NCBI GenBank assembly: GCA_001898145.1 | Contig: MKSR01000029.1 | Span: 1-64,000 of the forward strand | Source of the DNA: Dyadobacter sp. 50-39 | GTDB taxonomy: Bacteria; Bacteroidota; Bacteroidia; Cytophagales; Spirosomataceae | Direction: 5' to 3' | Length of the DNA stretch: 64,000 bases | Part shown: in pieces, positions 1 to 64,000 of the stretch | Layout: every line of letters starts with the position of its first letter | How positions within the stretch are numbered: the first letter of the stretch is position 1 | Notes under the pieces: model-generated | Seen by the model: the letters and a program-made list of their open reading frames with translations, nothing else | Database searches by the model: none | What the model was told of the DNA's origin: nothing | Made by a program: the position numbers and the translations under genes

Positions 1-780
1 TTCATCAAATGGAAGTACCAGGCAGAAGATTTCGAAATCGGGAAGCTTGACTACGAATTCATATCACAATATGAATTCTGGCTTAAAGCAGTTAAGAAGG
101 TCAGCCATAACACTACGATGAAGTATTTGGCCAACTTTAAGAAGATTGTGCTTCTGTGTGTTAAAAGAGGATGGCTCCTACGTGATCCGTTCTACGCTTT
201 CAAATTTTCGAAGCGAGAGGTAGACCGACAAGCACTAACCGAAGCCGAGCTGAAGAAAGTATGGGACAAAGATATGGGAGACGGCCGTCTAGGTCTTGTC
301 AAGGATATCTTTCTGTTCTGTTGCTACACAGGACTTGCCTACGCGGATATATATAAATTGAAGCGGACCGAGATTGCCGAGGGCATTGATGGAGGAAAGT
401 GGATTACAACTAAACGTCAGAAGACTGACACTCCGTCGCGGATACCTATTCTGCCGATGGCTATGGAAATTATGGAGAAGTATGAGGATCATCCGCAGTG
501 TGAGAATGAGAATCGCGTACTGCCGGTGCTTTCCAATCAGAAGATGAATTCCTATTTGAAGGAGATTGCGGATTTGTGTGGGATTAAGAAGAATATTACG
601 TTTCACTTGGCTCGGCATACTTTTGCGACTACGGTGACTTTGACAAATGGGGTGCCGATTGAAAGCGTTTCTAAGATGCTAGGGCATCGGAATATTAAGA
701 CTACTCAGCAGTATGCGAAAATTGTCGATAGGAAAATAAGTGATGATATGGCAAGATTGAAAGAGATTCTCCGGCGTTAA
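1..780 (+). CDS. Tyrosine recombinase / integrase, 5' end cut by window edge
   Basis: The reading frame is open from base 1, so the gene starts left of the window; the first internal ATG is at 118. The visible part has the end of a SAM-like core-binding domain and the catalytic domain of a tyrosine recombinase. HLARH near residue 163 (counting from the ATG at 118) supplies the HxxR box, GHRNIKTTQQYAK near 189 the GH and the nucleophilic Tyr. The box I region reads YTGLAYADI, with Ala where most integrases have the first catalytic Arg, as is usual for the Bacteroidetes integrase group that includes IntDOT. It probably integrates and excises the island lying to its right; a tRNA-Ser 3'-end fragment near 35.7 kb is a candidate far attachment site. 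Confidence 0.9.
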   Translation, partial: FIKWKYQAEDFEIGKLDYEFISQYEFWLKAVKKVSHNTTMKYLANFKKIVLLCVKRGWLLRDPFYAFKFSKREVDRQALTEAELKKVWDKDMGDGRLGLVKDIFLFCCYTGLAYADIYKLKRTEIAEGIDGGKWITTKRQKTDTPSRIPILPMAMEIMEKYEDHPQCENENRVLPVLSNQKMNSYLKEIADLCGIKKNITFHLARHTFATTVTLTNGVPIESVSKMLGHRNIKTTQQYAKIVDRKISDDMARLKEILRR

Positions 781-802
781 AGTCGAAGCACTCGTTTTTA
801 AA

Positions 803-829
803 AGCCGAGGCGTCAACCGGGCCTCGGTT
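803..829. terminator. Possible hairpin terminator after integrase
   Basis: CCGAGG at 805-810 pairs with CCTCGG at 822-827, extended by a G-T and an A-T pair, 24 bases after the integrase stop. There is no T run on the + strand; the - strand has CTTTTAAAAA after the stem. Weak. The rest of 781-1216 shows no gene or repeat that I recognise. Confidence 0.3.
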
Positions 830-1216
830 AATCTCCTTAGTGCTCAATACGTGATGATCTACTTGAGCTGTACGGTGTCTACTGGTACTTTGGCGTCTCA
901 CACTTTAGGAAATTCGTCTTTGGCCTCCCTAATAATGCGTCTTATGGCTGATCAAAATATAAAGGTTCATCCAGAACATATTCAAGACGTAAACCATTAA
1001 AGATACTAGCGATAAACGTCAAGAAACTGGGTTGCAGCGCTCCTACGACTAAACTTGTAAAACTGGACTTCCTCGATGCTATACAAATATGAGCGCTAAT
1101 TTCGCAATGATCAGAATAACTAAGGAAAATAATGTCGATTTGCTTCTAGGTGACATACATAGATATTCATATATTTAGTGGATTATGTTTTCCTATCAGC
1201 CTCCCCTAATTAGCGA

Positions 1217-2164
1217 ATGGAATATAGAAAGCTTGGAAGAACCGGTTTGGACTGCTCAGTCTTAGGCTTTGGTACATGGCAAATTGGTGGTGGCCGCTGG
1301 AAAGGCATGCATTTGGATGAATCGATTTCGCTTTTGACTAGCGCTTTTGCGAGTGGAGTAAATATCTTTGACGTAGCTGTGGTTTACGGTTTGTACCATG
1401 GAAAAATTAACGAGCGCCGAAGCCATTCACTTGAATTATTAGGTAAGGCTTTTAAAGGCTACGACCGCTCAAAAATAATAATAAATCTTAAAATAGGCCA
1501 AATTGATGAGTACTCGCATCGGGCTGCATATGACCCTCGAAACCTAATTTCTCAGGTCAAGGCAGCATTATCTCAACTCGAAACTGACTATATAGATATC
1601 TGCCTCATTCACGCACCGTCAATCGCGGAAATTAAGGATCGAATAGGCCTAACTGTTCTTGAGACGTTGCGGGAATTGGGGATAGTAAGGTTTATTGGGT
1701 ACAGCTTTGAAGCACAACCAAGGCATGCAGAAATGGCCCTCACTCAAAACGTCGATGTGGTTATGCTTCAGTACAACCTTTTGGAGAATGATTGTGAGTC
1801 AATATTTAAGATGGCTGAAGAGCATGGTACTGGGATTCTTGTCGGGGGCCCATTTAAGAGAGGCTACTTAACAGGCAAATATGATACAATCCATGACCTA
1901 CCGGCGGAAGATGATTACTGGGCCTGGAACCTACGGTATTGTACGCAGAAGGTCAATGAGACGTTAAAGAAGGTAGCTCTATTGAAAGAAAAAGTCGGCG
2001 GCGCATCTGAATTGCGGTATAACGCCATTGCACACATACTACAGCATCCAGCAGCTTCGTCAATCATTGTCGGGCACAGATCACTTGACGAAGTTATAGA
2101 AAATCAGACGGCAGCTTCTAAAATTTTGACCGAGAAAACTAATAGTCTTATTAATGATGAATAG
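1217..2164 (+). CDS. Aldo/keto reductase family protein
   Basis: A 315-residue protein with the full aldo/keto reductase (TIM barrel, NADPH-dependent carbonyl reduction) layout: YRKLGRTGLDCSVLGFGTWQ at the N-terminus and the catalytic tetrad Asp52, Tyr57 (VVYG), Lys92 (NLKIG) and His132 (LIHAPS). The C-terminus has SIIVGHRSLDEV, the usual NADP-binding helix. It is the first gene of a tight five-gene operon; its end overlaps the next gene by 11 bases. The substrate is unknown. In this setting it might reduce a nucleoside, sugar or nicotinamide-derived carbonyl, but that is inference. A gap of more than 400 bases upstream probably holds the promoter. Confidence 0.88.
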   Translation: MEYRKLGRTGLDCSVLGFGTWQIGGGRWKGMHLDESISLLTSAFASGVNIFDVAVVYGLYHGKINERRSHSLELLGKAFKGYDRSKIIINLKIGQIDEYSHRAAYDPRNLISQVKAALSQLETDYIDICLIHAPSIAEIKDRIGLTVLETLRELGIVRFIGYSFEAQPRHAEMALTQNVDVVMLQYNLLENDCESIFKMAEEHGTGILVGGPFKRGYLTGKYDTIHDLPAEDDYWAWNLRYCTQKVNETLKKVALLKEKVGGASELRYNAIAHILQHPAASSIIVGHRSLDEVIENQTAASKILTEKTNSLINDE

Positions 2165-2738
2165 CGCGAACAAAAGACTAGTAGTAATTTCATTCGCGGG
2201 ACCCAGCGCTGCCGGGAAATCGACTGCCTTGCAAGAACTCGCTAATTCCTTCGTTGTTCTTGAAGAAAAGTACATGGAGTTAAACACAATGCAGCTTGAC
2301 AATAGACTCCTTGTTTCCAAGTGGACTTACATATCCTATTGGACAAACGCCATCATCAAAGCCAAGTTGGATGGCCATTCATTGATACTTACCGATAGAT
2401 GTCCGTTAGATAATTGTGCATATATTGGAGCTAAGGGCAAAGCGCTCCTTGATCTTGTGGAAATTTGCTTTTCAGAACTGAAGGAGCTTAATATCGAAAT
2501 CGTACCCGTTTTGGTAACCGCAGATTTCAATACCCTCCAAAGCAGAATAGATAGACGTCTTGTAAATGAACCAGGCCGAGCGTTATACAATGAAAATGAC
2601 ATAGAGCATAATAGAAGTGCCTATGATTTTTTTCATTTGAACATGAGACTATGGAGTCAGGTGATAGACACCACTGAAAAGCATCCAGATGAAGTTATAC
2701 GGCTTTTCGAGTCAGCGATAAAAAGATATGCAATATGA
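2154..2738 (+). CDS. P-loop kinase, deoxynucleoside / thymidylate kinase-like
   Basis: A 194-residue P-loop NTPase. Walker A is GPSAAGKST at residues 16-24, and LTDRCPLDN at 80-87 matches the DR(S) motif of deoxynucleoside kinases and AAA_28-type nucleotide kinases. A later SRIDRR segment (about 125-130) could be the LID arginines. Size and layout suggest phosphorylation of a (deoxy)nucleoside or nucleotide. It overlaps the preceding reductase and shares ATGA with the following SIR2 gene, so the three are translationally coupled. In the known Kongming system the infecting phage supplies the nucleotide kinase; a resident kinase here would be an important difference. The true substrate cannot be told from sequence. 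Confidence 0.7.
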   Translation: MMNSANKRLVVISFAGPSAAGKSTALQELANSFVVLEEKYMELNTMQLDNRLLVSKWTYISYWTNAIIKAKLDGHSLILTDRCPLDNCAYIGAKGKALLDLVEICFSELKELNIEIVPVLVTADFNTLQSRIDRRLVNEPGRALYNENDIEHNRSAYDFFHLNMRLWSQVIDTTEKHPDEVIRLFESAIKRYAI

Positions 2739-3553
2739 CGATTCCACAACCTCTTCTTAATGCCGCAAAATCGCATCGTATTATTCCCTTTATTGGCGCG
2801 GGATTTTCGCGAGTATTTAATTTACCCTCCTGGTCGCAACTAATAGATGAGATATCAGGCCTCATGGGGTATGATCCAGAGATTGCGAACCTTTACGGGG
2901 ATTTCCTTCAACTAGCAGAGTTTCTTTCTATTGAAAACAACGGCCTTAATGATCTAAAGAGCCAACTTGACCGGAGCTTTAACTCCTCTACCATAGATAT
3001 ATCGAAATCCGATGCGCACTTACTTCTTACACAACTTCATGCTAAAACCATCTATACTACTAATTGGGACAGTTTGATCGAAAGATCCTTTGCGCATCGC
3101 GGTATACAGATTAATAAAATTGTGACATTCAACGATTTCATCAATGCCGACCCTAAAAGAACTTCAGTAATTAAATTCCATGGCGATCTAACATCAAGCG
3201 AACAAACACTTATTTTCACTGAAAGTAGCTATTATGGTCGCCTGGATTTCGAATCACCAGTCGACATTAGGCTACGCTCCGATATGCTTGGAAACGTTCT
3301 CCTCTTTGTCGGATACAGCTTATCAGATTTTAATCTTCGGTATATGTGGTTCAAATTACAAAAGCTTATGGCTCGCGAAAAGCTGACAAAGAGGCAGGAT
3401 CCCTTTGCTTATATTGTAATGGCAAAACCTAATCCAATATTTGAATCGATATGCAGGAATTCAAGAAATATCGAAGTAATTTCTCTCGATCCGATCGATA
3501 CCCAAAATTCGCTAATTAGTCTAATGCAAGAGTTAGTCAACCAAGCAAATTAA
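2735..3553 (+). CDS. SIR2-family protein, putative NADase effector
   Basis: A 272-residue SIR2-like domain and little else. IPFIGAGFSR at residues 17-26 is the NAD-binding Gly loop; TTNWD at 108-112 and KFHGD at 147-151 carry the Asn-Asp and the catalytic-type His; LLFVGYSLSDFN is the late Rossmann strand. In anti-phage systems (Thoeris ThsA, DSR, SIR2-APAZ, Kongming KomC) such domains degrade NAD+ and stop cell growth. It starts in an ATGA overlap with the kinase and ends two bases before a HAM1-type NTPase. This HAM1-SIR2 adjacency is the key reason for comparing the locus with Kongming. Confidence 0.87.
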   Translation: MTIPQPLLNAAKSHRIIPFIGAGFSRVFNLPSWSQLIDEISGLMGYDPEIANLYGDFLQLAEFLSIENNGLNDLKSQLDRSFNSSTIDISKSDAHLLLTQLHAKTIYTTNWDSLIERSFAHRGIQINKIVTFNDFINADPKRTSVIKFHGDLTSSEQTLIFTESSYYGRLDFESPVDIRLRSDMLGNVLLFVGYSLSDFNLRYMWFKLQKLMAREKLTKRQDPFAYIVMAKPNPIFESICRNSRNIEVISLDPIDTQNSLISLMQELVNQAN

Positions 3554-3555
3554 TT

Positions 3556-4107
3556 ATGAAGACAATATTCTTAGCGACAAACAATATTTATAAAGTTGAG
3601 GAGGTCGCACAGATCGGCATAACTTTCGGATATAACATCGAACAGTTTAAATGCGATATAAGAGAGCTGCAGACGTTGGACAGAGACAGGCTTATACGAC
3701 ATAAAACTGTTGAAGCATTCTCGCAACTACGAGGTCCAGTATTAGTTGACCACGCTTCCCTCGAGATTGACTGCCTCAACTCAATGCCAGGAACACTTAC
3801 GCAACTCTTCTGGGACAAGCTAGAAGGCACCATTTGCAATATAGTAACTGCCCTTGGACCTCGATCAGCGAAGGCAATCTGCACGGTAGGCTATTGTAAT
3901 GGAAAGAAAATCTTTAGTGATGAGTGTTCTGTCACTGGACTCATAGCTGATAAGCCGGAAGGAAATCGTAATTTTCAGTGGGATACAATATTTATTCCTG
4001 ATGGACAAACAAGAACATACGGCGAAATGACGATTACGGAAAAAAATGCAATCTCTCAGCGTAGACAGGCATTCGAAAATATGTTTGCCACAATTAACAA
4101 GTTATGA
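3556..4107 (+). CDS. HAM1/RdgB-like non-canonical purine NTP pyrophosphatase or sensor
   Basis: A 183-residue member of the ITPase/HAM1 fold. The N-terminus FLATNNIYKVEEV (5-17) is the (T/S)xNxxK substrate loop, VDHASLEIDCL (64-74) corresponds to the usual EDSGLxVDAL metal and base site, and the C-terminus has FQWDTIFIPDG, TYGEM and KNAISQRRQAF, typical of the family. Housekeeping RdgB hydrolyses dITP and XTP. In Kongming the HAM1 protein KomB binds dITP and activates the SIR2 partner instead. The Asp65-centred site has His-Ala in place of the usual Ser-Gly, so catalysis may be weakened. Placement between the SIR2 and RelA/SpoT-like genes suggests a nucleotide-sensing role. Confidence 0.85.
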   Translation: MKTIFLATNNIYKVEEVAQIGITFGYNIEQFKCDIRELQTLDRDRLIRHKTVEAFSQLRGPVLVDHASLEIDCLNSMPGTLTQLFWDKLEGTICNIVTALGPRSAKAICTVGYCNGKKIFSDECSVTGLIADKPEGNRNFQWDTIFIPDGQTRTYGEMTITEKNAISQRRQAFENMFATINKL

Positions 4108-5156
4108 CTGAACTTTGGGAGCTAGTTTCTAAGACTGAAGACGCTTTCCCAATCGACCCCGTTGGTTGCCGAGCAGTGCTGCGGCAGGCAAATTCTTCCA
4201 CTGATGTCAGAAATTATCTAGTTGGAATACTACGGCAACTGGAAACCAATGACCTGGCCGTTATACCAGAAGTGTGGCGAGTTGCAATCCCATTAGCCTA
4301 CCGGCTTGGACTTGATGACTCGTCCTCGGGTTTCCACATCGCATCTCGCTTGCGCGATGCCGCTATATGCCTTGCTTATCCTACTACGATGAAAAACTTT
4401 AAGGATGAGCTGGACTGGGTCTATGAGTCTGCGTGTGGCATCAAGTATTCGCAGCTAAATGTCCTTGATGTAGAGTTTAGCCAAACTATGAGTGATTTCC
4501 TGAGCGGATATAAGGAAAATTGGAAAATTTATAGCCGAATAAAAACTGCATCTTCGATTTTAAGTAAACTCGCAGCTTTTCATACAGGTAAGAAAAAGCC
4601 TAAGGCTCAAGAAAATTATAAAGTTTCCGACTCGGATATTCAAGCATTCTTGCACCAATTTTCCCGACAATTTCAATCCAGAATGAACGGAAGTCCAATC
4701 AGCGACCCTTATGACCTATCGGTTCTGAAATATATCCTACCTGACTGCATCGCCTTCACCATTCAGTTATCCGAATCTCGACAGATTCCGACAATTGCTA
4801 AGCAAAAATACGAACAAATCTTTAAGGACTTTAGCGTTATTCCATCTGAAATATATTTTGGCCCGGCCTACTCACAATCATGGCATATTAACCGATTAAC
4901 TTCTCATTTTTTATGCACTTTTAGCGGAGGATTAAAAATACCTATCGAACTGTTTATTAGAACCGATTTGGATTATTATATCGGATATAGCAATTATTGG
5001 CTTTATAAGGGCATCCAACTATACTATTCCACGGATAGGCAGAAAAAGATTTATCAAACTAATTTCATTAGACAAGTCAGAAAATGCAGGTCATTTGAAG
5101 AAGTACAATCCCTAATTTTCAGGGATCTTGTTTCCGGTCAATTGGATATTTTTTGA
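4104..5156 (+). CDS. Diverged RelA/SpoT-like nucleotide pyrophosphokinase (tentative)
   Basis: A 350-residue protein without an obvious single family. Residues 140-302 read like a RelA/SpoT synthetase: SRIKTASSILSKL (144-156) matches the R(I/V)KsxxSixxK opening, PDCIAF (213-218) the DxxAxR metal Asp, and KIPIELFIRT (278-287) followed by YWLYK (298-302) the vEiQIRT and HWxYK block. The metal Asp214 and Glu282 are kept; the HW His is replaced by Tyr. Residues 1-130 are unrecognised and mostly helical. It shares ATGA with the HAM1 gene and ends the operon. It may make a hyperphosphorylated nucleotide (signal or toxin) or transfer pyrophosphate to another acceptor. Structure prediction would settle the fold. 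Confidence 0.55.
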   Translation: MTELWELVSKTEDAFPIDPVGCRAVLRQANSSTDVRNYLVGILRQLETNDLAVIPEVWRVAIPLAYRLGLDDSSSGFHIASRLRDAAICLAYPTTMKNFKDELDWVYESACGIKYSQLNVLDVEFSQTMSDFLSGYKENWKIYSRIKTASSILSKLAAFHTGKKKPKAQENYKVSDSDIQAFLHQFSRQFQSRMNGSPISDPYDLSVLKYILPDCIAFTIQLSESRQIPTIAKQKYEQIFKDFSVIPSEIYFGPAYSQSWHINRLTSHFLCTFSGGLKIPIELFIRTDLDYYIGYSNYWLYKGIQLYYSTDRQKKIYQTNFIRQVRKCRSFEEVQSLIFRDLVSGQLDIF

Positions 5157-5298
5157 AAGTACTGATAACAGTTATAAATAGCAGCTAAATAAATACAAAC
5201 AAGTTGGCCGATTGGCGTGCGCATACGAATTACATAAGTATATGATATTTTTATTGGATCAACATGGCAAATCGGTGAAGTACCACTAACTAAGTTAC

Positions 5299-5333
5299 AC
5301 CGTCTACAACGTTGAGTCTTCAAGACGGTTGTA
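5299..5333. terminator. Possible hairpin between convergent operons
   Basis: ACCGTCT at 5299-5305 pairs with AGACGGT at 5323-5329; an alternative pairing TACAAC/GTTGTA (5305-5310 with 5328-5333) shares the bases. A TTTTG tract follows on the + strand. It lies in the 437-base gap between two converging operons where a terminator is expected. The rest of 5157-5593 is AT-rich with nothing else I can identify. Confidence 0.35.
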
Positions 5334-5593
5334 TATTTTGTTTATGAGTTGCTACTGCTCATAGAGTATCAAAATTTCCTTTTTAGCATCTAGAAAGTTT
5401 TGTAAACCAAAATTGCTCCCAAGATTATTATCAGCCAATAGCGTCTAGTTAGCGCCAAAGGTTATTGCTCTATGCACAAGAAAATATTAAGCCAAACATT
5501 CAAAATTCCGTTTAAGCGATTTTGGTGTTCTTTTTCATTTTGGAACCTATCAAAAATGTTAGAAATATAAAAAAATAGCAAATATGCGGCGCC

Positions 5594-6793
5594 TTAGAAT
5601 ATTGTAAGCAACTTTTCCGAAATTGGGCTCCGGCTAACCAAATACTTTTCAAAGTCACAATCAAGGAGAAGGGGAAAATCTAAAAAGTGAGTTTGTTCCA
5701 AATTGTGGTTCTTGTAATACTTAATCTCTTCACCATCTAACTGATCTAAACATGTAATAACAAGACTCTTCGGAATATCGTTAGAAAAGGATTTGTCCGA
5801 TGCCAAAGCATAATTGAGATTTGCCAAATCAAGATAACCCTTCCTAAATGCGCCTTGGTGCTCGTTGCAAACATTGCTTTCATTTGTGTCGTTTACAAGC
5901 ACTAATTCCAAGCTTTCTCTGAAAGGACCGGCACCGTGCCTCGTCGCATAGCACCGTGTGATATAATATATTTCGATGTCAATCTCGGAGGGAATGTTAC
6001 GACTAATGATTTCCAACGCATTTCTAGAAGTTGTGTTACTTCGGGTAACATTTGGATAGAGACCAAAATCCATATCCAGCATAATACCTTGCGCTCCTTC
6101 AAATATGAGAGTATCCCAAGAGCACTCCGAGCCGAAAACATCCTTTGCACTCGCGAATCGGAGCTGACCTGCCTTTTTTAGTTCGTCCAATGTAATTATG
6201 CTGTCGATAAACTCTCCATCTGCCGTATCGTGATCAAAGTCATCAAACAAGAAATGTGTTTCGAGATGGATCTTCTTTCTGTAATAACGTCGAATAGCAG
6301 CAAGTTTTGTCTGTACTTTTCTTATTGAAGCCAAATCTTGAACTTCAAATCTAAGGTCTTTGAAAGTTTGTCTTTCAAGAGTTGCACCAAATCCAAGACC
6401 ACAGCTTCCATGCTTATCAGAACTTCGAAATGCCTCGACTGCCCTGTTGTATAAGATGTCATAATGTGTAGTGATCGGGCAAAGTAAATCGACTATTAGA
6501 GATGGGGTTATCGGCAGATGACTGATTTCTGTTAATACCCCTTCAGGAAAAAAAGTACAGAAATTAGACCAGTAAGTGGGAACACCTCTAAAGCTTCCAG
6601 CACCAAGGTTACAAAACACATGTGTCTTCCCATCCAAAGTGGATACAGTGTGACCAGCTTGATGCCCCCCGTTAAATCGGACTACTAATGGATTATTTGA
6701 ATTTAGACACAGATAGTCTGTAGTCAAGCCTTTGCCTTCGTCTCCATAGCCTAAACCAAGGACAATATAGGCATGTTTTCTTTCAGTACTCAT
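5594..6793 (-). CDS. Adenylosuccinate synthetase-like protein (divergent PurA)
   Basis: About 399 residues from the ATG at 6793, one base after the upstream stop; the longer frame to 6844 would overlap the fusion gene. PurA joins Asp to IMP using GTP. Conserved: GYGDEGKG (15-22) with catalytic Asp18, GGHQAGHT with His48 (E. coli His41), FEGAQG, and RHGAGPF. Changed: the arginine-rich aspartate loop TTGRRRRTGWLD reads HQGAFRKGYLD, the guanine-recognition TKLD reads TCLD, and the IMP loop TTGRGIGPAYEDK reads GSCGLGFGATLER. It is unlikely to be the housekeeping enzyme; it may act on another purine nucleotide, as phage PurZ does with dGMP. Keeping the catalytic Asp, which I recall PurZ having lost, argues for a 6-oxopurine without 2-amino group. 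Confidence 0.85.
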   Translation of the reverse strand: MSTERKHAYIVLGLGYGDEGKGLTTDYLCLNSNNPLVVRFNGGHQAGHTVSTLDGKTHVFCNLGAGSFRGVPTYWSNFCTFFPEGVLTEISHLPITPSLIVDLLCPITTHYDILYNRAVEAFRSSDKHGSCGLGFGATLERQTFKDLRFEVQDLASIRKVQTKLAAIRRYYRKKIHLETHFLFDDFDHDTADGEFIDSIITLDELKKAGQLRFASAKDVFGSECSWDTLIFEGAQGIMLDMDFGLYPNVTRSNTTSRNALEIISRNIPSEIDIEIYYITRCYATRHGAGPFRESLELVLVNDTNESNVCNEHQGAFRKGYLDLANLNYALASDKSFSNDIPKSLVITCLDQLDGEEIKYYKNHNLEQTHFLDFPLLLDCDFEKYLVSRSPISEKLLTIF

Positions 6794-6794
6794 C

Positions 6795-7970
6795 TCACCA
6801 AGAAGTCTGATAGATCGCTGTAGAGAAATCGGTTGTAATCTCACAGTCGGAACCTATCATCATTAATAAGTCATCCTTATGAACACTCTCTGATAGTATT
6901 ATCACTCTTTTATCTAGCGCCCTAGCGTATCCAATTTCGAAAAGTGTGCCTGCATCCAACCCATCTAAGATAGCCAAGATCACATCTGATTTTCGCAATC
7001 CTTCGAGATCTCTTGCCGCCACACTCTTCGTTTCGCCAAAGCCGACATCATGATAGGGTGAAAACACATCATTTCCAAACTCGAGCAAACAACGTCGCAC
7101 TTCATCTATAAGCCATCTTTGAGCCATATTGAAAAAAGGCCCAGCTAAATAAATTCGTCGCTTTTGTTTTTTACTAATTGCCAAACGCTTTTCTGGCTCT
7201 CCTAGCGGCAGTACTCTACTTTCACAATATTGTGCAGTATATGTAGAAGCAGTGTAGGCTGCTTCATAGGCTCCGACTCTTTCAACAGCCCACTTACACG
7301 CGAAAACTGCAGAAAATATATCGCCGGATCCAATAGGCCATACAGAGGCGGTTTTGAAAATTGGAATCTCATAAATGTTAGCACTATCAAATACCAGCGC
7401 TCCATGTGCTCCATTTTTTATCACTACAACCTCAGCCCTCTGCGTCTCCTGCAACTGTCTACCAATTTCCAGTAGATTAGAACCTTCTTCACCACCAGAG
7501 ATCATGAGTGCCTCGTTCTTATTTAGAACCAATGCAAGATGATTTGCTATTGACTTCGTGTCACCAAATGGTGCCCAATTTTGTGGATCGTAAATAACAT
7601 AGTCTCCTTTCACAGACACATCTGCTTCTATCATCCCATAATAGAGGACATTATCGGATGACACATCTGTCAGATGAAGACTTTCGCTCGAGTCGGAATA
7701 AGAAGATATTGGCGTTGAAAGTGGATGGTGGTAGCTAAAAGAAACCGTGTCTTTAATTTGAGTAAAGTCAGGAATAATATTGAAAGATTTACAGATAGCA
7801 GTTGCATCCTTGGCCATATCCTCACCAATTACACTATATAATTTTATGTCCGAGACAAAATTCGAAATTGATGCAGCTCCTCGCAACCCAGATCCATATA
7901 ATTCGAACCAGTACGGATCTGTACAAATTTCTAGATATGTTCCACCGACTACCGTCAAAGATCCGTTCAT
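6795..7970 (-). CDS. PfkB-type sugar/nucleoside kinase fused to nucleoside 2-deoxyribosyltransferase
   Basis: A 391-residue two-domain protein. Residues 1-265 are a ribokinase/PfkB domain (LTVVGGTYLE at the start, GSGDIFSAVFA at 214-224 with the catalytic Asp217). Residues 272-391 are a nucleoside 2-deoxyribosyltransferase-like domain: IYLAGPFFN (273-281), DVILAILDG (329-337) and the GTLFEIGYARA box (341-351) with the probable nucleophile Glu345. Such enzymes exchange bases between deoxynucleosides or hydrolyse dNMP (DNPH1-like). The kinase domain could phosphorylate the nucleoside or ribose produced or consumed. The start shares ATGA with the upstream gene behind an AGGAG site; PurA-like starts one base after its stop. 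The fusion suggests one pathway for an unusual deoxynucleotide. Confidence 0.82.
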   Translation of the reverse strand: MNGSLTVVGGTYLEICTDPYWFELYGSGLRGAASISNFVSDIKLYSVIGEDMAKDATAICKSFNIIPDFTQIKDTVSFSYHHPLSTPISSYSDSSESLHLTDVSSDNVLYYGMIEADVSVKGDYVIYDPQNWAPFGDTKSIANHLALVLNKNEALMISGGEEGSNLLEIGRQLQETQRAEVVVIKNGAHGALVFDSANIYEIPIFKTASVWPIGSGDIFSAVFACKWAVERVGAYEAAYTASTYTAQYCESRVLPLGEPEKRLAISKKQKRRIYLAGPFFNMAQRWLIDEVRRCLLEFGNDVFSPYHDVGFGETKSVAARDLEGLRKSDVILAILDGLDAGTLFEIGYARALDKRVIILSESVHKDDLLMMIGSDCEITTDFSTAIYQTSW

Positions 7971-8350
7971 CTCCTGTAGGGTTGAATAAGAACAGTGCAG
8001 GAAACCCGGCTCACGAATTCAACAACGGCTTCAAAGACGACTCCATTCCGTATACAGTTTATCAAGGTGTCTAATCTTGGATGGATGACGAATCCACATA
8101 CTTCTCCTTGCGAATTCAGCACCTCCACTCTATTACTGGATGCCGAAAACCTCACGAGGAGTAGATCGCCCTCATCAATAATTTGCAGCGCATTACTCTG
8201 AGGATCAGATAAAAGAACTTGAATTTGTACGTTTGCGCAATTATCCGAGGAACCTAACGATTCAGTTTTTTTTTGATTCGTTACCTTATTGGTGTAAGTC
8301 TTTTTGGCGCCACCACCGCCTTTCATGAATGTTGAATATGATTGGTACAT
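7967..8350 (-). CDS. Hypothetical protein in PurA/NDT operon
   Basis: 127 residues, not recognised. The first 35 residues are Gly/Lys/Ser/Thr-rich and look disordered (FMKGGGGAKK). Residues 40-127 alternate hydrophobic and polar positions, ending FEAVVEFVSRVSCTVLIQP, consistent with a small beta-barrel domain. No signal peptide or membrane segment. It lies five bases after the 85-residue protein and overlaps the kinase-transferase fusion by ATGA, so it is almost certainly co-translated with it. A binding or scaffold role is possible; nothing in the sequence indicates catalysis. Confidence 0.65.
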   Translation of the reverse strand: MYQSYSTFMKGGGGAKKTYTNKVTNQKKTESLGSSDNCANVQIQVLLSDPQSNALQIIDEGDLLLVRFSASSNRVEVLNSQGEVCGFVIHPRLDTLINCIRNGVVFEAVVEFVSRVSCTVLIQPYRR

Positions 8351-8355
8351 ATCTT

Positions 8356-8613
8356 TTAGTTAACTGATAGATTCACTTTCTTTCCTCCTTCCGATTCAGT
8401 GTGTTCAGTTGTCAAGTAAACTGGTTGCTTAATCCTTGAAAACAGATTATCTACCCAATTCTTACCAACAGAATTTACCCAACGTCCAAAACCAAATTCT
8501 GCATCCGAATCCAGGTAAATAAGAACAGCTCCGTCACATTCGAAACGCCGAACAAATTCCCTCAAAACCTGTTCGTCCGTTAACTCTGTAGCCACTTTTC
8601 GACGTATTTTCAT
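8356..8613 (-). CDS. Small hypothetical protein, first gene of - operon
   Basis: 85 residues, not recognised. A helical N-terminus (LTDEQVLREFVRRFE) is followed by a hydrophobic strand GAVLIYLD and a Trp-containing stretch FGRWVNSVGKNWVDNLF. It is the first gene of the four-gene - strand operon with PurA-like and PfkB-NDT, and the next gene follows after five bases. Its upstream sequence (8614 onward) must carry the operon promoter, but I see no clear TAnnTTTG element. Confidence 0.6.
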   Translation of the reverse strand: MKIRRKVATELTDEQVLREFVRRFECDGAVLIYLDSDAEFGFGRWVNSVGKNWVDNLFSRIKQPVYLTTEHTESEGGKKVNLSVN

Positions 8614-9652
8614 CTACAATAAATTTTATAAATGTTAGAGTTTCAGTTTAATTATAATGATTTTTACTGAAAGCTCTAAAATTTGCATGTTTGTAATCTA
8701 TACATCAAAAGAATGACTAGGCAGGCAGCTACCAAAAAATGTTATTTAACGGTAACACTCATGAATTAAGTTATTGAGATCAGCTCTTACATTATCTCTT
8801 GGTCATGACTAGATTTTTTGTTAACAAAGTCTGCTGCTACTTCCCTTCAATTTGCACTATTCCATCAAGCACTTTTCCCGCCAGAAGGATTATTGCTGCC
8901 CAGTAAATTCGCTCACCCATCTATATAGAGGGCATTTCAAGTAACTTGATATAATTAAAAATTGGGGAATATAATCTTTGTTTATAACTATTTCAATACT
9001 CCGGATGGACCTCAGACACGTAATGCATCAAAAACAGGAAGTATTATGCCGCAAGCATACTTAAACTAACGATGTCTTTCCTGAAGAACTCAGTACTATA
9101 AGAGGCCATTCCAACGAAGCGCTTCAAAAACGAGCACCCAAAGCAGCGATCGATAAACGGGGAGTATTACAGAATACTCTCAGAAGTATCCGCCCGGGGT
9201 AGTTTGACAGAATTTTGTTTTAAGGGCGGCTTGCAAAAATCAAGTTGCCATTAAAAATTATGTTTTCCCCAAAAGATCATTTTAAGAAAACTTAGAAAAT
9301 GGCTCCTACCGGCTTTTCACTCTCAAAAGCCAAGCGCACAGGAAGCCTTTATGCTGCTCTCAGACTAAATAGGCTTAAATACTCCAAGCAAAGCCCAGAC
9401 GGTCCTTCAAAGATGTGCCGTATAAACCCGAGCAGACCAACAGAATCGCCTAGCTAAGGCTGTGTTTCTAGCCAATAGCAGAGATTGTAAAATTTCCAAC
9501 TATCTCATTGCAATGAAAGTGATCGGAAACTCGACAAAGCCTATCAAATTTTCTGATCTTCAAATCTCCTTGAAGCCGTCAACAACCGCCCTCCTTACAG
9601 CTCACTTTGTTTGTATTTATCCATATCAATATGTAACTTATGGTTAAAAACT
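8614..9652. other. Long region without a convincing gene
   Basis: About 1 kb between the - operon and the mobilization module. A 61-codon frame at 9462 has no family signal and its end overlaps the next gene's leader. Short matches to the coding style of neighbours are absent, so it may be decayed DNA or a control region. I see no long repeat, tRNA or CRISPR here. Confidence 0.5.
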
Positions 9653-10411
9653 ATGCTACACTCCTATTTTAAAATCCGTGATCCGTGGAATTTCAAACCG
9701 CATCAATTTGAGATTGGTACGCCGCTCATCAGGAGCTCTTTTCACGACAATCATTTCTTTTTAAAGCTTTACGAGCTCAGAAAGGACGATTTCTCTGACT
9801 TTTACGATTTCCATCTTCGCCACTACCTTCAAAATGCCTCAGGCATTGAGAGTGATTTTCACAGCTACGTTTCTGATATCGTTTCAACGCGGATTGCACA
9901 ACTAAAGCTCATCGATCCGTTTTCCCGGAAAGCACTACGCGCGAAACAACAGACTGAGCGACTAAGAACATTCCAGACCTTTCTCCACTCGATCGACCAG
10001 TGGAGCTCCTCACAAACCCTAGAAGCCATTATTGCAGAAAACAACAAAGAAATCGTTGGGCTTAGACAGCAAATCACCGAGCTCAAAGATCAACTCGACG
10101 CACTTCGTCGTTATGAGACAAAGACCAAGATCGATATTCGCGACAAGCACCTCCCCACTTTCGTTCACCTCATCCATCAACTACAAGAGTTGACGCTTCC
10201 TGACGAGCGCAGGCTTTTCAACTTTCAGGAACAGAGCGCCTGGTACAAGCTGGTAAGTAAATATTTCACGCATGACCGGAAGCCGATCCCTATAGAGACA
10301 GCTCGTAACTATTTTCCCGTCCAGAAAGAAAAGACAAGCAAAGAAATTGAGGTCCCGGAGCGTTTACAGCTCTTTAAAATTATCCTGACTAGTCCAGAGC
10401 CAGGCTGCTGA
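9653..10411 (+). CDS. Hypothetical protein of mobilization module, coiled coil
   Basis: About 252 residues from the ATG at 9653 (the frame is open from 9611, but MLHSYFKIRDPWNF looks like the real start). Residues 115-165 form a coiled coil (IIAENNKEIVGLRQQITELK). Rich in charged helices, no signal peptide. Proteins like this often precede the helix-turn-helix gene in Bacteroidetes mobilizable elements, but I cannot name a family or function. The following HTH gene starts 106 bases later. Confidence 0.65.
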   Translation: MLHSYFKIRDPWNFKPHQFEIGTPLIRSSFHDNHFFLKLYELRKDDFSDFYDFHLRHYLQNASGIESDFHSYVSDIVSTRIAQLKLIDPFSRKALRAKQQTERLRTFQTFLHSIDQWSSSQTLEAIIAENNKEIVGLRQQITELKDQLDALRRYETKTKIDIRDKHLPTFVHLIHQLQELTLPDERRLFNFQEQSAWYKLVSKYFTHDRKPIPIETARNYFPVQKEKTSKEIEVPERLQLFKIILTSPEPGC

Positions 10412-10517
10412 TGACCAGCTGCTAAGTTTGGTCATTGGAATCAGCCTCCCCCAGTTCATTTTTGCAAGCAACCGGCAGACACTATGTCGGGACGTTTCAC
10501 AATAAACTTGCAGGACA

Positions 10518-10787
10518 ATGAACGTAGAGATGATCACCAGGGAGGATCTGCAAAATCTGAAAAATGAAATCATTGCAGAGCTCAAATCAATCCTTTCGCA
10601 GGATAAGCCAACGGATAGCACTTGGCTTAGGAGTGCCCAGGTAAGAAAGATGTTAAGCATTTCACCGGGCACCTTGCAGAACCTTCGCATCCAGGGACAC
10701 CTTCGCTTTACAAAGATCGGTGGATGCTTCTTTTACAGTCAGCGCGACATCGCCGCCATGCTCAACAAAAACGGCTCTAAGCGATGA
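10518..10787 (+). CDS. Helix-turn-helix DNA-binding protein, excisionase-like
   Basis: 89 residues. The N-terminal helix is followed by WLRSAQVRKMLSISPGTLQNLRIQGHLRFTKIGG... (residues 37 on), the HTH_17/MerR-like winged helix seen in excisionases and small regulators of Bacteroidetes mobile elements; FFYSQRDIAAML is the wing and last helix. Probably regulates the mobilization operon or directs excision. It overlaps the next gene by four bases (ATGA). Confidence 0.8.
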   Translation: MNVEMITREDLQNLKNEIIAELKSILSQDKPTDSTWLRSAQVRKMLSISPGTLQNLRIQGHLRFTKIGGCFFYSQRDIAAMLNKNGSKR

Positions 10788-11107
10788 AAGGACTCCCCGA
10801 TGCAAGTGCTGCCATGGACATGGCGGTACTTGAGGCCGTCAAATCCGATGACCGGCTGAACTCTTACCACATCAGCCTTTATACCGCGCTTCTATATTAC
10901 AGCAAAGGCATCAGACAACTCCCGTTTCATGCAAGCCGCAGAAAGTTGATGGGCTTTTCCAGGATCAAATCCGGAGCGACTTATCACAAATGTTTGCGGG
11001 AGCTGGTCAGCTACGGCTACCTGGACTATCATCCTTCTTTTCACCCGCAACAGGGCAGTCGTATAGTGTTGACCGCAACTACGGTTTCTTCGGATGATGA
11101 TCGATGA
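10784..11107 (+). CDS. Hypothetical protein, possible winged helix
   Basis: 107 residues, no named family. The middle (YHISLYTALLYYSKGIRQLP, then RKLMGFSRIKSGATYHKCLRELVSYGYLDYHPS) has the helix-helix-recognition helix-wing order of a winged helix, as in replication or plasmid-control proteins. It is coupled at both ends (ATGA with the HTH gene, 14-base overlap with the next). A regulatory or replication-accessory role is plausible only from context. Confidence 0.6.
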   Translation: MKGLPDASAAMDMAVLEAVKSDDRLNSYHISLYTALLYYSKGIRQLPFHASRRKLMGFSRIKSGATYHKCLRELVSYGYLDYHPSFHPQQGSRIVLTATTVSSDDDR

Positions 11108-11465
11108 GAAGCTGTTAATCGAGCTCTTCGAACAGAGAGACCGAAAACGCAGAGAGGCCCTATTTGAGCTTTTCCGAGAAGACCTTTTTGCCAATCTGAC
11201 ACGCGCCAGGATCGCGGATATAATCAGCGCCAAATTGGGCAGGCCAGGGCTTATAACAGCAGAAGATGTGCGCTACTGCCGGTTTTATTTCAAGGACAAA
11301 AAGACTGAGCGGATTCACAGGGCTGTGGAAAAGGCAATACGTAAGCCGGATCAATCGCAATACGCAGAAAGCAATCAACCCGACGCTTTCAAGGTGACCG
11401 ATCCGGATGAAATCAAACTAGAAGACCAATTTAAGTTCAAATCAAAGCATTCAACCAAACAATGA
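11094..11465 (+). CDS. Hypothetical protein of mobilization operon
   Basis: 123 residues, strongly charged. The N-terminal half is helical (LIELFEQRDRKRREALFELF), the C-terminal third is Lys/Asp/Gln-rich and probably disordered. No catalytic motif. It overlaps the preceding gene by 14 bases and the ParA-like gene by four, so it belongs to the same transcript. Function unknown. Confidence 0.55.
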   Translation: MMIDEKLLIELFEQRDRKRREALFELFREDLFANLTRARIADIISAKLGRPGLITAEDVRYCRFYFKDKKTERIHRAVEKAIRKPDQSQYAESNQPDAFKVTDPDEIKLEDQFKFKSKHSTKQ

Positions 11466-12160
11466 AGAAGCAATTTCATTTCATCGTGCAGGCCAAAGGC
11501 GGCGTAGGCAAAAGCCTGCATACCTATCTGAGGGCGCTTTCGGAAGCGGACAGTTTTTCCCTTTTTGTTGACCTTGACAGCTCAACAAAAACCTCATCCA
11601 GGCAACTCGCTTTTCTGGGACAAGATCGGTTTGAGGCTTTCTCCCTGCTTGACAATCGAGAAAGGTTAATGCGTGATCTATTCATTGGCTATGTGGAAAG
11701 TCTGGTAGAAAGCCCCTTCGAGAAAGTGTATATGGATTTCGGGGCTCCGGAAAGCGAGCAGTTGCCCGCACTGATCACTCGTGATATCGAGTTAAAGGAG
11801 TGGTGTGACGAGCTGGGCATTGAAGCCATATTCCATATCATCATCGGTGGTGGCGGAGCGTACCTGCCAAGCATACAGTTTCTGGAAAAGATGAGAGCAG
11901 CATTAAGGTCGAAATTTGAGATCGTGATATGGCAAAACCTCTTTGGCTTTAATCAGTTTCCAGGCTTGTCCAAAGAGCTCGAAGACAACTGCACCGCACT
12001 CGGACTTGACCTGAGACGCTTCGGCGACTTTGAGCCAGCATCACTTTTGGGAGGACAGATTCTCGACGGCATCCGCAATGGCTATTCGCTGAAAGACTAT
12101 CCACCAGGCGCAAGGCTCAGACTGAGAAAGGAACTCAAAGAGAATTTCAGCGATGAATAG
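11462..12160 (+). CDS. ParA/MinD-like P-loop ATPase
   Basis: 232 residues. The deviant Walker A motif AKGGVGKS is at residues 11-18 and SLFVDLDSSTKTSS follows as the switch I/A' segment. The rest is shorter and more divergent than chromosomal ParA. Such ATPases in mobilizable plasmids and islands act in partition or help deliver the relaxosome (MobB/VirC1-like). It starts in an ATGA overlap with the previous gene and ends eight bases into the next. Confidence 0.8.
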   Translation: MKKQFHFIVQAKGGVGKSLHTYLRALSEADSFSLFVDLDSSTKTSSRQLAFLGQDRFEAFSLLDNRERLMRDLFIGYVESLVESPFEKVYMDFGAPESEQLPALITRDIELKEWCDELGIEAIFHIIIGGGGAYLPSIQFLEKMRAALRSKFEIVIWQNLFGFNQFPGLSKELEDNCTALGLDLRRFGDFEPASLLGGQILDGIRNGYSLKDYPPGARLRLRKELKENFSDE

Positions 12161-12677
12161 CCCGGAACCCAACCGTCTTACTCAGACCAGGGGTAAGTAT
12201 GCGGCCAAGTATGGTCACGAGATCGATGACTGGTCAGCCCTGTTTCTGACTGAAACCCAGGAGCATTTTCAAAGCCTGGAAATCCGGGTGGGAAAATCCA
12301 TCGCAGCCATCGACCGGGCCGCATTGGAGCTGAAAGGCAGGAAACGGTTCTTGCAGTTTCAAGACCGGGGCCAGGCCCTATTCTACGGTTTGGGTGTAAG
12401 CGCTCCTTATTCAATCGCAGGCATAGTCATATCTGTTTTGTTCTATGTATTGATACGCCATGGTCAGCAGTATGTAGAGCGGCAAAGAATTTTGGACGAG
12501 TACCAAAATGCGCCAGCTTACAGGATGATCATGGAGCAAGGAAAAATCGTCGAGTACAATAAGATGCTGTACCTGCAACTAACGCCTTTACCTAAAAAGG
12601 GGAAAGTCCAGATCGGTGAGCACTACATCTACGACTCCCAGGGCAAACGTGTGCTGGTTCCGCTAGGGGCCGAATAG
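12153..12677 (+). CDS. Membrane-anchored mobilization-operon protein
   Basis: 174 residues with one membrane segment near residues 88-108 (SIAGIVISVLFYVLI). The N-terminal part is soluble and helical and the C-terminal part ends in a beta-like YIYDSQGKRVLVPLG. Known Bacteroidetes mobilization operons often carry a small single-pass protein between the ParA-like and MobC genes, but I cannot name the family. It may link the relaxosome to the membrane. Confidence 0.6.
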   Translation: MNSPEPNRLTQTRGKYAAKYGHEIDDWSALFLTETQEHFQSLEIRVGKSIAAIDRAALELKGRKRFLQFQDRGQALFYGLGVSAPYSIAGIVISVLFYVLIRHGQQYVERQRILDEYQNAPAYRMIMEQGKIVEYNKMLYLQLTPLPKKGKVQIGEHYIYDSQGKRVLVPLGAE

Positions 12678-12690
12678 GACAGCTTGTTTT

Positions 12691-12810
12691 TCAAACGATT
12701 TCGAACAAAAGCGAACAACTTCAAACGCTTTCTAACGAATTCAAACACTTTCAAACAAATCCGAATTTTTTAGAACGGAAGCGAACACTTTCGGACAGAC
12801 TCGAACATGG
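12691..12810 (+). repeat. Twelve tandem 10-bp repeats, helically phased
   Basis: Starting at 12691, each successive block of ten bases begins with a variant of TCRAACR: tcaaacgatt, tcgaacaaaa, gcgaacaact, tcaaacgctt, tctaacgaat, tcaaacactt, tcaaacaaat, ccgaattttt, tagaacggaa, gcgaacactt, tcggacagac, tcgaacatgg. The period is exactly 10 with no slippage, near one helical turn, so a protein could bind cooperatively along one face. The array sits between the membrane protein and mobC-like genes. Likely binding sites for the MobC-like RHH protein or the ParA system at oriT. Confidence 0.85.
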
Positions 12811-12837
12811 GCTGTGGTTTTCTCCCTAGCCAGCTAT

Positions 12838-12894
12838 CGCCGGTACGTCGCAAAATGCGACTCCCCGGCGGAGCTGGCCAGGAGAAACCCCTGG
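12838..12894 (+). other. Candidate oriT hairpins
   Basis: CGCCGG (12838-12843) pairs with CCGGCG (12865-12870) and encloses GTCGCA (12847-12852) pairing with TGCGAC (12856-12861). A second small stem CCAGG/CCTGG lies at 12878-12882 and 12890-12894. The structures are right after the phased repeats and 46 bases before the MobC-like ATG, the normal place for an origin of transfer. The nick site cannot be located by eye. Confidence 0.55.
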
Positions 12895-12939
12895 ACCCCT
12901 GCTATTCGCCTCCGGCTCATAGCTAATCAAAAAAGACAT

Positions 12940-13599
12940 ATGGAAAATCAGAAAACGAAAGGCAGACCACCCAAACAGAAGGGGACTGTCAAAAGGGAAC
13001 ACTTTTCAGTCTGGGTGAGCGCTGACCAGAAAACCCAGATCAATCAGATCATAGAGAAAAGCGGGCTCTCTGCCAGTCAGTATTTCTTGACATTGGCGCT
13101 GGACGTTCCATTTAAAAAACCGCAAAAAAGATCGCTTCCAAAACAGGTCGCCGACACAGTCCGAATATTGGAACAGCTCTCGGGCATCTTGTCGCTGGCA
13201 GTTTTAAAGACTAAAGATCAACAGATGCTTTCTGCTCAATGGCAACAGAGCAGTCAGCGTGTCCGCTTACTCGCTGACCTTATTACCTTATGGGTATTTG
13301 AATCCTTTGAGATCCGCAGCATAAAGCAGACGCTTGGCAGCCTGCGTTCCTGGTTAAATGAGCTGACCAACTTTTTGTCGCTATTTCCTGACGAGCTCGA
13401 AAGCAAGCAGCAACTTATTGAAGAGTGCCGGTCGAACGCTCGGCTGGCAAGTGACCTGCGCGATAAATACGAAGCCTACTATCGAGCCCCACTATCAGAA
13501 CTAGAACGGGCTTGGAAAGCAGTGAACGCAGACGCCAGCTCAGTGCATCACGAGATTGAAAGTGCGCTTGCCACATTACTTAAAATGATGAAGACATGA
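12940..13599 (+). CDS. MobC-like relaxosome accessory protein
   Basis: About 219 residues from ATG 12940; an open GTG frame reaches back to 12814 but runs through the oriT-like hairpins, so the ATG is preferred. KGRPPKQKG is a basic arm, and HFSVWVSADQKTQINQIIEKS followed by GLSASQYFLTLAL is a ribbon-helix-helix of the MobC type; the remaining helical region resembles the Bacteroidetes MobC family (DVPFKKP, then several helices). It should bind oriT and help the relaxase nick. It overlaps the relaxase gene by four bases. Confidence 0.75.
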   Translation: MENQKTKGRPPKQKGTVKREHFSVWVSADQKTQINQIIEKSGLSASQYFLTLALDVPFKKPQKRSLPKQVADTVRILEQLSGILSLAVLKTKDQQMLSAQWQQSSQRVRLLADLITLWVFESFEIRSIKQTLGSLRSWLNELTNFLSLFPDELESKQQLIEECRSNARLASDLRDKYEAYYRAPLSELERAWKAVNADASSVHHEIESALATLLKMMKT

Positions 13600-14441
13600 T
13601 TGGGAAAGCAAGTTTGGGCAGTAGCGCCAAAAGGCTTATCGAGTACTGCTACTACGATAAACAGGTTTCGGCGAAAATGCAAAGAAAGCTGGATACGGAA
13701 GAAGTCCGTGGAGAACTGGTCTACATACAGAACCTGGGAATTAAAATACAGCCAGATGGAAAACTAGACCTGGACTACCTGATTAAACAATTTGAAGATA
13801 ACCACTCGCGGAATACGCAGCTGACCAAATACGTCTGGCATCAATCGTTTAGCTTCGCGCCAGGTGAAAGCCCCAGCAGCGAGACCATAGCCAGCATTAC
13901 TACTGAGTTTGCCAAGGAGTTTGGGTTTGAACAGAATCAAATGCTTGTTTTCAAGCATGAGGATACCGGTAATCGCCATTTCCATATCGTTGCAAACCGG
14001 CTCAACCACAATGGGAAAAATACAGCCGATCACTTTAAGAACTACGCCCGGATCGGGACTTTCTCTCGCAAAATGGAGCATAAACTGGGGTTAGTTCAAG
14101 CACCTGATATGCGCATCAATCAGCGAAGGACACAGGAACTATCAGTTACCGACCATGCACATTCGAAGCTAATACAGGCGATTGACAAGCTATTAGATAG
14201 TGTAAAATCTATTGCCGAGCTTAAAAAAGAACTCGTAAGTGTCGGATATAAATCTTACATCGGGCGCGGCATTGCATTCTTTAATATACAGAAGAAAATT
14301 AAGATCAAGGGCTCTGATTTAGGCCGTGACTATTCGCTTTCTTATCTTGAAAAGCGGTTGGCTCAAAATTTGGAAATTGGCCTTAAAAAAGAACTAAAAC
14401 CGGATTTAAAAAAGCAGAAAAAACGCGGTTTGGGTTTATAG
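13596..14441 (+). CDS. HUH relaxase / mobilization nuclease (MobA-like)
   Basis: 281 residues. The N-terminus MIGKASLGSSAKRLIEYCY carries candidate nucleophilic tyrosines (Tyr17, Tyr19, Tyr20). Metal-binding histidines are in KHEDTGNRHFHIVANR: His121, His128 and His130. This is the MOBP/Bacteroidetes relaxase arrangement. The protein nicks oriT and pilots the strand during conjugal mobilization, using a helper's type IV secretion system since no such genes are seen here. The C-terminus after residue 190 is basic and probably helps DNA binding. Confidence 0.9.
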   Translation: MIGKASLGSSAKRLIEYCYYDKQVSAKMQRKLDTEEVRGELVYIQNLGIKIQPDGKLDLDYLIKQFEDNHSRNTQLTKYVWHQSFSFAPGESPSSETIASITTEFAKEFGFEQNQMLVFKHEDTGNRHFHIVANRLNHNGKNTADHFKNYARIGTFSRKMEHKLGLVQAPDMRINQRRTQELSVTDHAHSKLIQAIDKLLDSVKSIAELKKELVSVGYKSYIGRGIAFFNIQKKIKIKGSDLGRDYSLSYLEKRLAQNLEIGLKKELKPDLKKQKKRGLGL

Positions 14442-14496
14442 ATGCAGGTTTTCGTAAAGAATAGCCTATTTTAGCCAAAAATAACCCATTACACCC

Positions 14497-14970
14497 ATGA
14501 AATTGAAAGCAATTAAATTCTTTTCCCCGGAGGAAAACCTCTCTAAAACCAAAGTGGTCGAAAAGGCTCCACCGCTTCCGACAGGTTACATATCTAATTC
14601 CGGCAAGCTTGTTTTCCCAGCGTCAGCGCTACGCGACCTGGGGATTGATCCGGAATCTACCCATTTCAAAATTGGAACCCAGGAAGGCAAGCGAAAAATT
14701 AAATCCGTATATCTTGTTCCGGCAGCAGGTTCCGATCAAACTTTTTCCTTCGAGAAAAGTGGCAGAGGCCATGTAATTCCATTGGCGCTTATTCTGAAAA
14801 AAGGTAACGTCAACTTCAAAAGCGAAAAACTGATTTTCAAGATTTCCACCTTTGACTTTGATCAAACTACGAAAGGCTATGAACTCGCGATCGAAACTGA
14901 AGCGCCAAAACCTGAGTATACCGGAAAGCCCCGTGGCAGAAAGCCTAAGGATGCGGCTGATGCGGAATAA
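14497..14970 (+). CDS. Hypothetical protein with C-terminal AT-hook
   Basis: 157 residues. The central region (SGKLVFPASALRDLGIDPESTHFKIG, in parts) resembles an AbrB-like strand-helix pattern, and the tail has GKPRGRKPKD near residues 142-151, a classical AT-hook (RGRKP) that would bind the minor groove of AT-rich DNA. It follows the relaxase after 55 bases. Its stop lies only 15 bases before the hairpin that ends the opposing transcription unit. Function unknown; a nucleoid or element-specific DNA-binding protein is plausible. Confidence 0.65.
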   Translation: MKLKAIKFFSPEENLSKTKVVEKAPPLPTGYISNSGKLVFPASALRDLGIDPESTHFKIGTQEGKRKIKSVYLVPAAGSDQTFSFEKSGRGHVIPLALILKKGNVNFKSEKLIFKISTFDFDQTTKGYELAIETEAPKPEYTGKPRGRKPKDAADAE

Positions 14971-15010
14971 AAACACTAAAAAATGCAGGTAACCTGGACC
15001 GGTTACCTGC
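14971..15010 (-). terminator. Intrinsic terminator for sigma/TnpB-like/ncRNA unit
   Basis: GCAGGTAACC (14985-14994) and GGTTACCTGC (15001-15010) form a perfect 10-bp stem with a 6-base loop. Reading the - strand the stem is followed by ATTTTTTAGTGTTTTT (14984 down to 14969), a good T tract. On the + strand no T tract follows. It therefore terminates transcripts coming from the TnpB-like gene and the structured RNA downstream of it. Confidence 0.85.
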
Positions 15011-15133
15011 CTCAATATCGGGTCACGTTTGCTTACCGTTAATTAAGCTAACCCAGTTGTATGTGCCCCTTGGCACTTAGTGAAACCGCCAGTGGTTTCA
15101 CCCTGCGGCTGTACAAGCAGCCTCTGTGAAAAT
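15011..15133 (-). ncRNA. Candidate guide RNA: three consecutive hairpins after TnpB-like gene
   Basis: Immediately after the TnpB-like stop, the - strand can form three successive stem-loops: 15118-15122 with 15107-15111 (GGCTG/CAGCC), 15094-15101 with 15080-15087 (GTGAAACC/GGTTTCAC, eight perfect pairs), and 15072-15076 with 15063-15067 (GTGCC/GGCAC). About 50 unstructured bases (15062-15011) follow, then a strong terminator. TnpB and Cas12f use a scaffold RNA overlapping or following the gene, with the guide at the 3' end; the unstructured 3' part could hold the guide. The folding is seen in the sequence; the guide function is inference. Confidence 0.65.
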
Positions 15134-16225
15134 TCATTCTACCAGCACAGCAATCCCAATCTTTACGGCTTTGCGCTCGATCTTTTGTTTGAGGCCGTAA
15201 TATCCCCAGTTCCTGAAAAGGAAAGGATCTTCCTTTGCTTGCTGCTCCTTATCTGTCTGGTCTACGAGCAGCAAAGTCGCTGCTTTATTTTTAAGGCATA
15301 TATCAATTAACCTCTTACTGTATACGTGCTGCTTGTGGGAGACATATCGCTTCTCTGATTGTATCAGCTGATCGATGCTCGTTTTTCGGAGCTGCCTTCG
15401 ACCGTTTTGGTTCATGAAGGGCATTGCTTTTCTTTTCCGCCGGATGGCGGCCTGGATAGCGAGCCTCTTGTATAGATACTCGTCTTTGCTTCCGATCGTA
15501 TAACGTTTGTTGCCGACTGAAACGATGATCGGGTAATCTAGCGACAAGCTTGCCTCAGCAATGATATCCTGGTCAAGCGGCTGCTCCTGCCGTTCTGTCT
15601 GAAAAACAGCAAGCATAAAAATCTTTCCTTTGTCAAGCACCAGTGAGCTGGTGCAAAGCTTTACCTGGCCAGCGAGTAATCTTTGGAGCATCTCGCGCTT
15701 GTCATGGCCTGTTTTTCCCAGGTATGTCCTGAACGGAAACTCGAATAACGAAAAGTGAAACACTGCCCCTTCTTTGCTGCTTCTTAGCTTCTTGACATCG
15801 GTTCCTTTAAACGGGATCGGGATTTCTTTTCTGAAACTGGGTAAGGCGCTTTCGCCAGTAGCAAGCGCCTTGCTCATCTTGTTGAAACTGGCAACCAGAT
15901 TTCCATTCAAGGCGCTCATGACGTGCATTGGAACACTGCCCTTATAGTTTTGGGCAAGTACCTGATAGCTCGTGTTCATCCGTGACGTAGAAAGCATCCC
16001 GTATTCGTCCTTTTTGATGTCAGAAAGCTTGGCCTTTACACCCTCAGTCAGATAGAGCAATTCTCTGAGCTGCTGCTGGACGTAATGGTGGGTAAAGATT
16101 TGGTTGGCAGCTTTAAAACAGATGTATCGCCATTGGTAGAGCGTATCCAAAATAATATTCTTCTGATCGATGTCGTCCGAATCGATCAAGAGCCGGATCT
16201 TCCGGGTAGTGAAAAGCTTTTCCAT
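15134..16225 (-). CDS. TnpB/Cas12f-like protein, probably nuclease-dead
   Basis: 363 residues. The N-terminal half has the TnpB/Cas12f pattern ending ALPSFRKEIPIPFK (127-140). The RuvC region is recognisable: SLSLDYPIIVSVG (226-238, Asp230 at the RuvC-I position), the helical KRKAMPFMNQNGRRQLRK bridge, and LLLVDQTD (318-325) where the RuvC-II Glu is Val321. FRNWGYYGLKQKIERKAVKI (338-357) is the helix before the zinc finger, but the protein stops there: no zinc finger and no RuvC-III Asp. It should therefore bind but not cut DNA, like TldR or dCas12f proteins. It starts three bases after the sigma factor gene, so the two are coupled. No TnpA or IS ends are visible. Confidence 0.75.
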   Translation of the reverse strand: MEKLFTTRKIRLLIDSDDIDQKNIILDTLYQWRYICFKAANQIFTHHYVQQQLRELLYLTEGVKAKLSDIKKDEYGMLSTSRMNTSYQVLAQNYKGSVPMHVMSALNGNLVASFNKMSKALATGESALPSFRKEIPIPFKGTDVKKLRSSKEGAVFHFSLFEFPFRTYLGKTGHDKREMLQRLLAGQVKLCTSSLVLDKGKIFMLAVFQTERQEQPLDQDIIAEASLSLDYPIIVSVGNKRYTIGSKDEYLYKRLAIQAAIRRKRKAMPFMNQNGRRQLRKTSIDQLIQSEKRYVSHKQHVYSKRLIDICLKNKAATLLLVDQTDKEQQAKEDPFLFRNWGYYGLKQKIERKAVKIGIAVLVE

Positions 16226-16228
16226 GAT

Positions 16229-17020
16229 CTATCGCCCATTTTGTTTCCAATGATTTTTGACAAGCTGATATGCTTTGATATAGTGCTGCTGTACCTTGGT
16301 TTGCGGATAGCCTAGCATAGAGGCGATGTCAGCAAAAGACTTCCTCTGATCTTGCCTGAGCTCGAACACCTCAGCTTGCTCGCTACTTAGAATATGATCG
16401 TAAGGGAACGGCTGCTTTGCTTGCCTTATAGGCACAGTCGCGCGGGGCGCTACCATTCTTTTAAGCTCCTCCACCGCTTTTTGGATTTCGCTAGTAACAT
16501 GCAGCGTACTGGCTCCTATTCTTTTCGCCACCTCCCGTGGACTATGCCCATCCTGGAAGTGAAGGCTGGCTATCAACTGGCGTTGTTTGGGAAGAAATGT
16601 GATCGCTTTCGAGATTTCATTCCACCTTCTCCCCTCAGTGCCGTCCGCGAAGTAGCTGTCCAAATCTGGCTTTTCTCCCAGGAAAGGTTCTAAGTGGTCT
16701 ATTTCAGTCATTTTCCGGTATATCTGGTATGAGGGCTTTTGGACCTGTTTCAAGAGTTGCCAACGGAGATTAAGGCGGATAAATCGGTATGCATGAGGCA
16801 GGCTTTCTATCTTGTCACGGTGTGCCCAAACTTTCAGGTAACATTCCTGCAGGATGCAGCTCACTAGGAACTCGTCGTTGACCAGACCTCTACCAAGGTA
16901 AAGCAGGCTATCATAAGTCCGCTTGTAAAAATAACTGAGCGCACGCTCATCACCGCTGCGGAAAAGCAGCAGGTATTGCTCGTTGCGTGCCGACGTTCTA
17001 GCGAGTTCATGAAGTGCCAT
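16229..17020 (-). CDS. ECF-like RNA polymerase sigma factor with two C-terminal HTHs
   Basis: 263 residues from ATG 17020; an in-frame TTG at 17083 would add a leader of 21 residues but is less likely. Residues 15-90 are sigma region 2 (ALSYFYKRTYDSLLYLGRGL and LQECYLKVWAHRDK). Residues 136-190 are a region 4 helix-turn-helix (FLPKQRQLIASLHFQDGHSP). Residues 208-258 repeat the pattern (LSSEQAEVFELRQDQRKSFA, then DIASMLGYPQTKVQQHY), so region 4 seems duplicated. It is directly upstream of the TnpB-like gene. Nuclease-dead Cas12f homologues paired with sigma factors are reported to drive RNA-guided transcription in Bacteroidetes; this pair fits that scheme. Confidence 0.82.
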   Translation of the reverse strand: MALHELARTSARNEQYLLLFRSGDERALSYFYKRTYDSLLYLGRGLVNDEFLVSCILQECYLKVWAHRDKIESLPHAYRFIRLNLRWQLLKQVQKPSYQIYRKMTEIDHLEPFLGEKPDLDSYFADGTEGRRWNEISKAITFLPKQRQLIASLHFQDGHSPREVAKRIGASTLHVTSEIQKAVEELKRMVAPRATVPIRQAKQPFPYDHILSSEQAEVFELRQDQRKSFADIASMLGYPQTKVQQHYIKAYQLVKNHWKQNGR

Positions 17021-17147
17021 AGCATTGACAACAATTTGGACCAACAATACAAAATGGTGCTTACACTCTACGGATGCCGACAATCATTCCCCTGCAAATC
17101 GTTAGGTGGACGATTGTTGAAACAAATATATCGAAAGTTACCAAAAG

Positions 17148-17161
17148 ACACACATGTGTGT
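17148..17161. promoter_or_regulatory. Palindromic operator candidate between divergent regulators
   Basis: ACACACATGTGTGT is a perfect 14-bp palindrome in the 179-base gap between the divergent sigma factor gene and the XRE-family gene, 39 bases before the latter's ATG. It is a plausible binding site for the XRE protein, controlling itself and the sigma/TnpB-like unit. Confidence 0.5.
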
Positions 17162-17199
17162 ACTGAAAATTTTTAGGCTTCCCGTACTTCGTCCCAAGC

Positions 17200-17445
17200 A
17201 TGAAGGACCAAGAAAACATCGGCAGAATCGAACAGTATGTAATCGATTACGTAAGGGAACTACGTGTGAGTAACAATTTACTTCAAGAGGACATCGCCAC
17301 CATCCTTGGAACCACGAAGGCATTTATAAGTAATGCGGAAAGCACCAATCATCGGGCCAAGTATAATCTCAAACACATTGATAAGCTAGCTCATTATTTC
17401 AATCTTTCTCCAAGGGATTTTTTACCAGAGAGGACCTTACAATAA
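17200..17445 (+). CDS. XRE-family HTH regulator
   Basis: 81 residues, mostly one helix-turn-helix: LRVSNNLLQEDIATILGTTK and AFISNAESTNHRAKYNLKHI, then LAHYFNLSPRDFLPE, the standard Cro/C1 domain. It is transcribed away from the sigma factor gene across a shared control region with a palindrome. It is the natural candidate for controlling the sigma/TnpB-like unit, or may be the controller of the adjoining restriction-like operon. The gap to the next gene (17446-17879) holds no recognisable gene. Confidence 0.85.
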   Translation: MKDQENIGRIEQYVIDYVRELRVSNNLLQEDIATILGTTKAFISNAESTNHRAKYNLKHIDKLAHYFNLSPRDFLPERTLQ

Positions 17446-17879
17446 ACACGTTATGCTCGGCTCATAACTATAAATTACCTTGGCACGTCTTTCGTCGCGC
17501 CCATCAAAACCAACTGCTAACCGTCAGAACATATCGGCCTAAACGAAACTAATGTCGAGTCAGTTTTTCGTCGGGTAATCTTTATGGCACTCCCGCAACT
17601 TCGGAGTAAAAGTTGAAGAAGCCGAACAGCACCGGCAATCGTTTTGCAATCCCAAATCTGGCTAGGGGCGGAAGGCAGCGGCCTAGCAGTCATCGGTATT
17701 GACAGCGGCTTGGGCGACCAATTGCCATGCAATTGTGTGGATCCATCCCCAACGAATTCAGAACGAACCTCAGGCACAACTGAATAGATATGAGACAGCT
17801 TTACAAAGGGAATTTTCTTCGTCAAAAAACAGTTAAAAATCCTTGCTGGGAAAAACAATTGATCGCTTCTTTTTTGCTT

Positions 17880-18317
17880 ATGGCTGATGTGCATACAACT
17901 GAAGTACGTAGTTATAATATGTCGCGAATTCGTGCAAAGGATACCAAGCCAGAGCTTATGGTGAGACGGTTTTTGTTTTCACAGGGCTTTCGCTATCGAC
18001 TTCACGACAAGAAATTGAAAGGGAAGCCGGATATAGTATTGTCGAAGTATAAAACCGTAATTTTTATTCACGGTTGTTTTTGGCACGGCCATGAGGGATG
18101 CAGATACTTTGTTGTGCCTAAGACGCGCTCAGAATGGTGGGTGGATAAGATAAACACGAATAAAAGCAAGGACAAAGTGGCATTCAAGGAGTTGACAGAT
18201 AAAGGATGGAAGGTGCTTACAATTTGGGAATGTGAGCTTAAGCAGAAGGCCTTGAAGGACACGTTCGGAAGGCTGCTGCAAAACTTGATTGACAACGAAG
18301 AAATTGCTAACAGTTAG
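17880..18317 (+). CDS. vsr: Very short patch repair endonuclease (Vsr)
   Basis: 145 residues from ATG 17880 (open frame back to 17790). HTTEVRSYNMSRIRAKDTKP is the family start; YRLHDKKLKGKPDIVL holds the catalytic Asp, VIFIHGCFWHGHEGCRYFV the zinc and active-site His/Cys, and KDKVAFKEL with VLTIWECEL the end. Vsr nicks T:G mismatches left by deamination of 5-methylcytosine, so it normally accompanies a C5 methyltransferase, here 35 bases downstream. Confidence 0.92.
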   Translation: MADVHTTEVRSYNMSRIRAKDTKPELMVRRFLFSQGFRYRLHDKKLKGKPDIVLSKYKTVIFIHGCFWHGHEGCRYFVVPKTRSEWWVDKINTNKSKDKVAFKELTDKGWKVLTIWECELKQKALKDTFGRLLQNLIDNEEIANS

Positions 18318-18352
18318 TAATGTTCATATCTTAGCCCTCTGTTTTAATTACG

Positions 18353-19930
18353 ATGCCGTTTCCAATTATAGATTTATTTGCAGGTCCTGGTGGACTAGCC
18401 GAAGGGTTCAGTTCAGTGACTGAGCAAGACAATCAGCGTGTTTTCAGCATTAAGCTGTCAATTGAAAAGGATGTCCATGCTCATCAGACTCTAAGACTCA
18501 GGTCCTTTGTACGGCAATTTCCCTTTCGCAGCCTGCCAAAGGAGTACTATGATTTCGTCAATGGTGAAATGACGATGGATGAGCTATTCAGTAGGTATCC
18601 ATCGGAGTACAATGCGGCAGAAAACGAAGCCTGGAGAGCAACTCTGGGAGAGACGCCTGAAAATGAAATTGACGACAGGATCGAAGCTAATCTCAATGGT
18701 GAATCAAGCTGGGTCCTGATAGGAGGGCCTCCTTGTCAGGCATATTCCGTTGTTGGACGTTCGAGAATCGGAGGAGTATATGAAGATGATCATAGGGTCT
18801 ACTTATATAAAGAGTATCTCCGTATAATTGCCCGCCATCAGCCCGCAGTATTTGTGATGGAAAACGTTAAAGGTTTGCTTTCAGCAAAGGTTAGGGGTGA
18901 AAAGATTTTTACGAAAATTTTACGTGACCTTCGAAGGCCATCAAGCGTTTTTCCACAATTTGAATCGCGCGGATACCGGATATACTCCCTTGTGAATGAG
19001 AACGTAAGAAATGATTCGGATTATCTCATAAAGTCAGAAAATTACGGAATCCCGCAAAAGCGGCATCGTGTAATTCTTCTCGGTGTCAGGGAGGATATAG
19101 ATGTTCGTCCCGGTACACTTGATCTGGCTGTAAAAAGTAGTCTAAAATCTGTCATTGAAGACCTGCCACGTATTCGTAGCAGCGTTTTTAGAGAGTTTTC
19201 ACATAGTGAACTGGTCTCCAAATTTTACGGCGTCGAGAAAAAGCGAAAATATATCAACCTGACTGATTCTTGGGAACTTTGGTATTCACGGATAGAAAAG
19301 TATGTCACTGAGTTGGCAGAGTCCTTTGCGTCTCATGGGCACAGCATTGACGTCGGACATACATACCCTGACTCACCTGGAAAAGAATCGGTTCAGCCCT
19401 CAGGTTCATTAGATGCCAATCATTCCCTCTACGATTGGTTTCATGATGAAAACCTTTCATCGGTACTTCACCATGTGTCCAGAAGCCATCTGACACACGA
19501 TCTAAAGAGGTATATGTTCGCGTCTCTGTATACCCAGATCTTCAAAACCTTTCCTAGAATGGAAGATTATCGGAAATTCGGCGACGATCTCCTTCCAGAT
19601 CATGAGAATGCAGAATCGGGAAACTTCAATGATCGGTTCCGGGTCCAGATACCAGACGAGCCTGCCACCACAGTAACCAGCCATATCTCAAAGGATGGGC
19701 ACTACTTCATCCACTATGACCCATCGCAGTGTCGCAGTTTCACAGTCAGGGAGGCGGCAAGAGTGCAGACGTTTCCAGATAATTACTATTTCTGTGGTGG
19801 CCGAACTCATCAATTCCATCAGGTAGGGAATGCTGTGCCACCCTATCTGGCATATAAAATTGCCGAGATAGTTCATGAAATCCTTGTTCCTGAACGCGCA
19901 CGTTTGAACAAAGAACCTCTGTTATTCTAG
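18353..19930 (+). CDS. DNA (cytosine-5) methyltransferase
   Basis: 525 residues. Motif I is IDLFAGPGGLAEGFS (6-20), motif IV GGPPCQAYSVVGRSR with the catalytic Cys near residue 130, motif VI VMENVKGLL, motif VIII QKRHRVILLGVRED, and motifs IX/X RSFTVREAARVQTFP and QVGNAVPPYLA. An unusually long N-terminal insertion between motifs I and IV and a target domain of about 200 residues set the specificity, which cannot be read. With Vsr and the four following genes it forms a restriction-like operon in which it protects the host. Confidence 0.93.
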   Translation: MPFPIIDLFAGPGGLAEGFSSVTEQDNQRVFSIKLSIEKDVHAHQTLRLRSFVRQFPFRSLPKEYYDFVNGEMTMDELFSRYPSEYNAAENEAWRATLGETPENEIDDRIEANLNGESSWVLIGGPPCQAYSVVGRSRIGGVYEDDHRVYLYKEYLRIIARHQPAVFVMENVKGLLSAKVRGEKIFTKILRDLRRPSSVFPQFESRGYRIYSLVNENVRNDSDYLIKSENYGIPQKRHRVILLGVREDIDVRPGTLDLAVKSSLKSVIEDLPRIRSSVFREFSHSELVSKFYGVEKKRKYINLTDSWELWYSRIEKYVTELAESFASHGHSIDVGHTYPDSPGKESVQPSGSLDANHSLYDWFHDENLSSVLHHVSRSHLTHDLKRYMFASLYTQIFKTFPRMEDYRKFGDDLLPDHENAESGNFNDRFRVQIPDEPATTVTSHISKDGHYFIHYDPSQCRSFTVREAARVQTFPDNYYFCGGRTHQFHQVGNAVPPYLAYKIAEIVHEILVPERARLNKEPLLF

Positions 19931-20020
19931 GTTGGTTGCTCGTAGAACTAATTTTGAGGCAATTTTTTTCTCATGACTTGAGATTTGGTATATTGCTAGG
20001 GTAAACCCTGTAATATTTTA

Positions 20021-21505
20021 ATGTCTCAAAGTATAATCCTTAATCCACCCCCTGTCTTTTTTATTAAATCTATCTCCGAACAGGGGTATTCTCTTTCAAC
20101 AGCGGTTGCTGATCTCATAGATAATTCCATTGCTGCGGGTGCGACACGTGTCGAGGTATTAATTAATTCAAATCAAGTTCCTCTCCGGTTGTTTATTGCA
20201 GACAATGGGGGCGGTATGGATGCAACTGCGCTGACTGAAAACATGCGATTTCCCAGTGCAGATCTCGATGCTACCCGAAATCCGAGTGACTTGGGAAGAT
20301 TTGGATTAGGCTTAAAAACAGCCTCTTTTTCGCAATCACGAAAGTTCACTGTCCTCTCCAGGACGTCTGGTGCGCCATTTGAGGGGCGTACCTGGGATGT
20401 TGAGCATCTCAAAAAAACAGACAACTGGACTTTGATTATAGAAACAGCTGATGCAGCTGAATCTTTGAAGTCAGATTATATACAAACAAGCAAGAGTTTC
20501 CATGCTCATTCTCCTGATTTCCGTGTAAACACTTTGGTTGTTTGGAACAACTTGTACAAGTTAGAACGGCTTCCGGGCATAAATGAAATCGCAGGTGAAT
20601 TGGAAGAGCTTAAAAGCCATCTGGGCCTCGTCTTTCACCGGTATATTCAATCGAAAAGGTTAGAGTTGCGTCTCAACAATTCTATTATCGAAGGCTTTGA
20701 GCCTTTCCCTAGTAAAGTCACGGGTGTACAGATTGTTGCTGACAGCTATTGGCGGACCGTCGAGTCGTACATTCAGTTTCAGGGTATAATTTTACCTAAA
20801 CGCGCCGCAGCGGAATCAAAAGATCCCGGGTCAATATGGATACCGGCCCAGAGAACCCTCGAAGAAATGCAAGGCTTTTACGTGTATAGAAATGATCGAC
20901 TTATTAGCTGGGGCGGATGGATGAGGACAATTCCCAAGTCGGCATTTCTTCAATTTGGTAGAATAAAAATCGACATAACTAACATCAACGACAGCGATTT
21001 CCATCTGAATGTTGCAAAGTCTTCCTTAAAGATTCCTTTCGGATTGAAACGTGCAATGAATGAGATGATTCAGGATGTCGCAGCGCGAGCATCAAATGAG
21101 TATCGGGAGAGGACTGCATCAAATGTTATCAGGCCGCGGGAGACAAGGGGAGGTCTGTCACTAATTGTAAAAGAGATGCGTGGCAAAGGCCCATATCTTC
21201 GGATTAACGAAGATTTTGAAATCTTCCGGAGATTAAGTAACCAGTTGAATCCTGAGCAACGTGATTTATTGGGGAGTTTTACAGGATTGATTGAAAGGAA
21301 GTTGAATGAGATATGGAATGAAGATTCCCCATCAGGACAAGCATCTTCTGCAATCTCAGAGGATGAAAGGCAGAAAATTCACAGGATCATGCGATACTAT
21401 CAGGATGCTGATTATTCATGGGAAGAGATAATGTCTTTGTTGCTGGACAGCTTTGGTCGACGCAAAGAAATTGAATTATTTATAGAATCCATAAAAGAGC
21501 AATAA
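20021..21505 (+). CDS. GHKL ATPase (MutL/Hsp90-type) of Z1 defence operon
   Basis: 494 residues. AVADLIDNSIAAGATRVEV (residues 27-45) is the N box, FIADNGGGMDA the G1 box and LGRFGLGLKTASFSQSRK the G2 box of an HATPase_c_3 domain like MutL and MORC. The C-terminal 200 residues have no family I can name. Proteins of this type accompany Z1-domain helicases in restriction-like clusters. Its last base is the first of the Z1 gene (TAATGG), so the two are coupled. No AT-rich control element is clear in the 90-base gap upstream. Confidence 0.88.
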   Translation: MSQSIILNPPPVFFIKSISEQGYSLSTAVADLIDNSIAAGATRVEVLINSNQVPLRLFIADNGGGMDATALTENMRFPSADLDATRNPSDLGRFGLGLKTASFSQSRKFTVLSRTSGAPFEGRTWDVEHLKKTDNWTLIIETADAAESLKSDYIQTSKSFHAHSPDFRVNTLVVWNNLYKLERLPGINEIAGELEELKSHLGLVFHRYIQSKRLELRLNNSIIEGFEPFPSKVTGVQIVADSYWRTVESYIQFQGIILPKRAAAESKDPGSIWIPAQRTLEEMQGFYVYRNDRLISWGGWMRTIPKSAFLQFGRIKIDITNINDSDFHLNVAKSSLKIPFGLKRAMNEMIQDVAARASNEYRERTASNVIRPRETRGGLSLIVKEMRGKGPYLRINEDFEIFRRLSNQLNPEQRDLLGSFTGLIERKLNEIWNEDSPSGQASSAISEDERQKIHRIMRYYQDADYSWEEIMSLLLDSFGRRKEIELFIESIKEQ

Positions 21506-24492
21506 TGGAGTGGGATTTACTTTCTGAACATATCCGGCGTAAGATCGAAAAGCTTAAAAAGCAGCAAGGTTACATCACTCCGAGGCAATTAGATCAAGAG
21601 ATTGAAAGGAACTTCTATGACATGAAACGTACTGAAATTTTCTCGGATTTTTTCGAGGGTTCGGAAGAGTTGCATTCGGAATGGCTTGCTAGTATCAAGT
21701 TAAGATTGAAATCCATCATTGTTACAAGTATAGATCCTGACACCGTAATTGATGATCAGTTGGACTATGAACGCTGGATCGAAGCAAGAGAGGTGCCAAT
21801 TAGGTGGAATTATTTTGATCGATATGTAACATATTTAAGACGATTAGGTCGCCCTTCTGAGGTGATTAGTAGTACTGAGAGAAGTACTAAGGCTATCATT
21901 GAGCGTCTTGGAGATCCTCTCAAACCAATCAGCGTACTTCAGAAAGGGTTGGTTCTGGGATCTGTCCAGTCGGGGAAAACGGCGAACTTCAATGGTGTGA
22001 TTAATCGTGGAGTCGATGCTGGATATGATTTGATTATAGTTTTTTCGGGCATTATGGAGGATTTGCGTTCGCAAACTCAAAAAAGGATCAATACCGACGT
22101 GGTAGGAATTGGTGAGGATGGGAATCAGATTAATCAGAGGATAGGTGTTGGGAAAGTCCAGGCTTTTGGAGTTGACGGAATTCACCAGCTCACATCCTTG
22201 ACATCGATGTCTGCAGATTTCCGTAAGTCAATGGTAGATTCCAACTTTGGCTTCACCAATCAAAAAATCCTCGTATGCAAGAAAAATGTGGGAGTGCTCA
22301 CAAATTTAGTCTACTGGTTTAAATCTTCAATTTCTCATGGTGAGGTAAATCTGGCAAAGTCGTTGCTAGTTATTGATGATGAAGCAGATAATGCTTCTTT
22401 GAATAATCTGGGGCACAAGGGTGAAAAGTACGCAAGTAAAGTGAATGGTCATATTAGGGCATTGCTTAACCTCTTCAAGCGAAGATCTTATCTCGGATAT
22501 ACTGCTACGCCATTCGCAAACATCTTGCAAGATCAGAATGGTGGACAAGAAGAAGAAGGTTCGTGGACCATAGATTACAGATATAACAACAGTATACAAA
22601 AGCTTGAATGTAGTTTGTCGCCGAGCCTTTTTCCAGACAAATTCATTTACAAACTTGCAACACCGTCGTCATACCTCGGGCCTAAGCGATTTTTTTCTAA
22701 CGGGAGAGAGTCGGAAGGTGATCGTAAAATTCCTCTAATCGAGACTATTCCAAACCCGGACAGCGAGACGTACGTGCGAGTAGAAGGTATGGAAAGCGAT
22801 CTTCCAAAGTCCTTAACTGATTCGATTGACTGTTTTATTATTTCCATAGCTCTACGCGACTCGAGGAAGCATATTTTGCAGCATCTTCCTGGCTTCACTG
22901 ACCATCATACAATGCTTGTTCACATATCTCGTCTAATTGCAGAGCAGAATACCATAGCTGCCGCGATAAAGAAGTATGTTGATCATTTAACTATAAGGAT
23001 AAGTACAGACAGTTTATCCGACCCGGCTGGGATATACGAGCGTTTACGATTGCAGTGGAATAGGTTTTTTGCTTATAAGGTGGCAAATATCAAGTCCTAT
23101 CTGCCTCTTGACTACAACACTGACGGCTTGGACTCGAAGACTTGGGAAGAGGTATCAAGCCTTGTTCCTCATGCAGTAAACAATATCTCTGTCAAGGCGA
23201 TTAATTCTATGACCGGTGATAAATTAATTTATCCTGATGGTGGTAGCAAGAAGTACATCGCAGTTGGTGGTAATCGCCTCTCACGGGGTTTTACCCTTGA
23301 AGGATTAACGATAAACTACTTTTTAAGAGACACTAATTATTATGATGCACTGCTTCAGATGGGCAGATGGTTTGGGTACCGACCGGGTTATATTGATGCT
23401 TGCCGGCTTTTTATTGATTTTCCGACTGAAGAGAAATACGATTTTATTACAACAGCATTGACTGAACTCGAGGAACAAGTTGAAGCGATGGAAATCCAAA
23501 AAAAGACTCCGCGGCAATTTGAGCTATTGATTAAGCAACATCCAGACGTACTCAAAATCACTAGAGCAACTATCCTGAAAAATGCGAGAGAAGTCCGGCT
23601 GTCGTTTCAAAATATGCTTCATCAGACAGTAACGTTTAAAATTGAAAAAGAAGCAGTCGAAGATGCTTATAAATCATTCAGATCTTTATTCTCTGAGCTC
23701 GATTTTAAACCAATTGCTGGTAAAAATAGCTTTTACCTATTGAATACCGGAATAGCAACTCTCTTCAGATTTCTTGATTCACCGGCATCGTATATGGCGC
23801 AACCGTTCATGAAGGACATCTTAAAGGCCTATATCGAGAAATGCTCAGCTTCCAACAAGTTGGTTAATTGGAAGATAGCTGTAAAGAGAACTGGCAGTGG
23901 TTATGAAATTAAGGACTCTGACTTTCAAATTCAAACAACGGTCAGAAGACTTCCCGATTCCGAGAATATAGATAAGAGCCATTACTACCAAGACTTGTTA
24001 CATGAGCAGAAATTTACTGCATCAGGCAAATCCATGAACATTGTTACGTCCGGGGCTGACGAAGCTGTGGGATTGGATAGTCTGGCTGTTGCGAAAGTAA
24101 AGGAAGAGTTTCGGGCGAATAAAATGAAAGAATATCTTGAAAAAAATGGTTGTAGTCAGGCCGAAGCAGAGCGTAGAGCTAAAAAAGTAACAATACCTGG
24201 CTGGATTTATCGAAAGATCAGGCGTGAATCAGAAGGGTTGTTAATTATATATTTGATTGATCAGACCGAAATTTTTAATGACTCAAAATTGAAGGAAGTT
24301 GCGCGGAGTAAGGAAATTGATACGAAGATTCCATTGATAGGTTATGCGATTAGCTTTCCCCCTATTGTTGATGATCCAGGAGGGATCTACCTGGCTAACG
24401 AAATCATGGAGCTGCCAGTTGACCTTGACAATGTTAACGAGAGTGATGAGCTGCCGGAGGATATCGATAATGAAGTAAATGACATAGTATAA
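21505..24492 (+). CDS. Z1 domain helicase-like ATPase
   Basis: 995 residues. GSVQSGKT (152-159) is Walker A, LLVIDDEADNASLN (about 288-301) the DEAD-type Walker B, GYTATPFANIL (about 331) motif III, and the Z1 domain continues with NRLSRGFTLEGLT and LQMGRWFGYRPGY (motif VI arginines). Z1 domains also occur in N.CglI, the motor of an ATP-dependent restriction enzyme. The C-terminal 300 residues are unassigned. It probably acts as the DNA motor of this system, with the PD-(D/E)XK protein as candidate nuclease. Confidence 0.92.
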   Translation: MEWDLLSEHIRRKIEKLKKQQGYITPRQLDQEIERNFYDMKRTEIFSDFFEGSEELHSEWLASIKLRLKSIIVTSIDPDTVIDDQLDYERWIEAREVPIRWNYFDRYVTYLRRLGRPSEVISSTERSTKAIIERLGDPLKPISVLQKGLVLGSVQSGKTANFNGVINRGVDAGYDLIIVFSGIMEDLRSQTQKRINTDVVGIGEDGNQINQRIGVGKVQAFGVDGIHQLTSLTSMSADFRKSMVDSNFGFTNQKILVCKKNVGVLTNLVYWFKSSISHGEVNLAKSLLVIDDEADNASLNNLGHKGEKYASKVNGHIRALLNLFKRRSYLGYTATPFANILQDQNGGQEEEGSWTIDYRYNNSIQKLECSLSPSLFPDKFIYKLATPSSYLGPKRFFSNGRESEGDRKIPLIETIPNPDSETYVRVEGMESDLPKSLTDSIDCFIISIALRDSRKHILQHLPGFTDHHTMLVHISRLIAEQNTIAAAIKKYVDHLTIRISTDSLSDPAGIYERLRLQWNRFFAYKVANIKSYLPLDYNTDGLDSKTWEEVSSLVPHAVNNISVKAINSMTGDKLIYPDGGSKKYIAVGGNRLSRGFTLEGLTINYFLRDTNYYDALLQMGRWFGYRPGYIDACRLFIDFPTEEKYDFITTALTELEEQVEAMEIQKKTPRQFELLIKQHPDVLKITRATILKNAREVRLSFQNMLHQTVTFKIEKEAVEDAYKSFRSLFSELDFKPIAGKNSFYLLNTGIATLFRFLDSPASYMAQPFMKDILKAYIEKCSASNKLVNWKIAVKRTGSGYEIKDSDFQIQTTVRRLPDSENIDKSHYYQDLLHEQKFTASGKSMNIVTSGADEAVGLDSLAVAKVKEEFRANKMKEYLEKNGCSQAEAERRAKKVTIPGWIYRKIRRESEGLLIIYLIDQTEIFNDSKLKEVARSKEIDTKIPLIGYAISFPPIVDDPGGIYLANEIMELPVDLDNVNESDELPEDIDNEVNDIV

Positions 24493-25451
24493 TGCAGTTA
24501 TTCTGGGAAGTACTCTACAACGATGGGGGCCCGTTCCCTCGGCTACTTGAGTTCGGCGAATTTTCGGACTCAAGATTTAGATATGGAATAGATGAGGAAG
24601 GAAGGCATTGCTTGTTCTTTCAGTTTTCTCAACGTTCTCATAACGTTCCGATAGATCCGGTTGTCAAGGCAAATCTCTCACTTATCGAAAAGGGCATTAA
24701 CGGCAGGCAGACACTGATACTAGCGCTATCGAACCAGAAATTGGAGAATCTTTTCAATGACTTGATTGGGAGTGTGGTATCTGCTGTGAGAAAGGAGAGT
24801 GGTGGATCCGATAAGTTATCCTTTATTGCTGTTTGCAATGATTGGTTCGATCTTTTTGACTCGCTTACCGGTGAGCTAAGTATGGCTGATCTTCGGGGGA
24901 TTTTTGGGGAACTTTACTTCCTGAAGTCTCTTCTAAATAGCACCAGACATTCCCCTGAGGACGTTGTTTCCGCCTGGAAAGGACCTTTTGGGAAAGGTCA
25001 CGACTTCGAGCTCGGCGACAAACATTTTGAAATCAAGAGTATCAGTGAGGGAAAAAGCATAGTAAAAATTTCCAGTGAGTATCAGCTTGGATTCCTTGGG
25101 GGAGAGAAATTATTCCTGGTAGTCTATGAATTTCACCGGCCCGAAGAGTCACACACGACACTGGCCTCCCTGATAGATGATATTACGAAGATTTTGAAAG
25201 GAGCTTCGGTGGGCAGGATAAGTGGCTTTTGGACTGCCTTAGCCAAGGCAGGCATTAGCCACGGCAATCTGGATAAATACGGTGATATAGGATTTGGGAT
25301 AAAGGCTGTTTTCGTTTTCAATTGCAGTAAAGAATCGTTTCCGGCAATAACACGTACTTCACTTCCGGACGCCGTAAAAAATGTAACATACGATTTGGCT
25401 CTGGGAGGTTTAACACCATTCCTGGTTGAAGATTTGGCTAGTCAGATATGA
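24492..25451 (+). CDS. PD-(D/E)XK motif protein (DUF4420-like)
   Basis: 319 residues. LRGIFGELYFLKSLL followed by KGPFGKGHDFELGDKHFEIK has the E...D-x(n)-ExK spacing of PD-(D/E)XK nucleases: the acidic residue in HDFEL and the Glu-Ile-Lys of FEIKS. The family is found beside Z1 and AIPR genes. One-base overlap with the Z1 gene and four-base overlap with AIPR. It is the likeliest DNA-cutting subunit. Confidence 0.85.
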   Translation: MQLFWEVLYNDGGPFPRLLEFGEFSDSRFRYGIDEEGRHCLFFQFSQRSHNVPIDPVVKANLSLIEKGINGRQTLILALSNQKLENLFNDLIGSVVSAVRKESGGSDKLSFIAVCNDWFDLFDSLTGELSMADLRGIFGELYFLKSLLNSTRHSPEDVVSAWKGPFGKGHDFELGDKHFEIKSISEGKSIVKISSEYQLGFLGGEKLFLVVYEFHRPEESHTTLASLIDDITKILKGASVGRISGFWTALAKAGISHGNLDKYGDIGFGIKAVFVFNCSKESFPAITRTSLPDAVKNVTYDLALGGLTPFLVEDLASQI

Positions 25452-27808
25452 CCTTAAATGAACTTGGATCATTTTTTACCACGCTGGTAAACAATATCAC
25501 GTCAGAAGACAATAAGATTGACAGAATCGCTCTCCTTAACTATGTGTTGCCAGGTCTAAACCTGGCCAGGATGATTGATTCGGACGAAATTACATTTGCA
25601 TACTTTACGCGCAATACCGAAAATATTGAGATTGACGGCTACCTGATTAATGACACAGGCGAGCGTCTCCAACTCTTCTTATCGAACCTTGTTCTGCCCG
25701 GGAGTGGCGAAGTTAATATTTCAAGAAAGGAGTATTACGAATCATTGTTTTTGAAGGCAAAGAATTTTCTGACAAAGGCATTGAAAAATCACCTTTCGGA
25801 CGTTCAGGCGGGAGATCCAGCTGCACCTCTCATCAAATGGTTGGAGAACCCTGATTTTCAAGATAAGGTTGATGTTATAGAGATCTTTCTAATTTCAAAT
25901 ACGACATCAGTTGAGCCGAGGGGAACAGGTTCTCCCAAGAGTTTTACATTTCAAAAAGACGAATTTGTTACCAACTATACCCTGAACAAGCTACGAAAGT
26001 CGAAAAAACTGTCTATACAGTATCAACTTATCGACTTGAACAGGATTTACAATTTCGAAATATCGGCTGGCGGAGCAGAGCCAATAATAATCAATCTTAA
26101 TCCCCCTCTGACTGCGATACAGGCTGCGGATGATTCGGGTTTGTTCAAATCTTACCTTGCGGTGATTCCAGCAAGATTGCTGGTCGAATTCTACCATGAT
26201 TACAGCTCTCGGCTATTGGAGCGCAACGTCAGGTCCTTCCTGCAGTTTAAGGGTGTAAATCAAAAATTGCGTGAAACATTGATTAAGGAACCGGAGAAAT
26301 TCATTGCATATAATAATGGTGTGACCATAACGGCGACAGCCTCTGAAATCGTGCATAAGGACGGGGTTGCCCTCATTCACTCACTTACGGACTTTCAGAT
26401 TGTGAATGGTGGGCAGACAACAGCTTCGATATACTTCACCGCAAAGGATGGAGTAGATCTGTCAAAAGTCAGTGTTGCGGCAAAAATCAATGTCGCAGAG
26501 TCAAGTAATCCGGAAGACCTCGATGATCTGATTTCAAAAATTTCCCAATACTCAAACTCGCAGAACAAAGTTTCAAGCGTCGATTTGAATTCTCGCAGCG
26601 CCCATCTTCTAAAAATTAAGAAGCTGTCGGAAAGTATTACCGATAACTCAGGCTCGAAATGGTTCTTTGAGCGCATTCGTGGAGAGTTTAACACCATGCT
26701 CAGGGTTTATCCGAGCCAGCGGACGCAGATCGAGAAAAATTATCCCAAGAATAAGCGGTTAAGTAAGGAGCAGATGGCAAAATACTATGTTGCCTGGGGG
26801 ATCACGCCGCATCTAGTGCGAAAGGGAGGGGAAAAAGTTTTCAGAGACTTTATGCAATTCATCCAGGTAGATCACAACGATAAGCCGATTAAGCCAGAGA
26901 ACCTTGGCAGGCCATTTTACGAGGATCTTATTGCTAAAGCTATCGTGTTTAAAGAATTTGAGCAGATTTATGGGAGCGGACCTAATGCAATTGGGCAAAT
27001 CCGATCAACGGTTGTACCTTACAGTATATCAGCTTTGTACAAAATCACTTCGGATAGAAAAGTAAATTATTTTGATCTGGGTTCCATTTGGACAAACCAG
27101 GCGCTACCCGAAGATTTGAAAATTTTGGCGAGGCACCTTCTGGAATCAATGCATGAGTGGTGTAAAACTTATAGCAAAAGCGATGACGTCGGCGAGTATG
27201 CAAAAAAAGAGGATCTGTGGAAGGAAATCTTGAAGAGCACCGAGTTCTCAGCATTTGAGAATGATGCCGATACTAAACGAATCATAGCAAAGTATCGCCT
27301 GTCAGACTCAGCTTTCAAAAAGAGATATGCAGTGGATGACTCGTTCGACTTCTCACTGATCAATGAAACATGCCGCATTCATTCGAATGGTGCCCCATTC
27401 TACAATGCGCTAAAAATACGTTTTTACGATGTGCTGTCCGCTAACGAAAAACGCAAGCTAGAAGAAATTGTTCAGAAGATTCAAGTCAGGGAGAATCTTA
27501 CGCAAGCAAATGTTGAAATAGAAAATAGTATTGTAAAAAGTGCACAAGAAGTAGATCCTGACTGGTTTCTTATTCAACAGAATGAGAGTCTGAATCTTAT
27601 TAATGTCATTGGGAAAGTCGCTGCTGTGTACAACCGAAACTTAACTCGAGTCCGGGAGGCTTTCGAAGCAGAGTCTGTCAAATACCAGAGAAGGGGCGCA
27701 AATGAATCTCAGGTCAATGCTTGGAAGCAAGTCGGTGTGAAATTAGCAAAGAAAGAAGAGCCTAGAATTACAGATCTGGTTAAGATCAGTCAATTACTTC
27801 TTGGTTGA
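25448..27808 (+). CDS. AIPR-family abortive infection phage resistance protein
   Basis: 786 residues. The AIPR core is clear: ARLLVEFYHDYSSRLLERNV, then RSFLQFKGVNQKLRETL, FIAYNNGVTITA, FQIVNGGQTTASIYF and ISQYSNSQNKVSSVDL. AIPR proteins are part of several phage-resistance clusters, and their biochemical activity is not settled as far as I know. It ends the operon; 212 bases without a gene follow. Confidence 0.9.
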   Translation: MTLNELGSFFTTLVNNITSEDNKIDRIALLNYVLPGLNLARMIDSDEITFAYFTRNTENIEIDGYLINDTGERLQLFLSNLVLPGSGEVNISRKEYYESLFLKAKNFLTKALKNHLSDVQAGDPAAPLIKWLENPDFQDKVDVIEIFLISNTTSVEPRGTGSPKSFTFQKDEFVTNYTLNKLRKSKKLSIQYQLIDLNRIYNFEISAGGAEPIIINLNPPLTAIQAADDSGLFKSYLAVIPARLLVEFYHDYSSRLLERNVRSFLQFKGVNQKLRETLIKEPEKFIAYNNGVTITATASEIVHKDGVALIHSLTDFQIVNGGQTTASIYFTAKDGVDLSKVSVAAKINVAESSNPEDLDDLISKISQYSNSQNKVSSVDLNSRSAHLLKIKKLSESITDNSGSKWFFERIRGEFNTMLRVYPSQRTQIEKNYPKNKRLSKEQMAKYYVAWGITPHLVRKGGEKVFRDFMQFIQVDHNDKPIKPENLGRPFYEDLIAKAIVFKEFEQIYGSGPNAIGQIRSTVVPYSISALYKITSDRKVNYFDLGSIWTNQALPEDLKILARHLLESMHEWCKTYSKSDDVGEYAKKEDLWKEILKSTEFSAFENDADTKRIIAKYRLSDSAFKKRYAVDDSFDFSLINETCRIHSNGAPFYNALKIRFYDVLSANEKRKLEEIVQKIQVRENLTQANVEIENSIVKSAQEVDPDWFLIQQNESLNLINVIGKVAAVYNRNLTRVREAFEAESVKYQRRGANESQVNAWKQVGVKLAKKEEPRITDLVKISQLLLG

Positions 27809-28020
27809 TAGTCCCTTATTAGTGGCATCGGCTTTGTCATAGCTACTAGAACTGTTAAACTACAAATCACCGCAGACCATTTGGGACGGAACGGTCACTA
27901 GGCCTCGTTTTAGGAAGTATTCCATTATGGTAAGATTTGTGTAGGTTTAAGAACAGCTAAATGAAAAGTACCCGGCAGGGACAATGCAATAGAATCTTTG
28001 CAAACTAACTGACAAATAAG

Positions 28021-28383
28021 ATGATAGATCTTCCCTCAAAACAGCTGAATATCTATCCGAAAACGGAAGAAAATTTAAAAGCATTATTCGGCTTTTATTT
28101 TGATGAATTTGACCTCCCGACAGGCACTGCAGTCGATGACTGTTTGGCCAAAAAGAGTTTGTCCCTTAATCAGATTGAATTTATCGTTGGCAAGCTCGCG
28201 AAAGCGTATCCGATTGTCTTCAAAGGTACTTTCAACTCACAAGCAGATGTCTCATTACTTTTGCTATATGGGTTTTGTGCCTTTACTAAATCTGAGACCG
28301 AATGGCCCTTCGGCCCAACCAGTTCCGCTAGGCCAAAATTGCATGAATTAATTAGGTTTTGTAGAGACGCTCAGGAAGCCTAG
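28021..28383 (+). CDS. Hypothetical protein
   Basis: 120 residues, not recognised. Soluble, mixed helical, with YGFCAFTKSETEWPFGP near the end. It has its own ATG after an AT-rich leader and is followed by 140 bases of noncoding DNA. It does not overlap its neighbours, so it is probably not part of the Z1 operon. Confidence 0.5.
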   Translation: MIDLPSKQLNIYPKTEENLKALFGFYFDEFDLPTGTAVDDCLAKKSLSLNQIEFIVGKLAKAYPIVFKGTFNSQADVSLLLLYGFCAFTKSETEWPFGPTSSARPKLHELIRFCRDAQEA

Positions 28384-28524
28384 AGAGTGATGGTGTCATC
28401 GGCGCCTACGGATTTTTGCTGAGAGTACTGAGTAATTTCAATTATCTTCCTAAGGTGTCTCGAGTAATATAATTTTTGGCGCTTATCTTTCTTGACACAA
28501 CAACAACAACCTGTTGATACAGTT

Positions 28525-28713
28525 ATGACTCACTTGTATCTCAACCAAGAACTACGGGAAATCTATAAGCCCTACCTGGAATCTTTAAAGAAGCAGACTT
28601 GGGATAGTTTTGTTTCTGCCCCATTACTGAACCCAACAATCAACGTAATCGAGGATGTGCATTTTCGTTTATTTAGAATTTTCAGCATTGAATATATAGT
28701 GATTGTAGGATAA
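28525..28713 (+). pseudogene. Possible remnant of uracil-DNA glycosylase N-terminus
   Basis: 62 codons from ATG 28525. WDSFVSAPLLNPTIN, VHFRLFRIFS and EYIVIVG resemble the WxxFL, iFxAF and vkVVIlGQDP segments of uracil-DNA glycosylase, but the frame stops exactly where the catalytic GQDPYP should follow. No downstream continuation is seen. It may be a truncated copy or a chance match; low confidence. Confidence 0.25.
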
Positions 28714-28775
28714 AACCGCAGGACGCGGGAAGGACATCGGTAGATCGTGATCAGTGCAAACGAAAGTTACAAAGT

Positions 28776-28899
28776 AAAAAATGACGGTTGCAAGCCTACA
28801 CTCCGTCATCCGGCTTTTTTAGCTTAACCCGCATTAGCCAGCCGCACCTTAAACCGCCGGATGGGCTTGCAACCAAGGGGACGAGCCCCGTCATTTTTT
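28776..28899 (+). promoter_or_regulatory. Nested inverted repeats upstream of ardA
   Basis: Outer arms AAAAAATGACGG (28776-28787) and CCGTCATTTTTT (28888-28899), middle arms GGTTGCAAGCC (28786-28796) and GGCTTGCAACC (28864-28874), inner arms CATCCGG (28807-28813) and CCGGATG (28857-28863), plus a small GGGG/CCCC hairpin at 28877-28889. As single strand this folds into one long hairpin, ending 69 bases before the ardA ATG. ardA genes in conjugative elements can be expressed early from folded single-strand promoters; this is a candidate. Confidence 0.6.
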
Positions 28900-28968
28900 C
28901 ATTGAGTGGAAGGCAGCGATTGCCCTGAGCACAAAGCCGGGCCTTAGCTCCTTAAACGCCTTTCAATC

Positions 28969-29526
28969 ATGAGAAATCTCGAAAATGCTCCAAGAATCTA
29001 TGTGGGAACCTATGGTCAGTACAACAATGGATCGCTGTTTGGTAAATGGTTTGACCTTACAGACTACTCAGATCTAAAAGATTTCCTGCAAGACTGCCAC
29101 GAGTTTCATCGTAATGAATTCGATCCGGAGCTTATGTTTCAAGACTGGGAAAACATCCCGGATTTTTTGATATCGGAATGCAGCCTTCACAAAGAAGCGT
29201 TCACCTACTTTAAGGCCACATATGATATGGACGGTGAGACTGCCGAAGCACTCGACATTTACTGCAAACAGATTAACTATTGGCCATCCAACGGGTACGA
29301 ATTAGATGACCAACTTGAAGGATTCCGAGAAAGCTACCAGGGGTTCTTTGGAGGCTCTGGGAAAGATGCTACACTTGAATACACTTACCAATATGTCGAA
29401 GAGACGGGACTGCTGTCAGACGTGCCGTCCACGCTCGAAAAATACTTCGACTATGAAGCCTTCGCCAGAGACCTGTTTTTAGGTGGATACAGCGAATATG
29501 AAGGTCATGTTTTCATAGACTACTAA
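28969..29526 (+). CDS. ardA: ArdA-like antirestriction protein
   Basis: 185 residues, acidic. The N-terminus PRIYVGTYGQYNNGSLFGKW is the family hallmark, followed by ELMFQDWENIPDFLISE, matching the second ArdA block. ArdA mimics B-form DNA and blocks type I restriction enzymes, helping an incoming element. It is preceded by a large inverted repeat and followed by a cluster of palindromes. Its presence on an island that also carries a restriction-like operon suggests the two serve entry and later protection respectively. Confidence 0.9.
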   Translation: MRNLENAPRIYVGTYGQYNNGSLFGKWFDLTDYSDLKDFLQDCHEFHRNEFDPELMFQDWENIPDFLISECSLHKEAFTYFKATYDMDGETAEALDIYCKQINYWPSNGYELDDQLEGFRESYQGFFGGSGKDATLEYTYQYVEETGLLSDVPSTLEKYFDYEAFARDLFLGGYSEYEGHVFIDY

Positions 29527-29535
29527 TAATTTCTT

Positions 29536-29560
29536 CGATGGAATGACAGTTATTCCATCG
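29536..29560 (+). terminator. Hairpin after ardA
   Basis: CGATGGAAT (29536-29544) and ATTCCATCG (29552-29560) form nine perfect pairs with a 7-base loop, ten bases after the ardA stop. The following ATTTTCAG is only a weak T tract, so it may be a terminator or part of the palindrome cluster. Confidence 0.5.
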
Positions 29561-29580
29561 ATTTTCAGTTGACAAGCGGC

Positions 29581-29707
29581 TTTCTGTTCGCAAATCGCGA
29601 ACAGAAATGTCAAGTTTTTTGATCAAAAAACTTGACACCCGCGGCATTCCGGTATTGCTCCAGGTTTGCCACCATAATGTCCAGTTTTGTTGATAAAAAC
29701 TGGACAT
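29581..29707. repeat. Cluster of three perfect inverted repeats
   Basis: First: TTTCTGTTCGC (29581-29591) with GCGAACAGAAA (29597-29607). Second: a perfect 30-bp palindrome at 29608-29637, arms starting TGTCAAGTTTTTTGA. Third: ATGTCCAGTTTT (29677-29688) with AAAACTGGACAT (29696-29707). The second and third are alike (TGTCMAGTTTT), and the third matches the inverted repeat in front of the AbiEi-like gene at 35.46 kb. The remaining sequence to 30539 shows no gene. Confidence 0.75.
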
Positions 29708-30539
29708 CTAATTAGGTTTTCAAGGTGATTAAACGGTAGCCAACAACACTCCGGAAATGAGCCGTCCTTTAAGATTAGAGCCGTAACGTGACCGATTTCA
29801 GGATCAACGCCCAATCGGCCTCGCCGATGAGGTTTCTGAATTTAGAAGCGAATCTCTCAAATTATCAAAATAAATTACTACCTATTGACATTCAGTTAGT
29901 TAAAAAATAAACAGATATCAGAAATTTCGGCTAATACGTTCACCATGGAAGGGAGTTTCAAACAATAAGCATCAGACTGATTTTCAAAACATTAAATAGA
30001 CCACTCGAATCCCTCGCTATGCAAAAACACGCAGCGAAGCAGATCTAGCTATTCGCCTGTTCGAAAGTTTCTTCTTAAGTGTGTGTGCTATGCCATTTAG
30101 ATACCGTAGTCCTAATCATGTGTAGAATTGTGATTCGTTGATCTTGGTGTTTGCGGCACAACTAGGCAACCGTAATCTCTGCAAGCAGAGCTTCCGTCCA
30201 GATCAGGAGCCACCGTTTAGGCGTAAAACGCTCTCTGATACTGAGGCGTACATCCATAACGTAATTTTCAGGTGTAGGTTTCTTTGCTTTCCCATTTAAA
30301 CTAATCATTTTACCAAACACACTTTCTTCACTTATTTAAAATTGTCTACTTTTTGATGACATTTTACATGCACGGTTTATAAACCAAAATTAAAGTGATA
30401 AATACTGACTAAATATATTTATAATATAGAAACAAGTTCCATAATTGTCTCGCTGAAGGTTATCGAAGAACTTATTATTCGGTAAACAAAATATATGTAA
30501 AGAGGTGTAAATTGGTGCAACCATAAACTACCTCGCCTT

Positions 30540-31358
30540 ATGAAACCCTTCCTTTTAGTCGCCCTCACAATGCTCTCTATCGAAAGCTATGCGCAATCAA
30601 TAACCCCATCGATAATTACAAAAAGAGTTTCTGGCTTGACGCCAGCAGGAAAAACCAAGTGGGAGTTTATCCCCAGCCGGCAAGGAGACAATGCACTGGC
30701 CAAATTCTACGATAGTGACAACGCTAGCACTTTGGCTGGCTTATCGGTAGCTTCCATTAGACCCGGGCTTGACGGCTCTAAAACAAATTCGGTCTACGTG
30801 GAGTTGCTCTCAGTAATTCCGGAAAATTGGTTCAGACTGAGCGTAGGTACCAACATTGCTCAATCTGCGCTGAAAGATTCGACGCGCTCTCAGGAAGAAA
30901 TCGCGCTTCAAAAGCTGACAAATGGCGGCGGCAATTTATCCCTTAACCTCAATAGACCTCTCTTGTTTAAAGGAATTGGAAAGGGATTTTTACTTGGAAC
31001 CATCGACCTAACTGGGTATGCAGATATAGAACAATTCAATCAATCTATCTATAATCCTGGATGGGGAATGCAAATAAATCCAAGTTTAGACTTTCGATTA
31101 ATCAATCAGGATGGGGGAAAGAAGTTCAGATTTGGTCTAATGACTAGGTATCAATACAACCTCTTCAACGATAAATACAAAGCGTCTAATTCAATTGATG
31201 AAGATTTTAAAAACTTAGGAATCTATTCCGCCGGAATCTACCTAGGGTTAGCCATGTTCAATATTCAAGTAAACTACAATGCTTATAATAAGAATACCGA
31301 ATTTTTCAAGGATAAGACTTGGCTGCTTAGAGTAGAGCTTATTCCGGTAAAATTTTAG
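30540..31358 (+). CDS. Secreted / outer-membrane hypothetical protein
   Basis: 272 residues with a signal peptide (FLLVALTMLSIESYAQS, cleavage after about residue 19). The rest alternates aromatic and polar residues in beta-strand style (YVELLSVIPENWFRLSVGT, GLAMFNIQVNYNAY) and ends in ...WLLRVELIPVKF, like a small outer-membrane beta-barrel. It precedes a zinc protease gene by 13 bases. No family identified. Confidence 0.65.
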   Translation: MKPFLLVALTMLSIESYAQSITPSIITKRVSGLTPAGKTKWEFIPSRQGDNALAKFYDSDNASTLAGLSVASIRPGLDGSKTNSVYVELLSVIPENWFRLSVGTNIAQSALKDSTRSQEEIALQKLTNGGGNLSLNLNRPLLFKGIGKGFLLGTIDLTGYADIEQFNQSIYNPGWGMQINPSLDFRLINQDGGKKFRFGLMTRYQYNLFNDKYKASNSIDEDFKNLGIYSAGIYLGLAMFNIQVNYNAYNKNTEFFKDKTWLLRVELIPVKF

Positions 31359-31371
31359 AACGACTTAATTC

Positions 31372-32850
31372 ATGCCGAAATATTTAAAACTGATCGTTGC
31401 ATTTTGTATAATGCAGCATTTCTTTTCGGAGACATTTTCGCAAGAAGCAATATCAATTGAGTCATTCGAAAAGGAATTTGATGAAGCTAACTTCAAATGT
31501 GGGTTTGTTAACACTGAGAATAGCCAATTCCCTCATTCGGTTGCTGGCGGCGACCCTACACATGAATTTCAAAAGCTTTTTGTCCAGACAACGCGGAAAC
31601 ACTTCCGTTTGGATCCGGCCGACTATATCTTAGAACGCACAAGCGAACAAACTTATGTTCAGGTATATAGCGCCGGAAATGTTAGATATGTTCAGTACAA
31701 TCCTGAAAAAATGACGGACTTCGACACCAAGTGTGGAAGTAAATGGGCATCTGTATCCGTTATCTTCCATGAGATGAGTCATTTCGACTTACAGCATGAC
31801 ACGAGAAGAAACAAAGACAAGTACAAGACTGAAAATGAAAAAAGGGCGGATGATCAAGCAGGATTTAAAATGAGAAAATTAAAATATGAAAAGCCTGAAG
31901 TTACTCTTGAAGACGCGTTGGCTGCCATTTTAACAGTTGCAGATGAAAAACCGAGAAACGGCTACCCAAGTAGGGAAGACAGGGTAAAACAAATTAAGCA
32001 AGGTTGGCAAGCAGCGGAAGATGAGCATCTCAGCCCGCTAGCATTTATAGAAAAAAACGCACTAGGCAAGAATAGTCTACCATCGGCAATCGTTCGATCC
32101 GCCGAAATTGCATTGGTCAACGATCCGGTAAAGGTGGACTACACGCTTGGTGGATATGCACATTTAGTAACAAAGGGAATCTTAGAAAAAAGCGAAAAAA
32201 TATCTAACAGATATCTGAAAGCTTTTGATTCTGACCTAACGGTCGAAATTGTTAGGAATTTGGACTCTACTTTCTTTTCACAGTCTTTAACCATTCTGCC
32301 AGACGAGGCTAAATTAAATACGACACCAGCTAATAAAACGTTGTCTCTACCAATGAAAGCGATCTTCGTCGCGTCTGACTCAACCTTACTGTATCAAGAT
32401 ATTGAAATAGTTCAAGGAAATGGAGAAAATGGCATTCAGTATAGCATAATTGAGAATTTGGACATGTCTCCATATAAAGGATTTGAAAATGTCTTAAAAA
32501 CCGTCCCATTAAACTCTACCAACACTGCAGCAGATCTGAGCAACTTACGTCGATTAAACACCAGTAAAATTATCACAAAAAAGGGAATTCCTTATTATAT
32601 TAGTCTTAATAAGGGGTTTTCAAATTCAATTTACTTTAATGAAGACGGAGAATTAATTTACGAAAATAATAGAAAATCAATAAAGATAGGAACTTTAAGT
32701 GTCTCTAATAAAAAGGAATATTCTTACATGATTTATGATAGGTACTACCGATTTTGGTACATAGATCCGAGCGGATATATTTACAGTGAAAAAAATGAAA
32801 AACTAGGCGAAATACCTCCGGCGGTAATGCTCAATTTATATAAGTTATAA
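31372..32850 (+). CDS. Secreted zinc metalloprotease-like protein (HExxH)
   Basis: 492 residues with an N-terminal signal segment (LIVAFCIMQHFFSETFSQE). VIFHEMSHFDLQHD near residue 130 contains HExxH, and NEKRADDQAGF about 30 residues later matches the ExxAD zinc ligand of M48-type peptidases. The C-terminal half is unassigned and beta-rich. Likely periplasmic or outer-membrane-facing. It probably shares a transcript with the preceding barrel-like protein. The target is unknown. Confidence 0.7.
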   Translation: MPKYLKLIVAFCIMQHFFSETFSQEAISIESFEKEFDEANFKCGFVNTENSQFPHSVAGGDPTHEFQKLFVQTTRKHFRLDPADYILERTSEQTYVQVYSAGNVRYVQYNPEKMTDFDTKCGSKWASVSVIFHEMSHFDLQHDTRRNKDKYKTENEKRADDQAGFKMRKLKYEKPEVTLEDALAAILTVADEKPRNGYPSREDRVKQIKQGWQAAEDEHLSPLAFIEKNALGKNSLPSAIVRSAEIALVNDPVKVDYTLGGYAHLVTKGILEKSEKISNRYLKAFDSDLTVEIVRNLDSTFFSQSLTILPDEAKLNTTPANKTLSLPMKAIFVASDSTLLYQDIEIVQGNGENGIQYSIIENLDMSPYKGFENVLKTVPLNSTNTAADLSNLRRLNTSKIITKKGIPYYISLNKGFSNSIYFNEDGELIYENNRKSIKIGTLSVSNKKEYSYMIYDRYYRFWYIDPSGYIYSEKNEKLGEIPPAVMLNLYKL

Positions 32851-33016
32851 ATTTTTTAGCCGTGTAATTATTTATCAATAAGTTATTGTACACAATTTAT
32901 TCAAGGTAATGGTATCACTATCAAGATCTCTAAATTATTAAATAGTTTCTACATAATTTGGTAATATGAGCGGTTTATTCTGCCATTAATTCAACCGCTA
33001 GATCGGAAGAAACGCT

Positions 33017-33444
33017 CTAAAATTTTTCCAGATCACCAATGCTTTCAACCTTGTCAACAAATCCAGTCTCAATCAATTTTTCAATAAGCGCGTCGCGTTT
33101 CTCCTTACCCAGGATGCCCAAAAGATCGCTTTCGTAAGTTCAGAAATAGCAACTTGCCTGTTTTTCTTCAGCTCGAAAAGGTCATTCAGGCACCCCTTAG
33201 CACTCAAAATGTTCGTGGTCAACTTTTGTTCGGATTCCTCTAGCTTTGTTAGCTCCTGTTCAAATCGCGAAATTTTGGCAACGACATCTCATTGCTTATC
33301 TTCAAAGCTCGATACCAAGTTTATGTTGGGCATTTCGGTATAGTACCAGTAAAATGCAACCGAGCTTTCAAACTGTCGATTTTTGCAGTCTCACCACCGC
33401 GTAATCCCGGTAAAAAAAAAGAATATTAGTAAAAGTCTTTTCAT
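33017..33444 (-). pseudogene. Frameshifted gene for a secreted coiled-coil protein
   Basis: The - strand starts MKRLLLIFFF at 33444, a signal peptide interrupted at a run of nine T. A second frame continues ETAKIDSLKARLHFTGT, a third gives SRFEQELTKLEESEQKLTT and LFELKKNRQVAISELTKA, and after another shift near 33130 the end reads EKRDALIEKLIETGF and stops at 33017. Each piece is coherent protein, so at least three frameshifts have broken one gene of about 140 codons. Flanks (32851-33016, 33445-33723) show nothing else. Confidence 0.7.
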
Positions 33445-33723
33445 ATCGGAGCGTTTAGCAGACTTAACTACTCCACAGGTATTTATGAAAAAATTTGTAA
33501 TGATAATCTGACTTTAAATGGTTTGAAGAATCTCCGCTCTGATCACGTTCCGTATGACCCCGTTTATCCTAGAATTTAGGGGCGCAAAATTCTGGTAAGC
33601 GAGGATTTTTCGAGGTAAAAGCGATCACGACTAGCAGTTACCGTACTATTTTGTACCGATTGGGAACAATTTCGTAGCTGTAAAACAAACGAGAATACCT
33701 CGGAAGCGCCATCATCTAGATCT

Positions 33724-34707
33724 TTATTCAGGAATTTTTATTGACCACTCAACTGTCCCCAAACGCTTCTTTATTTCACCCAGCGTCTGCACTACTTCCG
33801 CCTCACCGGGAAGATCGGCATATACGAGATTTTTAAAATCTCCGCTATAAACTTCACGCAATTCTTTCCAGACCACTTCAATATCCTGGAACATCAGAGC
33901 ATCCTTCGGATGGTTTGTAAGCCAACCATTATTGTTCTTAAAGCTGGCAACGTCGTCTTGACCAACTCGTAAAAGCATTTGATCAAATTCTCCGGAATTG
34001 AAGAAAGCAGAGTACTCCGCTTGTTGCAGGAGCTGGTGCAAGTCATAGATGTGTCTGATTTTTTTCCTCAAATCAGAAATTGGCTCTTCTCCGTAGGAAA
34101 ATCTCACCAAACTCATTATTTTCTCGCAAATTGTTCTGATTGGCTCCAATACACGAACTTCGAAAGGAGTCAATCCCAAATCCTCTGCAAGTTTCTCCTG
34201 CCCATTGGACAGCATCATTGACCCGACAAATGAATTAATGAACGTGGTGGTGTAGGGTTCAAAATATCCTAGCCAGGTGGCCTCCACAATAATAACATCT
34301 CTTACCTGGCCATATGCTCCGGTAAATTTTCTATTGTAAGTATGTGCCGTTTTGCGACTCATACCCATTTTGTGGGTTAAACCGTCTATCTGGACCTCTG
34401 GCAAAGCGGCTTCTATCACTGCGCCAATCGTTCTGATTTTCGTTCTCAGTCGGTTGTTTGAATCACCTTCTCTGCGAAGTACCACAAGGTCAATATCTTC
34501 CGAAAAACGATTTATCATCGAATAACACTTTGACAGTGCCGTCCCTCCCTTGAACACCGTATCGGCACCGATACCGCTTTCAAAGATGGTCCTCAGAGCG
34601 TACGTCACCCAATAATCCTTTTCCACATAGATGGCTGGAATTCGCATCTGATCAGCTGTAAACTGAGCCGCCTGCCTGAAAAGGCGTGGGTCTTCGTGTA
34701 ATCTCAT
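33724..34707 (-). CDS. AbiEii-like nucleotidyltransferase toxin
   Basis: 327 residues. IYVEKDYWVTYALRTIF and FKGGTALSKCYSMINRFSED plus IDLVV are the AbiEii/AbiGii nucleotidyltransferase core, with GG-T/S and the two metal Asp (EDIDL). In type IV toxin-antitoxin systems this toxin transfers nucleotides (often to tRNA) and stops growth during phage infection. It overlaps the upstream antitoxin gene by ATGA. Confidence 0.9.
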   Translation of the reverse strand: MRLHEDPRLFRQAAQFTADQMRIPAIYVEKDYWVTYALRTIFESGIGADTVFKGGTALSKCYSMINRFSEDIDLVVLRREGDSNNRLRTKIRTIGAVIEAALPEVQIDGLTHKMGMSRKTAHTYNRKFTGAYGQVRDVIIVEATWLGYFEPYTTTFINSFVGSMMLSNGQEKLAEDLGLTPFEVRVLEPIRTICEKIMSLVRFSYGEEPISDLRKKIRHIYDLHQLLQQAEYSAFFNSGEFDQMLLRVGQDDVASFKNNNGWLTNHPKDALMFQDIEVVWKELREVYSGDFKNLVYADLPGEAEVVQTLGEIKKRLGTVEWSIKIPE

Positions 34708-35429
34708 CCGATGTTCCAGTTTTTTGCTGAGCTAATCAGATTCCCTATCCCGGAAAGCTTATAGCGGGTAATTGGGTTCAACGTTTTGCGGATCGGCGTT
34801 GTCAGCGCTCCTTTATCCAAATCCTCTAGAAGAGCTCCGAGCAGTGCCCTTGTTGCTGGTGGATACTTCATAGCCAGGCGAATTAGCTTCGTATAATCAG
34901 CCTCCGCTAGATCTCTTAGTATGGCGAGCAACCTTCGCAAAGAGGATTCCAGAGTCGCATCCGGTATTTTTTTGATGTTTTTGACGGCATCTAGAATCTG
35001 CAAAAATGGAATATTATCTTTCGTGATCGTGTTTTTCTGCTTTACAAAAGTAATCGTATATCGCTCCCTCTTAAAGGTTGGCCGCACCTGATTTTTACCA
35101 ATTTCAATGGTGTTACTCACCTGGGTGGAGAACCCTAACTGATTATAGATGCTGTATCCTGTAAGGTAACCCGTGATCTTGCCATTGTCTTCCAGCAGGT
35201 CTTTTACGACCTGGGCCTTATCTGGTGCCAAGCTTCCAAAGACGGTGCTTTCAGGCTTATAATATTTCCCTTTGGCCAGTTTCGTGATCTTTCCTGATTG
35301 GGCCAGGCGGTTTAACGCCTTGATCACGGCCTCTTTCATTTCCACATCATCAGACACATCCACATATGTGAAGACATATCCTTTGGGAAGTCTATTTATT
35401 CTAGTTGCAACGATACCAGACACTTTCAT
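34704..35429 (-). CDS. AbiEi-like antitoxin / DUF6088 regulator
   Basis: 241 residues. An N-terminal winged helix (ALNRLAQSGKITKLAKGKYY with preceding helix) and a middle GYLTGYSIYNQLGFSTQVSN block are typical of the AbiEi/DUF6088 group. It is the partner of the AbiEii-like toxin and should repress their shared promoter; a 15-bp inverted repeat lies 25 bases upstream of its start. Confidence 0.85.
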   Translation of the reverse strand: MKVSGIVATRINRLPKGYVFTYVDVSDDVEMKEAVIKALNRLAQSGKITKLAKGKYYKPESTVFGSLAPDKAQVVKDLLEDNGKITGYLTGYSIYNQLGFSTQVSNTIEIGKNQVRPTFKRERYTITFVKQKNTITKDNIPFLQILDAVKNIKKIPDATLESSLRRLLAILRDLAEADYTKLIRLAMKYPPATRALLGALLEDLDKGALTTPIRKTLNPITRYKLSGIGNLISSAKNWNIG

Positions 35430-35454
35430 ATCTCAATGTTATACATTTATTCCC

Positions 35455-35492
35455 AAAATGTCCAGTTTTATATTTAAAAAACTGGACATTTT
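35455..35492 (-). promoter_or_regulatory. Inverted repeat in front of AbiEi gene, probable operator
   Basis: AAAATGTCCAGTTTT (35455-35469) is the exact inverse of AAAACTGGACATTTT (35478-35492), separated by eight bases, upstream of the - strand AbiEi-like ATG at 35429. AbiEi antitoxins are known to bind inverted repeats at their own promoter. The core TGTCCAGTTTT is repeated 5.8 kb away at 29678-29688. Confidence 0.7.
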
Positions 35493-35692
35493 ATAACGTT
35501 AAGCAAGCATCGAATCCCAACAAGCAGCGCTATTAATCCATGCTTTCTGTTGAAGATCTGACTGGAACAAGGCCTAAACACTAATACCCCAGCGTTGACC
35601 TAATTGACATGTCTTAGCCTTTCCTATTACAGCCATATTAACTCCCGACGGACTTGGGAGCTTCCAAATGCTGTCGAAGCGATTCGAACCCT

Positions 35693-35713
35693 CGGAGATG
35701 AGGGATTCGAACC
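35693..35713 (-). other. tRNA-Ser 3'-end fragment, candidate attachment site
   Basis: The - strand of this 21-base stretch reads as the T loop, 3' T stem and 3' acceptor strand of a serine tRNA: GGTTCGAATCCCTC then ATCTCCG. The 5' T-stem bases and the rest of a tRNA are absent. A second partial copy (GAGGGTTCGAATC on the - strand, 35682-35694) overlaps it. Such fragments mark att sites of elements integrated in tRNA genes. The rest of 35493-36110 holds no gene I can support. Confidence 0.6.
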
Positions 35714-36110
35714 TAAAATACTAAAGAAATTAAACCATTTTTTGCCCGTAAGCAGGGAATTTCTAACTTTGTATAAAATACGACTTGTTATTTATTGATA
35801 ATCAGCTAGTTAGGAAAGTTTTTGCGAGGTATTTTGGGCTGATATCGTGAATCGTGGAAGTAATTTTCGAAACCATGTAACTCGCTCATCAACAGCTAGT
35901 TAATTAAAAGGTTTCAAATCCTCTCTCATCAGCTAAACTTTCCAATTTTTCGCTGAATTTCTACTTAACTGGAATTCTGCCCAAAATGTGAAGCAGGTTG
36001 CTGATTATTCGGATCTTGATTTGTCGATCTTCGCAGATATTGGTCTGCCTATACATTTAACAGTTTTCCCACTGCAATAACACCATCCCATCCAACAATC
36101 AAATACTAAA

Positions 36111-37190
36111 TCAAAACCCGTCGACCCCCATCGCTTGCATATCAGCCACTATTCTGGAAATACGAATGCCTTCATTCTTTTTTACGGGAGGTTGGCCGGC
36201 TACTTCTTGAGGTCTGCCGCCGGCATGGTGTAATGCGATCAGCATACCGTCGCTATCGAACACGGCAGAGCCGGATGCGCCCTGCTGCGTATCTGTCAGG
36301 TAATGTATCACCCGGTCGTCAACGGAAGTGATGAGGTTGCGCACAAATCCCAGGCGTTTGCGGTCTCCCATAGGGTGTTGAATAATAAAGGCCTGTGTTT
36401 TTATTTGGGGTGTCACATTGTTTTTAATAGGAACAATTTCCCATTCAGGGTCGAGAAGTTCTGTGACATTAATGATCGCCCAATCGTTTTCTTTATTGGT
36501 TATAATGCTATTTACGTCACACACAAAATTTCTGGAATTCAAATAGCCGCCTTTACCATCATCCTCGTACCTGAACTCGGCAGTAACGGTATCGGCACGC
36601 GTGCCATTGTCTTTGCTAAACAATACGTGCCAGTTTGTAAGCAAGGTCTGTTCTCCAATGCGAAAGGCTGTTCCATTCATGCCCCGCCCACTGAAATCGG
36701 CAGTGATGCGGCATACGGAGGAAGAACGCCTTGAAAGGACTTCCAACGTTTTAATCAACTGTGGGACAAGGCCGATCTTAATGGTAAGATCATCATGATA
36801 CAGCAAAGACTCCGGTTCGCTGACGTCGTCCGTGTCGTGGATGAAGAATGGCTTGCCATCTTGGGTGCGAGGTTCGGCGGGGATGGCAACAATCGTGTCG
36901 TCCAGTAGCTCTTTCAAAAAGACAGCGCCCACACTTGCAGGTGGAAGCATGTCCTTTCCTGCTTCCAGCAATTCCCTCAGCCGATTCCATTGTGCTGCTA
37001 TATTTAGTACGCTGGTCCAGACGTAAAATATAGGCTGGTCCCAATATATTTGGGCTGGGTCCACCTCTGCTCTCTGAGCAAGCAGCATAGCAGTCTTCGA
37101 ATTTGGAAACAGTTCGCTTAATGTCCTAAGCAGCTGCATTCCTTCCGGTATATGGTATGGAAATGTCTTGCTATTGAAAATAGATTCCAT
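36111..37190 (-). CDS. Effector-associated domain + trypsin-like serine protease
   Basis: 359 residues. Residues 1-100 are helical and fit the EAD1 effector-associated domain (LLRTLSELFPNSKTAMLLAQ, then WNRLRELLEAGK). Residues 160-345 are a trypsin-like protease: LLTNWHVL with His188, NDWAIINV with Asp236 and QGASGSAV with Ser306. EADs are adaptor domains that recruit effectors in bacterial conflict systems. It is the last gene of a tight operon, two bases after the large STAND protein, and is probably its executor. Confidence 0.82.
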   Translation of the reverse strand: MESIFNSKTFPYHIPEGMQLLRTLSELFPNSKTAMLLAQRAEVDPAQIYWDQPIFYVWTSVLNIAAQWNRLRELLEAGKDMLPPASVGAVFLKELLDDTIVAIPAEPRTQDGKPFFIHDTDDVSEPESLLYHDDLTIKIGLVPQLIKTLEVLSRRSSSVCRITADFSGRGMNGTAFRIGEQTLLTNWHVLFSKDNGTRADTVTAEFRYEDDGKGGYLNSRNFVCDVNSIITNKENDWAIINVTELLDPEWEIVPIKNNVTPQIKTQAFIIQHPMGDRKRLGFVRNLITSVDDRVIHYLTDTQQGASGSAVFDSDGMLIALHHAGGRPQEVAGQPPVKKNEGIRISRIVADMQAMGVDGF

Positions 37191-37192
37191 GG

Positions 37193-40100
37193 TTAGAATT
37201 CAGGAGATTTGACGTCAACAGGAAATTCCAGGTAACTTTTATAGAGAACATCCAACGGATCCGGACTCAGCAGGTACAGCAGGACACTCCTCAAACTTTT
37301 ATCCACCAATCCGGCAAGCATTTTGTATAACCTGCTTTCCACAACAACCTCATCATCGTCAAAAGACAGATCAAGCATTGACAGTATACTGCTATTCACC
37401 TTACCAGACAACCACTTCGATTGGAGCAAATCCTTGATCAAATCCAAAGTTTTACCTGAAACCAACGTACCGGGCGGTATACGCCGCTTCTCACGATCCA
37501 GATATTCATCAATTGAATAGTAAATGCGCTCTCCCTTGTGATAGCTGATCTTCTGGCCCCGTAGCGCAGCAATGGTCGTGTCCGTGTGGTAAATAGCCCT
37601 ACCTGAAAGCTCCTGGTTTCCCGCAAGCTCAAACGCCTGCTTCAGATAAAGCCCTTGCATGGCAAGATGCCATTTCTTACAGCCGCTCTTTACCATTTGA
37701 ACGATTTGCTCTACGAGTGAGATGCTATCTGGTATGTCATTCAACAATTCTTGCAATTGTTCACGGAGGGCGGGAGGAATATAGGTGTCTTTAACAAGCG
37801 GATCGAAACGTCCGATCAGTTCCCCACGTCTGTCGTTCAGCCATTTGCATACCTGCTGTGAATCCCTCCTATTTTCGGGTACGAAAGGCTGCTCCCCCTG
37901 TGTTTCCGACCCAAATTCGCCGGACAAAAAACCCGAAAAATGTGGTATCATCACATCCTGGCTACTCAGGATCTGGCGGAGCTTATGCTTAATGTCCGGG
38001 TCTTTTGCAAATATGGGTTGCAATTGATTGTAAATACTGATCTCATTGGCGATATCAACGGACAACCGTATACGTGCGGCATGGATCAGCATCTGCTCCA
38101 CGGACAACATCTGAGCGGTCTTAACGGAATTGCCTTCCAAAGCCAATAGGATGTCGTCCGCGCGACCTGTGTCGCCGGTGTGGGCAGCGATTGCGGCAGC
38201 GAGGAATTTACGACCTTTGCCAACCGGACCGGCAACAAATGGTGCTTCATCCAGCATCCGCAAAGCTTCTGCCGGGTTACCGCTTCTCCACATTACCCAA
38301 GCGTCATAAATAGTCAGGGGACTTTGCAGACTTCGTTTTGCCTCCTCCTTTAAAGTACCCGGAATAATGCGGTACAACTTGCGTGATATAGCTCCTCTAA
38401 TCCTTTCAACCGCTTCTCGTTCCCATTCTGTCAACTGTTTGTCAGGCGTCCTTTGCTTTTCCAGCATATTGCCGAGCCATTCTCTTGCCTCGCCAAACCG
38501 TTCGGGGATCTCCGCTACGGCCTCATTCAGGTAGTGGGCGCATGCATCCTGCCAGCGCCTCTGAGCGTCGGTTACGTTTCCAATGCAGAGGTAATGATAA
38601 ATCAGCTCCGCAATCTCTCTGGGATACGTCAGGGTCCGCTGCTGATACCACTCGATCGCCCGCTGATGAATGACGTGCACGCGATCGGGGTCCTTCTTTT
38701 CCAGCAAAAACAAAGTGGTTCCCCGTACTTCGGGCCGTACGTGCAGCAATTGCCGTTCGCCTGTAAGTGCCGAGACGCCCTCCGTTTCAGCATACACAAG
38801 GCCCATTTCCCGTTTCAACTGTTCAAACAGGGTATCCTCCGAAACATCGCTGCGCATTCTGTCGTGCAGCACCGAGTGGAGCATTGTCGGCTGTAATGTC
38901 CGTAGTACCAGTACGTCCTCTGCAATTTCTTTCAATTGCGGGTTGACAATCCGGTTAAGAATGCGTTTGTAAAGGTAGCCTTCAATCATGGATTGCGGCA
39001 ATTCCACCGGAATATCCGACAGTCCCCCACCTTTTCGGACCAGCTCCACGGCAAGCTTCAAGATTAGCGGTACTGCGCCGGAAACAGCCAGAATTTGTTG
39101 GATCACCGCTTCATCCGTAATGCCATTACTTTTCAACCACTCCTTCGCACTCTCTTGGTCCATACCGCTCAAATGAATGTGCTCGCCCTCCGCACGACCA
39201 TTTAACTCCAGTCCGGATACGGGTGCACGACCGCTCACAATCACATGGAGCGAAGGAAGTTCCTGCATCAGGATGTTCAGGACCGCCCATATTTCCTGGT
39301 ACCGTCTGGCGTGTTGAGCCACTTCAAATCCATCCAAAATCATCAGAGGTATATGGGTCTCTGGCACGGCGGCTGCAATCATCTGGCGGAGCACGGCCGC
39401 AGAATCCTGCCAGTTATCTCTCATGAATGCCGGCGGCCGGAACCCGGGAATCTGTAAGCTCGCCTGCTCGCTGATTGCACGAAGTACAGAGACGGCATCA
39501 TCCGGGGCAAGGTCAGGACGGTCGAAATCAAGCCAGAAGATCACGTTGTTTTCTGGGAGATCCAGCACAAACTTCGCGATGAGTGCCGACTTTCCTACGC
39601 CGCCGATGCCGGATACCATTTTAGGTCCGGCCTCCGCTGTTTGAAACCACTCCCGTAATTTCTTCAGATCATCTTCTCTTCCCCGGAAATCCGGCCCTGC
39701 AATCACACTCAGACTGCTGCGAATACGCCGTTTGTCCAGGTTCTGCTGAATTTCCTCTGGCGTGGGTAAGTCAGGAATTACGTCCGGGAACCACTGTACG
39801 GCCTGTTTCCAGTACGGAAGCACTTTCTCATCCAGTTTATTGAGGTCAATTTCGCCATCCAGTATCTGGTCGATCGCGACTTGCATTGGATCGCCATCAA
39901 CGCCCGTAGATTTGCTCTCTTGCAATTTCTGAAGATTACCTGCGGTACGGAATATTTGTCGGCGCTCCTCCGGCTCCATGATCCATTCTCCCTCGTCGTC
40001 GGGGTCTATTACCAGCGGTTCCAGCATATCGCGCTGTTCACTGCTGAGTACGCCCGGATCAACCCTCCACTGTAGCGCGGCACCGATCAAAAAGCGCTCG

Positions 40101-40825
40101 TCGGTCTTTTTCGCCACGGCAATGCCTTCTGGTTGACTGGATGAAACTGTATCCACCAATTTATGAAACATTGCAATAGCCTCCCATTCCGGAGTATTCT
40201 GCAGGTCTGTGATCAATTGCCGCAACAAGATTCCTTCGTTGGCATTATATGGCTGGCTCTCGTTTTGCGGAGCGCTGCCTATATGCATACCAATAACCGC
40301 ACCTGTCACATTAATCACCGGCGCACCGCCCGATCCGCTCGTGGTATCTGCCGAATATTGAAAGTTCCTTTCACCCGTATTTAATACCCGCCCGATACTG
40401 AGTTGTTGCTTATCCAGCCCCTGGGGATATTGAAATATCAAAACCTGGTCGTTCTCTTTAACGGTTTGAAATTCGAGCCTCAATACATGACCAGGCGCAC
40501 GGCCTGCCAGTTTCAGAAGCAGCGGTTTTTTCAGCTCATCCGGATCATTGTGAATCGAGGGCGGCCTGGTGGGCTCTGCCTGAAATGCAATGGGCGGGCC
40601 TTCCGGTGAAAAGAAATGGCAAAAGTAGCTAGGCTCCTTGAAGTTCTTCGGAATGGCTGAATCAGGTACCACCACGAGCTCAGGGGTAATGAGCCAGCCC
40701 GTGCAAAATCCCTGTTTCTGCCCATCTTTCTCCATGCCGATCAAAGCCACCGCAGATGCGGCGTGCTGCATGATTTTCACGAACTCGGTCGTATCCACTA
40801 ACCTGCTTGTGTTTCCAATGATCAT
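37193..40825 (-). CDS. STAND NTPase with N-terminal degenerate trypsin-like domain
   Basis: 1210 residues. Residues 15-205 are trypsin-like: FCTGWLITPEL and TTSGSGGAPVINVTGAVIGM are kept, but the catalytic His position reads VVVPDSAI, so the protease is probably inactive. A STAND ATPase follows: Walker A GIGGVGKS near 406-413, Walker B PLMILDGFEVAQ. The C-terminal 500 residues are helical, like repeats used for sensing. STAND proteins oligomerise on sensing a trigger, and here the likely recruited effectors are the flanking EAD/protease and nuclease proteins. ATGA overlap with the upstream gene. Confidence 0.83.
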   Translation of the reverse strand: MIIGNTSRLVDTTEFVKIMQHAASAVALIGMEKDGQKQGFCTGWLITPELVVVPDSAIPKNFKEPSYFCHFFSPEGPPIAFQAEPTRPPSIHNDPDELKKPLLLKLAGRAPGHVLRLEFQTVKENDQVLIFQYPQGLDKQQLSIGRVLNTGERNFQYSADTTSGSGGAPVINVTGAVIGMHIGSAPQNESQPYNANEGILLRQLITDLQNTPEWEAIAMFHKLVDTVSSSQPEGIAVAKKTDERFLIGAALQWRVDPGVLSSEQRDMLEPLVIDPDDEGEWIMEPEERRQIFRTAGNLQKLQESKSTGVDGDPMQVAIDQILDGEIDLNKLDEKVLPYWKQAVQWFPDVIPDLPTPEEIQQNLDKRRIRSSLSVIAGPDFRGREDDLKKLREWFQTAEAGPKMVSGIGGVGKSALIAKFVLDLPENNVIFWLDFDRPDLAPDDAVSVLRAISEQASLQIPGFRPPAFMRDNWQDSAAVLRQMIAAAVPETHIPLMILDGFEVAQHARRYQEIWAVLNILMQELPSLHVIVSGRAPVSGLELNGRAEGEHIHLSGMDQESAKEWLKSNGITDEAVIQQILAVSGAVPLILKLAVELVRKGGGLSDIPVELPQSMIEGYLYKRILNRIVNPQLKEIAEDVLVLRTLQPTMLHSVLHDRMRSDVSEDTLFEQLKREMGLVYAETEGVSALTGERQLLHVRPEVRGTTLFLLEKKDPDRVHVIHQRAIEWYQQRTLTYPREIAELIYHYLCIGNVTDAQRRWQDACAHYLNEAVAEIPERFGEAREWLGNMLEKQRTPDKQLTEWEREAVERIRGAISRKLYRIIPGTLKEEAKRSLQSPLTIYDAWVMWRSGNPAEALRMLDEAPFVAGPVGKGRKFLAAAIAAHTGDTGRADDILLALEGNSVKTAQMLSVEQMLIHAARIRLSVDIANEISIYNQLQPIFAKDPDIKHKLRQILSSQDVMIPHFSGFLSGEFGSETQGEQPFVPENRRDSQQVCKWLNDRRGELIGRFDPLVKDTYIPPALREQLQELLNDIPDSISLVEQIVQMVKSGCKKWHLAMQGLYLKQAFELAGNQELSGRAIYHTDTTIAALRGQKISYHKGERIYYSIDEYLDREKRRIPPGTLVSGKTLDLIKDLLQSKWLSGKVNSSILSMLDLSFDDDEVVVESRLYKMLAGLVDKSLRSVLLYLLSPDPLDVLYKSYLEFPVDVKSPEF

Positions 40826-41925
40826 GCTGATGGATTATTTAAAAGTTTACTAAAATTCTCAATAATTCCACGGTGTATACGTCTGAGCCGACTGGACGGA
40901 GTCTTACCATCTTCAAGAGGGGCATCCGCATTTCCAATCACCTCCTGCGCAATCTCGTGGATCCGATCTTCCAGCATGTTAACTCCCTTTTTCTCGCACC
41001 ATTCTTTAAATGCTTCCTTAACTTCGTTCACCGCGATGGAATCCGCTTTCAGAGTAACCTCCTGAAAGTGTGCATCATTCCAGCTTGTGGGTATGGCATT
41101 CGGGTAATGCAGCAATATGAGCCGGAAGTGTTCCCTGAAAATCTGGTCTTCCATCATCGCTACAAACTGATCGATGAAGCCTTTGATACGGGTGTCCATC
41201 CGCTCTACATCATCTATTACAATCCAATAAAGGGCATCTAACTTTTTTTTCGTGCTCAACAGCTCCATACAAACCTTACTATACCACGCCGAGTCGGTCG
41301 TATCCTGCCCTGTGGGCTCAACCGAGTCCAGCGATAAGAAGAGCCTTTCCAGCAAGCCTTCCAGCGTGAAAATAGTTTTACCAGACAGGTATGACACCTT
41401 TTCATTATTTGCATTGGCATATAGCTCAAACAAATGCTTTCCGTGGCTTTTACCACTTTGCGTGTCACCTCTCACCAGCAATACGCTGGTTGAGTTGTCG
41501 GCCGCGCACAATGTAGTGTGAATGGAATCCCGGATGTCATTTCTGTCGAGTACTAGCGTTTTATCCGAGATGATGATCTGCCGCATCTTCGGGCTTACTC
41601 CCGGACCAGCTATTCCGGCAGGTGTGCAGTATGCTTCTGCTTTCTGTAATATCAATTCCAATGCCGGGTCCGCCCCCTTATTTCGGAGCGCAGAGGGCAG
41701 ATTTTTAAGCCGGTTATATTTGGCCAGCTTATCCAAAGCGTCTCTCCATACGTCGCTGCTTTGTGCACCTTGTATAAGAGGTTCGTAGGGATCATTGTAA
41801 CATATCCGATAAATAAGGTCGATGGTACCCGCTTGGTAGTGGTACCGGAAGAGCTCTGTATATAAGTCAAAGGCCTCCTGAATGCCGAATGGATATCGTT
41901 TCGCGTCGAATATCGGGTGGGACAT
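40822..41925 (-). CDS. EAD-like domain + small P-loop ATPase
   Basis: 367 residues. Residues 1-100 resemble an effector-associated domain (helical, YELFRYHYQAG-like start, KYNRLKNLPSALRNKGAD). Residues 145-330 are a P-loop ATPase: GDTQSGKS at 153-160 and YWIVIDDVERMD as Walker B. It may be the iSTAND-type ATPase of ternary conflict systems. It is coupled to the large STAND gene (ATGA) and starts 15 bases after the trypsin-nuclease gene. Confidence 0.75.
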   Translation of the reverse strand: MSHPIFDAKRYPFGIQEAFDLYTELFRYHYQAGTIDLIYRICYNDPYEPLIQGAQSSDVWRDALDKLAKYNRLKNLPSALRNKGADPALELILQKAEAYCTPAGIAGPGVSPKMRQIIISDKTLVLDRNDIRDSIHTTLCAADNSTSVLLVRGDTQSGKSHGKHLFELYANANNEKVSYLSGKTIFTLEGLLERLFLSLDSVEPTGQDTTDSAWYSKVCMELLSTKKKLDALYWIVIDDVERMDTRIKGFIDQFVAMMEDQIFREHFRLILLHYPNAIPTSWNDAHFQEVTLKADSIAVNEVKEAFKEWCEKKGVNMLEDRIHEIAQEVIGNADAPLEDGKTPSSRLRRIHRGIIENFSKLLNNPSA

Positions 41926-41940
41926 ATGCTTGATGTTGAA

Positions 41941-43986
41941 TTATAAAAACCTTATTTGCGAAACATTTTCGAGAGACATAGCCAGTGACTCTTCCTGTTC
42001 CCTCAGCGGATCAATGGAAGATAGATTGCCAAATGAAAGCCCGGTCAATTTTTCAATGGAGGCAATAGGCGTCTGGGCGGCTTTGTAAGCACCGAAAACA
42101 AATTCCTCCTCGGGCAAATGCTCCTCCTGTGACATCAAATACCCTGTTGCGCAAGCCTTTCCCGTTTCATCGTGAATGAATATGATAATCTTCCAGGTAG
42201 CCAACGGGATCTTGACGCCGTACATGATGGGATCGTTTACATTCAATACGGGGCCGGTGAATACGGAAATCTTCATACCATCTTCCCTCGCATGCTGCAA
42301 CGCATAATCTTCCAGACCGAGCCAGACGGGTGCATTGAAAGATTGCATCTGCGGCACGGCATTCGTTACGCACATCGAGTCGGCATTCCCGCGAAGTGCG
42401 GCGGTCTCAGTACCCCATATCGGATTTTCGCGACGGGTCATATGACCGCGGCTGAATTTAGGTGGATTGCCATAGCATTCTTTCAGGATCTGAGATTGGC
42501 CCGGTATCCGCGGATCTATCCGCCAACCTGTACGATCGGCCTTACGGGATTTCGCGCCGTTGATGTTCACCGCACTGAAAAAGCATAGGCGCCTGCTCTT
42601 GCTCATGACCACAGAGAAGTGTTCATAGCGTAACTCTGCTTCCTGCCTGCCATCGCGGTCGTAATACAGGACATCCTTTTGCTTGCGGTGATCAGCAATT
42701 GCAGGTAATGGAACCTCAAAATCCTCTCCTAGAAATGAGGGATCGTAACCCTTCCTGTCATCATAGTCTTCCGGCACACCCTCTGTGTAAAACGCATCAG
42801 GTTCCTCTTCCTTCTGAACGGCAGGTTGTGTGGTACCATTGGCAGCTACTAGCGTCGGCGAGCCGACAGATACGGTGATCTGCAGCGGGATATTGAAATT
42901 AAAGGTCTGTGCATTCACCGAAGGAACCGGATCGGCGGCGACAACCTCTTTTTCAGGAACATCTGGAACAGCCGGTGGCGTGTACAAGCTCACCGGCTTC
43001 CGGACCGATTGCTGAACAGCTTGCAGGCGTTTCGCCACTACGGAAGCAGGCACGGCATAATTGGATTCCAGGAACCTTCCTGCGAAATGCAGTCCGGCAG
43101 CTTCGCCGCGTTGAAGATTCAAAACGAGCGCGCCTGAGCAGCCGCCCGACGTGGAACAATCGTGATACAAACGGTTTGAGGACACGCCGGTAATCTTGCC
43201 GGGAGCCAGCCTTTTAACATTGTACACATCGCCGAAGATCTTTTGCATCAAATCCTGCTCGGGTATGCGGCTATCCTTTGCGGGATAACCAATCACTGCG
43301 ACGTCGGCTTTGTCGTCACCGATGCCAGCACTTAGCCTGACTGGTGAAGGCAGCCTTGTTCCGCTGACAGGTCTTACTTCCAGAAATGCGATATCCGGCC
43401 CCTGATCGTCTTCAATATGCATTATTTTTATCAGCTCAAACTCAAACTTTGCTGGGTTGTGCTGTTCTTTCAGAAAGTCAATAGCTGAGGTGACGGGCGT
43501 ATCCAGCAACTGGCGGAACACAAAGCCCTGACCGTTCCTGCGGCCGAATACTTTTGCCACATGCCGGTTGGTAACCACAATATTTTCGGCCACGAGCCAT
43601 CCCGTACCGACCCATTCATAGTTTGGGTGATTTTGCAATTCAATACGCCCGACAGCAGAAATGGTACTAACGAGCATGTCTTGTACATTTTCGAGCTTTT
43701 GTTCCCAAAAACGACTTTCGACCTCATTGATCTCTAACAATGGCTTACTGGCATCGATCGTCAGAACCGGTCTTCCCACGCGGAGGACGATGGTCTCCAG
43801 TTCCAGGCCGGCGTCCATCGCTTCTTCGATCCCCTCTTCCACTGCTGGTCTGAGGATGGGACGCAGTTTATCGGCTTCTTCCAGGTAGCGGGAAGACTCC
43901 CGGATACCCCGGAGTTCTTCTGCAAGTTCCGGATCGAGCTCTTCGATTTGTGCTACTGCTTTGTGAAGTTGGTTCGGTTTGATCAT
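41941..43986 (-). CDS. Trypsin-like protease fused to DNA/RNA non-specific endonuclease
   Basis: 681 residues. An acidic helical N-terminus (1-100), a trypsin-like domain with IVVTNRHVAK (His142), DIAFLEV (Asp198) and GGCSGALV (Ser284), a linker of about 100 residues rich in Pro/Glu, and from about 430 a NucA-type endonuclease: KFSRGHMTRREN near 511-522 (the DRGH-type His is kept, with Ser in place of Asp) and FTGPVLNVNDP. The nuclease could be released by proteolysis when the system fires. Six bases separate it from the upstream membrane protein gene. Confidence 0.85.
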   Translation of the reverse strand: MIKPNQLHKAVAQIEELDPELAEELRGIRESSRYLEEADKLRPILRPAVEEGIEEAMDAGLELETIVLRVGRPVLTIDASKPLLEINEVESRFWEQKLENVQDMLVSTISAVGRIELQNHPNYEWVGTGWLVAENIVVTNRHVAKVFGRRNGQGFVFRQLLDTPVTSAIDFLKEQHNPAKFEFELIKIMHIEDDQGPDIAFLEVRPVSGTRLPSPVRLSAGIGDDKADVAVIGYPAKDSRIPEQDLMQKIFGDVYNVKRLAPGKITGVSSNRLYHDCSTSGGCSGALVLNLQRGEAAGLHFAGRFLESNYAVPASVVAKRLQAVQQSVRKPVSLYTPPAVPDVPEKEVVAADPVPSVNAQTFNFNIPLQITVSVGSPTLVAANGTTQPAVQKEEEPDAFYTEGVPEDYDDRKGYDPSFLGEDFEVPLPAIADHRKQKDVLYYDRDGRQEAELRYEHFSVVMSKSRRLCFFSAVNINGAKSRKADRTGWRIDPRIPGQSQILKECYGNPPKFSRGHMTRRENPIWGTETAALRGNADSMCVTNAVPQMQSFNAPVWLGLEDYALQHAREDGMKISVFTGPVLNVNDPIMYGVKIPLATWKIIIFIHDETGKACATGYLMSQEEHLPEEEFVFGAYKAAQTPIASIEKLTGLSFGNLSSIDPLREQEESLAMSLENVSQIRFL

Positions 43987-43992
43987 GGTTTA

Positions 43993-44925
43993 TCAATCAT
44001 TCAGGTTATCAGTCATATCTTTTGAGAGCTGTTGGTGTTCAAAGGAGGTATTCTTGCGATCCACACCTTTAATAGAAATGCTTACACTTTCACCGTAAAG
44101 TGTTGCCTTGTCGAAAATGAGCATCGTATCCAGGATATCACCTGCCGCAGAGAACCTTTCCCGTATATTACCGATAGACTTCGGCTTATCTGAGTTAATG
44201 GAATAGACAAATGGAGGCTCCCCACCTGTGATTCTGCCGCTGACAATGATCCTGTCGGGTCGTCTTGAAACCCTAAGCGTGTCAACCGACACGGAGCGAT
44301 TCGAGACTTCCAGTTCCCCCTTGTCGGAAGTGCCGAAGTAAAAGCCGACGATCGTTCCAAGCACGCCAACCAGCATGGTAAAAATCTCCTTTCCCAGGGC
44401 AAATCGCTTATCCAGGTCTTTGCCGCCTGTCATGATGACGGCCAACATCAACAAGGCTGCCATGGAGAGTGTCGTCACCGTAATAAGGTAAGTAATGGCG
44501 CCTCTGGCAGTTTCAATGTCATTTAGCTTTTGTAATGACAAAAATGGGAGCCGCTCGGCAACGAGCTGGTCGAAGAAAAACCAGCCGATAATACCCAGGA
44601 ATATATATTGCCCATACTTTAACAGAATAAATCTATCCCAGCCTACATAACCCAGGAAACCCCACGTAAATGGGAGGGCAGCCACGCGCAGCAGGATCAC
44701 TACATGCGTGGTGAGTTCTGGGATATCCACATCTCTTACATCCACGGAATCGTGATCAGTGACTGACAATTTATATCTGCCCGTTGTTTCAACTTCAAAA
44801 AAGAAGCCCCCTTCCCTATCCGTTTTTGCGGTTTGAAGGACCATATCTTCTCCAATGAGTAAAACAGAGGCATTTGAGACTGAGCGATTCCTGGTGTCAC
44901 TAACAATACCGGAAATTGTTGCCAT
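43993..44925 (-). CDS. Membrane protein with carboxypeptidase-regulatory-like domain
   Basis: 310 residues. Residues 1-78 are a CarboxypepD_reg/CnaB-like beta domain (ISGIVSDTRNRSVSNASVLL). Membrane segments lie near 107-120 (YIFLGIIGWFFF), 145-167 (TYLITVTTLSMAALLMLAVI) and 183-199 (IFTMLVGVLGTIVGFYFG). The C-terminal 100 residues are again beta-rich and soluble. No signal peptide. It could anchor the system at the membrane or act as its pore; neither is shown. Confidence 0.7.
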   Translation of the reverse strand: MATISGIVSDTRNRSVSNASVLLIGEDMVLQTAKTDREGGFFFEVETTGRYKLSVTDHDSVDVRDVDIPELTTHVVILLRVAALPFTWGFLGYVGWDRFILLKYGQYIFLGIIGWFFFDQLVAERLPFLSLQKLNDIETARGAITYLITVTTLSMAALLMLAVIMTGGKDLDKRFALGKEIFTMLVGVLGTIVGFYFGTSDKGELEVSNRSVSVDTLRVSRRPDRIIVSGRITGGEPPFVYSINSDKPKSIGNIRERFSAAGDILDTMLIFDKATLYGESVSISIKGVDRKNTSFEHQQLSKDMTDNLND

Positions 44926-45076
44926 ATGAATGGTTTCAAGAATTATTAAATCAGTTTACCAAAGTTGTAATGCGGCAAAATCCAGGATGTATTTGCCGGG
45001 GCTTGAATGGTCTGCGGTCAGGGGCACAAATGCCTCCCCCAGACAATGCAGAATATTTTCGAATGGAGCTAAGATG

Positions 45077-46291
45077 CTATACAATTCGTGCTGGGACCTT
45101 TGTCATGCCGGTGCCGACATCGAAAGGGTCGAACCCCGCTGCCATATTAGCCGTATCGCCCGATGCAATCAGCATGGCTGCTAAACTAGTCGGATTCAGG
45201 CCGCCGGAATTACGAAGTTTCTCTGCCCAAAGTGCCGCTACCCCGGCAACATGAGGTGTAGCCATGCTGGTCCCGCTCATGCTCGTCAACCCGCCACCCG
45301 GCTTTGCGGAAATGATATTTACTCCCGGGCCCGATACCATGGCACCCGTATTGGAAAACGGAGCAACTTTAAATTGGCCGTTCGGCTCCTCTCCCAGGGC
45401 TGCAACAGATATGAATCCATCTGAGACCGCAGGAGGGCTTACGCCGATTTCGAAGTCCGCGTTTACATTCCGCCTGCTTTCATTTCCGGCAGCGGCCACT
45501 AATATCATGGTCTGAAAAAATGGACTACCCGCTTTGATAAGCTGAGCCATCTTCTCGAATAACTGCACATTTGCCCGGTACGCTTCAAGTGCCTTCGCCG
45601 TCGCGAGCTCCGGAGGTGTCCCCCGCGCTACAAGTTGCGCGACAAAGCCTGGAAAGTCGATCCCCAGGGACATGGAAACGACATTGGCACCGTTTTGAGA
45701 CGCCCACTGTATTGCTTCGACTATGTTTGCACTCGATCCGCTGTTTTGACCAAGCACCTTTCCGATTAACGCTTTGGTCACTCCTTTGGCCACACCGATT
45801 CGTGTGTTATTCACATCCCTGCCGAAGATCGTTCCGGCGCAATGTGTCCCATGCCCGTGCCGGTCTCCGTTACCTTCGCCGGTAAAATCCTTCTGTACCA
45901 GCTCCACGCCCGCAAATGCCGCGTGATCCGGGTCAATTCCGGTGTCCAGAACGGCCACAACGATCCCGCTGCCGGTCAAAGTTGTCTGATCCGCGCCAAC
46001 AGCCTTTATTCCCCAGGCGACACTAGCAGCATCTGCAGGAGCAACGTCTGTCACGTCAAATGGCTCAATAAGCTTCATGGGCATCATCGGAGCAAATGCG
46101 ACAACGTCATTACTACGTGCCATCGCGGAAATACTTCCTCTGTCCAAGTTATCGACATCGACTATCCATTCCGATGTCAATGATTGTAGCTCCGGTGAAA
46201 ATGATTCAAGATCCCTGACGGAAGCGCCGCCAAGAAAAATATCCCTGCTGATAGGCTTTCTTAATCTGAGAATAACATGTTCGTCTTTCAT
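45077..46291 (-). CDS. Subtilisin-like (S8) serine protease, cytoplasmic
   Basis: 404 residues. The S8 triad is complete: VVAVLDTGIDPDH (Asp116), RHGHGTHCAGT (His147) and GTSMATPHVAGVAAL (Ser near 342). There is no signal peptide; residues 1-85 may be a prodomain. A cytoplasmic subtilase beside trypsin-like and STAND genes suggests a regulator or executor of the same system. Gaps of 150 and 129 bases separate it from its neighbours, so it may have its own promoter. Confidence 0.9.
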   Translation of the reverse strand: MKDEHVILRLRKPISRDIFLGGASVRDLESFSPELQSLTSEWIVDVDNLDRGSISAMARSNDVVAFAPMMPMKLIEPFDVTDVAPADAASVAWGIKAVGADQTTLTGSGIVVAVLDTGIDPDHAAFAGVELVQKDFTGEGNGDRHGHGTHCAGTIFGRDVNNTRIGVAKGVTKALIGKVLGQNSGSSANIVEAIQWASQNGANVVSMSLGIDFPGFVAQLVARGTPPELATAKALEAYRANVQLFEKMAQLIKAGSPFFQTMILVAAAGNESRRNVNADFEIGVSPPAVSDGFISVAALGEEPNGQFKVAPFSNTGAMVSGPGVNIISAKPGGGLTSMSGTSMATPHVAGVAALWAEKLRNSGGLNPTSLAAMLIASGDTANMAAGFDPFDVGTGMTKVPARIV

Positions 46292-46420
46292 GATTGTAAT
46301 TCGTAGTTGTTAAGAATTCTTTAAAATTTAGCAAGCCAACATCTTCAACACCCATAGCTCACAAAGGCCGGGATAGATGTCGATACCGGCACCTCCGATG
46401 TCTTCAAGGACATCACATTT

Positions 46421-47935
46421 CTACGCCACCTTAGCGGGTCCCAGGTCCGAAAAAATAATCAGCTGTTGCAGATTGAAATCTTCCCCAAGCGACGGTTTCC
46501 AATTCTCCTCGTTCAGAATAGAATCCGTACTGCGGCGGATCAATCCAATGATCGTCTCCGCCACAATTTTACTTCCGAGCTTGCCCAAATGCGCACCCTT
46601 CGCTTTCCATGACGCTTCCGCCAGAATGTAATACCAAAGCGGAGTCTTACATTGAAGTCCCGCCGATATAAGCGCGCTCTTCTCCGCAGCCGTCGCGTTT
46701 TCCAGGATATCTTCTGAGCTCAGCATATCCTCTTCATTTTCCAATACGGCTCTGGCCACTGCCTGGCCGGTCGGCAGGGAGAAAAGGTAGCCTCGTAGCA
46801 GATTGATTTTCGCGAGGATCTGGAACACGCCAATGCCGGGTCCCGCAAGATGTTGCAAGGCGCCGCTTAACCGGGTGTTAACTTTCCTTGCTCTGTTGTG
46901 ATTATCTCCGCTGAAGGGAAGAAAGCGATCCCACTCGATGATCCAATCCCGCTGAAGAGTAGGCATTCCTCCCAAATCCCCGCTGGATCCCGAGAAGCGA
47001 AACAGTTGCGCAAGATTGGAGCCCTCGTGCGCCCGGTTGAAATTGTACGACTCCCTCACCATACTATGCCCGAAGCGATATGCAGCAGCGCTAAACTCGA
47101 CCGGCATAAAAAAATTGTCGTCTGTGGGTTTGTAAAGCTTATTGCCATTTAAAAGGATGTCATTAACGACTTCCGTGTCACAGATTTTTTTCAGAAAATC
47201 GTGGATCACAATCCATTGGTAATGCTGTCTGACTATTTTTTGGGCCTCTTTGAATCCGATGTTCAATTTTTGCATTACGGCGTTATGAAATTTGAGCATA
47301 GCCACATGCAGCTGGGCAATGATTGTATTCTCGTCATTTCTGGAATCCCCAATGGCAGCCAGTCTGCTGCCATCCGGAATTCTCGGAAGGTCATTCCTGA
47401 TATCCTTGCCGGGTATCTGCTGAATGGCGTAGGACACTTCTCCTATCTCAAACATTTCATGCTTATCCAAAGGCGGATTTCCCCCGTATACACTATCCAG
47501 GTCAAAAGTCCCGGATCGAACATTTTTAAGTTCTGTTCTCAATCTTCCCGAGGGTATCGGTTCAAACCATGTTGTATCAAAAGGTGCTCTCCTGATATCA
47601 TCCGACGCCGCATCACGAGAAATATCATGATCGATAAATTGACCCAGGTAGGTATACGCAGCGGGAATCTCTGAATCCGGCTCAAAGGCGTCCGCGTTCT
47701 CTTTCATGGCTAAACCGAGATCTTTCAAAGCTTTGATCACCTCCGGCGTATTATCCAATAAATTGTCGGGATTTGCGACAAGGTCTTTAAAAAGGTAATC
47801 GTACGCGTTAAGGTTTACAACACATTCCCCCGGAGCTGCCTCCCCGACTGACTCGAAATTATCGGCACCATTATCATGTAGGTGTATTAAATCTTCAAGC
47901 CTGATAAAGCCTCCGTGCGTTGGGCGGGCTGTCAT
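46421..47935 (-). CDS. Animal-type heme peroxidase family protein
   Basis: About 504 residues from ATG 47935 (MTARPTHGG); the frame opens further upstream at 48058. TYLGQFIDHDISRDA carries the distal His with DH, and FSAAAYRFGHSMVRESYNFN the proximal His (GHS) of animal heme peroxidases. No signal peptide, unlike most peroxidases. It is the most upstream - strand gene of the protease cluster. A link to oxidative killing is inference. Confidence 0.85.
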   Translation of the reverse strand: MTARPTHGGFIRLEDLIHLHDNGADNFESVGEAAPGECVVNLNAYDYLFKDLVANPDNLLDNTPEVIKALKDLGLAMKENADAFEPDSEIPAAYTYLGQFIDHDISRDAASDDIRRAPFDTTWFEPIPSGRLRTELKNVRSGTFDLDSVYGGNPPLDKHEMFEIGEVSYAIQQIPGKDIRNDLPRIPDGSRLAAIGDSRNDENTIIAQLHVAMLKFHNAVMQKLNIGFKEAQKIVRQHYQWIVIHDFLKKICDTEVVNDILLNGNKLYKPTDDNFFMPVEFSAAAYRFGHSMVRESYNFNRAHEGSNLAQLFRFSGSSGDLGGMPTLQRDWIIEWDRFLPFSGDNHNRARKVNTRLSGALQHLAGPGIGVFQILAKINLLRGYLFSLPTGQAVARAVLENEEDMLSSEDILENATAAEKSALISAGLQCKTPLWYYILAEASWKAKGAHLGKLGSKIVAETIIGLIRRSTDSILNEENWKPSLGEDFNLQQLIIFSDLGPAKVA

Positions 47936-48280
47936 AATATAAGAAGGGTTTGGGTTGTTATTAAACAAATTTAGCGAACAGGGGCTCTTGCCTGCATACC
48001 ACTCACTACCTCCTTTACTTGCCGCGACGCGCGCTAAACACAAACCAAAGTTCAGCATTCCTTCTAACCGGAAAAATCCCGTTTATCCATGATTTTATAT
48101 CCTCAGATTTAAGGATAGGAAATAATAGAAATCAGGTATTTTTCTAAATCACCCTAATCTTGAAATTTGTCTAACCAACTGAACGAATTGTACCTCAATA
48201 CACAAAAGGAGCGGCAATAGATTGGTTGGTCTAATTGCTTTTGATTACTAAACATATCTAAGCAAAAATTTCAATTTACG

Positions 48281-48922
48281 ATGCGCATACTAGTTGCTGA
48301 TGATCACAGGATTTTGTTGGAAAGTCTCGCATTGCTTTTATCAGGGATGGATAATATCGAGGTAATATCCAAGCACACCAATGGGAAACAAGTACTGGCC
48401 GCACTTGAAACAGATCCGGATATCGACCTGGTGGTTTCCGACGTCCAGATGCCGGTGATGGGTGGGATCGAACTCACGCTTCAAATGCGGGTGCTGTTCC
48501 CGGATGTGAAAATATGCCTGCTCACGGTAGCCGACCAACCCGAGGCTATTAAGGAGGCAATTCGTGCGGGCGCGGACGGATATGTGCTGAAAAGCGCGGA
48601 ACGGGCGGAGTTGGAGTCTGCGCTGAATATCATCGTCAAGGGAAATAAATTTTACAGTGAACAGGTAATGATGCAGTTGGCCAACAACACGGGGCTTGAA
48701 TTTACCCCGGATATAGACAAGCCGCAGAAAATCGCCATTACGCAGCGTGAACTGGAAATATTGAAACTAATCGCGATGGAGTTTTCGGGCACGCAGATCG
48801 CCGAGAAACTATTTATCAGCCCCACCACGGTAGAAACCCATCGCAAGCATCTGATGCAAAAGCTGGGGGTTCAGACAACCGTCGGACTGGTGAAATATGC
48901 TATCAAATTTCAGATTATTTAA
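48281..48922 (+). CDS. LuxR/NarL-family response regulator
   Basis: 213 residues. A receiver domain (VADDHRILLES at the start; phospho-acceptor Asp in VVSDVQMPVMGG) and a C-terminal GerE-type HTH (ITQRELEILKLIAMEFSGTQ and FISPTTVETHRKHLMQKLGV). It is divergent from the peroxidase across a 345-base gap that shows no gene. Its likely partner is the TPR histidine kinase at 49.3-51.3 kb. Confidence 0.93.
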   Translation: MRILVADDHRILLESLALLLSGMDNIEVISKHTNGKQVLAALETDPDIDLVVSDVQMPVMGGIELTLQMRVLFPDVKICLLTVADQPEAIKEAIRAGADGYVLKSAERAELESALNIIVKGNKFYSEQVMMQLANNTGLEFTPDIDKPQKIAITQRELEILKLIAMEFSGTQIAEKLFISPTTVETHRKHLMQKLGVQTTVGLVKYAIKFQII

Positions 48923-48954
48923 ATAAATCGTTTCACCTTCCCCCTTTATCAAAT

Positions 48955-49287
48955 ATGGCAGATACACCTACGAAGTACTTTCAGATAGGTCGCGCTTCTG
49001 AAATAAGACTTAACTCCCGCAATGAATTGGAAGTTTATTTTTACGACAAAGACGGCCTCGAAATCGAAAACCTGAACGATCCGTTTATTTTCAATGTAAA
49101 GCCTGGCGAGGGACGTATCCGATTTCTATCAGCTGTTTTATTAGTCGAAGCGAACAGGGAAAGTTACGAATTGAATCAGGCAAAGCTAACTGCGCTTACT
49201 TCCGGAATTACGTGGGAAACGGCCGAAAGTCCGAATCCGGAAACCATGATTGCCATGAACCCCATTAAACATCCGCCGGGCGGCTGA
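48955..49287 (+). CDS. Hypothetical protein
   Basis: 110 residues, not recognised. Beta-rich first half (EIRLNSRNELEVYFYDKDG), helical end. It follows the response regulator by 32 bases and runs tail to tail with the kinase gene, two bases apart. Probably co-transcribed with the regulator. Confidence 0.6.
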   Translation: MADTPTKYFQIGRASEIRLNSRNELEVYFYDKDGLEIENLNDPFIFNVKPGEGRIRFLSAVLLVEANRESYELNQAKLTALTSGITWETAESPNPETMIAMNPIKHPPGG

Positions 49288-49288
49288 T

Positions 49289-51268
49289 TTAGCCCTCGTT
49301 CCCTTCTATGACCAGATTCCCATTGAAACGCACAACTTCAATGGGAATTTCTATCAATACCAGCGTTCCTGATCCAGCCGTTTCGGGTATGTCGAATGTA
49401 CCACCAAGTGTTTCGAGGCGGTTATGGATATTCTGAAGACCGACCCCTCTTTTCGTACTACTATTTCCCAGCCCAATTCCATTATCTCCCACGCTCAGGC
49501 TAACGCCGAATTCAGAACGCACTAAGCTGATCAGTACCTCAGTGGCTTGTGAATGCCGGATAGCATTGTTAATCAGTTCCCATACAATGCTGTACAAGTT
49601 GAATTCTATTTCAATCGGCAATCGGTTTGTCAGATTCTGAATTGATAATGAAAACTGGATTCCCGAGTTTTTGTTCAACCGCCCGATTAAAGTTTCCAGT
49701 GTTTTTGCGAGCCCTTCTTTTTCTAATTCCGCCGGCAATATATTGTGTGAAATATTACGGACCTCCGCATACGCATTTTGAATAAGATGAATCAGGCTTT
49801 GGTAAATGGCCTGGTGTGGTTCGGAGAGGCGCCGGGGATCGATGGACTGAATGCTCATGTTGACCGCGCTGAGCAAACTACTCAGGTTATCGTGCAGCTC
49901 GATCGCGACACGCTTCCGCTCGATTTTTTGTCCTTTAAAAAGCGCCTTTTTGATCTCTTCATTTTTTTCCGTCAATTCCCGGTTGGCGGTAAGCAATTCT
50001 TCTGTGCGTTGGGCAACCCTGCCTTCCAGCGTTTTGTTGATATCCGCGAGTTCCGCCTGCGCGACTTCCAGCAGGTTTTTTTGCCGGTCGATCTCCCGAT
50101 TTTTGATCCGAAGCTGCCGCACATTCCAAAACAGCATCACCGCAATGACGATTATCGAAAGAGTCGCCATGAAGAGGCCGTTCGCAGTTCTTCCCAACTG
50201 CTGGTTCTTGACCTCCCCTGCCAATCTCCTGACCCGTTCACTTTGTAAAGCATTCGTTTTCTGAACATTATCATACTGCGCTTGCAAAGCCTCGATCCGA
50301 TGCTGGTTCTTTTCCCGGGAAAGACTGTCTTTCAGAAAAACGAAGCTCTCGTAAGCCCTGAGCGCATCATCGGGACGGCCTGTTTCTTTGAAAACCGTGT
50401 ACAGCATCTCCTCGGCCTCCATGATAATGCTGCTGTTTTTGACCGGCATGGCAATTTGCTTGGCAAGCATGCAGTACTTATATGCTTCCTTCCAATTTCT
50501 TTGTTTGATATACAAATGGGCTGTGTTCAACAAAATGTTACCCTGAAGTTCGGTACTACCTGTTTTTTCAGAAAGTGTCAATGCTTTCCGGTAAAAATCC
50601 ATCGCCTTTGTTTCATCACCCATGTCGTTGAATACGCGGCCCACGGCATGCAATCCGTAAGACTCGTACCATGGATCGTTTTCGGCCCGCGCGAGGGTAT
50701 AAAGTTGCGAATTCACTTTCAATGCTTCTTTCAATTGTCCCTGCTCGCGATAAACTGAACCCAGCACATTCAAAATGGACATTTCCGTTTCCTTATCCGG
50801 ATGTTTTGAAAGGACCGCAAGGCCTTGCAGACATAAAGCCAGCGCCTTTTTATACGATTTCAGGCTGGTGTACGCATGCGCAAGCGCCCCGTGCGAAAAG
50901 GCCACGCGTTTAAATTGCTTCAGCTTTTCTGCGAGTATGAGTGCTTTGTATTGAAAACTTATACTTTGATGATGATCGCCTTTAATTTGAAACAGGTAGC
51001 CCGCATAATGATAGGCATAAATCAATTCGTCCTCTAATTTCCTTTTCAGGCAGAAGTCAATGAGCATCGCATTGTAACGTGCCGACGAATCAATATTTAC
51101 ATTGCCGTAGGCTTTCATAGTAGCCTTGATCAACTGGCTGTGTGCTGTATCGCTGGCGAAGTCCGGTCGACGAATGGATTGCGACAACAGCTGTTTCAGA
51201 CTGTCTATCTGAGCAGTTTGTGAAAAACCAGGAAAGGCAAGCAGAATCAAAAGGAGAATTTTTTTCAT
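49289..51268 (-). CDS. TPR-containing sensor histidine kinase
   Basis: 659 residues. Signal segment (LLLILLAFPGFSQ), TPR repeats from about 70 to 310 (for example LNVLGSVYREQGQLKEALKV), membrane segment 367-386 (LFMATLSIIVIAVMLFWNV), a coiled coil, HisKA_3 with the phospho-His in ELHDNLSSLLSAV, and HATPase (NNAIRHSQ, VGDNGIGLG, GVGLQNIHNRLE). It should phosphorylate the LuxR-type regulator encoded tail to tail. Confidence 0.93.
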   Translation of the reverse strand: MKKILLLILLAFPGFSQTAQIDSLKQLLSQSIRRPDFASDTAHSQLIKATMKAYGNVNIDSSARYNAMLIDFCLKRKLEDELIYAYHYAGYLFQIKGDHHQSISFQYKALILAEKLKQFKRVAFSHGALAHAYTSLKSYKKALALCLQGLAVLSKHPDKETEMSILNVLGSVYREQGQLKEALKVNSQLYTLARAENDPWYESYGLHAVGRVFNDMGDETKAMDFYRKALTLSEKTGSTELQGNILLNTAHLYIKQRNWKEAYKYCMLAKQIAMPVKNSSIIMEAEEMLYTVFKETGRPDDALRAYESFVFLKDSLSREKNQHRIEALQAQYDNVQKTNALQSERVRRLAGEVKNQQLGRTANGLFMATLSIIVIAVMLFWNVRQLRIKNREIDRQKNLLEVAQAELADINKTLEGRVAQRTEELLTANRELTEKNEEIKKALFKGQKIERKRVAIELHDNLSSLLSAVNMSIQSIDPRRLSEPHQAIYQSLIHLIQNAYAEVRNISHNILPAELEKEGLAKTLETLIGRLNKNSGIQFSLSIQNLTNRLPIEIEFNLYSIVWELINNAIRHSQATEVLISLVRSEFGVSLSVGDNGIGLGNSSTKRGVGLQNIHNRLETLGGTFDIPETAGSGTLVLIEIPIEVVRFNGNLVIEGNEG

Positions 51269-51344
51269 ACTTGGAGGATTTACACAAACTTACACAGACA
51301 GTGCCTATCTTAAAAGCACAAATCCTTTGATTATTAGCAATATA

Positions 51345-51388
51345 ATAGCACAGGAAAAGCAAAATAAATTTGCTATCTCCTGTGCTAT
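51345..51388. repeat. Strong two-step inverted repeat upstream of the kinase gene
   Basis: ATAGCACAGGA (51345-51355) pairs with TCCTGTGCTAT (51378-51388), and inside it AGCAAA (51358-51363) pairs with TTTGCT (51369-51374). It lies 77 bases before the kinase ATG and about 100 after the preceding small gene. It may be an operator, attenuator or terminator; no clear T tract. Confidence 0.55.
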
Positions 51389-51489
51389 CGCTATTAAATT
51401 CCGTGTAAGCCCGGTATGTAATTCCTCAGGCCGGAATACCTCTGCCAGAAGTATATCCGAAAATTCGATTTAACGAGATATCAACCTCA

Positions 51490-51684
51490 TCAAACAGCTA
51501 CCAGTTCTTCATGCTCCGCCTTCGTAAATGAAACTACCCGGACGTCAGAATGAGCAGGATAAAATTCCTCGTAAGATTGAATTAAAAATTCTTCGGAAAC
51601 CGGTTGGGACAGATCGAAATTGTAGGAATTGTACACAGTTTGTCCGTTAGAACAGGCTGAGATGGTAAGTGCAAAATGGGGCAT
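51490..51684 (-). CDS. Small hypothetical protein
   Basis: 64 residues, not recognised; beta-like (HFALTISACS, YNSYNFDL) then helical. It stands alone between the kinase and tilS with about 220 bases on either side. Coding status is plausible but unproven. Confidence 0.4.
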   Translation of the reverse strand: MPHFALTISACSNGQTVYNSYNFDLSQPVSEEFLIQSYEEFYPAHSDVRVVSFTKAEHEELVAV

Positions 51685-51906
51685 AACCGTTGTTATTTAT
51701 ACAATTAACGTTTTTTGACAATTTGATAGAGATAAAATCGGACTGTCAATAGTACAATTGCAATAATTATGCCATACTTCATGACAAATGTCATTTTTCC
51801 ATTAAGCATTCCTTGCTTTCTTGCGACCGATAGAGCTAACCGAATCTTCGTTAGGATAGAAATTCGTGGAAAAATGGTCGGGTTTTTAACCCGGCCGTTT
51901 TTGTTT

Positions 51907-53238
51907 TCAGGGATTCAGAGATATCATCAGTGAAGTGCCCGTGGCGACCGTCACTTTGAAACGCTCGTCAGCACGGATTCCCACCACCCAGATAATCTCA
52001 CCATTTCCATTGAGTAACACTGCGGTTTTTTCTTTTCGGAGGCGGTCAATTTTATTGTCGATCAGCAAGTCACTTACTTTTTTACGTTTTCCATTCATTC
52101 CAAACGGTTGGAAAACGTCTCCCTGCTGCCACTTCCGGATTGTCAACGGAAAAGTGAGCAAGCTTAAATCCACCACGATCGCCGGCTGGTCAAAATCGTA
52201 TGAACTTTCCTCTGTCAATATACGCAGCGCCAGCGTTGTTCCATTCCAGTCCACGGTCTCATCCGGCCGTTCGATTATGATCGCTGCATTTTTTGAATTA
52301 CTGGAAGACGGTTCAATGATAAGCTGGGCACGATCAATTAACAATGTGTACGCCGACGAAAAAAAATGTTTGCCGGGGATTCCGTTGAGGGCAGCCATAA
52401 TGCCGTGCATCTGACTATACTGAAAGCCGAATTCCTGTAAAATAGCCCACAGCCGATAAAGAGGCTCATTTGCGCCGGCTATTTCAGCAACTGAAATGCA
52501 CACCCTGTCCGGACCGGTGCGAACAACGCTTGACTTCCATTCCTGCAAATGCGCTTCGAGCAATGCATTTGACGCCCTCAGGCGCTCGGATGAGGCGTTG
52601 AATGTTGTTTCCAGCGACGGGTTCAACTCCGACAATACCGGGATCACATGGTGACGGATCTTGTTCCGATAATAATCGTCGGTCTGGTTCGTGCGATCTT
52701 CCCGCCAACCAATACCGTTTTCTGCCGCATAGCGACTGATTTCCGTACGGCTCGAATAGAGTAAAGGCCGGATCAGGTTGCCATTCACAGGTGCAATGCC
52801 CGTAAGCCCGGCAAGTCCGGTTCCGCGGGTAAGATTGAGCAACAGGGTTTCCAGCGAATCGTTGGCATGATGCGCGGTAGCAATCCATTGGTAGTCAGAC
52901 TCCATTCTGATTTTTTCGAACCAATCATACCGCAGCGTCCTGGCCGCCATTTGAGTTGACACGGACGCACTTTTCGCAAATCCTTTCACGTCGGGGCCGG
53001 TTACGAAAAACGGAAAATTGTACCGTACAGCAAGTTCTCGCACGAAGGCTTCGTCACCATCAGACTCCTCCCCTCTCAAACCAAAATTACAATGTGCTAT
53101 GCCGGCAGGAAGTCGCAGACTATGAAAGAGATGGGCCATCACCACGGAGTCGATGCCCCCGCTTACGGCGAGTAAAGTCGGATGCTGTTTCAGATCCGGC
53201 GTGTGTTGGTTAATAAAAGTTAAAAACGAATCCAACAT
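51907..53238 (-). CDS. tilS: tRNA(Ile)-lysidine synthase
   Basis: 443 residues. LLAVSGGIDSVVMAHLF (residues 22-38) is the PP-loop, IATAHHANDSLETLLLNLTR the second conserved block, and the C-terminal domain has the WQQGDVFQPFGMNGKRKKVS substrate-binding motif. TilS adds lysine to cytidine 34 of tRNA-Ile so that it reads AUA. Essential housekeeping gene, marking return to the core chromosome. Confidence 0.95.
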   Translation of the reverse strand: MLDSFLTFINQHTPDLKQHPTLLAVSGGIDSVVMAHLFHSLRLPAGIAHCNFGLRGEESDGDEAFVRELAVRYNFPFFVTGPDVKGFAKSASVSTQMAARTLRYDWFEKIRMESDYQWIATAHHANDSLETLLLNLTRGTGLAGLTGIAPVNGNLIRPLLYSSRTEISRYAAENGIGWREDRTNQTDDYYRNKIRHHVIPVLSELNPSLETTFNASSERLRASNALLEAHLQEWKSSVVRTGPDRVCISVAEIAGANEPLYRLWAILQEFGFQYSQMHGIMAALNGIPGKHFFSSAYTLLIDRAQLIIEPSSSNSKNAAIIIERPDETVDWNGTTLALRILTEESSYDFDQPAIVVDLSLLTFPLTIRKWQQGDVFQPFGMNGKRKKVSDLLIDNKIDRLRKEKTAVLLNGNGEIIWVVGIRADERFKVTVATGTSLMISLNP

Positions 53239-53351
53239 GAACCTGCGAATCGTATTTGATGTACTTTTGAATAAATGAGAATGATTTAATCTCTTCGTCC
53301 GGACGGTAAATGGGACACGATCCAGCCAAAGGTAAGAGAAAGAAAAGCAAC

Positions 53352-54962
53352 ATGAAGAAAAAAAATAGTGCAGAAAACTGCAACCCTTTTAAACTTTTCG
53401 GCGTCATCAATATCGAAAGAAATATATTTCAACTGTCGTTCTTTGCCTTACTGATTTTTTCGCCTTATCTGTTCGCACAGAAAGCATTACCTCAAACACA
53501 GACTCCCCAAGGCGAGGACCTGGTTGAGATCCTAAAATCCGACGAGCTGGAAATTATCAATCAGCCCGGAGACGATTCCCGTAGAGTTACCAATGGCGTT
53601 TTCAAGCATAAAGGTGCGCTTTTGTATAGCAACCTTGCCATTCAGCATATCAATTCCAACATCATCGAGGCATTTGGCAATGTGAGGATTGTCCAGGGCG
53701 ACACCATTACCGTCACGGGCGACACGCTACTTTACTACGGAAATACGAGGCTCGCCATTGTAAGTGGCAGAAAAACCGTTCTTAAAGACACCAAAAAAAC
53801 GCTTACGACCCGGAAAATCGAGTATGATATGGCCAATGGGATCGCTTATTACAAACAACCCGGCCGGACTGTTGACGAGGAGAATGTGCTCACCAGCAAG
53901 GAAGGTTTTTATAACACAGCGTCCAAGGAATTTACCTATTACAAAAACGTGAAGCTGGTCAACAAAAAGTACACGCTCACAACCGACACGCTGCTCTACA
54001 ACTCGATTACCAAATGGTCGTATTTTAATGGAAAGAGCAAGATTGTGAACAAAGACGGTACCGTGGTCGGAACCAAAGGCCAATACAATACCGAATCGAC
54101 ACAGTCCTCATTTCATACCCGCACGACGGTTGATAACGAAACGTATACACTCACCGCCGATTCGCTCGTAGTCGATGGCAAATCCAACGACGGCAAGGGA
54201 AAAGGGAATGTGGTAATCATTGCTAAAAAGGACAGAACGGTGCTTAATGGTGACGAGGGATATTACTGGAAGACAAAAGGTTACTCGAAAATTTTCGGGC
54301 ACGCCTATGTCAGAAATATCGTATCCGAAGATACGCTCTACATCCGGGCGGACACGCTTTACTCATTTGAAAACGCGCGTGACAGCACCCGGAAGCTGAT
54401 CGGAGACCGGAATGTATTCATTTACAAATCTGATTTCCAGGGCAAATGCGACTCCATCACCTACAACACCGCAGACTCGGTCATTCGTTTTTTCCGAAAA
54501 CCGATCCTCTGGAGTGACCAGCACTACCAGATGGAAGCCGATTCGATTACTGCGTTTCTCGTGAGCAACGAAATCAACAGAATGTTGCTCAAAGGCAAGT
54601 CATTCGTTATCACCGAAGACACGCTCGTGAAGCAGTTTAACCAGGTGAAGGGCCGGACCATCAACGCCTATTTCCAGACGGGCAATAAGCTGAAACAGGT
54701 ACTGGTAGACGGGAATGGGGAAAGTGCCTACTATGCAGTGGATGATAAGCAGAAAAATATCGGTTTGAACAGGGTCGAATGCGGCAGAATGAACCTGCTT
54801 TTTGAAGACAACCGGGTCCAGCGGATCGCGTTCATCGGGAAACCGGACGGAAAACTGATTCCGCCCTCTAAAATAAAACCCGCGGAGAGGCAACTGGACG
54901 GCTTCAATTGGCGTATTTCTGAGAAGCCGACGAAGGCTAAGACGACCTGGCAGGAAAAATAA
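53352..54962 (+). CDS. OstA-like LPS-transport protein
   Basis: About 536 residues from ATG 53352 (open frame from 53310). A signal anchor (LSFFALLIFSPYLFAQ) is followed by repeated beta units with QGDTITVTGDTLLYYGNTRL and DTLLYNSITKWSYFNGKSK, the OstA/LptA jelly-roll repeat pattern. It probably bridges the periplasm in LPS export, together with LptC found at 62.9 kb. The leader to tilS is divergent and short. Confidence 0.85.
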   Translation: MKKKNSAENCNPFKLFGVINIERNIFQLSFFALLIFSPYLFAQKALPQTQTPQGEDLVEILKSDELEIINQPGDDSRRVTNGVFKHKGALLYSNLAIQHINSNIIEAFGNVRIVQGDTITVTGDTLLYYGNTRLAIVSGRKTVLKDTKKTLTTRKIEYDMANGIAYYKQPGRTVDEENVLTSKEGFYNTASKEFTYYKNVKLVNKKYTLTTDTLLYNSITKWSYFNGKSKIVNKDGTVVGTKGQYNTESTQSSFHTRTTVDNETYTLTADSLVVDGKSNDGKGKGNVVIIAKKDRTVLNGDEGYYWKTKGYSKIFGHAYVRNIVSEDTLYIRADTLYSFENARDSTRKLIGDRNVFIYKSDFQGKCDSITYNTADSVIRFFRKPILWSDQHYQMEADSITAFLVSNEINRMLLKGKSFVITEDTLVKQFNQVKGRTINAYFQTGNKLKQVLVDGNGESAYYAVDDKQKNIGLNRVECGRMNLLFEDNRVQRIAFIGKPDGKLIPPSKIKPAERQLDGFNWRISEKPTKAKTTWQEK

Positions 54963-55045
54963 GTTTCGTGAAAAATATGTCCGGATTAGCTGTCGGCACG
55001 ATTTTTTACCATTGAAAAATAAAGTTACCCGTTCGCACAATATAT

Positions 55046-55077
55046 TTTGAATATACAATTATTTCTCTATATTTTTG
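55046..55077 (+). promoter_or_regulatory. Bacteroidetes-type promoter of T9SS cargo gene
   Basis: TTTG at 55046-55049 and TATTTTTG at 55070-55077 with a 20-base spacer match the Bacteroidetes consensus (TTTG-19/21-TAnnTTTG). The predicted start lies about 55085, leaving a leader of about 50 bases before the ATG at 55137. Confidence 0.7.
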
Positions 55078-55136
55078 TAGCGTACTTTTCAGCTAAAAAC
55101 ACATAACGCATTAGTCAAAAGTATTCGATTGCAGCT

Positions 55137-55754
55137 ATGAAAAGAACTATACGTTTTATATATATGACCTTAGCCTTAGCCCTGAGTATTCAAGGGTTAC
55201 AGGCCCAAAGTGTCTCGGGGGGTAGCCGCCTGAATATGGTCGGCAAAAAGAAGGCCCCCGCATCACAGAATATCAAATTCTCCAACTTTTCGAGCGGCGT
55301 AAGTTACAAACCGCTGACTTTGCAAAATCCAAAAGCGCTGAATAGATTCTACACTTCGTTTCTTTTTGCTTCTGCAAACCCGTCAGACAATAACTCCCTG
55401 GTTGTGGAAGTTGCCGAAAAGGGCAGCGAAAAGAAAACCCCTGCCATGGAAGCTCAGTTGAGGGCAGAAGAGTTGCTGTTTGTCAGCGACAAGATTTCGG
55501 TCTCTAACGTCTATCCCAATCCAGCAAGTGAATATGCCGAAATTGATTTCACGATCAATCCGGGCCTGCGTGACGCAAGATTGACTTTTTACAATGTTCT
55601 CGGTTCGCAAATGCAGGAGTTCACGCTCAATAAAAATGAGCGCAAGTTGCGGATCAACACCAGGGACATGGCTACCGGCCTTTATTTCTATCAGTTGTCC
55701 GTCGATGGCAAAAAGGTGGCTACCAAGAAAATGCTCGTTCGCCATCAGCAATAG
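55137..55754 (+). CDS. T9SS type A sorting domain protein
   Basis: 205 residues. Signal peptide (FIYMTLALALSIQGLQAQ), then an unassigned region, then the type A C-terminal sorting domain: VYPNPASEYAEIDFTI, LTFYNVLGSQMQEF and ATGLYFYQLSVDGKKVATKK. It should be exported through the outer membrane by the type IX system and attached or released. Its own promoter and terminator isolate it. Confidence 0.9.
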   Translation: MKRTIRFIYMTLALALSIQGLQAQSVSGGSRLNMVGKKKAPASQNIKFSNFSSGVSYKPLTLQNPKALNRFYTSFLFASANPSDNNSLVVEVAEKGSEKKTPAMEAQLRAEELLFVSDKISVSNVYPNPASEYAEIDFTINPGLRDARLTFYNVLGSQMQEFTLNKNERKLRINTRDMATGLYFYQLSVDGKKVATKKMLVRHQQ

Positions 55755-55775
55755 GCTAACTTTTAACACTATATC

Positions 55776-55812
55776 AGCTACGCATTCGTTATGGATGGTG
55801 TAGCTTTTTTTA
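55776..55812 (+). terminator. Intrinsic terminator after T9SS cargo gene
   Basis: AGCTACGC (55776-55783) pairs with GTGTAGCT (55798-55805, one G-T pair), followed by TTTTTTATT. It overlaps the start of the bamD promoter region. Confidence 0.75.
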
Positions 55813-55813
55813 T

Positions 55814-55821
55814 TAACTTTG
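55814..55821 (+). promoter_or_regulatory. Minus-7 element of bamD promoter
   Basis: TAACTTTG matches TAnnTTTG nine bases before the ATG at 55830. No good TTTG lies at the right distance upstream, so the strength is uncertain and the transcript would be almost leaderless. Confidence 0.4.
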
Positions 55822-55829
55822 CAGTTAAT

Positions 55830-56753
55830 ATGCGAAAAAACAGTCCGGCAAGCTATTTCTTGCTATTCATTGCAATCCTTGTTGTTACTTCCTGCAGTAA
55901 GTTCTCCAAGTTACAGAAGACAGGTACGGATCAGCAGAAATACGATGCTGCCATGGCCTATTACAAAAAGGCGGACTATTACCGCGCAGGGCTTTTGTTT
56001 GAGGAGCTGATTCCGTTGCTGAAGGGAAGTACCGAATCGGAGCTCGCACAGTTCTATTACGCCTACTCGCAATACCATCAGAGCCAGTATAATACGAGCC
56101 AGTTTCTGTTCAAGAAATTTTACGATACCTACGCTCGCAGCGACTATGCGCAGGAAGCGTTGTATATGCACGCGTTTTCTCTGTACAAAGACTCATCGCC
56201 TTACAACCTCGATCAGACGAGCACTTTCACGGCGATTTCTGCCATGCAGGATTTCATTAACACCTATCCGGACAGCCCTTTCCGCGAAGAGTGTACCCGC
56301 TACATTCTCGAATTGCGGTCCAAGCTGGAAAGAAAGGCCTATGAGCGTGCGAGGTTGTATCACAAGATCAGTGATTTTAACCCGATGTCGCTTAAATCAG
56401 CGGTTATTTCGATTGAAAACTTCCGAAAAGATTTCCCGGATTCACAATACAATGAAGAACTTGCCTTCCTGAAAGTAGAATCCCAGTATAACCTGGCTGC
56501 CAACAGTTTCAGCGACAAGCAAAAAGAAAGATTCCAGGATGTTGTCAAATTCTACCAGGAACTTGTAGACAAATATCCAACCGGCAAATACAACCGCGAC
56601 GCCGAAAAAATGTACGACGACAGCCAGAAGCAGATCGAAACGATTGCCAAGGTAGAAGCGGAACGTCAGAAACTGAAAGAGTCTCAACCCGACCCGGCTA
56701 CCAAACCGGCCAAGGTTACCACGCCGGCTGTTAGTACACCGAACGGTCAATAA
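55830..56753 (+). CDS. bamD: BamD-like outer membrane assembly lipoprotein
   Basis: About 307 residues from ATG 55830. A lipoprotein signal ends in VVTSCS, and TPR-type repeats follow (KYDAAMAYYKKADYYRAGLL, ALYMHAFSLYKDSSPYNLDQ, FINTYPDSPFREECTRYIL). BamD works with BamA in folding outer membrane proteins. The C-terminal Pro/Lys tail is longer than in E. coli. It leads the bamD-rpoZ-coaBC stretch. Confidence 0.9.
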   Translation: MRKNSPASYFLLFIAILVVTSCSKFSKLQKTGTDQQKYDAAMAYYKKADYYRAGLLFEELIPLLKGSTESELAQFYYAYSQYHQSQYNTSQFLFKKFYDTYARSDYAQEALYMHAFSLYKDSSPYNLDQTSTFTAISAMQDFINTYPDSPFREECTRYILELRSKLERKAYERARLYHKISDFNPMSLKSAVISIENFRKDFPDSQYNEELAFLKVESQYNLAANSFSDKQKERFQDVVKFYQELVDKYPTGKYNRDAEKMYDDSQKQIETIAKVEAERQKLKESQPDPATKPAKVTTPAVSTPNGQ

Positions 56754-56801
56754 GCAGGCACCATTTATATCGTTTTAAAATTTTAACTATATCAGACCAT
56801 T

Positions 56802-57113
56802 ATGGCAACGAATCCATCGATCATTACCCGTGATACAGACAAGATAGCGGCGGTAACAGGTAACCTGTATGAATCCGTATCGGTCATTTCCAAAAGGGCA
56901 CGCCAGATTTCCAGCAAAATGAAAGAAGAGCTGAACAACAAACTGGCCGAATTTGCTTCCGGTGTGGATAACCTTGAAGAAGTGTTTGAAAACAGAGAGC
57001 AAATTGAAATCTCGAAATTTTATGAGCGTATGCCTAAGGCGGGAAGTATTTCCATCGACGAGTTCATCGAAGGTAAAACTTACCACAGCTACCGCGATAC
57101 AACCGAAGAATAA
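56802..57113 (+). CDS. rpoZ: DNA-directed RNA polymerase omega subunit (Rpb6-like)
   Basis: 103 residues. NLYESVSVISKRARQISSKM is the omega/Rpb6 core helix; the remainder is Bacteroidetes-specific. Its position between bamD and coaBC is typical of the phylum. It helps assemble RNA polymerase. Confidence 0.85.
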   Translation: MATNPSIITRDTDKIAAVTGNLYESVSVISKRARQISSKMKEELNNKLAEFASGVDNLEEVFENREQIEISKFYERMPKAGSISIDEFIEGKTYHSYRDTTEE

Positions 57114-57132
57114 TACGACTGCATTTCCAGGA

Positions 57133-57168
57133 GCCCGCCATGAATCTGATTGATGGCGGGCTTTTTTT
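57133..57168 (+). terminator. Intrinsic terminator after rpoZ
   Basis: GCCCGCCAT (57133-57141) pairs with ATGGCGGGC (57153-57161) over nine pairs, followed by TTTTTTTG. It separates rpoZ from coaBC. Confidence 0.9.
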
Positions 57169-57198
57169 GTTTTAACTTTACATTCAAATCCTTATAAA

Positions 57199-58407
57199 TT
57201 GAATCTGAAAGGTAAAAAAATACTGCTGGGCGTTTCGGGTAGCATTGCAGCCTACAAATCAGCACTGCTGGTGCGACTGCTTGTCAAGGCAGAAGCGGAA
57301 GTGAGGGTAATTATGACCCAATCGGCCACTGACTTCATCACGCCGCTTACATTATCGACTCTTTCTAAGAATCCGGTCCTTACCTCGTTCACTAAAATGG
57401 AAACTGGTGAATGGAACAACCATGTCGAACTCGGGCTTTGGGCCGATCTGATCATTATTGTACCCGCAACGGCGAAAACGCTTTCCAAATGCGCTACCGG
57501 CCATTGCGACGATTTGCTCACTGCCATTTACCTCTCTGCCAGATGCCCGGTGTACTTTGCCCCGGCTATGGATGTGGACATGTTCAAACATCCTTCCACC
57601 CGGCATAATATTGAAAAACTGGTCAGCTATGGCAACATCTTCATTTCCCCTGAACACGGCGAGCTGGCCAGCGGTCTGATAGGTGACGGCCGGTTGGCCG
57701 AGCCGGAGCACATTTTAAAAATCCTCTACGACCATTTTGCGAAACGGCCGACAACTTTGGGTAAACGTGTCCTCATTACCGCCGGTCCGACAGTGGAACC
57801 AATAGATCCTGTCCGGTTTATCAGCAACCGTTCGTCGGGTAAGATGGGTTACGCGATCGCAGATGCCTTCGCAGCCGCGGGCGCGCACGTAACGCTTGTG
57901 AGCGGGCCCACGCATCTGAAGGCAGCCAATGCCGATATCCATTCGATTCCCGTGGAAACTGCCAGCCAGATGTTTGAGGCAGCGACCGATCACTTCGAAG
58001 GCAATGACCTGATCATCTTCGCAGCAGCAGTGGCTGACTACACGCCCCGGTATGTTGCGGAACAGAAAATAAAGAAGCAAGGTGATAGCATGGTCCTCGA
58101 CCTTGCCAAAACAACCGATATTGCAGGTACCCTTGGTGCAATGAAAAAACCAGGGCAACTAATCATCGGTTTTGCGCTCGAAACCGAGAATGAACTGAGC
58201 CACGCACAGGACAAGCTCGCCCGCAAGAATTTTGACTACATCGTGCTCAATTCCCTGAATGATGCGGGAGCAGGTTTTGCACACGATACCAACAAAATAA
58301 CCGTTATTGACAAGGACAAAAATGTGCAGCATTTCGACCTCAAAACCAAAGAAGAAGTCGCGCAGGACATTCTTAATATCGTACTAGCCAAATGGAGCGA
58401 AGCATAA
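57199..58407 (+). CDS. coaBC: Bifunctional phosphopantothenoylcysteine decarboxylase / phosphopantothenate-cysteine ligase
   Basis: 402 residues, start codon TTG. Residues 1-180 are the FMN-binding CoaC part (VSGSIAAYKSALLVRLLV, HVELGLWADLIIIVPATAKT and FAPAMDVDMF, where many CoaC have PAMN); residues 190-402 are CoaB (VLITAGPTVEPIDPVRFISN, FAAAVADYTP, KIKK). Two steps of coenzyme A synthesis. The next gene starts inside its last 16 bases. Confidence 0.95.
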   Translation: MNLKGKKILLGVSGSIAAYKSALLVRLLVKAEAEVRVIMTQSATDFITPLTLSTLSKNPVLTSFTKMETGEWNNHVELGLWADLIIIVPATAKTLSKCATGHCDDLLTAIYLSARCPVYFAPAMDVDMFKHPSTRHNIEKLVSYGNIFISPEHGELASGLIGDGRLAEPEHILKILYDHFAKRPTTLGKRVLITAGPTVEPIDPVRFISNRSSGKMGYAIADAFAAAGAHVTLVSGPTHLKAANADIHSIPVETASQMFEAATDHFEGNDLIIFAAAVADYTPRYVAEQKIKKQGDSMVLDLAKTTDIAGTLGAMKKPGQLIIGFALETENELSHAQDKLARKNFDYIVLNSLNDAGAGFAHDTNKITVIDKDKNVQHFDLKTKEEVAQDILNIVLAKWSEA

Positions 58408-59318
58408 AACTACTGATACTGACAATCCCGCTGCTTTGGGGCGCATTAACACAACGTGCATGCGCACAGGAATTTCAGTTTACAGTCAACCTGAATTATG
58501 AGCAGTTGGTAGCGCAGCAAAAAACCGACCCTCAGTCGATGAACCAGCTGCAAACTTACATGAACGATTTCCTCAATAACACGCGCTGGACCAACGACCA
58601 GTTCGCCAAGGAGGAAAAGATCAAATGTAAGCTCAACGTGAACCTTACCCGCTCGCTCGCACAGGGAAGCTATGAGGGCAACGCACAGCTGATTGTTTCC
58701 AGGCCGGTATACGGCTCTACCTATGAAACTGTGCTTTTCACTTACGTAGACAAGAATTTCACATTTACCTATCTCCCCAGTACGCAGCTGTATTTCAATG
58801 AAAACAGCTACACCGAAGAGCTTCCTTATATTCTTGCATTTTATGCCAATATCGCGCTGATTTTCGATTACGATTCATTCAGTAAAATGGGGGGATCGCC
58901 TTACGTCCAAAAGGCGTTCAACCTCGTGAACCTGGCCAGGAACTCTTCCCCGAATAAGCGCGGCTGGGACTCGAATGGCGATTCAAAAAACCGGTATTGG
59001 TTGATTGAAAACCTGCAAAGTCAACAATTCACACCGTTTCGGGAAGGAATGTACAAATACTACCGGCAGGGACTGGATGTAGCCACGCAGAATCCGGCCG
59101 AAACCCGTGCAAAAGTCCTGGAATTCCTCAATACCATGAAGGAAGTCAACCAACTCCGCCCGGCAAGCGTCGTGGTAAATTCATTTTTCGATGCGAAATC
59201 AGATGAGTTGTATAAAATCATGATCGAAGGGCTCCCGGAGCAGCGGGTACAAGCCTATACTTTGCTGGTTAATCTTGACCCTTCGAAAACTCAACTGTAC
59301 CAGCGGCTATCGATGTAG
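58392..59318 (+). CDS. DUF4835 / PorD-like type IX secretion protein
   Basis: 308 residues. Signal peptide to RACAQ, then EFQFTVNLNYEQLVAQQKTD and FLNNTRWTNDQFAKEEKIKC, the DUF4835 start; the family includes PorD, needed for gliding or secretion complexes in Bacteroidetes. It overlaps coaBC by 16 bases and is followed by a small gene, the usual order before recN. Confidence 0.88.
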   Translation: MERSIKLLILTIPLLWGALTQRACAQEFQFTVNLNYEQLVAQQKTDPQSMNQLQTYMNDFLNNTRWTNDQFAKEEKIKCKLNVNLTRSLAQGSYEGNAQLIVSRPVYGSTYETVLFTYVDKNFTFTYLPSTQLYFNENSYTEELPYILAFYANIALIFDYDSFSKMGGSPYVQKAFNLVNLARNSSPNKRGWDSNGDSKNRYWLIENLQSQQFTPFREGMYKYYRQGLDVATQNPAETRAKVLEFLNTMKEVNQLRPASVVVNSFFDAKSDELYKIMIEGLPEQRVQAYTLLVNLDPSKTQLYQRLSM

Positions 59319-59331
59319 CGAATCAAAATCA

Positions 59332-59586
59332 ATGAGTAAACGATTGATACGGGTTCAGCCCGACGAAATAATGCGGAAGCAAGGCCAGTTGCAAAAACAA
59401 CCGCTCAGCGCTGTCCTATCCAACGGAAATACCATTTTCGGCAGATTATTGACCATCGACGCCAGTCATTTGGTGCTGAAAGACACACGGGACCATCAGC
59501 ACCATATCGCCCTTTCCGACTTGTATGAAGTGGTTTATGACGATGGCAAAGGCGTTGTCCCGCCCAGCAGGCATACCACCTTATAA
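59332..59586 (+). CDS. Small hypothetical protein, Sm-like beta pattern
   Basis: 84 residues from ATG 59332. LSAVLSNGNTIFGRLLTIDA, then SHLVLKDTRDHQHHIALSDL, has the five-strand order of a small Sm/SH3-like barrel. Fourteen bases after the PorD-like gene. Conserved position next to recN suggests a real gene; function unknown. Confidence 0.65.
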   Translation: MSKRLIRVQPDEIMRKQGQLQKQPLSAVLSNGNTIFGRLLTIDASHLVLKDTRDHQHHIALSDLYEVVYDDGKGVVPPSRHTTL

Positions 59587-59716
59587 AATCAGGGTTACTT
59601 GCTGTTATATTTCTTAATTGGGCAGATCATGCCTATATTCGTATCGGAGACGACCTTGATCCCCTTCATCACAGCCAGGTTGCTTCATCTCCGGCAACCT
59701 GCTTCCTAAATTAGAC

Positions 59717-61372
59717 ATGCTTTCTAATTTATTGATCAAAAACTATGCGCTGATAAAGCACCTAGAAATGTCCCCCGATCCCGGCCTGAACATCATTACA
59801 GGCGAAACGGGTGCTGGTAAATCCATTATGCTAGGGGCAATAGGCCTGCTGCTCGGCAACAGGGCGGACGCCAAATCTTTGTATGACAGCAGCGAAAAGT
59901 GTGTTATAGAAGGCACGTTCAATCTGAGAGGCTACGACCTCGCCCCGAATTTTGAGGACGAGAATCTTGATTTTTCGGAGGAATGCATCGTCCGGCGCGA
60001 AATCTCCGCAGCGGGCAAATCGAGGGCATTTATCAACGACACCCCCGTAAATCTCGAAACGCTCCGAAAAATAGGGATGCAGCTGCTCGACGTCCATTCG
60101 CAGCATGATTCGATTTTGCTGGGTAACAATGAATTTCAGCTACGCGTGGTCGATTCCTACGCCGAAAACGCCGATTTACTCAAAACGTATCAAGCCGATT
60201 TCAATGCTTACCGGGAGGCCGTAAAAGCCTTCGACGAGCTGAAACGGCAGGCGCAGCAGCTTCGAAAAGAATTCGACTATGACCAGTTCCTGTTTCAGGA
60301 GTTGAATAATGCCGGATTGAAAGCCGACGAGCAGGAAAAGCTCGAACAGGAGCTCACTATTCTGGAAAATGCGGTCGAGATCAAAGAACGGCTTCAACTG
60401 GCGCACGCTTACCTGGATAACCCCGAAAATTCCGCGCTCGATCTGCTGAAAAGTGCTGTAAGCTCACTCGCCCAGGCTTCACGTCTTGTGAATGAATACG
60501 ACATTCTGCGCCAGCGCGCGCAAAGTGCATTAATCGAGCTTAGGGACCTAGCCGATGAAATCGATCAGGTTAACGCGAATGTGGAACTGGATTCTACCCG
60601 AACCGAAGTAGTGCAGGAACGACTGGATCTGATTTACTCATTGCTCAAAAAACACCAGGCGTCAGCCGTCGCGCAACTGCTGGATATCGAAGCTGATTTA
60701 CAAGGCAAGCTGAGCATTGTGATGAACCTGGATGAAGATCTCGCCTCGGCGGAGAAAAAAGTCGCGCAGACGCACGGCAAAATGCTTGCAGGTGCTAAAA
60801 AGCTTTCCGAGAGACGCCAAAAGGTAACCAAAGCCATTGAAAAGCTGATCCTGGATCGATTGTACGAGCTGGGTATTCCCAATGCGTCACTCAGTATTCA
60901 GATCAACGAAACGGCGCCAACCCACTCCGGTATCGACTCGGTGACGTTCCTTTTCAGCGGTAACAAAGGCATTGTGCCCCAGGAATTGAAATTAGTGGCC
61001 TCCGGCGGGGAATTTTCCCGGCTGATGATGGTTATTAAATATATACTCGCCGACAAGCGAAAACTGCCTACCATTATTTTCGATGAAATCGATACCGGAG
61101 TTTCCGGCGAGATTGCCAAGAAAATGGGAAAAATGATGCAGAATATGGCTGTAAATCACCAAATTATCGCCATTACGCATTTGCACCAGATTGCCAGCAG
61201 CGGCGATGCGCACTATTTCGTTTATAAAGATCACTCCTCCGACAGAACTGTCAGCAGGATCAAAAAACTCACCATCGATGAACGTGTACAGGAGATCGCC
61301 CAGATGATCGGCGGGCATAATCCGTCAGAAGCCGTGCTGCACAATGCACGTGAAATGATCCTGAGGGATTGA
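59717..61372 (+). CDS. recN: DNA repair protein RecN
   Basis: 551 residues. SMC-like: Walker A ITGETGAGKSIML near 27-39, a long coiled coil (about 155-390), and the signature LVASGGEFSRLMMVIKYI plus Walker B PTIIFDEIDTGVSGEIAKKM. Acts in double-strand break repair. Length is normal. Confidence 0.96.
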   Translation: MLSNLLIKNYALIKHLEMSPDPGLNIITGETGAGKSIMLGAIGLLLGNRADAKSLYDSSEKCVIEGTFNLRGYDLAPNFEDENLDFSEECIVRREISAAGKSRAFINDTPVNLETLRKIGMQLLDVHSQHDSILLGNNEFQLRVVDSYAENADLLKTYQADFNAYREAVKAFDELKRQAQQLRKEFDYDQFLFQELNNAGLKADEQEKLEQELTILENAVEIKERLQLAHAYLDNPENSALDLLKSAVSSLAQASRLVNEYDILRQRAQSALIELRDLADEIDQVNANVELDSTRTEVVQERLDLIYSLLKKHQASAVAQLLDIEADLQGKLSIVMNLDEDLASAEKKVAQTHGKMLAGAKKLSERRQKVTKAIEKLILDRLYELGIPNASLSIQINETAPTHSGIDSVTFLFSGNKGIVPQELKLVASGGEFSRLMMVIKYILADKRKLPTIIFDEIDTGVSGEIAKKMGKMMQNMAVNHQIIAITHLHQIASSGDAHYFVYKDHSSDRTVSRIKKLTIDERVQEIAQMIGGHNPSEAVLHNAREMILRD

Positions 61373-61402
61373 CATACACCTACTCAGCTAACCCAACTTT
61401 AC

Positions 61403-61840
61403 ATGAAAAACCTCATCCTCCTATCGTTCCTGACTACGCTTTGCTTCGCTTGTGGAAAAAACAAAGACCAGGAAAAAATCACCGGTCTCGAAACCGAAGT
61501 CCTGGCCATTCATGACGAGGTAATGCCTCAGCAGGAAGACATTGTGAGCCTGAAAACGCAGCTTTCGAAGAAAGTCCAGGAAATCGACAGCCTCCAAAAT
61601 CTGGGCGTCAGCAGTAATACAATGGCCGAGCAACGCATTAAGGCCGCCGATTTGAACCAGAAACTCTCCGATGCCGATAAGCTTATGATGGACTGGATGC
61701 ATGCATACCGTGGCGATTCGGCCAAGAAACTGGATCCGAAGCAAGCTGTGCTCTATTTCGAAGGTGAAAAAGAAAGAATATTGCTCGTTAAGCAAGCTAC
61801 CCTGAAATCGATTCAGGAGGCAAAAACATTTTTAGAATAA
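61403..61840 (+). CDS. Hypothetical lipoprotein
   Basis: 145 residues. The lipobox is LCFAC (Cys near 17). The rest is helical (LETEVLAIHDEVMPQQEDIV, then SLKTQLSKKVQEIDSLQ), probably a periplasmic coiled coil. Seven bases before the SCO gene, so probably co-transcribed with the SCO-cytochrome pair. Confidence 0.8.
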   Translation: MKNLILLSFLTTLCFACGKNKDQEKITGLETEVLAIHDEVMPQQEDIVSLKTQLSKKVQEIDSLQNLGVSSNTMAEQRIKAADLNQKLSDADKLMMDWMHAYRGDSAKKLDPKQAVLYFEGEKERILLVKQATLKSIQEAKTFLE

Positions 61841-61847
61841 CCTGTTT

Positions 61848-62510
61848 ATGAAATCGAAAGTAAAATCAATTCTTTTCCATTCCCTTTTTGTTTCAGTATC
61901 CCTTGCCCTGATTACCGCTTGTGGCGATTCGGAAAAGAAGCTACCCATCCTGGGAGAACGCGATTGGGTGAAGAAGACTGTGGATGGAAAAGAAGTCGTT
62001 GACACCATTTATAACACGATTCCCAAATTTGCTTTTGTCAACCAATACGGCGACACGATTACCGAAAAGATTGTCGAAAATAAAATTTATGTGACCGACT
62101 TTTTTTTCACCACTTGCCCCACGATTTGTCCGGTGATGAAAAAGCAAATGGTGAAAGTTTACGAGGCATACAAGGGCAATCCCGACGTGATGATCCTCTC
62201 CCACTCTATCGATCCTGAGCACGATACGCCGGCAGTTTTGAATCAGTTTGCGAAGGATCTTGGCGTAGATGGACAGCAATGGCAATTCCTCACCGGAGAT
62301 AAAGCCAGGATTTACGAAATAGGCCAGAAGAACTATATGTCAACCGCGAAAGAAGACACCACGGTGCAGGGTGGCTACATCCACAGCGGGGCTTTTATTC
62401 TTGTCGATAAGGATAAGCATGTGCGTGGAATGTACGATGGTACCACCGAAGAAGGAACCAAGAAATTGCTCAACGACATGGAGCGGTTACTCGCTGAATA
62501 TAAGAAATGA
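61848..62510 (+). CDS. SCO1/SenC-family copper chaperone lipoprotein
   Basis: 220 residues. Lipoprotein signal (ALITACGDSE), thioredoxin fold with copper motif TTCPTICPVMKKQ (CxxxC) and the late His in YIHSGAFILVDKDKHVRGMY. It delivers copper to, or maintains thiols of, cytochrome oxidase. The following cytochrome c gene shares ATGA with its stop. Confidence 0.95.
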   Translation: MKSKVKSILFHSLFVSVSLALITACGDSEKKLPILGERDWVKKTVDGKEVVDTIYNTIPKFAFVNQYGDTITEKIVENKIYVTDFFFTTCPTICPVMKKQMVKVYEAYKGNPDVMILSHSIDPEHDTPAVLNQFAKDLGVDGQQWQFLTGDKARIYEIGQKNYMSTAKEDTTVQGGYIHSGAFILVDKDKHVRGMYDGTTEEGTKKLLNDMERLLAEYKK

Positions 62511-62941
62511 AACAGCGATCTTACCGTTCCTTTACGGCCCGCATTCTGGTGTTCACCGTGTTGGGCCTGACTTCCTGCCGCAGTTCGGAAGAGCTGAAAA
62601 GCGAGCAGTACTTTGTCACCGGGCAGCAATTGTACATGACGCATTGTGCCAACTGCCACCAGATGGAAGGCAAAGGGATGTCCAATCTTTACCCCCCTAT
62701 CGTCGGTTCGGCGACCATTTCGGACAAGGCACGACTAGCTCGCATTATCCAGCATGGGATGAGCGATACGATCATCGTGAACGGCAAAAAGTTCAGCCGT
62801 CCGATGCCTCCCAATCCGAAGCTAACCGAAATTGAAATCGCAGAAATTGTAAGCTTTGTGACTATGAAATGGGGAAAAGACAGCGTCTACACGCCGATCG
62901 AGTTTGTTCACAAAGCCCTTGCCGTGTCCGGCGCCGACTGA
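62507..62941 (+). CDS. Cytochrome c lipoprotein
   Basis: 144 residues. Lipobox LTSCRS, heme site HCANCHQMEGKG (CxxCH) and the distal Met in RPMPPNPKLTE. Probably an electron carrier near cytochrome oxidase, working with the SCO protein before it. Its last 34 bases overlap the opposing lptC gene. Confidence 0.92.
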   Translation: MKQRSYRSFTARILVFTVLGLTSCRSSEELKSEQYFVTGQQLYMTHCANCHQMEGKGMSNLYPPIVGSATISDKARLARIIQHGMSDTIIVNGKKFSRPMPPNPKLTEIEIAEIVSFVTMKWGKDSVYTPIEFVHKALAVSGAD

Positions 62942-63525
62942 GGCCCGTCAACTCCTTTGAATTTGTAAATACCCGTAGCTTTCCGGAATTTGATGCGTGA
63001 GAAATCCTGCTCCGCATCCATTCCGATTGCATTCGTAATTTCCGAAGTGCGGATATTCTTAACCGACAATGCCTTGTCCGTCGACACCTTGCGTGTGCCC
63101 GGGCTCCAATTGAGTTCGGATGTCGTCAGGATTTCCTTCGTTTCGGATTTTACGACCCTCACATTCCCTTTTACAATGTAGAGATCCGCATTGCGGTCAT
63201 ACCTGCCCGAATCGGAGCGGAGCGTCGTCACAACCGTTCCTAATGAGTCAAAGAAGCTGATATTGACCGAATCCGGGAACACACGCGTCTCGTTCTGGTA
63301 AGTCAGGGATTTCGGTGTTTTAACATAAACCTTCATATTACCCTGCTCACTGTATTTGACCACCAGGTCGTTCACGATTTCAAGCGGACCGTTATAAACC
63401 GCCCCGATTTTGTCCTTTTTGGATTCGCAGGCGGTTAGAAGCAGCGCGCAAACTGCCATAATACAAAAAGGAGATAAGTGACTATCTCCTTTTGACAAAA
63501 ATCTTTGAATACAATTTTTAAGCAT
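62908..63525 (-). CDS. lptC: LPS export protein LptC
   Basis: About 205 residues from the Met at 63525 (a longer frame to 63558 would overlap the upstream gene). Lipoprotein signal ALLLTACESKKD, then the LptC jelly roll (VYVKTPKSLTYQNETRVFPD, RYDRNADLYIVKGNVRVVKS). Works with the OstA-like protein in LPS transport. Tail-to-tail overlap with cytochrome c. Confidence 0.88.
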   Translation of the reverse strand: MLKNCIQRFLSKGDSHLSPFCIMAVCALLLTACESKKDKIGAVYNGPLEIVNDLVVKYSEQGNMKVYVKTPKSLTYQNETRVFPDSVNISFFDSLGTVVTTLRSDSGRYDRNADLYIVKGNVRVVKSETKEILTTSELNWSPGTRKVSTDKALSVKNIRTSEITNAIGMDAEQDFSRIKFRKATGIYKFKGVDGPQSAPDTARAL

Positions 63526-63535
63526 AAAACTGCCG

Positions 63536-64000
63536 TTAATCGATTCTTCTCTTTTCAAACCATCTTTCCATGAGCGTTACACCCAAAACCACACGTCCGT
63601 AACGTTCGCGGATCGCACCTCCGGAGTTGGTACCACGCTGCCCTCCCACCAATGCCACCGAAAGGAAGTTGGCAAAACCACGGCCCATGGGGAATGTAAA
63701 GCCCAGACTCACGTTCGTGTCGTTCACCTTGGTATTTCCGATCATATAAGGTGTGTTACCCGTGCTGACACCCACGCGGTAACGAACATTGTCGAAGTAG
63801 TTGAGCGATCCGAATTTCGGGATATATTCTGCGCCGACATGGAGACGGCTAACATCCCTGAGCTCGTCGTTCACGTTTCCGAAGCCCCTGTATTGCGACC
63901 ACGACTGATGGCTGTAATCCACCGACAATGTCATTTTGAACGGCCATTCGAGGCTTGCTCCTACCTGATATTGTTCTGGCACCTTCATGGAACCTCCCAG
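63536..64000 (-). CDS. Outer membrane beta-barrel protein, cut by window edge
   Basis: The - frame is open to the last base, so the gene continues beyond the window; 154 codons are visible. Alternating beta strands (MTLSVDYSHQSWSQYRGFGN, LHVGAEYIPKFG, YRVGVSTGNTPYMIG) and a C-terminal GRVVLGVTLMERWF fit an outer-membrane barrel, possibly FadL-like or PorV-like. It ends 11 bases before the lptC start. Confidence 0.75.
   Translation of the reverse strand: MGGSMKVPEQYQVGASLEWPFKMTLSVDYSHQSWSQYRGFGNVNDELRDVSRLHVGAEYIPKFGSLNYFDNVRYRVGVSTGNTPYMIGNTKVNDTNVSLGFTFPMGRGFANFLSVALVGGQRGTNSGGAIRERYGRVVLGVTLMERWFEKRRID

What the first reader, a model, noticed from the sequence alone, without database searches (positions are those of the whole stretch)
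15134..17020. Sigma factor coupled to a nuclease-dead TnpB/Cas12f-like protein: candidate RNA-guided transcription system
A sigma factor gene is followed after three bases by a TnpB/Cas12f-like gene that lacks the RuvC-II Glu, the zinc finger and RuvC-III. Known from memory: TldR proteins are nuclease-dead TnpB repressors, and dCas12f homologues paired with ECF sigma factors recruit RNA polymerase by guide RNA in Bacteroidetes. Here it is carried by a mobilizable island, which would let it retarget host or plasmid genes.
Basis: partly seen in the sequence, partly recalled or inferred. Interest (0 to 1): 0.93.

Follow-up and report, generated by a model that had tools for sequence, protein, structure and literature searches.

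The report
Mobile RNA-guided sigma-factor gene switch
A transferable island in a Dyadobacter-type bacterium carries a dead CRISPR-like protein, its guide RNA and a sigma factor, a set known from related bacteria to switch genes on where the guide points; guides of related islands point at genes for nutrient uptake in the outer membrane.

Summary
The 363-aa protein matches the solved 'Nuclease-deactivated Cas12f' 9n9c (E 8e-109), the sigma factor 'RpoE' of the same complex 9n9q (E 1e-31): the known dCas12f-sigmaE RNA-guided transcription system. New here: (1) the guide RNA gene behind dcas12f (scaffold 15056-15124, guide from 15055, minus strand), its fold backed by two-sided changes in 12 of 18 pairs; (2) the set is backbone of mobilizable islands in Dyadobacter (12 of 48 genomes, up to 3 copies); (3) guides of relatives match, behind a G, one arm of a structured element not found in Rfam, upstream of SusC-SusD operons: first 12 bases in two genomes, 15 of 16 in another; (4) in the window's clade these operons lie beside conjugation genes (7 of 7 loci). 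Against: the window's guide agrees with its own genome's element only over six bases plus a gapped stretch, and three clade-mates agree over four. Verdict: an RNA-guided transcription system by sequence, a new variant; its target here is probable, not shown.

The parts
16229..17020 (-). sigmaE gene (263 aa), ECF type with a second, C-terminal region-4-like stretch
   Evidence: phmmer to 9n9q_C RpoE 1.4e-31 over residues 19-257
15134..16225 (-). dcas12f gene (363 aa), nuclease-dead Cas12f
   Evidence: phmmer to 9n9c 7.9e-109 over residues 5-362; RuvC-I column Ser226, RuvC-II column Val321, C-terminus missing; PADLOC Cas12f 9e-42
15056..15124 (-). guide RNA scaffold: three hairpins ending ATACAAC
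   Evidence: alignment A5 of 21 scaffolds, 18 pairs, 95.5% of cells paired, 12 pairs with changes on both sides, 0 of 500 shuffles as high
15041..15055 (-). guide, conserved 15-base core (a 20-base guide would reach 15036)
   Evidence: 0 of 15 columns vary in 10 aligned copies against 19 of 70 in the scaffold and 15 of 31 downstream (two of the ten copies were found by this 15-mer)
15020..15035 (-). stretch complementary to the guide; the transcript is predicted to fold the guide into a hairpin
   Evidence: strand folding: whole RNA z -4.94; the 48-base piece alone z -1.23, 23 of 200 shuffles fold as well; inference only
14978..15010 (-). terminator-like hairpin and T run ending the guide RNA gene
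   Evidence: sequence; predicted 10-pair stem; stem conserved in A4
17148..17161 (.). perfect palindrome ACACACATGTGTGT between the XRE gene and the sigma gene, candidate operator
   Evidence: sequence; also before sigma in L004, L088, L090; role inferred
17200..17445 (+). XRE-type HTH regulator, divergent from sigma
   Evidence: PF01381 4e-6; homologues near the element in L213 and L215 (40-43%)
14497..14970 (+). backbone ORF of unknown function, convergent with the guide RNA gene
   Evidence: no family; 82-95% in all seven of L004-L010
13596..14441 (+). MobA/MobP-type relaxase
   Evidence: PF03432 7.5e-28; NF041893 1e-28, below its cut-off
12814..13599 (+). mobilization accessory protein (NikA/MobC-like)
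   Evidence: PF21983 1.7e-6
9611..12677 (+). rest of the backbone: ORF 9611, HTH_17 excisionase-like 10518, ORFs 10784 and 11094, ParA-like 11462 (by eye; no Pfam match), 12153
   Evidence: HTH_17 1.8e-9; all six present in L004, L005, L008, L009; part of them in L006, L007, L010
118..780 (+). tyrosine integrase, at the start of the contig
   Evidence: PF00589 7.3e-16
28969..29526 (+). ArdA antirestriction gene, recurring in these islands
   Evidence: PF07275 6.3e-30; in 6 of the 7 loci L004-L010
17790..27808 (+). cargo: Vsr, cytosine methylase and MzaB-E-type defence genes
   Evidence: PADLOC MzaB 2.9e-46, MzaC 1.8e-91, MzaD 5.3e-11, MzaE 6.4e-57, Vsr 4.8e-35

Best explanation
It is a dCas12f-sigmaE RNA-guided transcription system carried as a core module of a mobilizable island. 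Sigma, dcas12f and guide RNA lie in one direction and are probably read together. dCas12f binds the guide RNA, finds a site that matches the guide next to a G, opens the DNA there without cutting, and holds the sigma factor so that RNA polymerase starts a fixed distance downstream without an ordinary promoter. In this family the site is one arm of a structured element upstream of a TlpA-SusC-SusD or SusC-SusD operon, so the island switches on an outer-membrane uptake operon elsewhere in the cell, in the window's clade one that sits beside conjugation genes. Shown here by sequence: the protein identities, the lost active site, the guide RNA gene and its fold, island carriage, and guide-to-element matches in relatives. 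Inferred: binding, recruitment and activation (from the solved homologous complex and recalled work), and that the window's own imperfect match is enough.
For: Both partners match one solved complex. Guide RNA scaffold: 12 of 18 pairs with two-sided change, 95.5% paired against 84.0% in shuffles. Model R2 finds guide RNAs in 17 of 54 genomes, 28 of 29 matches just behind dcas12f (the other is contig C41 of this genome), and in none of 36 Dyadobacter genomes without dcas12f (presence in 15 of the 17 is by construction of the model, and stricter filters applied). Sites with a G before the match: G046 and G038, first 12 of 12 guide bases; G718, 15 of 16 at two sites, one before its own sigma gene and one before SusC; G706, 11 of 12; G022, 11 of 12; G008's second guide, first 9; G014 and G020 with one bulged base. 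Of 24 element matches 16 lie upstream of SusC/SusD genes and 2 upstream of sigma-dcas12f. Element fold: 14 of 31 pairs with changes on both sides, 0 of 500 shuffles. True guide-element pairs beat permuted ones, P 0.022 by score and 0.0064 by seed length (relatedness not corrected). For the related repressor TldR a 6-base guide suffices (PMC13418256, passages).
Against: The window's guide has no exact 14-base site in its genome outside guide RNA genes, and none of the sites with up to two mismatches over 16 bases lies in an element. Its best element site (G000:C37:5816) agrees over TGGGTT and then only with a gap (score 10, reached by 0.04% of random G sites, about 60 sites per element being open to choice). 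In G009, G017 and G044 the element's arm agrees only at TGGG and around CTTA, and in G017 and G044 another site of the element scores best. G698's scores are no better than chance, and its 8-base match before sigma follows a C, not a G. First guides of G008 and second guides of G014, G046 and G038 do not fit their own genome's element well. Three of 18 carriers have no detectable element. The guide is predicted to fold on itself. No expression data.
Confidence: 0.85

Rival explanations
1. Same machine, but the window clade's guide points at a target not present in these genomes (another allele of the element in other hosts); in this genome it idles.
For: The exact 15-mer occurs in 48 Dyadobacter genomes only in guide RNA genes and once in G006, where model R1 finds no element. 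Clade-2 islands carry two guides that fit two element alleles found in different hosts.
Against: The guide is kept letter for letter although the target would often be absent; TldR tolerates natural mismatches and needs only 6 bases.
Confidence: 0.35
2. TldR-like repressor: dCas12f blocks transcription at the element and the sigma factor acts elsewhere.
For: The protein is a dead TnpB/Cas12f; the guide site lies inside a leader-like element that transcription from an upstream promoter would cross (inference).
Against: A sigma homologue lies just upstream of dcas12f in 25 of 27 relatives compared (the exceptions are L012, a partial gene, and L086, 28% alike), and both proteins match one solved complex.
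Confidence: 0.07
3. CRISPR-type immunity or a decayed nuclease.
For: PADLOC names the protein Cas12f/Cas12u3; the island carries defence genes.
Against: No array in 13500-18000; both RuvC columns changed and the C-terminus lost; 88% protein against 82% DNA identity to the C48 copy, as under selection for the protein.
Confidence: 0.03
4. The 3' sequence is a structural hairpin, not a guide; its likeness to the element is shared ancestry of two RNAs.
For: In clade 1 the guide can pair with a conserved downstream stretch.
Against: Guides lie in three registers along the element in different genera and each still starts right after a G (Dyadobacter; G718 and G292; G706); guide and element alleles agree in G046, G038 and G008.
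Confidence: 0.1

Closest known systems
dCas12f-sigmaE RNA-guided transcription system (PDB 9n9c, 9n9m, 9n9o, 9n9q; the papers are recalled, not read)
   Same: Both proteins; guide RNA gene beside dcas12f; G as target-adjacent base and SusC/SusD-type targets (both recalled for the known system)
   Different: Carried by mobilizable islands in several copies per genome, guide conserved across islands, two guide RNAs in one clade, target within a structured element, in the window's clade beside conjugation genes; whether any of this is already described I could not check
TldR, TnpB-like nuclease-dead repressors (PMC13418256, start of abstract and passages seen)
   Same: Dead TnpB-family protein with its own guide RNA, carried by a mobile element and aimed at a host surface-structure gene
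   Different: TldR represses; a sigma partner is not part of it (recalled); this protein is nearer to Cas12f
Cas12f (type V-F) nucleases, e.g. 9nzo, 9nzr
   Same: Homologous protein (1e-25); scaffold like Cas12f guide RNAs (recalled)
   Different: Catalytic columns and C-terminus missing; no array; single fused guide RNA

Membership tests
dCas12f-sigmaE RNA-guided transcription | Nuclease-dead Cas12f homologous to the solved dCas12f | tested here: met
   7.9e-109 over residues 5-362; catalytic columns Ser226, Val321
dCas12f-sigmaE RNA-guided transcription | Adjacent ECF sigma homologous to the partner in the complex | tested here: met
   1.4e-31 to 9n9q_C, three bases between genes
dCas12f-sigmaE RNA-guided transcription | Guide RNA gene beside dcas12f | tested here: met
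   expression not tested
dCas12f-sigmaE RNA-guided transcription | Guide matches a G-flanked site upstream of a target operon | tested here: inconclusive
   Met in G046, G038, G718, G706; partial in G022, G008, G014, G020 and the window's genome; not in G009, G017, G044, G698; G037's guide could not be read
dCas12f-sigmaE RNA-guided transcription | Guide-dependent recruitment of RNA polymerase | not testable with these tools
   needs an experiment
TldR | Dead TnpB without sigma partner, repressing | tested here: not met
   sigma partner present; Cas12f models and chains score far above the TnpB model; repression itself not tested
Type V-F CRISPR | CRISPR array and active RuvC | tested here: not met
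   only three two-copy repeats of 73-75% identity in 13500-18000; RuvC columns lost
Integrative and mobilizable element | Relaxase and integrase, no conjugation machinery of its own | tested here: inconclusive
   relaxase and integrase present; no TraD, E, F or G homologue in the window; but the island's ends were not determined and the contig starts at the window's first base

The most novel reading that the evidence does not exclude
A mobilizable island uses RNA-guided transcription to switch on an outer-membrane operon carried by the conjugative element it needs for its own transfer: RNA-guided control of one mobile element by another, with islands of a second clade carrying two guides to cover two alleles of the target.
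Probability: 0.25. Interest if true: 0.88.

Novelty: new variant of a known kind. Interest (0 to 1): 0.66.

Why it matters
It points to a natural, CRISPRa-like activator travelling on mobilizable islands, with a predicted guide, target element and regulated operon that can be tested directly. It would extend the idea, known from TldR phages, that mobile elements use dead guide-RNA proteins to remodel the host surface, from repression to activation, and tie it to conjugative elements. The structured element at the target, not found in Rfam 15 in my searches, is a new handle on how SusC/SusD operons are controlled.

Tried and rejected
Target searches with the window's guide in its genome and genus gave guide RNA genes and scattered near-matches outside any element; I judged most of those to be coding by eye and did not check the reading frames of all. 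A TGGATTAGCTT upstream of sigma in four copies has a C before it and was dropped. A target before ardA was looked for by eye and not seen. Near-matches in three Dyadobacter genomes beside a ribosomal-protein-like gene, GTGGGTTCTTCTTATT, are not in an element and were dropped. An alternative switch helix GGCGTGG-CCACGCC in the element is no better than shuffles (201 of 500). Rfam found nothing above gathering scores in the window and nothing for the element or its neighbours (one chance-level Fibrobacter-1 hit inside a coding gene, E 1.7). Plasmid and phage collections hold no relative at E 1e-10. Paper searches aimed at this system listed no paper on it in the held library (listings only; one review, PMC12857756, holds the terms and was not read). 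Searches were side searches; of all papers only PMC13418256 was opened, and only passages of it. Alignment A6 leaves out 2 of the 24 element matches, the weak L150 and L155. Model R1 was built from seven elements first found by guide likeness, so elements in G718, G698, G706, G000 and G038 are there by construction; 10 of the other 13 carriers have one. In one search the background sites were not cleared of guide RNA genes and elements.

Full report
What is there. On the minus strand a sigma gene (16229-17020) is followed after three bases by a 363-aa gene (15134-16225). phmmer against the PDB gives 'Nuclease-deactivated Cas12f' 9n9c at 7.9e-109 over residues 5-362, then other Cas12f/TnpB-type chains from 1e-25 down; the sigma gives 'RpoE' 9n9q_C at 1.4e-31 as its only hit below 0.001. 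9n9q is in both lists, so both genes match partners of one solved complex. Against Cas12f chain 9nzo_B the RuvC-I Asp column holds Ser226 and the RuvC-II Glu column Val321, and the last 92 residues of that chain have no counterpart (the identity of the catalytic residues is recalled). NCBIfam and PADLOC agree on TnpB/Cas12f kinship; Pfam finds no family.

The guide RNA. Directly behind dcas12f lies a 69-base scaffold (15056-15124) ending ATACAAC, then the guide, then a terminator-like hairpin. I aligned 21 such scaffolds from Dyadobacter and other genera: 18 pairs in three hairpins, 95.5% of cells paired (shuffles 84.0%), 12 pairs with changes on both sides, 0 of 500 shuffles as high; sliding the partner drops pairing to 29-43%. 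A model of it (R2) finds guide RNAs in 17 of 54 genomes: 17 of the 18 dcas12f carriers given (not G037, whose two copies are cut by contig ends) and none of 36 other Dyadobacter genomes. In 15 of the 17 this is by construction, since the model was built from them; the run used stricter filters. Of the 29 matches 28 lie just behind dcas12f; the other, on contig C41 of this genome, follows an integrase gene. No CRISPR array was found nearby.

Distribution and island. Relatives of dCas12f: 12 of 48 Dyadobacter genomes, up to three copies each, in an 86-94% group (with the window) and a 58-65% group; 4 of 390 genomes drawn from the order (E 1e-20) and 6 of 395 from the class (E 1e-30), own genome included. 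Nine of ten loci fetched from named records are Dyadobacter, 88-94% alike; the tenth is a partial gene in Longitalea, 53%. So the organism is most likely a Dyadobacter. In all seven loci L004-L010 the pair lies with the relaxase, the mobilization protein and ORF 14497; the six further backbone genes are all present in four (L004, L005, L008, L009) and in part in the other three, which reach less far or differ; cargo differs. In the other Dyadobacter clade five loci (L087-L090, L092) have a second guide RNA behind the first, and L091 a rough one. The window's copy carries Mza-type genes, Vsr, AbiE and ArdA.

The guide and its target. The 15 bases after ATACAAC are identical in the window and in L004-L010, found by protein, and in two more copies found by this 15-mer (0 of 15 columns vary; scaffold 19 of 70; next 31 columns, 15). 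Scanning loci with their own guides gave, in G718, a site 15 of 16 upstream of sigma; the same site recurs upstream of a SusC gene. It is one arm of a structured element of about 130-180 bases. From seven copies I built model R1. It finds the element in 16 of 24 genomes given: 15 of 18 carriers (G041, G492, G662 lack it) and 1 of 6 other Dyadobacter; two of the 24 matches are weak (G022 E 0.003, G008:C19 E 0.02). The fold is backed by covariation in 22 copies (31 pairs, 92.2% of cells paired against 84.2%, 14 pairs with both sides changed, 0 of 500 for both; the number of further pair types is not unusual, 67 of 500). It is not in Rfam by my searches.

Of the 24 element matches, 16 lie upstream of SusC/SusD genes, most with TlpA as well, in the direction of the guide; 2 lie upstream of sigma-dcas12f itself (G718, G698); one (G015) shows no TlpA, SusC or SusD in 19 kb; 5 (four of G698, one of G008) were not followed beyond 1.5 kb. 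Pfam confirms thioredoxin-like, TonB plug and SusD domains in this genome's C37 operon. Guide against the homologous arm: G046 and G038, first 12 of 12; G718, 15 of 16; G706, 11 of 12 in another register; G022, 11 of 12 with the mismatch at base 7; G008's second guide the first 9, and G046's second guide the first 12 of G008's element; G014 and G020 with one bulged guide base; G292, 7 and then a mismatch block; this genome (C37), 6 and then a gap; G009, G017 and G044 only TGGG and around CTTA; G698 no better than chance, with a C before its 8-base match. G037 has the same arm as G009, but its guide could not be read. This genome's second element (C7) does not fit. Second guides of G014, G046 and G038 and the first of G008 do not fit their own element well. 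In the good cases the base before the match is G, which is the target-adjacent base I recall for this system. Among 10 Dyadobacter genomes true guide-element pairs score higher than permuted pairs (P 0.022 by score, 0.0064 by seed), without correction for relatedness.

Conjugation genes. A block of TraD, TraE, TraF and TraG homologues begins 0.9-4.3 kb from the element in 8 of the 16 SusC/SusD loci (both of this genome's, G044, G014, G022, G009, G017, G037) and about 14 kb away in G008; none was found in the sequence held at G046 and G038 (57 kb each), G020 (two loci, one near a contig end), G292, G718 and G706 (about 19 kb or less each) (queries were this genome's proteins, so distant ones could be missed). 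All seven loci of the window's clade are among the eight. In G009 the neighbours include TraG, J, K, M, N and MobC above their cut-offs and MobB below its cut-off. So in this clade the candidate target operon looks like cargo of a conjugative element. Whether that element is the helper of the island is untested.

How it probably works. By homology to 9n9q and recalled work: dCas12f with guide binds the G-flanked site, and the sigma it holds brings RNA polymerase, which starts downstream. Direction fits: the guide reads toward the operon in the 16 SusC/SusD loci. In the window clade the raw transcript is predicted to fold the guide against a conserved downstream stretch (whole RNA z -4.94; the 48-base piece alone z -1.23), so trimming or competition by the target may be needed; this is inference. 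The TldR study reports that guides of 6 bases suffice and that natural mismatches are tolerated (PMC13418256, passages), which makes the window's weak match possible but does not show it.

Judgement. As a dCas12f-sigmaE system: near certain by sequence. Target class for the family: likely. Target of the window's own guide: open. I call it a new variant because of island carriage, paired guides and the structured target; I could not read the primary papers to see whether these are already described (searches).

Noticed in passing
L031 (G000:C41) 380-1220: A guide RNA gene sits directly behind an integrase gene; the junction keeps the last codons of dcas12f, and dcas12f and sigma are not there.
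   Followed up: partly
window about 28750-28900; also upstream of ardA in L004, L006-L010 and L033: A conserved stretch with inverted repeats precedes ardA, reminiscent of the single-strand promoters known (recalled) before antirestriction genes of conjugative elements. Judged by eye.
   Followed up: no
L135-L158, e.g. G000:C37:5753-5880: Structured noncoding element upstream of SusC/SusD operons, several with a divergent XRE gene; no Rfam match; function unknown apart from holding the guide sites.
   Followed up: partly
guides in L095, L097, L087, L084 and the window clade against their elements: The mismatch or bulge between guide and element falls at about the same place, just before CTTA, in several genera.
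   Followed up: no
window 2154-8350: Cargo with a SIR2-like gene (PADLOC ThsA 1.7e-27) and, by eye, kinase-like, HAM1-like and adenylosuccinate-synthetase-like genes; possibly a nucleotide-based defence cluster.
   Followed up: no
G000:C48:3-983 and G000:C12:1-975: Two more dcas12f copies of this genome run off contig ends, so their guides could not be read.
   Followed up: partly
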